From: Rhizobium leguminosarum
GTDB lineage: Bacteria > Pseudomonadota > Alphaproteobacteria > Rhizobiales > Rhizobiaceae
Length of the DNA: 14,413 bases
Direction of reading: 5' to 3'
Assembly: GCF_001652265.1 (NCBI RefSeq)
Contig: NZ_LWBS01000002.1
Location: 1-14,413, forward strand
Under the pieces are notes generated by a model. That model had not been told where the DNA came from. It made no database searches and saw only the letters and a program-made list of their open reading frames with translations. How positions within the stretch are numbered: position 1 is the first letter of the stretch; the number at the start of each line of letters is the position of its first letter. The translations under genes and the position numbers were made by a program. This document shows, piece by piece, positions 1-14,413 of this stretch.

Positions 1-1
1 G

Positions 2-1519
2 CGGCTGGCACAGCTTGCGTCGCCGGCGTGGAAAGAGCGCGAAGCCATCCTGCGGCCGCTGCTGGAGAAGATCTATCGTGACCCGGATGCGGCGCTGTCA
101 GCGCTGAACGCGCTTTCATCGGATATGGGCATCGAACCTCGCAGGCTTGCCGACGATCTTGCCGCAGCACCGGATCGGCTCGGCCGGCTGCGTGGTTCAG
201 ATCTGATCGTCGACGGTCGTGCGGCCCGCGACGAACGAAATGCCGCGATCACCGCCTTGACGGACCTACTGCCACTCGCCCGCGCCCATGCGACCGAGTT
301 CCGAAGAAACGCCGAGCGGTTCGAAAGCCGCGAGCAACAGCGCCGCACCCATATGTCTCTGCCGATCCCGGCGCTCTCGAAGACGGCGATGGCACGTCTC
401 GTCGAGATCGAGGCGGTGCGCAGGCAAGGTGGTGACGATGCCTACAAGACCGCCTTTGCGCTTGCCGCCGAAGATCGCTCGCTCGTGCAGGAGGTCAAAG
501 CGGTCAGCGAGGCGCTGAGCGCCCGCTTCGGCTGGAGCGCCTTTACCTCGAAGGCCGATGCGGTTGCCGAACGCAACAGGATCGAGCGCATGCCGGAAGA
601 CCTCGCGAGTATCAGAGGCGAGAAGCTGATCCGGCTGTTTGAGGCCGTGAAGCGCTTTGCCGACGAGCAGCATCTGGTCGAGCGGCGGGATCGTTCGAAG
701 ATCGTTGCGGCGGCCAGTGCCGATCAGGGGATCGAGGCAGACAAGGAGAATGCCGCCGTGCTGCCCATGCTTGCCGCCGTCACCGAGTTCAAGACCCCGA
801 TCGACGAGGAGGCGCGCTCGCGGGTGCTCTCAGATCCTCTCTATCGCCAACAGCGTGCCGCTCTGGCGGCCGTGGCAAGCACGATCTGGCGCGATCCGGC
901 CGGCGCCGTCGCCAGGATCGAAGACCTGCTTGCCAAAGGTTTTGCCGCCGACCGCATCGCCGCCGCGGTGACCAATGACCCCGCCGCCTATGGTGCGTTG
1001 CGCGGTTCCGATCGCCTGATGGACCGGATGCTGGCTTCCGGCCGCGAGCGGAAAGAGGCGACACAGGCCGTGCCAGAAGCCGGAGCCCGCCTGCGCGCGC
1101 TCGGTTCAGCCTACGTCAATGGGCTCGATACCGAACGCCAGGCTATTGCCGAAGAGCGACGGCGCATGGCGGTCGCCATTCCCGGCCTGTCGAAGGCGGC
1201 CGAAGAGGTGCTCATGCGGCTAACTGCTGAGGTGAAGAACAACGGTCGCAAGCGGAATGCATCGGCCGCTTCTCTCGATCCTGACATTCATCGGGAATTC
1301 GCCGCCGTCAGCAGGTCGCTCGATGAGCGCTTCGGTCGCAACGCCATCATTCGCGGCGAAAAGGATCTCACCAACCGCGTCCCACAGATGCAGCGCAATG
1401 CCTTCGAGGCGATGCAGGAAAGGTTGAAGGTTCTGCAGCAGGCGGTCCGCAGGGAAAGCAGCGAGAAGGTCATCTCGGAACGGCGTCAGCGGGCTGTCAG
1501 GCGTGGCCGGGAAATTTGA
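2..1519 (+). CDS. traA: TraA conjugative relaxase, C-terminal part (5' end outside window)
   Basis: The reading frame is open from the first bases of the window, so this is the 3' end of a longer gene; the internal ATG at 125 is not the start. The visible 505 or so residues are alanine-, arginine- and glutamate-rich and helical. They form two tandem copies of the same unit: copy A from about 2 to 800 and copy B from about 842 to 1470. Shared landmarks are YRDPDAAL / WRDPAGAV, the arginine-rich helix before SLPIPALSKTA / AVAIPGLSKAA, and EALSARFG / RSLDERFG. Such repeats match the BID domains at the C-terminus of Ti/rhizobial-type TraA relaxases, where they help recognition by the type IV coupling machinery. 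The nicking and helicase domains would lie upstream of the window. Identification as TraA rests on family memory of this tail; the stop at 1517-1519 is clear. Confidence 0.85.
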   Translation, partial: RLAQLASPAWKEREAILRPLLEKIYRDPDAALSALNALSSDMGIEPRRLADDLAAAPDRLGRLRGSDLIVDGRAARDERNAAITALTDLLPLARAHATEFRRNAERFESREQQRRTHMSLPIPALSKTAMARLVEIEAVRRQGGDDAYKTAFALAAEDRSLVQEVKAVSEALSARFGWSAFTSKADAVAERNRIERMPEDLASIRGEKLIRLFEAVKRFADEQHLVERRDRSKIVAAASADQGIEADKENAAVLPMLAAVTEFKTPIDEEARSRVLSDPLYRQQRAALAAVASTIWRDPAGAVARIEDLLAKGFAADRIAAAVTNDPAAYGALRGSDRLMDRMLASGRERKEATQAVPEAGARLRALGSAYVNGLDTERQAIAEERRRMAVAIPGLSKAAEEVLMRLTAEVKNNGRKRNASAASLDPDIHREFAAVSRSLDERFGRNAIIRGEKDLTNRVPQMQRNAFEAMQERLKVLQQAVRRESSEKVISERRQRAVRRGREI

Positions 1520-1549
1520 AGTCCATCGAACGATAGACTTTGCGGTCAC
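1520..1549 (-). pseudogene. Possible remnant of a ParE-type toxin start
   Basis: The stop of the ParD-like gene overlaps an ATG on the minus strand at 1549-1547 in the ATGA arrangement typical of parD-parE pairs. The first codons read MTAKSIVRW, which resembles how many alphaproteobacterial ParE toxins begin (MTAKPVV-like). After about nine codons the frame runs into the antisense of the traA 3' end and no longer looks like a toxin, although it stays open to 1220. I read this as a toxin gene cut off where it met traA. The remnant is very short and could be chance. Confidence 0.3.
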
Positions 1550-1791
1550 CTGGAGCTTTGCCGCGAAGCACGGGCTCGCAGGCTATCGAAATAGGCGGCA
1601 TCCACCGGCTCGGTCGTGTCGGATGAAGCGCCTTCAAGCAGGAGGTCACACAAGTGCTGCCGATCTTTGTCGTGACGGATCAACTCGCGGCCGTATTCCC
1701 TGCTCGTACCATAGCTTCGCCCGGCGACCTGCTGCTCGACGAACTTCTTCAGGTTATCCAGCACGAAATAATTCATAGCGGTCACGCTCAT
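1546..1791 (-). CDS. ParD-like type II antitoxin, orphan
   Basis: This 81-residue protein has the size and layout of ParD-family antitoxins. A short N-terminal strand and helices (residues 1-50, with SYGTSREYGRELIRHDKDRQ matching the ribbon-helix-helix signature of the family) are followed by an acidic linker and a C-terminal toxin-binding tail ending VDAAYFDSLRARA. Such proteins dimerise, bind their own promoter and neutralise a ParE RNase-fold gyrase toxin. The start ATG overlaps the stop of the upstream small gene (ATGA at 1791-1788), so the pair is probably translationally coupled. No intact toxin follows: the next minus-strand frame is antisense to traA. It may be a decaying module, or it may have been kept as a regulator or anti-addiction factor. 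Family call good, function of the orphan unknown. Confidence 0.7.
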   Translation of the reverse strand: MSVTAMNYFVLDNLKKFVEQQVAGRSYGTSREYGRELIRHDKDRQHLCDLLLEGASSDTTEPVDAAYFDSLRARASRQSSR

Positions 1792-2030
1792 TTCAAAGCT
1801 TTCTCGATCTCATCAGCGCCCAGAAGTTTGAAAACGTGCATCCAAAAGGTGAAATCACCTGAGCGGCCGTCGTAGCGCGCGCATAGTGCGCACCAGGCAG
1901 CCGCTGTTTTCGCATGCTGTCCGTAAAGCGATCGGGTAGCAGTACTGATGTCCCCAACATCTGCATCACTCCAAAAATCCGGTGTCGCCGCAGCGCTGCC
2001 GGTTGAGAACTTTTTGAACATTTCGCGCAT
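1788..2030 (-). CDS. Small unknown protein, 80 aa, first gene of the antitoxin operon
   Basis: I do not recognise a named family with confidence. The open frame reaches back to 2264, but the ATG at 2030 is the best start: GGGG lies six bases before it, and the part upstream reads like a promoter region. The protein is rich in aromatic residues (DFW, AAAWCALCARYDG, DFTFWMHVFKLLG), with two cysteines in the CALC segment. The C-terminal half could be a small helical domain. I recall similar short proteins with an AWCAL...GR...FW pattern from rhizobial plasmids, but cannot check. Its stop overlaps the start of the ParD-like gene by the ATGA arrangement, so the two are almost certainly one transcript. 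Alternative start: ATG at 2021. Confidence 0.55.
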   Translation of the reverse strand: MREMFKKFSTGSAAATPDFWSDADVGDISTATRSLYGQHAKTAAAWCALCARYDGRSGDFTFWMHVFKLLGADEIEKALK

Positions 2031-2342
2031 TAAAAGCCCCGTTACCGTCCGGAAACAGGCCATCAAATTATGCCGGACGTCGATCCCACCGAGTGGGCCA
2101 CGATCACGTGCCGTCCCTGGCAAATATGCGCTACGGCGCGAGATTCTCGCGCTCTCAACATTATGTTGTAACAAAAAAGAAAGGCAAGTTATAAAAATAA
2201 CCGTAGCGATAGCGCTTTGCGATTCTGTTGCGCATATTTTACCAGCCGTTGCGTGAGGTTCCAATCAAATGAGGCAGTTCTCTGGCAGTTTTGTCGTATC
2301 AAAAGCAATCGCGCTAAGGTCAGCAACTGGCGGAGCGAGACA
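2031..2342. promoter_or_regulatory. Intergenic region between the antitoxin operon and RR1
   Basis: This 312-base stretch separates divergent genes and is AT-rich around 2155-2205, unlike its surroundings. It holds two overlapping symmetrical elements: the interrupted palindrome CAACAT-T-ATGTTG at 2156-2168, and an operator-like 18-mer at 2160-2177. I cannot assign -35/-10 boxes with confidence. No convincing gene is present on either strand. The plus-strand frame through here is only the 5' extension of RR1, which has a better start at 2343. Confidence 0.5.
2160..2177. promoter_or_regulatory. Candidate operator O4 (GntR-type site, weak)
   Basis: The sequence ATTATGTTGTAACAAAAA matches the core of the palindrome at 8584-8601 at 15 of 18 positions, with the same GTTG/YAAC centre and a right arm ending ACAAAAA. 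It is 165 bases before RR1 and upstream of the antitoxin operon on the other strand. It overlaps a second palindrome (2156-2168), so the resemblance may be chance. Confidence 0.35.
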
Positions 2343-3035
2343 ATGAGCGAACTTCTGGCGATCGTATCCCAAGACGCTGACTATTATTTGATGCTGTCAT
2401 ACATCTTGAAAGGAGCCGGATACAGGACGATGCTCGTCGATGTTCCGAGCGAGGCAGTGGCGACTGCCGAGGAGCGTAACGCTGCAGCCATCATCGTCGA
2501 CTGCCAGCCGGGTTCACAAATTCTGGCTGACATCGCGTCCGGTCTGAAGGAAAGGGGACTTACCAGCGACGTCACGCTGATAGCGCTCGTTGCCGAAAGG
2601 GCCGCCTATCTCGACATCCTGAAAGCCGACGTCGATGAGAGCTTCACAAGGCCGATGCCCCCGGAACGGCTCCTCTCTTACCTCCATGGTACGATAGGCA
2701 ATACCTCTGGAGAAGCGACCAGCCGCCTTGCTCCGATATTTGACGATATGAAGCTGGATGTTAGCGGCCGACGTGTCCTCGTAAGGGGTATGCCAGTCAA
2801 TCTCAGCCCGATCGAGTTTCGCCTGCTTAGAGCTCTCATGGGTGACGCGGGGCGCGTTCTCAGCCGCGCTGAACTGATCGCAGTCGCTTGGCCGAAATCA
2901 GCATTCGTCGAGCCGCGGACGGTCGATGTTCATATCGGACGACTCCGGCGTGCATTAAGGCGGGCGCTTGGTCGCGATGTGATCCGCACCGTGCCAAAGG
3001 AAGGATATGCAATAGACATTGTCCAAAGCATGTGA
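2343..3035 (+). CDS. Atypical OmpR/PhoB-type response regulator RR1
   Basis: This 230-residue protein has a receiver-like domain at residues 1-115 and a winged-helix DNA-binding domain at about 135-228 (LSPIEFRLLRAL, then RTVDVHIGRLRRALRR, then IRTVPKEGYAI). Start at 2343 is set by GGAG seven bases upstream. The receiver keeps a phosphoacceptor-type aspartate (D53 in IIVDCQ). The acidic pair that normally binds magnesium is replaced by S9-Q10, and the conserved K of the KP motif is R103 (FTRPM). Phosphorylation is therefore doubtful, and no histidine kinase is in the window. The same substitutions occur in RR2 at 13319. The PLP synthase follows 114 bases downstream on the same strand and is the obvious target. 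Fold certain; signal and target genes unknown. Confidence 0.85.
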   Translation: MSELLAIVSQDADYYLMLSYILKGAGYRTMLVDVPSEAVATAEERNAAAIIVDCQPGSQILADIASGLKERGLTSDVTLIALVAERAAYLDILKADVDESFTRPMPPERLLSYLHGTIGNTSGEATSRLAPIFDDMKLDVSGRRVLVRGMPVNLSPIEFRLLRALMGDAGRVLSRAELIAVAWPKSAFVEPRTVDVHIGRLRRALRRALGRDVIRTVPKEGYAIDIVQSM

Positions 3036-3044
3036 CTTCGCCAC

Positions 3045-3077
3045 GTTCACATGTTCACCGAAACGTCCCGAAAACTT
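3045..3077. promoter_or_regulatory. Direct repeats upstream of the oxoamine synthase gene
   Basis: Two direct repeats lie side by side. GTTCAC occurs at 3045-3050 and 3053-3058, and CCGAAA at 3058-3063 and 3068-3073 with a 10-base period. OmpR-type winged-helix dimers bind head-to-tail repeats about one helical turn apart, so the CCGAAA pair is a possible binding site for RR1 or RR2. Short repeats like these also arise by chance. Confidence 0.25.
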
Positions 3078-3149
3078 GCTGTCGCTGTCGTTGCATAAAC
3101 ATCGACTACGCGTATAGCGTGAACTCCGTTAAACATTTGGGAGCACAAC

Positions 3150-4391
3150 ATGCAAGAGGCAGCTTCGGGCGCCGGATCGGCGAAAACATCCCACAGAAAC
3201 ACCGCGGGCCTGATCAGCCATGCGAGTCCCCACTTTGCCGCTGCCCAGCTCGACGGCTTGATGGCCCTCTATGTCCATCCGTCTGACGGACGAGCGGTGG
3301 AGCTGCCGGTTTCGGAGCGTCGATCGGAGCGCGTCGTCGACTTCGTCCGCTGCTCGTATCTCGGCCTCGATAATCACCCCTCAATCATCGAAGGCGCAAT
3401 CGAGACTGTTCGGCGCTACGGAACGCTACACTGGTCCTGCGCCCGTACGCGGCTCAATTTTGCCGTCCTCGGAGACCTCGAGGATGCTCTTTCTGAACTC
3501 TTCGGCGCGAGGGTTATCACCTATACTACAGTGCTTGCCGCTAATTTGAGCGCGCTTCCGCTGATTGCGTCCGGAGTCCTGACCGGCGGCACAAAACCAC
3601 TCATGGTATTCGACCGGCTTGCACATGCAACGCTTGCCTTCAACAAGCCCGTCGTTGCCGAAGAATGCGAGGTCCGCACCATAGGCCACAACGATCTTCA
3701 GGCGCTCGAAGAACTTTGCCGTCAGAACGGGACGGTCGCCTATGTTTGCGACGGTGTGTATTCCATGGGTGGCTGTGCCCCGATCAAGGAATTGCGCGAG
3801 CTTCAGGAGCGATACGGCCTCTTCCTCTACATCGATGATGCTCACGGCATATCGATCTTCGGAGAAAGAGGCGAGGGCTTTGCGCGTTCGCAAATGCCCG
3901 AGGGTCTCGGTGAACGGACAATCATCGCAGCGTCACTCGGGAAAGGCTTTGGAGCCTCAGGCGGCATGCTGATGCTCGCAACGGCGTTCCAGGAAGAAGT
4001 CTTTCGCCGGTTTGCTCTCGCGCATGCCTTTTCGGCTTCGATCAATGTTGCGGCGATCGGTGCAGCTCTCGCCTCTCAGGCGATCCATCGCACACCGGAA
4101 CTAGGCGTGCGGCAAAAGGTGCTCGCAGAACACATTTCTCTTTTCGACGAACTAGTGCCGACCGCACAGGCGGGATCCCGACTGCCGATCAGAACTATCC
4201 TGATCGGTGACGAGCTTGCGGCAATCGGCGCTGCGAGACTGGTGCTTGATTCCGGCTACTATACATCGGCCATTTTCTTCCCGACCGTGGCCAAGGGAAG
4301 GGCAGGGCTGCGAATATGCCCGACTGCCGGCCACACGGCTGCCGAAGTGCGCGACGTCGCAGTTGCCATCAACCGTGCTCTCAAGGGGTAA
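3150..4391 (+). CDS. PLP-dependent alpha-oxoamine synthase-like enzyme
   Basis: The 413-residue protein has the fold-type I layout of the AONS/KBL/ALAS/serine palmitoyltransferase/CqsA family. These enzymes condense an amino acid with an acyl-CoA and release CO2, giving an alpha-aminoketone. Visible landmarks in order: CSYLGL (68-73), H159 in DRLAHATL that would stack on the PLP ring, HND (180-182), S205 in YSMGG, the D229-D-A-H232 pair contacting the ring nitrogen and O3', the Schiff-base lysine K265 in SLGKGFG, and the C-terminal RAGLRICPTAGHT. Deviations are YGTLHWSCARTRLNF (90-104) in the usual glycine/serine-rich substrate loop, and SMGGC in place of the common SMDGD. The acyl donor and amino acid cannot be read from sequence. 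Start ATG at 3150 has GGGAG six bases upstream. It converges with the ABC operon. It could also be a decarboxylating variant or a class I/II aminotransferase-like enzyme. Confidence 0.8.
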   Translation: MQEAASGAGSAKTSHRNTAGLISHASPHFAAAQLDGLMALYVHPSDGRAVELPVSERRSERVVDFVRCSYLGLDNHPSIIEGAIETVRRYGTLHWSCARTRLNFAVLGDLEDALSELFGARVITYTTVLAANLSALPLIASGVLTGGTKPLMVFDRLAHATLAFNKPVVAEECEVRTIGHNDLQALEELCRQNGTVAYVCDGVYSMGGCAPIKELRELQERYGLFLYIDDAHGISIFGERGEGFARSQMPEGLGERTIIAASLGKGFGASGGMLMLATAFQEEVFRRFALAHAFSASINVAAIGAALASQAIHRTPELGVRQKVLAEHISLFDELVPTAQAGSRLPIRTILIGDELAAIGAARLVLDSGYYTSAIFFPTVAKGRAGLRICPTAGHTAAEVRDVAVAINRALKG

Positions 4392-4400
4392 AGATCCGTC

Positions 4401-4435
4401 TCCGCCCCGGACGGCAGCGCCGGCCCGGGGGCGGA
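4401..4435. terminator. Hairpin between convergent genes
   Basis: TCCGCCCC at 4401-4408 pairs perfectly with GGGGCGGA at 4428-4435, around a 19-base GC-rich loop. It lies between the stop of the oxoamine synthase gene (4391) and the stop of the binding-protein gene (4439), where a bidirectional terminator is expected. No T-run follows on either side, so intrinsic termination would be weak. Confidence 0.35.
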
Positions 4436-4438
4436 TCG

Positions 4439-5494
4439 TCATCGGATCCAGGCATTCCAACGCTCGAGCATCATCGAGGCGTTGTCGTTGATCCATTTGG
4501 CGTCCGGGATGACGATGTAATCCCGGATATCATTCTCGCTGGGAAGTGCCGCGCGTGCAGCCGGAGACATCAAGTCGATCGCCTTCCGGCTCGGTGGCGT
4601 GCAAAGGAGTTCCTCGCATACCCTGGCCTGCGCCTCGGGATGATCAAGCCAGTAGGCGATCAGCTTCAAGGCGTTCGCGCGATTCGGCGCATCCTTGATA
4701 ATCGTCAATCGATCGCCGACGAGGAACGAGGCCTGCTTGGACCAGGCGATCTGGCGTCCTTCCGCCTTCAGAGTATTTGCGCGCGTCAGCCAAATCTGCC
4801 CAATGCTGTAATCGCCGTTTCGAAAGCCCTGAACGCTCTGGTCGCCGGTCTTCCACCACAGCGATATCGCCGGGCGAATCTCGTCGAGCTTGTTGAGGGC
4901 GCGATCGATGTCGAGCGGGAAGAGTTTATCGCGCGGAACACCATCGGCTAGGAGCGCTGCAGCCATCACCCGCCACGGATCGTCGAAATTTGGAAACGAG
5001 CGACCACCGGGAAATTTTGTCTGGTTCCACATATCGGCCCAGCTCAACGGATTCCCATCCTTGAAGGCAGTCGGATCGTAGGCCATCAGCGTTGCGGTCG
5101 AAAAAAGCCTGGCCCCGGCACTGACGCAGGCATCCTCGACCAGATCTGGCCGGCCCTTGAAAGACGTGCAAAACTCGGTCAGGTCTTCAGATGTCAGCTG
5201 ATGCGCTTCAGCGCTCGCCTGGATTTCGCCGTCCGGGTAAAGGTCCCAGGTCACGTTGCCGGTCTTGACCATGGCCACAGCTTTCGCCCGCATCTCGGCA
5301 TTCGTTGCGGCGACTGAAATAACCTTGATGCCAGTCTTTTCGGTGAACGGCTCGAACCAGAATTTTCTAAGTGCGGTATCGTAGGCGCCGCCGGTGGTCG
5401 CAATGATGACCTGCTCCTCGGCTTGCGCCGCCCCCACACCAGCAAGCATGAGGCAAGCCGCAAGCAGTGGCTTGATCTTCGTTCGCTTTTTCAT
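4439..5494 (-). CDS. ABC transporter periplasmic binding protein, polyamine (PotD/PotF) type
   Basis: The product is 351 residues from the ATG at 5494, which has AAAGGA seven bases upstream; an earlier ATG at 5527 lacks this and would spoil the signal peptide. Residues 1-25 are a Sec signal peptide: basic KKRTKIK, hydrophobic core, cleavage after AQA before EEQ. The mature part begins VIIATTGGAYD and runs as a type II periplasmic binding fold with LYPDGEIQA, MAYDPTAF, SWADMWNQTKFPG and FRNGDYSIGQIW, as in extracellular solute-binding proteins of the spermidine/putrescine group. It would capture the substrate in the periplasm for the two permeases. The ligand is uncertain: this group also includes binders of other small amines, opines and aminophosphonates. 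It is the last gene of the four-gene operon, 34 bases after the permease stop. Confidence 0.9.
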   Translation of the reverse strand: MKKRTKIKPLLAACLMLAGVGAAQAEEQVIIATTGGAYDTALRKFWFEPFTEKTGIKVISVAATNAEMRAKAVAMVKTGNVTWDLYPDGEIQASAEAHQLTSEDLTEFCTSFKGRPDLVEDACVSAGARLFSTATLMAYDPTAFKDGNPLSWADMWNQTKFPGGRSFPNFDDPWRVMAAALLADGVPRDKLFPLDIDRALNKLDEIRPAISLWWKTGDQSVQGFRNGDYSIGQIWLTRANTLKAEGRQIAWSKQASFLVGDRLTIIKDAPNRANALKLIAYWLDHPEAQARVCEELLCTPPSRKAIDLMSPAARAALPSENDIRDYIVIPDAKWINDNASMMLERWNAWIR

Positions 5495-5528
5495 CGCGTA
5501 TTCCTTTGTCCCGATGAATGTGGCCACG

Positions 5529-6380
5529 TTAATTCTCCCCGCGGCCGGTAAGGAGATGAATGGTCCCCATGAGCAGCAGCGATACTGCGACGAGCAGCGT
5601 CGAAACCGCGGCTATGACTGGCGTGAGATTGAAATCGATGTCCTCGAACATCTTGCGGCTGATCGTTTTTCCTCCGGTATCGGAAATGAAGAAGGCAACT
5701 GTCGCCTCATCGAACGACGCTAGAAACGCAAAGACTGAAGCCGCAGCCACCGCCGGCGCGATGTTGGGAAGCACAATGCTGAAAAAGGCGCGGCTCCGGC
5801 TTGCCCCGCAATTCAGTGCGGCAAGCTCGAGTGACGTGTCGAAGCGCTCGAGTGCTGCCGATACGGTGATGATCACGTAGGGAACCGCAAGCACGGTGTG
5901 GGCGATCAGGAAGCCGAGGAAGTTGCCGGTCAGGCTGAGCGGTGAAAAAACCAGATAAAGGGCAACGCCAAAGACAACATGGGGAACGATCATTGGCCCC
6001 AGCGACAATGCCTGCAGAAGAGTCTTGCCCGGCAGGTTGCCGCGAACGAGCCCGATGGCGGCCAGTGTCCCGATAACCGTCGAAGCGACCGTCGTCGCCA
6101 GCGCAATCTGCAGACTGAAGATCGTTGCCGCGCGCCAGTCCGGATCAGATAGAAAGTCGATATACCAGCGAAGCGTCAGGCCCTTCGGCGGAAGCTCGAT
6201 ATAGCTGCTGTCGTTCAGCGAAAGCGGTATGACGAGCAATGTCGGCAGGACCAGGAAGAACAGGATTGCTCCGATCAGGAAACCCCCAAGGAGCCGCAAT
6301 GCCGCTTTGCCATAAGGTCGATGGGCATTGTTGACGGAAGAGGGGGCGAATGAGGCGGTGACTGTGGGCTCAATTGACAC
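5529..6380 (-). CDS. ABC transporter permease, PotC type
   Basis: This 283-residue inner-membrane protein has about six hydrophobic segments, starting at residues 31-54 after a polar N-terminus. The EAA loop that contacts the ATPase is at 185-211 (ELAALNCGASRSRAFFSIVL). It is the second permease of a polyamine-type importer. The start is GTG at 6380-6378. It overlaps the end of the upstream permease by 11 bases and is preceded by AAAGGA, so the two are translationally coupled. Length and topology are normal for PotC-like subunits. Confidence 0.9.
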   Translation of the reverse strand: MSIEPTVTASFAPSSVNNAHRPYGKAALRLLGGFLIGAILFFLVLPTLLVIPLSLNDSSYIELPPKGLTLRWYIDFLSDPDWRAATIFSLQIALATTVASTVIGTLAAIGLVRGNLPGKTLLQALSLGPMIVPHVVFGVALYLVFSPLSLTGNFLGFLIAHTVLAVPYVIITVSAALERFDTSLELAALNCGASRSRAFFSIVLPNIAPAVAAASVFAFLASFDEATVAFFISDTGGKTISRKMFEDIDFNLTPVIAAVSTLLVAVSLLLMGTIHLLTGRGEN

Positions 6381-7272
6381 TGTTCATTCCTTTGCTGACG
6401 GAAAGCGCCTTGCGGAACACAAGAACAAAGATCAGCGTCGTGGTCAGAAGAACGGTCGCAAGCGCTGCGGCAAACGGCCAGTCAAGCAGGACGGTGGTTT
6501 GCTGGCCGATCAGCGTTGCCATCATCAATGCTCCAGGCCCGCCGACGAGTGCCGGTGTGATATAAAAGCCGATCGCCAGGATGAAGCACATGACGCACCC
6601 GGCAAAGATTCCAGGCAAGCTGAGCGGCAAGGTCACGCGCAGGAAAGCGCCGATCGGCCCGGCGCCGAGATTGCGGGCGGCTTGGGCGTACTCGGCAGGA
6701 ATAGTGCGAAGTGCGTTATAGATCGGCAGGATCATGAAGGGCATGAGGACATGCGTCATCGCAAGGATTACCGCGCCTTCGGTATAAATAAGCTTCAACG
6801 GACTGCTAATGAGGCCGCTCTCGATCAGCAGGCCGTTAACGATGCCGTTTCGCTGCAGCAGCACAATCCAGGCGTAGGAACGCACCAGCACTGAGGTCCA
6901 TAGCGGCACGAATACCGCGGCAGATACGATCACCGCAATCTTGTCTTTGGCACGCGCCATGAGAAAGGCAACCGGATAACCGAGCAGCAGGCTCGCCACT
7001 GTGACGATCGCACCGGTCTGCAACGTGCGAAGTAGGACTTCCATGTAGAGTGGCTCGGCGACGATCCGCTCGTAATGCTCCAGCGTGAATTCCGGCGTCA
7101 TTAGGCTCAAAGAGACGAGCCGCCCGATTGGGTAGATGAAGCCGACAGCCAGTAAGAGCATCAACGGCGCAATCAGCAGGAACGTCAGTGCGTGCGAATA
7201 CTGCCGCGCCGAGTGTGAGAAAAACCAGCTTGCTGGGCGGGTTGGCGCAAGTGGTAAATTGTCGACCGTCAT
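6370..7272 (-). CDS. ABC transporter permease, PotB type
   Basis: The product is 300 residues from the ATG at 7272; the frame stays open to 7551 but that part is antisense-strand overlap with the ATPase gene and is not permease-like. The ribosome site GGAGG is inside the last codons of the ATPase gene, seven bases separating its stop from this start. The first membrane segment is at about 28-50, and the EAA loop at 194-220 (EYAQAARNLGAGPIGAFLRV) is canonical. It pairs with the PotC-type subunit to form the channel of the importer. Confidence 0.9.
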   Translation of the reverse strand: MTVDNLPLAPTRPASWFFSHSARQYSHALTFLLIAPLMLLLAVGFIYPIGRLVSLSLMTPEFTLEHYERIVAEPLYMEVLLRTLQTGAIVTVASLLLGYPVAFLMARAKDKIAVIVSAAVFVPLWTSVLVRSYAWIVLLQRNGIVNGLLIESGLISSPLKLIYTEGAVILAMTHVLMPFMILPIYNALRTIPAEYAQAARNLGAGPIGAFLRVTLPLSLPGIFAGCVMCFILAIGFYITPALVGGPGALMMATLIGQQTTVLLDWPFAAALATVLLTTTLIFVLVFRKALSVSKGMNSVN

Positions 7273-7279
7273 TGTCGTT

Positions 7280-8389
7280 TCATGCCTCCGCGACCGCAAA
7301 GAGCCGTAGGCCGTCGCTTTCGGCAATGACATCCACGAGGGCCCCCATTGCAAAAGGCACCCTCTTTCCATCAGCAGGGATCTGGACCTGAATGATCTCT
7401 CCGCTTCCGAAGTCGGAGCGAACGAGATGAAGGTCGAAGGAGCCGGCAAAGACCGACGTTTCGATCCGGCCGGGGAGGGCGTTCTTTCCCCCTGCACCAC
7501 GCGGTGCAAGACCAAGGCGCTCCGGCCGTAGCGCGAGCCGAACGCGATCACCTATCTTTGCCGAACCCTTGAATCCATGGGCAGCACCGGGCGTATCAAT
7601 GACCACGTTGTCACCCAGTCTGATCGTATGGCGGCCAGCGGCCTCGCCCAGGAATTCTCCAGTCAGGAAGTTCATCTTGCCGATGAAATCGGCGACAAAG
7701 GCACTCTGCGGATTACAGTAGAGGTCCGCCGGGGTTCCGAGCTGCGCCAGTTGCCCCTTAGCCATGACAGCGATCCGGTCGGACATGGACAACGCCTCCT
7801 CCTGATCGTGCGTCACGTAAATGACCGTGGCACCGAGGCGTCGCTGAAGCTGCTTGATCTCGATTTGCATGGATTCGCGCAGCTTCTTGTCCAGTGCCCC
7901 GAGTGGCTCGTCCATCAAGAGAACAGGCGGTTCGAACACGATTGCTCGCGCGACCGCCACCCGCTGCTGCTGGCCGCCGGAAAGTTCATGGGGATAGCGC
8001 TTGGCATAGTCCGAGAGTTGGACGAGGTCGAGCGCACGGCCAACCCGCTCTGCTCTGAGGTCCTTGCGGATGCCGCGCATCTTCAGGGGAAAGGCAATAT
8101 TTTCGGCGACGGTCAAATGCGGGAACAAGGCATACCGCTGGAAGACCATCCCGATATTGCGACGATCGGGTGATACGGCGGTGACATCGCGCCCGTCGAT
8201 GATGATGCGTCCGGCAGACGGGCTTTCGAAACCGGCGATCATTGTCAGAAGCGTCGTCTTGCCCGATCCGGACGGACCGAGGATCGACAGGAATTCGCCT
8301 GCCGGAACATCCAGGGTCACTGCGCCAACGGCAGTCTGGCTGCCGTAGACCTTGCCTATGCGATCGATAAAAACAGGCGCACCAATCAA
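7280..8389 (-). CDS. ABC transporter ATPase, PotA type
   Basis: The 369-residue protein carries the full nucleotide-binding set: Walker A GPSGSGKTT (38-46), Q-loop Q84, signature LSGGQQQR (136-143), Walker B VLLMDEP (156-162) and H-loop H194. A C-terminal TOBE domain (about 280-360, RVRLALRPERLGL) is typical of spermidine/putrescine and iron importers. It powers uptake through the PotB/PotC-type pair. The start is TTG at 8389-8387, chosen because AGGAG stands eight bases before it and the alignment of the family begins there. It is the first gene of the operon and sits 193 bases from the palindrome O1. Substrate is not revealed by the ATPase. Confidence 0.92.
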   Translation of the reverse strand: MIGAPVFIDRIGKVYGSQTAVGAVTLDVPAGEFLSILGPSGSGKTTLLTMIAGFESPSAGRIIIDGRDVTAVSPDRRNIGMVFQRYALFPHLTVAENIAFPLKMRGIRKDLRAERVGRALDLVQLSDYAKRYPHELSGGQQQRVAVARAIVFEPPVLLMDEPLGALDKKLRESMQIEIKQLQRRLGATVIYVTHDQEEALSMSDRIAVMAKGQLAQLGTPADLYCNPQSAFVADFIGKMNFLTGEFLGEAAGRHTIRLGDNVVIDTPGAAHGFKGSAKIGDRVRLALRPERLGLAPRGAGGKNALPGRIETSVFAGSFDLHLVRSDFGSGEIIQVQIPADGKRVPFAMGALVDVIAESDGLRLFAVAEA

Positions 8390-8401
8390 AATGAAATCTC
8401 C

Positions 8402-8425
8402 TCATTTGCGTGCTTTGCCACGCAT
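8402..8425 (-). CDS. Possible 7-codon leader peptide MRGKARK
   Basis: On the transcript leading to the ATPase gene, GGGAGG is followed five bases later by ATG and a seven-codon frame reading MRGKARK. Its TGA (8404-8402) sits just before the AGGAG of the ATPase gene. Four of the seven residues are basic. Such an arrangement could couple translation or sense basic amino acids or polyamines. It may equally be chance; nothing else supports it. Confidence 0.25.
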   Translation of the reverse strand: MRGKARK

Positions 8426-8473
8426 TGAACCCTCCCGGCTCCGCTCGTGCGGCGCCAGGTGCTTTGAGTGTCA

Positions 8474-8490
8474 TGCCGGCAAGACCGGCA
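8474..8490. repeat. Short hairpin in the leader of the ABC operon
   Basis: TGCCGG and CCGGCA form a perfect 6-bp stem with the loop CAAGA. It lies in the untranslated leader between O1 and the ATPase gene, with no T-run after it. Possible leader structure; function unknown. Confidence 0.3.
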
Positions 8491-8569
8491 GGTGTTCGGG
8501 CATGGCCTTCTCGGCCAAGGCGTTGCTAATATTCGCGATGACGATATGCTGTCACATCACGTCACTGGT

Positions 8570-8598
8570 TTTTATGCAATTCATTTTTGTTGCAACAA
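8570..8598 (-). promoter_or_regulatory. Candidate promoter of the ABC operon overlapping O1
   Basis: On the minus strand TTGTTG (8598-8593) and ATAAAA (8575-8570) are separated by 17 bases, which is a fair sigma-70-like spacing. The -35 hexamer lies inside the palindrome, so a repressor there would block it. Sequence match is modest. Confidence 0.3.
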
Positions 8599-8603
8599 AA
8601 ATG
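8582..8603. promoter_or_regulatory. Operator O1: perfect 22-bp palindrome between divergent ABC operon and GntR gene
   Basis: The core TTTTTGTTGCAACAAAAA (8584-8601) is perfectly symmetrical, and the symmetry extends two more bases each side. It sits 28 bases before the GntR start and upstream of the divergent ABC operon. GntR/FCD regulators bind short palindromes of this kind (TTGT-N4-ACAA type), so this is the likely autoregulatory and operon-control site. Confidence 0.75.
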
Positions 8604-8631
8604 TGAAGATGTCAACGCTCGGAGGTCAGTT

Positions 8632-9330
8632 TTGAACGAAAATACAACTGAAAAGGAATCGGCGGCGCCGGATTTGCAGTCTGGGCGCCTCAGCGACTAC
8701 GCTTATTCATCCATCAAGGAGCAACTCACACGCGGTGTTTACAAGCCCGGTCACAAGCTCCCGATCCGTTCGGTTGCCGAAATGCTGAGCGTTGGTGCTA
8801 CGCCGGCACGCGAGGCGATCAACCGCCTGGTCTTCGAAGGTGCGCTCGTCATGGTAGGCCCTAAAACCGTCATCGTTCCGCATCTCGATCTTGCGGCGCT
8901 CTACGAAGTCACGCAGATGCGGCTTGCGCTTGAAGGCTTGGCGACGGAAAAAGGCGCGCTTCGCGCGACGAATGATGTAATCGATAAGCTATTGGCGTTG
9001 CAGGAGAAAATCACGTTGTCGCTCGGCGAAAAGCGCTACTCCGACGCGCTTCACGATAATAAGGAGTTCCACTTTACGATTTATCGGTTGTGCGAGATGC
9101 CACACCTCCTTTCGACCATCGAGGCGCTGTGGTTAAGGGTAGGCGCCTCGTTCCACGACCTCTATCCCGAGTTTGCTGAAGCAAAATACGGTGTCCACAA
9201 CCATTTGGCCGCAATAGAGGGTCTGGTGGACAAAGACCCATCTGCGGTCCGCGCCGCAATGGAAAACGACATTCGAGACGGCTACCGGCGCCTGAAGAAG
9301 GCCGCGCAGGAGCGGTTCAAGCGACAATAG
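8632..9330 (+). CDS. GntR-family transcriptional regulator, FCD subfamily
   Basis: This 232-residue protein has a winged helix-turn-helix at residues 20-86 (SIKEQLTRGVYKPGHKLP, then ATPAREAINRLVFEGAL) and an all-helical FCD ligand domain at about 92-218. The start is TTG at 8632 because GGAGG stands six bases before it; an upstream TTG at 8587 would lie in the palindrome. In the FCD domain H147 (KEFHF) and H191 (HNHLAAI) remain, but the third metal ligand position reads ENDIRDG, so a metal site is unlikely and a carboxylate or amine ligand could bind directly. It probably represses the ABC operon, itself and the downstream enzymes through O1-O3, with the imported compound or a metabolite as inducer. 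That role is inferred from position. Confidence 0.88.
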   Translation: MNENTTEKESAAPDLQSGRLSDYAYSSIKEQLTRGVYKPGHKLPIRSVAEMLSVGATPAREAINRLVFEGALVMVGPKTVIVPHLDLAALYEVTQMRLALEGLATEKGALRATNDVIDKLLALQEKITLSLGEKRYSDALHDNKEFHFTIYRLCEMPHLLSTIEALWLRVGASFHDLYPEFAEAKYGVHNHLAAIEGLVDKDPSAVRAAMENDIRDGYRRLKKAAQERFKRQ

Positions 9331-9345
9331 CGGCAGGGCTAGATT

Positions 9346-9363
9346 TTTTTGTTGCAACTTCTT
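9346..9363. promoter_or_regulatory. Candidate operator O2 (half site intact)
   Basis: TTTTTGTTGCAAC at 9346-9358 is identical to 13 consecutive bases of the O1 core; the right arm then diverges (TTCTT). It lies between the GntR gene and the aminotransferase gene. O2 and O3 centres are 29 bases apart, close to three helical turns. Confidence 0.55.
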
Positions 9364-9374
9364 CGAGTTCATGA

Positions 9375-9392
9375 TTTTTGTGATAACAAAAT
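9375..9392. promoter_or_regulatory. Candidate operator O3
   Basis: TTTTTGTGATAACAAAAT keeps both arms of O1 (TTTTTGT and ACAAAA) with the same four-base spacer, here GATA instead of TGCA; 14 of 18 positions match. It is 44 bases before the aminotransferase start, in an AT-rich stretch that probably holds that gene's promoter. Confidence 0.6.
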
Positions 9393-9436
9393 TATGAAGG
9401 GTTGCACCGCGACCCGCGTTGGCCGGAGAAGATCGA

Positions 9437-10798
9437 ATGTTTCACCCTAATGTCCTTCGCACCGGCCGGGGATTTTCCCGGTCGAGGTCCGAACACTTCT
9501 TTAGAAAGGGTCGCCGCGTGTTTCCAACCGGGATCACGCGCGTCACCGTCGATCACGAGCCCAGCCCGCTCTACATTTCGCGCGGGGAGGGAGCCCATCT
9601 CATCGACGTCGACGGCAACCGCCTACTCGACCTAAACAATAATTTCACGACGCTGATACACGGCCACGGCTTCCTTCCAGTAGCTGACGCGGTTGCAGAT
9701 TTGCTTCATCGCGGAACGTGTTTTTCCAATCCGACAGAGCATGAGATCACGCTGGCAGAGCTATTGATCGAGCGCATTCCGGCGATCGAACATATTCGTT
9801 TCGTCAACAGCGGGACCGAGGCGGTGATGTTTGCGATCAAAGCCGCCCGCGCCTTCACCTGCCGACCGGGCATCGCACGGATAGAAGGCGCCTATCACGG
9901 CGCTTACGACTGGGCGGAAACGGGGCAGGCGGTGTCGCCGGCAATATGGAACGACCCACTGCGGTCGCCCGCCGTACCCGCCTATCGCGGCATGCCGTCT
10001 TCGGTAGGAGAGGAGGTGACCGTTATCCGATTCAATGACATCGCGGATCTGGAGCGCCGGATTGCTTCGGCTGCCCCTTCGCTGGCCTGTATCTTAATCG
10101 ATCCGATGCCGAGCCGAGCCGGGCTGATAGCTCCCGAACCGAGCTTTTTTGCCGCTGTCGAGGCGATTGCGAAGCAATACGGGATTCTCATCGTTGCCGA
10201 TGAGGTTCTCAATCTGCGGCAGTCGTATACGGGGGCTTCGGCCCGCTATGGCCTGCAGCCTGATCTGATTGCCGCCGGCAAGATTATCGGCGGAGGTTTT
10301 CCTGTTGGGGCAATCGGTGGGCGCAAGGAGGTGATGCGTGTCTTCGCAAGTGACAGCGGTAAGCCGCTGCTGCCGCAAGGCGGCACGTTTTCCGCAAATC
10401 CTGTATCGATGGTCGCTGGCCGGGTCGCTATGGAAGCGATGACGGATGGCGCTTTCGCTTCACTCGAGAGCCTTGGCGATCGCATCCGAGCCGGGCTTAG
10501 AAAAGAAATCGAGCGCCATGGTGCAAGCTTCAGCGTGACAGGGGCGGCATCCCTGTTTCGCATCCATCCGAAAGGAAAGCAGCCAACGGACTTCCGCGAG
10601 GCGTATCTGGCCCCGGAAGAGGCCGAGTTGATGGGCCGGCTCTCCAGGCACTTCCTGAATTGTGGCATCCTGCTTCCCAATGGTGCTGCGGCGTGCCTTT
10701 CGACGGCAATGACGACTGCTGACGGTGACGCGGTCATATCAGCCTTTGCAGACTTCCTTTCAATCCTCGAAGCAAATCCAACCGAAGCAGGCATGTGA
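9437..10798 (+). CDS. Class III PLP aminotransferase, glutamate-1-semialdehyde aminomutase-like
   Basis: The product is 453 residues from the ATG at 9437 with GGAG eight bases upstream. The class III fold is clear: FVNSGTEAV (122-130) binding the phosphate, YHGAYD (153-158) stacking on PLP, D255 in VADEVLNLR contacting the ring nitrogen, K282 in AAGKIIGGGFPVGA forming the Schiff base, and GGTFSANPVSM (315-325). The closest family is HemL-type aminomutase and its relatives that transaminate small amino acids or amines. DEVLNLR rather than DEVMTGFR, together with the catabolic-looking context, argues against a housekeeping hemL. It likely transfers the amino group from an imported amine or moves it within the molecule. 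Its stop overlaps a GTG and lies two bases before the TPP-enzyme ATG. Confidence 0.88.
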   Translation: MFHPNVLRTGRGFSRSRSEHFFRKGRRVFPTGITRVTVDHEPSPLYISRGEGAHLIDVDGNRLLDLNNNFTTLIHGHGFLPVADAVADLLHRGTCFSNPTEHEITLAELLIERIPAIEHIRFVNSGTEAVMFAIKAARAFTCRPGIARIEGAYHGAYDWAETGQAVSPAIWNDPLRSPAVPAYRGMPSSVGEEVTVIRFNDIADLERRIASAAPSLACILIDPMPSRAGLIAPEPSFFAAVEAIAKQYGILIVADEVLNLRQSYTGASARYGLQPDLIAAGKIIGGGFPVGAIGGRKEVMRVFASDSGKPLLPQGGTFSANPVSMVAGRVAMEAMTDGAFASLESLGDRIRAGLRKEIERHGASFSVTGAASLFRIHPKGKQPTDFREAYLAPEEAELMGRLSRHFLNCGILLPNGAAACLSTAMTTADGDAVISAFADFLSILEANPTEAGM

Positions 10799-10800
10799 CC

Positions 10801-12510
10801 ATGGCAACCGACAATTTAACCGCCGCCGAGCGTATCGCCCTTTCCCTCAAGAGGCACGACGTCACCCACATCTTTGCTCAGAGCCTGCCTTCGGCGGTTA
10901 TCCTTGCGGCCGAAGCAATCGGCATCCGGCAAATCGCCTACCGACAGGAAAATATGGGAGGGACCATGGCAGACGGGTATGCGCGGTTGTCCGGCAAGGT
11001 CGGCGTGGTAGCATCGCAGAACGGACCTGCCGCAACGCTTCTCGTTCCGCCGCTGGCCGAAGCGCTGAAGGCTAGCGTTCCGGTTGTTGCTCTCGTCCAG
11101 GATGTCGAACGAGACCAGGCTGATCGCAATGCATTCCAGGAACTCGATCATCTCATCCTATTTCAATCCTGCACGAAGTGGGTGCGGAAGGTCCTCGTTG
11201 CTGAGCGCATCGACGACTATGTCGATGCGGCCTTCACGGCAGCCGCCTCGGGTCGGCCAGGACCGACAGCTCTCCTGCTCCCCGCCGACCTCTTGCGGGA
11301 GCCGATAGCCCCTTCGCCCTTTCGTCGTGAGGCCGTGCTTGGCCACTGGCCACTCGATCGGTTGCGCCCGCGCGATAGCGACATCGAACGCGCGGCCTCG
11401 ATGATCGCTGCAGCCCAGGCACCCATCGTCATCGCCGGAGGAGGCGTCCATGCGAGCCATGCCGCCGGCGAGCTTTCGGAACTACAGGTCGAAGCCTCGC
11501 TTCCCGTGCTGACGACCAATATGGGAAAAGGCGCAGTCGACGAATACCACCCGCTGTCAGCTGGCGTTCTCGGTGCACTCGTGGGGCCGCGATCGCTCGG
11601 ACGGCACACGCTTGCCCTTGTCGAAGAGGCCGATCTCGTCATTTTGATCGGGACGCGAACCAATCAGAACGGAACTGACAGTTGGCGCCAAATCCCTCGG
11701 TCCGCATCAGTCATCCACATCGATGTCGATCCCACCGAAATTGGTCGCACATATGAGGCGCTCAGGTTGACAGGCGACGCGGCCGAGACCATCAGGGCGC
11801 TTCGAGGCGCACTTGCCCGACGCGATCTCTCGTACCGCGCATCGCAGCGCGATAAGTTGACAGCCCGGATCGCTGGATTCTGGCGCGCGTTTGACACGGA
11901 GCGACGATCTGTCGCTCGCTCGGAGAACAGTCCGATCCGTCCCGAGCGAGTCATGTCCGAGCTGCAGCGGGTGCTAACGGCAGACACCACCGTTGTTGCT
12001 GATGCGAGCTATTCCTCGATGTGGGTCACCGGCCAGTTGCGGGCGCTCTCGCCCGGTATGCGCTTCCTCTCGCCGCGGGGCCTTGCTGGACTTGGGTGGG
12101 GCCTGCCACTTGCGCTCGGTGCGAAGGCGGCAAAGCCCGACAAACCAGTTGTCGTCATTGTAGGGGACGGCGGTTTCGCGCATAGCTGGGCGGAGCTCGA
12201 GACCATGGTGCGAAGCAAGCTTCCGGTACTGATTATCGTGTTGAACAACGGGATCCTTGGCTTCCAACGTGATGCGGAAACTGTCAAGTTCGGCAGCTTC
12301 ACGACTGCGTGTAGCTTCGCGGACGTCGATCATCGGCGGATTGCGGAAGCCTGCGGCTGCCCTGCAGTCCGCATCTCCGATCCCGCCGATCTTCCTGAAT
12401 ACCTTGAGCGCGGTCTCTGTGGAGAAGGACCCTTGCTGATTGAGGTAATAACAGAGGCGGGCGCCCATCCACCCCTTTCGCTGTTTGCTGTTATGGATCA
12501 CGCGGCATGA
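10801..12510 (+). CDS. Acetolactate-synthase-like TPP-dependent enzyme
   Basis: This 569-residue protein has the three-domain plan of the acetolactate synthase / benzoylformate decarboxylase superfamily. The N-terminal PYR domain carries the cofactor-activating E50 (YRQENMGGTMADGYAR) and SQNGPAAT (72-79). A central domain follows (about 195-330), and the C-terminal PP domain has GDGGF (455-459) through LNN (481-483), which binds magnesium and diphosphate. It could decarboxylate a 2-oxo acid and join, or split, C-C bonds. It is not obviously the biosynthetic IlvB, because no small regulatory subunit is adjacent and the context is catabolic. Substrate unknown. ATG at 10801 is preferred; GTG at 10795 in the same frame is possible. 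It ends in an ATGA overlap with the SDR gene. Confidence 0.88.
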   Translation: MATDNLTAAERIALSLKRHDVTHIFAQSLPSAVILAAEAIGIRQIAYRQENMGGTMADGYARLSGKVGVVASQNGPAATLLVPPLAEALKASVPVVALVQDVERDQADRNAFQELDHLILFQSCTKWVRKVLVAERIDDYVDAAFTAAASGRPGPTALLLPADLLREPIAPSPFRREAVLGHWPLDRLRPRDSDIERAASMIAAAQAPIVIAGGGVHASHAAGELSELQVEASLPVLTTNMGKGAVDEYHPLSAGVLGALVGPRSLGRHTLALVEEADLVILIGTRTNQNGTDSWRQIPRSASVIHIDVDPTEIGRTYEALRLTGDAAETIRALRGALARRDLSYRASQRDKLTARIAGFWRAFDTERRSVARSENSPIRPERVMSELQRVLTADTTVVADASYSSMWVTGQLRALSPGMRFLSPRGLAGLGWGLPLALGAKAAKPDKPVVVIVGDGGFAHSWAELETMVRSKLPVLIIVLNNGILGFQRDAETVKFGSFTTACSFADVDHRRIAEACGCPAVRISDPADLPEYLERGLCGEGPLLIEVITEAGAHPPLSLFAVMDHAA

Positions 12511-13283
12511 GCGATGACCGCAGCCCACATGTTGCGGTTATCAGCGGTGGCACCACCGGGATCGGTCTTGCCACCGCGTTTCGCCTGCTGAAGGCGGGTC
12601 ATCGGGTTGCCGTCTTTAGCCATGGTAAGGCAAGCGTCATGGCGGCAGGCGCCGCGCTTGCTGAGGCTTTTGGGCCAGAGCGCTTCCTCGCGAGAAGGGT
12701 TGATCTCCGCGAACCGCCGGCAATCAGTTCCTTTTTCGGCGAAGTCGCCCGTGACCTGGGCGTGCCTGGAATCCTCGTCTGCAACGCGGGGATATCACCG
12801 AAAGGCCCCGAAGGCCCTCGTCACGTCGGCGACCTTCCCATTGAAGAATGGAACGACGTGCTCGCCGTCAACCTGACGGGGACGATGCTGTGTTGCCAGG
12901 CGGTTCTGCCAGCCATGAAGGAAATGAGTTATGGACGCGTTATATTTGTCGGTTCTCTTGCCGGCCGGACGAGACCACGGGTCGCCGGCGCGGGTTATGC
13001 GACGTCTAAAGCAGCACTTTCAGGATTGTCCCGCGTGCTGGTCTCTCAATATGGTCCCTATGGCATAACATCGAATGTCGTGGCGCCAGGTCGCATCCTG
13101 ACGCCACTGACAGGCTCCCCGCAAAGCAAGATCAACATCGACGCGCTCGCTCGTATTCCGGCCGGTCGGCTAGGAGCTCCGGACGACGTCGCCGCAGTGA
13201 TCGCGTTCCTGGCATCGGAGGATGCCGGGTTCGTCAATGGAGCCATTATAGATGTCAACGGTGGCGAGTTCGCGCCGAGCTGA
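12507..13283 (+). CDS. Short-chain dehydrogenase/reductase (FabG-like)
   Basis: This 258-residue classical SDR has the cofactor motif SGGTTGIGLA (13-22), CNAG (92-95), N122, and the catalytic serine S150, Y164 and K168 (YATSK). It ends with the usual VNGAIIDVNGG. It interconverts a ketone and an alcohol with NAD(P)H; H39-G40-K41 after the second strand hints at NADPH but this is not decisive. The start overlaps the stop of the TPP enzyme gene by ATGA, so the two are made together, and the SDR probably reduces or oxidises the TPP enzyme's product or substrate. Substrate cannot be read from sequence. Confidence 0.9.
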   Translation: MSDDRSPHVAVISGGTTGIGLATAFRLLKAGHRVAVFSHGKASVMAAGAALAEAFGPERFLARRVDLREPPAISSFFGEVARDLGVPGILVCNAGISPKGPEGPRHVGDLPIEEWNDVLAVNLTGTMLCCQAVLPAMKEMSYGRVIFVGSLAGRTRPRVAGAGYATSKAALSGLSRVLVSQYGPYGITSNVVAPGRILTPLTGSPQSKINIDALARIPAGRLGAPDDVAAVIAFLASEDAGFVNGAIIDVNGGEFAPS

Positions 13284-13289
13284 GCTCGG
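13275..13289. repeat. Interrupted palindrome at the SDR stop codon
   Basis: CCGAGCT and AGCTCGG flank a single G, a perfect 7+1+7 inverted repeat covering the SDR stop codon and lying 29 bases before RR2. It could be an RNA hairpin (stem CCGAG/CTCGG, loop CTGAG) that tunes read-through into RR2, or an operator. No T-run follows, so it is a poor terminator. Confidence 0.35.
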
Positions 13290-13318
13290 TTCATCAGGCG
13301 AGAAAAAAGGCAATCGAC

Positions 13319-13990
13319 ATGGCTCCCGTCATTCTGGTTTGCTCGCAGAACGCCGAGCTTTATCTACTCCTCGCGCACATTCTGCGTAGTGAAGGTTTTG
13401 AAGCTCGTCTAGCAGCAAGTGACGACGATGTGGCGGACGCCCGTACTTCAGCAGAGCTTTCCGCCGTGATCCTGGATTGTGCAGGCTGGCCGAGCGATGT
13501 TGCGCCTCTATGCGTGCTCCTGAAGAGCGCAGGGCTGCCCGTGGGTGCACTCATCGGCGGCGATATGCGTGCAGAGCACCTGCAGTTAATCAAGGCGGGC
13601 CTCGAAGGCATCATCACGCGTCCTTTGTCGCCTTCAAAGCTTCTCGCGTTTCTGCACGGCATAAAACCCCTGCCGCAGGCTGGAACCCTACCAAACTTCG
13701 CTGCCGCCGCCGAGATTGTCTTTGGGTCGCACGCCGTCGTGGTTTCAGGCAAGAGAATAGCGCTTGCGCCTATGGAGATGAGAATCCTCAGGTTTCTATT
13801 AGAAAGGCAGGGGCAGATCAGTACCCGCGAGCAACTCATTGAGGCCGTTTGGCGCAATCCGCACGCTGTAGAAAGTCGGACGGTTGACGTGCATATCGGC
13901 CGGCTGCGAAAAGCGTTTGCAGGACTGCGTAATCTGGGGATTCGCACCGTGTACGGCGCAGGTTACGCTCTCGAATACCATGATCATTGA
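13319..13990 (+). CDS. Atypical OmpR/PhoB-type response regulator RR2, paralogue of RR1
   Basis: The product is 223 residues, with AAGG eight bases before the ATG. The receiver-like domain covers 1-115 and the winged helix about 130-220 (LAPMEMRILRFL, SRTVDVHIGRLRKAF, IRTVYGAGYAL). It shares with RR1 the replaced acidic pair (S9-Q10), D53 followed by cysteine (VILDCA) and R101-P102 in place of K-P, plus matching hydrophobic positions throughout. The two are therefore paralogues of one unusual subfamily rather than two ordinary phospho-receivers. It follows the SDR gene by 35 bases and is probably the last gene of the enzyme operon, so its level would rise with the enzymes. Target genes and signal are unknown. 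Confidence 0.85.
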   Translation: MAPVILVCSQNAELYLLLAHILRSEGFEARLAASDDDVADARTSAELSAVILDCAGWPSDVAPLCVLLKSAGLPVGALIGGDMRAEHLQLIKAGLEGIITRPLSPSKLLAFLHGIKPLPQAGTLPNFAAAAEIVFGSHAVVVSGKRIALAPMEMRILRFLLERQGQISTREQLIEAVWRNPHAVESRTVDVHIGRLRKAFAGLRNLGIRTVYGAGYALEYHDH

Positions 13991-14291
13991 TGTCCGCATA
14001 TCCTAGCCTCTAACGGGTTCACGGCGACGTAGGCGCCCGGATCTCTCCGGGGCGAAACAGGCGCTCTCCTAAAAGGGTCAGCGATAGAGGAAGTGCCGCC
14101 GGTGGCGTCCACATGGATGATCGGCACCAATCTCCATACTTGGCAGGTTGTCGTGCAGGAAAAAAACCGGCCGCGCACAAGGCCACGACGCTTGAGAAGT
14201 GGTGGCTCTGACGTGTGGTTCACGTTACCGCCTCGGAGTTGCAAACCCGAGAAAGTTACGAAACAGACGTCGGCTTAGCCCGCTTTTCTCA
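13991..14291. other. Region without a recognisable gene
   Basis: About 300 bases follow RR2. Open frames on both strands (13984-14244 minus, 14093-14278 plus) give proline/arginine-rich products that match no family I know, and none has a convincing ribosome site. It may be decayed mobile-element DNA next to the structured segment that follows. Confidence 0.4.
14036..14051 (+). terminator. Possible terminator hairpin after RR2
   Basis: CCCGGA and TCCGGG form a perfect 6-bp stem with a TCTC loop, 45 bases after the RR2 stop. No T-run follows, so intrinsic termination is only possible, not shown. Confidence 0.35.
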
Positions 14292-14413
14292 GTGCGCCCC
14301 GACGGCGCGTAACACCAGTGGAGGAAGGTTCCACCCAGATAATTGTCGATAGGTCTGGTAGCTGACGAGCGGCTTGGCAGGGTAACCGGCCGGGCCGAAG
14401 CCTCGTGACAAAG
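14292..14413 (+). ncRNA. Candidate 5' end of a group II intron (runs off the window)
   Basis: The segment begins GTGCG, the 5' consensus of group II introns (GTGYG). It then folds into closely packed stems: GCGCC/GGCGC (14294-14298 with 14304-14308), GTGGA/TCCAC (14318-14322 with 14330-14334), CCAGA/TCTGG (14335-14339 with 14354-14358), and GGCTT/AAGCC with an inner GGC/GCC (14371-14402). This density is unlike neighbouring DNA and resembles domain I of bacterial group II introns found on rhizobial plasmids. The reverse transcriptase and domains V/VI would be outside the window, so the call is provisional. Confidence 0.45.

Follow-up and report, generated by a model that had tools for sequence, protein, structure and literature searches.

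The window analyzed here is the whole 14,413-nucleotide stretch from Rhizobium leguminosarum (contig NZ_LWBS01000002.1). Searches of the window with Pfam and NCBIfam profiles showed that all named ORFs are open and belong to the families given below, and the gene order, positions and families of the initial annotation agreed with these matches. The genes and candidate regulatory sites are:

2..1519, plus strand: 3' part of traA, a Ti-type conjugative relaxase with two BID-type stretches (PF17841; annotated traA at the corresponding place in loci L009 and L010)
1788..2264, minus strand: gene S, small, conserved and divergent from rctB; from the alignment, the coding part is probably 1788-2063
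2161..2176, unstranded: candidate RctR operator, the distal of two at the rctB promoter, TTATGTTGTAACAAAA (differs from the palindrome at 2 positions; similar sites in relatives)
2289..2304, unstranded: candidate RctR operator, the proximal of two at the rctB promoter, TTTTGTCGTATCAAAA (3 mismatches; 128 bp from the distal site)
2343..3035, plus strand: RR1, RctB-like OmpR-type regulator with a degenerate receiver (PF00486; adjoins the oxoamine synthase as in pSymA L011)
3150..4391, plus strand: alpha-oxoamine synthase, BioF/PRK07505/Alb29-like (NF005697; PDB 8xha)
4439..5494, minus strand: AttC-type substrate-binding protein of the importer (PF13416; PDB 5l9s)
5529..6380, minus strand: ABC permease, AttB-like by position (PF00528)
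6370..7278, minus strand: ABC permease, AttA2-like by position (PF00528; overlaps the neighbouring permease)
7280..8389, minus strand: ABC ATPase, AttA1-like by position (PF00005, PF08402; TIGR01187 above cut-off)
8582..8603, unstranded: CATTTTTGTTGCAACAAAAATG, a perfect palindrome of 22 bp and candidate RctR operator in the importer-rctR intergenic region
8632..9330, plus strand: RctR, GntR/FCD repressor (PF07729, PF00392)
9374..9393, unstranded: ATTTTTGTGATAACAAAATT, candidate RctR operator at the enzyme-operon promoter
9437..10798, plus strand: GSAM-like class III aminotransferase (PF00202)
10801..12510, plus strand: acetolactate-synthase-like TPP enzyme, PRK06112 subfamily (NF004772)
12507..13283, plus strand: short-chain dehydrogenase/reductase, SDR (PF13561, PF00106; NF009466)
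13319..13990, plus strand: RR2, RctC-like OmpR-type regulator encoded at the end of the enzyme operon, its receiver degenerate (PF00486)

The start of rctR is a TTG, in agreement with the annotated start in L009, within an ORF open from 8587. The overlapping genes noted previously were also found, between the TPP enzyme and SDR (12507-12510) and between the two permeases (6370-6380); the aminotransferase and TPP enzyme genes overlap (10795-10798) if the latter starts at a GTG, and not if it starts at the ATG at 10801. Gene S had no match in the Pfam or NCBIfam profiles, and its cluster comprises 13 loci near rctB, some being the same gene fetched twice.

This block had been taken for an unrecognised system. 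It is instead orthologous to the rctR/rctC/rctB circuit of the Sinorhizobium meliloti plasmid pSymA, and its importer is of the attA1-A2-B-C family. Orthologous loci with the same gene set lie on pSymA (L011) and pAtC58 (L012). The pSymA TPP enzyme and oxoamine synthase are 73% and 70% identical to those of the window, and on pSymA the GntR/FCD gene is followed by the aminotransferase, TPP enzyme and SDR genes in the same order. At least 80% of the window was matched in one place by 43 of 198 matching plasmid records. By this orthology, the block corresponds to the activation circuit of type II rhizobial conjugation. In that circuit RctR represses the adjacent enzyme operon, RctC activates rctB, and RctB acts against RctA (PMC13274422; this and the papers below are cited from the parts accessible to us). 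Rct control of pSymA and of pRet42d resembles the block in having a repressor that adjoins an enzyme operon whose last gene codes for an OmpR-type regulator, another OmpR-type regulator acting as anti-repressor, and a type II traA on the same plasmid. However, rctB lies downstream of the enzyme operon on pSymA, whereas here it lies upstream and adjoins traA. We take the RctR of the published circuit to be the GntR protein. RR1 and RR2 are tentatively named rctB and rctC by gene order, not from the original records, and RR1 would be the anti-repressor by orthology. We consider it likely that the block is the activation arm of RctA-type conjugation control, a metabolite-gated switch of a rhizobial plasmid.

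The two regulators had been described as atypical, and they proved to be so in the same way. In both the phospho-acceptor Asp is kept, the acidic pair has become Ser-Gln, the Lys has become Arg and there is no Thr (S, Q, D, R, V in RR1; S, Q, D, R, I in RR2). The alignments held 51 RctB-like and 55 RctC-like rows, L106 and L112 being one gene. Because the receivers are without the acidic pair and the lysine, RctB and RctC probably act by amount and partner binding and not by classical phosphorylation. The Pfam searches identified no histidine kinase among the window ORFs tested, and no LuxI or LuxR-type gene among 14 window ORFs.

The block adjoins traA (2-1519), a gene that the initial annotation did not mention and that points to conjugation. 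In L009, L010 and L012 the genes traG-traD-traC-traA adjoin the block or lie within about 5 kb of it. In 13 of 37 genomes a VirB4 match lay on the same contig no more than 50 kb away, against about 1.1 expected; some genomes carry two handles with equal coordinates (G010=G406, G023=G470, G028=G312, G040=G593), and the VirB4 samples overlap. The source genome, a fragmented assembly, gave four strong VirB4 matches and one weak one. The module was also present in genomes with no VirB4 at E <= 1e-15 (G169, G425, G593, G017, G030, G035, G040, G046), a total of seven or eight, G040 and G593 being in all probability a single genome. Conjugation can therefore not be its only use. These genomes would suit a metabolic island that has no transfer role and neighbours traA by chance. 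The regulatory link published for pSymA (PMC13274422), the proximity of VirB4 and the sharing of operators with rctB all argue against such an island, which we regard as very improbable.

The genes at 2.3-4.4 kb and those at 4.4-14 kb had been proposed to belong together, with the suggestion to check whether the halves occur separately in relatives. The outcome favors the proposal: of 297 family genomes, 15 carried the TPP enzyme, and each of the 14 in which the oxoamine synthase was detected was among these; in 13 of the 14 the two genes lie on one contig within about 21 kb. The operators common to the three promoters likewise connect the halves. That the oxoamine synthase belongs to the module set is new here.

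The operator-like palindromes reported earlier are real. With up to 3 mismatches, TTTTGTTGCAACAAAA has four sites in the window (2161, 2289, 8585, 9376) against 0.04 expected in shuffles. They occupy three promoters, those of the importer and rctR, of the enzyme operon, and of rctB and the oxoamine synthase, and this candidate RctR operator at three promoters is also new. Of the 88 TPP loci, 77 were scorable, 11 having been excluded because the GntR or aminotransferase gene was missing from the stretch. A site was present upstream of the GntR gene in 67 of the 77, upstream of the aminotransferase in 76, and at both promoters in 67. Site density was 1.6-2.8 per kb in the three promoters versus 0.007 per kb elsewhere, where the 16 sites include promoters of regulators whose synthase lies past the locus end. 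The virB stretches of the source genome (L144-L147) had no adjacent operator-like site at <=3 mismatches.

Promoters of the synthase-adjacent regulator (rctB) showed a further regularity. Of 54 distinct promoters, 37 had a site and 32 had two; the earlier counts of 55, 38 and 33 included L132, which has the same promoter as L039. Six of the 54 belong to regulators at a locus end, with the synthase assumed to lie beyond, and without them the numbers are 48, 31 and 26. L105 duplicates the window and L106 duplicates L112, and both were dropped from the 77-locus and the rctB-promoter counts; the random comparison stretches for the latter were drawn from whole loci, promoters included. The paired sites were spaced only 105-107, 117-120 or 127-129 bp apart, the window being in the 127-129 class (for one promoter with three sites, the best two were taken). 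The rctB promoter of pSymA L011 has two sites, with 3 and 4 mismatches, 118 bp apart, and sites persist where the regulator-synthase pair stands without other module genes (L113, L114, L131). According to the accessible part of PMC13274422, RctR does not directly repress rctB in S. meliloti; contrary to this, the paired sites suggest direct RctR control. RctR would then bind the palindromes, including directly those at rctB. No rctB site was found at <=4 mismatches in C58 (L012), Shinella (L014), the giardinii-like loci (L048, L052, L057) or L062, L064, L065, L082, L084, L087, L112, L124, L125 and L127, and because of these loci such direct control is not universal. The same survey, whose 52 include L105, L106 and a second L022 row, also contained 28 synthase genes that had no OmpR-type regulator next to them, a number that takes in distant homologues and cut loci.

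In the mechanism that we propose, RctR bound to TTTTGTTGCAACAAAA operators would keep three units low: the Att-type importer together with rctR itself, the aminotransferase-TPP enzyme-SDR-rctC operon, and rctB with the oxoamine synthase. Release of RctR would come from a small molecule entering through the importer, in all likelihood an amino compound, which the enzymes would then consume or convert. RctC and RctB would be made, and RctB would counteract the repressor RctA, allowing the mating-pair genes to be transcribed. The identity of the importer's ligand with the inducer and the chemistry of the enzymes are what we infer in this scheme. The trigger of RctA-controlled symbiotic plasmid transfer has been called unknown (PMC7403402, PMC9601222, PMC13274422), and the block offers a likely sensor, importer, operator sequence and candidate synthase for this type of control.

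The importer had been assigned to the polyamine type. That it is an ABC importer stood, and the polyamine assignment did not: the closest solved relative of the binding protein is AttC (PDB 5l9s; 481.6 bits, E 1.1e-143), followed by an entry at 147.3 bits. It scored 116-123 bits with the GABA sensor 6dgv and with Atu4243 (4eq7/4euo), against 55 with PotD. Atu4243 presumably binds GABA. R238 of the binding protein, kept in 74 of 81 rows, aligns with an arginine present in both 4eq7 and the sensor-type entry 9d57. We know of no proven ligand for the AttC importer or for that of the window. A plain polyamine catabolic operon was ruled out, the binding protein being AttC-like.

The att genes owe their name to attachment, a role that is described today as unclear (PMC4018554) and that has been refuted for attKLM (PMC4231840). 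The attA1-A2-B-C importer of Agrobacterium pAtC58 is of the same family as that of the window, and the Agrobacterium literature on att genes and the rhizobial literature on rct genes here meet at one kind of locus. The L012 gene shares with 5l9s an identical stretch of 103 residues. The depositors' labels are polyamine for 4eq7/4euo and mannopine for 5l9s.

Among the lower-scoring importer kin are MotA and an agropine binding protein. Together with the mannopine label, they favor an opine-like nutritional cue, in which importer and enzymes would break down an amine of plant or rhizosphere origin, resembling mannopine or GABA, that RctR reads. Conjugation would follow food, as it does with the conjugal opines of Ti plasmids, and the synthase would make a side product or run in the cleaving direction like Kbl. 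This is consistent with pAtC58 rctB being under AccR, the agrocinopine regulator (PMC4231840), and with distant genomes (e.g., L074/G031, L095/G044) that have the permease, ATPase, GntR, aminotransferase and TPP genes and no synthase at E <= 1e-80. However, it leaves unexplained why 14 of the 15 family genomes with the TPP enzyme also have the synthase and why RctR-type sites reach the synthase through rctB, and the synthase scored less than 120 bits with Kbl entries versus 262 with Alb29. We give this reading somewhat less than an even chance.

In the enzyme operon, the TPP enzyme (NF004772, 933.2 bits, cut-off 673), whose catalytic Glu is kept in 87 of 88 rows, and the SDR (NF009466, 240.3 bits, cut-off 222) scored above the family cut-offs. 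The aminotransferase was below that of NF000818 (308.7 bits, cut-off 398), and its nearest PDB entry is 6k8h. Paralogues of the TPP enzyme, which sit alongside other dehydrogenases in ABC operons of the branched-chain type or, in Rhodococcus, in a different setting, name no substrate. We found no published description of the enzyme pathway in the parts of the literature accessible to us.

The oxoamine synthase scored 524.8 bits against NF005697 (cut-off 342), and K265, H159, D230, H232, R99 and R101 are each kept in 69-71 of 71 rows. Its four closest solved entries are nearly one sequence and include 8xha (E 4.7e-77), named Alb29, an enzyme of the albogrisin natural-product pathway of Streptomyces that uses L-glutamate (PMC11906848), whereas here the gene follows a conjugation regulator. 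R99 and R101 are common to Alb29 in the alignment. The glutamate and acyl-CoA of this closest solved relative are only predicted substrates for the window synthase, and the earlier suggestion, one of two made for the pathway, that an alpha-aminoketone might be produced is reasonable given the Alb29 kinship (PMC11906848). Membership among the CqsA/LqsA alpha-hydroxyketone autoinducer synthases was rejected at 62.9 bits versus a cut-off of 428 (NCBIfam equivalog PRK07179). Those enzymes are of the same superfamily and likewise pair an aminoketone-forming enzyme with response-regulator-type genes, but the window differs in this low score and in having no histidine kinase among its tested ORFs. 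Among the matches listed, with subscription papers outside the search, no publication linked an oxoamine synthase or these enzymes to rhizobial plasmid control, and the accessible part of PMC13274422 does not mention the synthase for the pSymA circuit.

The synthase also raises a plasmid pheromone as an alternative, tentative and in our view rather unlikely. Its alpha-aminoketone would leave the cell, return through the importer, release RctR and be degraded. By analogy with Alb29, glutamate and acyl-CoA would give a 4-amino-5-oxoalkanoate, of which GSA is the aldehyde homologue and which the GSAM-like aminotransferase, TPP enzyme and SDR would remove. The L-glutamate use of Alb29, the GSAM-like aminotransferase, the co-occurrence of synthase and TPP enzyme, and the scores and R238 of the binding protein are in line with this alternative, as are a second class III aminotransferase directly after the synthase in 10 genomes of relatives and the consecutive synthase, aminotransferase and TPP genes of L104. 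Against it, the selectivity position described in PMC11906848 is Leu in Alb29 and Cys97 in the window synthase. Lsr is an uptake-and-degrade loop for AI-2. If the molecule is a pheromone, the block would resemble Lsr in uniting repressor, importer and degrading enzymes in one regulon, but the protein families differ and the synthase is inside the regulon here.

Accessory genes in relatives fit a molecule that is made, re-imported and degraded. Synthase and importer were both visible in 66 of 92 genome groups; a GNAT acetyltransferase lay near the synthase in 16 of these, all 16 carrying an M81/MlrC-type hydrolase in the importer operon, while 4 had the hydrolase alone and 46 neither (Fisher 6e-12, counting genomes). 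However, the two genes change only 5 and 3 times on a quick TPP tree (65 genomes; the end branch of L062 is artefactually long), so few events are independent and an independent-pairs test cannot reach 0.05. The association was thus rejected as independent evidence, and neither gene is present in the window. The clusters count loci, and they contain pairs that either represent a single gene retrieved two times or are almost the same: four of the hydrolase, three of the acetyltransferase and three of S.

A bolder version, which we hold to be improbable, adds several parts. The plasmid would make its own 4-amino-5-oxoalkanoate-like pheromone from a synthase co-controlled with rctB, re-import it by a dedicated route, read it through RctR and destroy it with the aminotransferase, TPP enzyme and SDR. 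The pheromone would be free in Rhizobium and Sinorhizobium and N-acetylated in acetyltransferase lineages, where the M81-type hydrolase would remove the acetyl group. RctR dimers at two operators would loop the rctB promoter shut, with the operator distance shifting from lineage to lineage by roughly one helical turn at a time. If this were true, symbiotic plasmids would themselves supply the inducer of their transfer.

A LuxR-type gene near the synthase in some relatives was considered as the receptor of the synthase product and rejected, since 7 of the 11 cluster E genomes searched have a LuxI-like neighbour, and it is therefore no pointer to that product. The 11 genomes have the more common LuxR type, locus L103 of cluster E being outside the count. 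Cluster H genomes G634 and G635 had no LuxI at E <= 1e-5, and G033, G024, G039 and G042 had no LuxI-like match near the LuxR-type gene. The LuxI-like matches lie within about 1 kb in G169, G036, G038 and G040 (coordinates of fetched stretches) and in G035, G628 and G629 (coordinates of L081, L082 and L087, contig identity assumed). Where complete, the cluster E LuxR-type gene is more simply read as part of a quorum-sensing pair.

The block that the initial annotation had described as an unrecognised amine-handling system proved to be a known regulatory locus, the rct circuit, by ordinary membership. S. meliloti 1021 carries the same gene set on pSymA (L011), and pAtC58 (L012) has it too. The content of the block is unusual and testable. 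According to PMC13274422, the activation circuit is present on only 13 of 30 pSymA-like plasmids. Based on gene order, we infer that the GntR gene is rctR, that the regulator adjoining the oxoamine synthase (RR1) is rctB and that the regulator ending the enzyme operon (RR2) is rctC. The window is arranged as follows.

window start, forward, 3' part of the traA relaxase gene
1546-1791, reverse, small ORF with ParD-type antitoxin likeness
1788-2264, reverse, gene S, small conserved gene
forward, RR1
forward, oxoamine synthase
reverse, binding protein
reverse, permease
reverse, permease
reverse, ATPase
forward, GntR gene
forward, class III aminotransferase
forward, TPP enzyme
forward, SDR
forward, RR2

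A search of a plasmid collection with the window gave 198 matching records, the best 40 of which were Rhizobium plasmids, and 43 of the 198 had 80% or more of the window at a single location. In two annotated relatives (L009 and L010), traG-traD-traC-traA lies directly ahead of the block. The C-terminal part of TraA (2-1519) has two BID-like stretches (PF17841), a domain of Bartonella effector proteins borne here by a relaxase. The likeness of the 1546-1791 ORF to ParD (TIGR02606, 27.2 bits) is under the 46.2 cut-off of that model; the ORF shares 4 bases with gene S, and no adjoining toxin gene was recognised.

The genes at 2.3-4.4 kb and at 4.4-14 kb had been proposed to belong together, and this was upheld. 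Among 297 genomes of the family, 14 had the synthase (E <= 1e-100) and 15 the TPP enzyme (E <= 1e-210), and every genome with the synthase was among the 15 (Fisher 4e-23, with genomes that are not independent). In 13 of the 14 the two genes were on one contig, at most about 21 kb apart, and in G608 they were on different contigs. Of 297 genomes of the order, six had the synthase and four the TPP enzyme (at least 63% identity), three being common to both. Behind 47 of 80 loci found with the TPP enzyme were 46 genomes, 37 with the synthase (E <= 1e-80) and nine without. The synthase and its regulator can precede the enzyme operon, follow it or be inverted with respect to it, and the association therefore survives rearrangement. 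Their pairing is common and not universal, since 28 synthase genes, counting distant homologues and cut loci, had no adjacent regulator.

The related operator-like palindromes noted initially were also confirmed. An exact copy of TTTTGTTGCAACAAAA stands at 8585, and copies differing at 2-3 positions stand at 2161, 2289 and 9376, four sites against 0.04 matches expected, and only one further place in the whole genome (G000:C231) has at most 2 mismatches. In loci carrying the module or the synthase, the density of sites with at most 3 mismatches was 2.8/kb upstream of the aminotransferase, 1.6/kb upstream of the GntR gene and 2.6/kb upstream of the synthase-adjacent regulator, versus 0.007/kb elsewhere (16 in 2.25 Mb). 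The aminotransferase site was found in 76 of 77 scorable TPP loci, 67 of which had the GntR site as well. Of 54 distinct promoters of the synthase-adjacent regulator, 37 had a site and 32 had two (at most 4 mismatches), compared to 131 and 47, respectively, of 4000 random stretches of equal length. The paired sites were 105-107 bp (n=4), 117-120 bp (n=10) or 127-129 bp (n=18) apart and never in between, counts that pool related sequences with a small number of independent spacing changes. As these steps are about one helical turn, they suggest that two RctR dimers occupy one DNA face at these candidate operators. Sites were kept in three stretches where the regulator-synthase pair stands without other module genes (L113, L114 and L131), the pair in L114 being on a different contig from the enzyme operon. 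Gene S, which is conserved in 13 loci and divergent from rctB, lies beside the candidate operators; it carries a motif resembling YG..A..AWCAL.A..DGR..D..FW..VF.LL, and no family matched it.

The rctB promoter of pSymA has a site pair 118 bp apart (3 and 4 mismatches). Judged by sequence, this pair would run against the statement for S. meliloti in PMC13274422 that RctR does not directly repress rctB. In C58, sites were found at the aminotransferase and GntR promoters and none with at most 4 mismatches at the rctB promoter; PMC4231840 reports AccR control of C58 rctB. The rctB site was likewise absent, at that threshold, from 14 further loci (L014, L048, L052, L057, L062, L064, L065, L082, L084, L087, L112, L124, L125 and L127).

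In alignments with PhoB of the same genome (51 RctB-like and 55 RctC-like rows, one gene in twice), the phospho-acceptor Asp was kept in 47 of the RctB-like and 48 of the RctC-like regulators. Arg replaced the conserved Lys in 49 and 46, respectively, and 48 of the RctB-like proteins had Ser or Thr in place of the first acidic residue. Because of these replacements, phosphorylation in the usual way appears unlikely.

A metabolite-gated RctR switch appears the most likely mechanism; in it, RctR would respond to a metabolite either from outside or made by the plasmid's own oxoamine synthase; we consider the latter source rather unlikely. The four best solved relatives of the synthase are nearly one sequence (~262 bits; next 116 bits). 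One of these, 8xha, is Alb29, which, according to PMC11906848, converts L-glutamate and several acyl-CoAs to aminoketones; the selectivity position discussed there is Leu in Alb29 and Cys97 in the window synthase. The catalytic residues of the window synthase are present. From glutamate and acetyl-CoA, such a synthase would yield 4-amino-5-oxohexanoate, an acyl-GABA and the methyl-ketone homologue of glutamate-1-semialdehyde. This compound would fit the GSAM-like aminotransferase as a substrate. Its transamination would give an alpha-diketone, a class of compound that SDRs reduce and acetolactate-synthase-like enzymes join or split. Distant synthase relatives (39-41% identical) on plasmids of Pantoea agglomerans (L100) and Rhodococcus (L101) cluster with ATP-grasp ligases, FMN monooxygenase or NRPS-type genes, surroundings that look like natural-product clusters. 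Proteins paralogous to the TPP enzyme, at 55-57% identity (L015, L016 and L017), are encoded in similar GntR-alcohol dehydrogenase-branched-chain-type ABC-SDR-GMC sets.

The nearest solved relative of the importer binding protein was 5l9s (481.6 bits; next 147.3), a 103-residue stretch of which is unchanged in the pAtC58 gene. Lower scores were obtained for 4eq7/4euo (122.7 bits), labelled polyamine by the depositors and which we take to be the GABA protein Atu4243, the GABA sensor 6dgv (116.4) and PotD (55). The C58 ABC genes are named attA1, attA2, attB and attC in PMC4051167. PMC4018554 terms it unclear whether att genes act in attachment, and PMC4231840 refutes such a role for attKLM.

When 2,387 ORFs of 113 loci were clustered, some members being one gene counted twice, recurrent extra genes emerged, which are consistent with a molecule both made and consumed. 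Twenty loci had a GNAT acetyltransferase in the vicinity of the synthase, and 26 had an M81/MlrC-type hydrolase within the importer operon. LuxR-type genes with an autoinducer-binding domain were of two kinds (12 and 8 loci), a nucleotidyltransferase-HEPN fusion recurred near rctB or the synthase in 34 loci (L011, 24835-25755, and 33 others), and gene S formed a cluster of 13 loci. The window had neither the acetyltransferase, the hydrolase nor the fusion. In 10 genomes the gene immediately after the synthase encodes a second class III aminotransferase, and L104 has three genes in succession: synthase, aminotransferase, TPP enzyme. Among 66 genomes with synthase and importer visible, 16 had the acetyltransferase, all 16 with the hydrolase, four had the hydrolase alone and 46 had neither. 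The TPP tree shows just 5 and 3 changes of these traits, most of them in two places, which makes the association no more than suggestive.

Conjugation is one output of the module and not the whole story. VirB4 and the synthase shared a contig at a distance of at most 50 kb in 13 of 37 genomes (1.1 expected); in another set, which overlaps the first in part, VirB4 was near the synthase (in G608, the TPP enzyme) in 6 of 14. Of 160 plasmid records with a TPP relative (E <= 1e-100), 121 were typed conjugative. VirB4 (E <= 1e-15) was absent from eight module-bearing assemblies, probably seven genomes as G040 and G593 share coordinates (the others being G017, G030, G035, G046, G169 and G425). G169:C1, a single 6.3 Mb contig without VirB4 at that threshold, carries at ~99-126 kb (L111, L112) the full module together with a second aminotransferase, acetyltransferase, hydrolase and LuxR/LuxI-like pair.

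The assembly that holds the window consists of 472 contigs, with a completeness of 93.39% and a contamination of 5.44%. In G000:C108 (L143, 10413-10742), the 3' half of RR2 recurs at 95% identity up to the end of the contig; either the cell holds another rct-type plasmid or the assembly mixes strains. In Rhizobium sp. K102 (L019, 12001-14011), an apparently decayed module, an SDR with remnants of the TPP enzyme and of RR2, lies directly behind transglycosylase, virB2-like and virB3-like genes.
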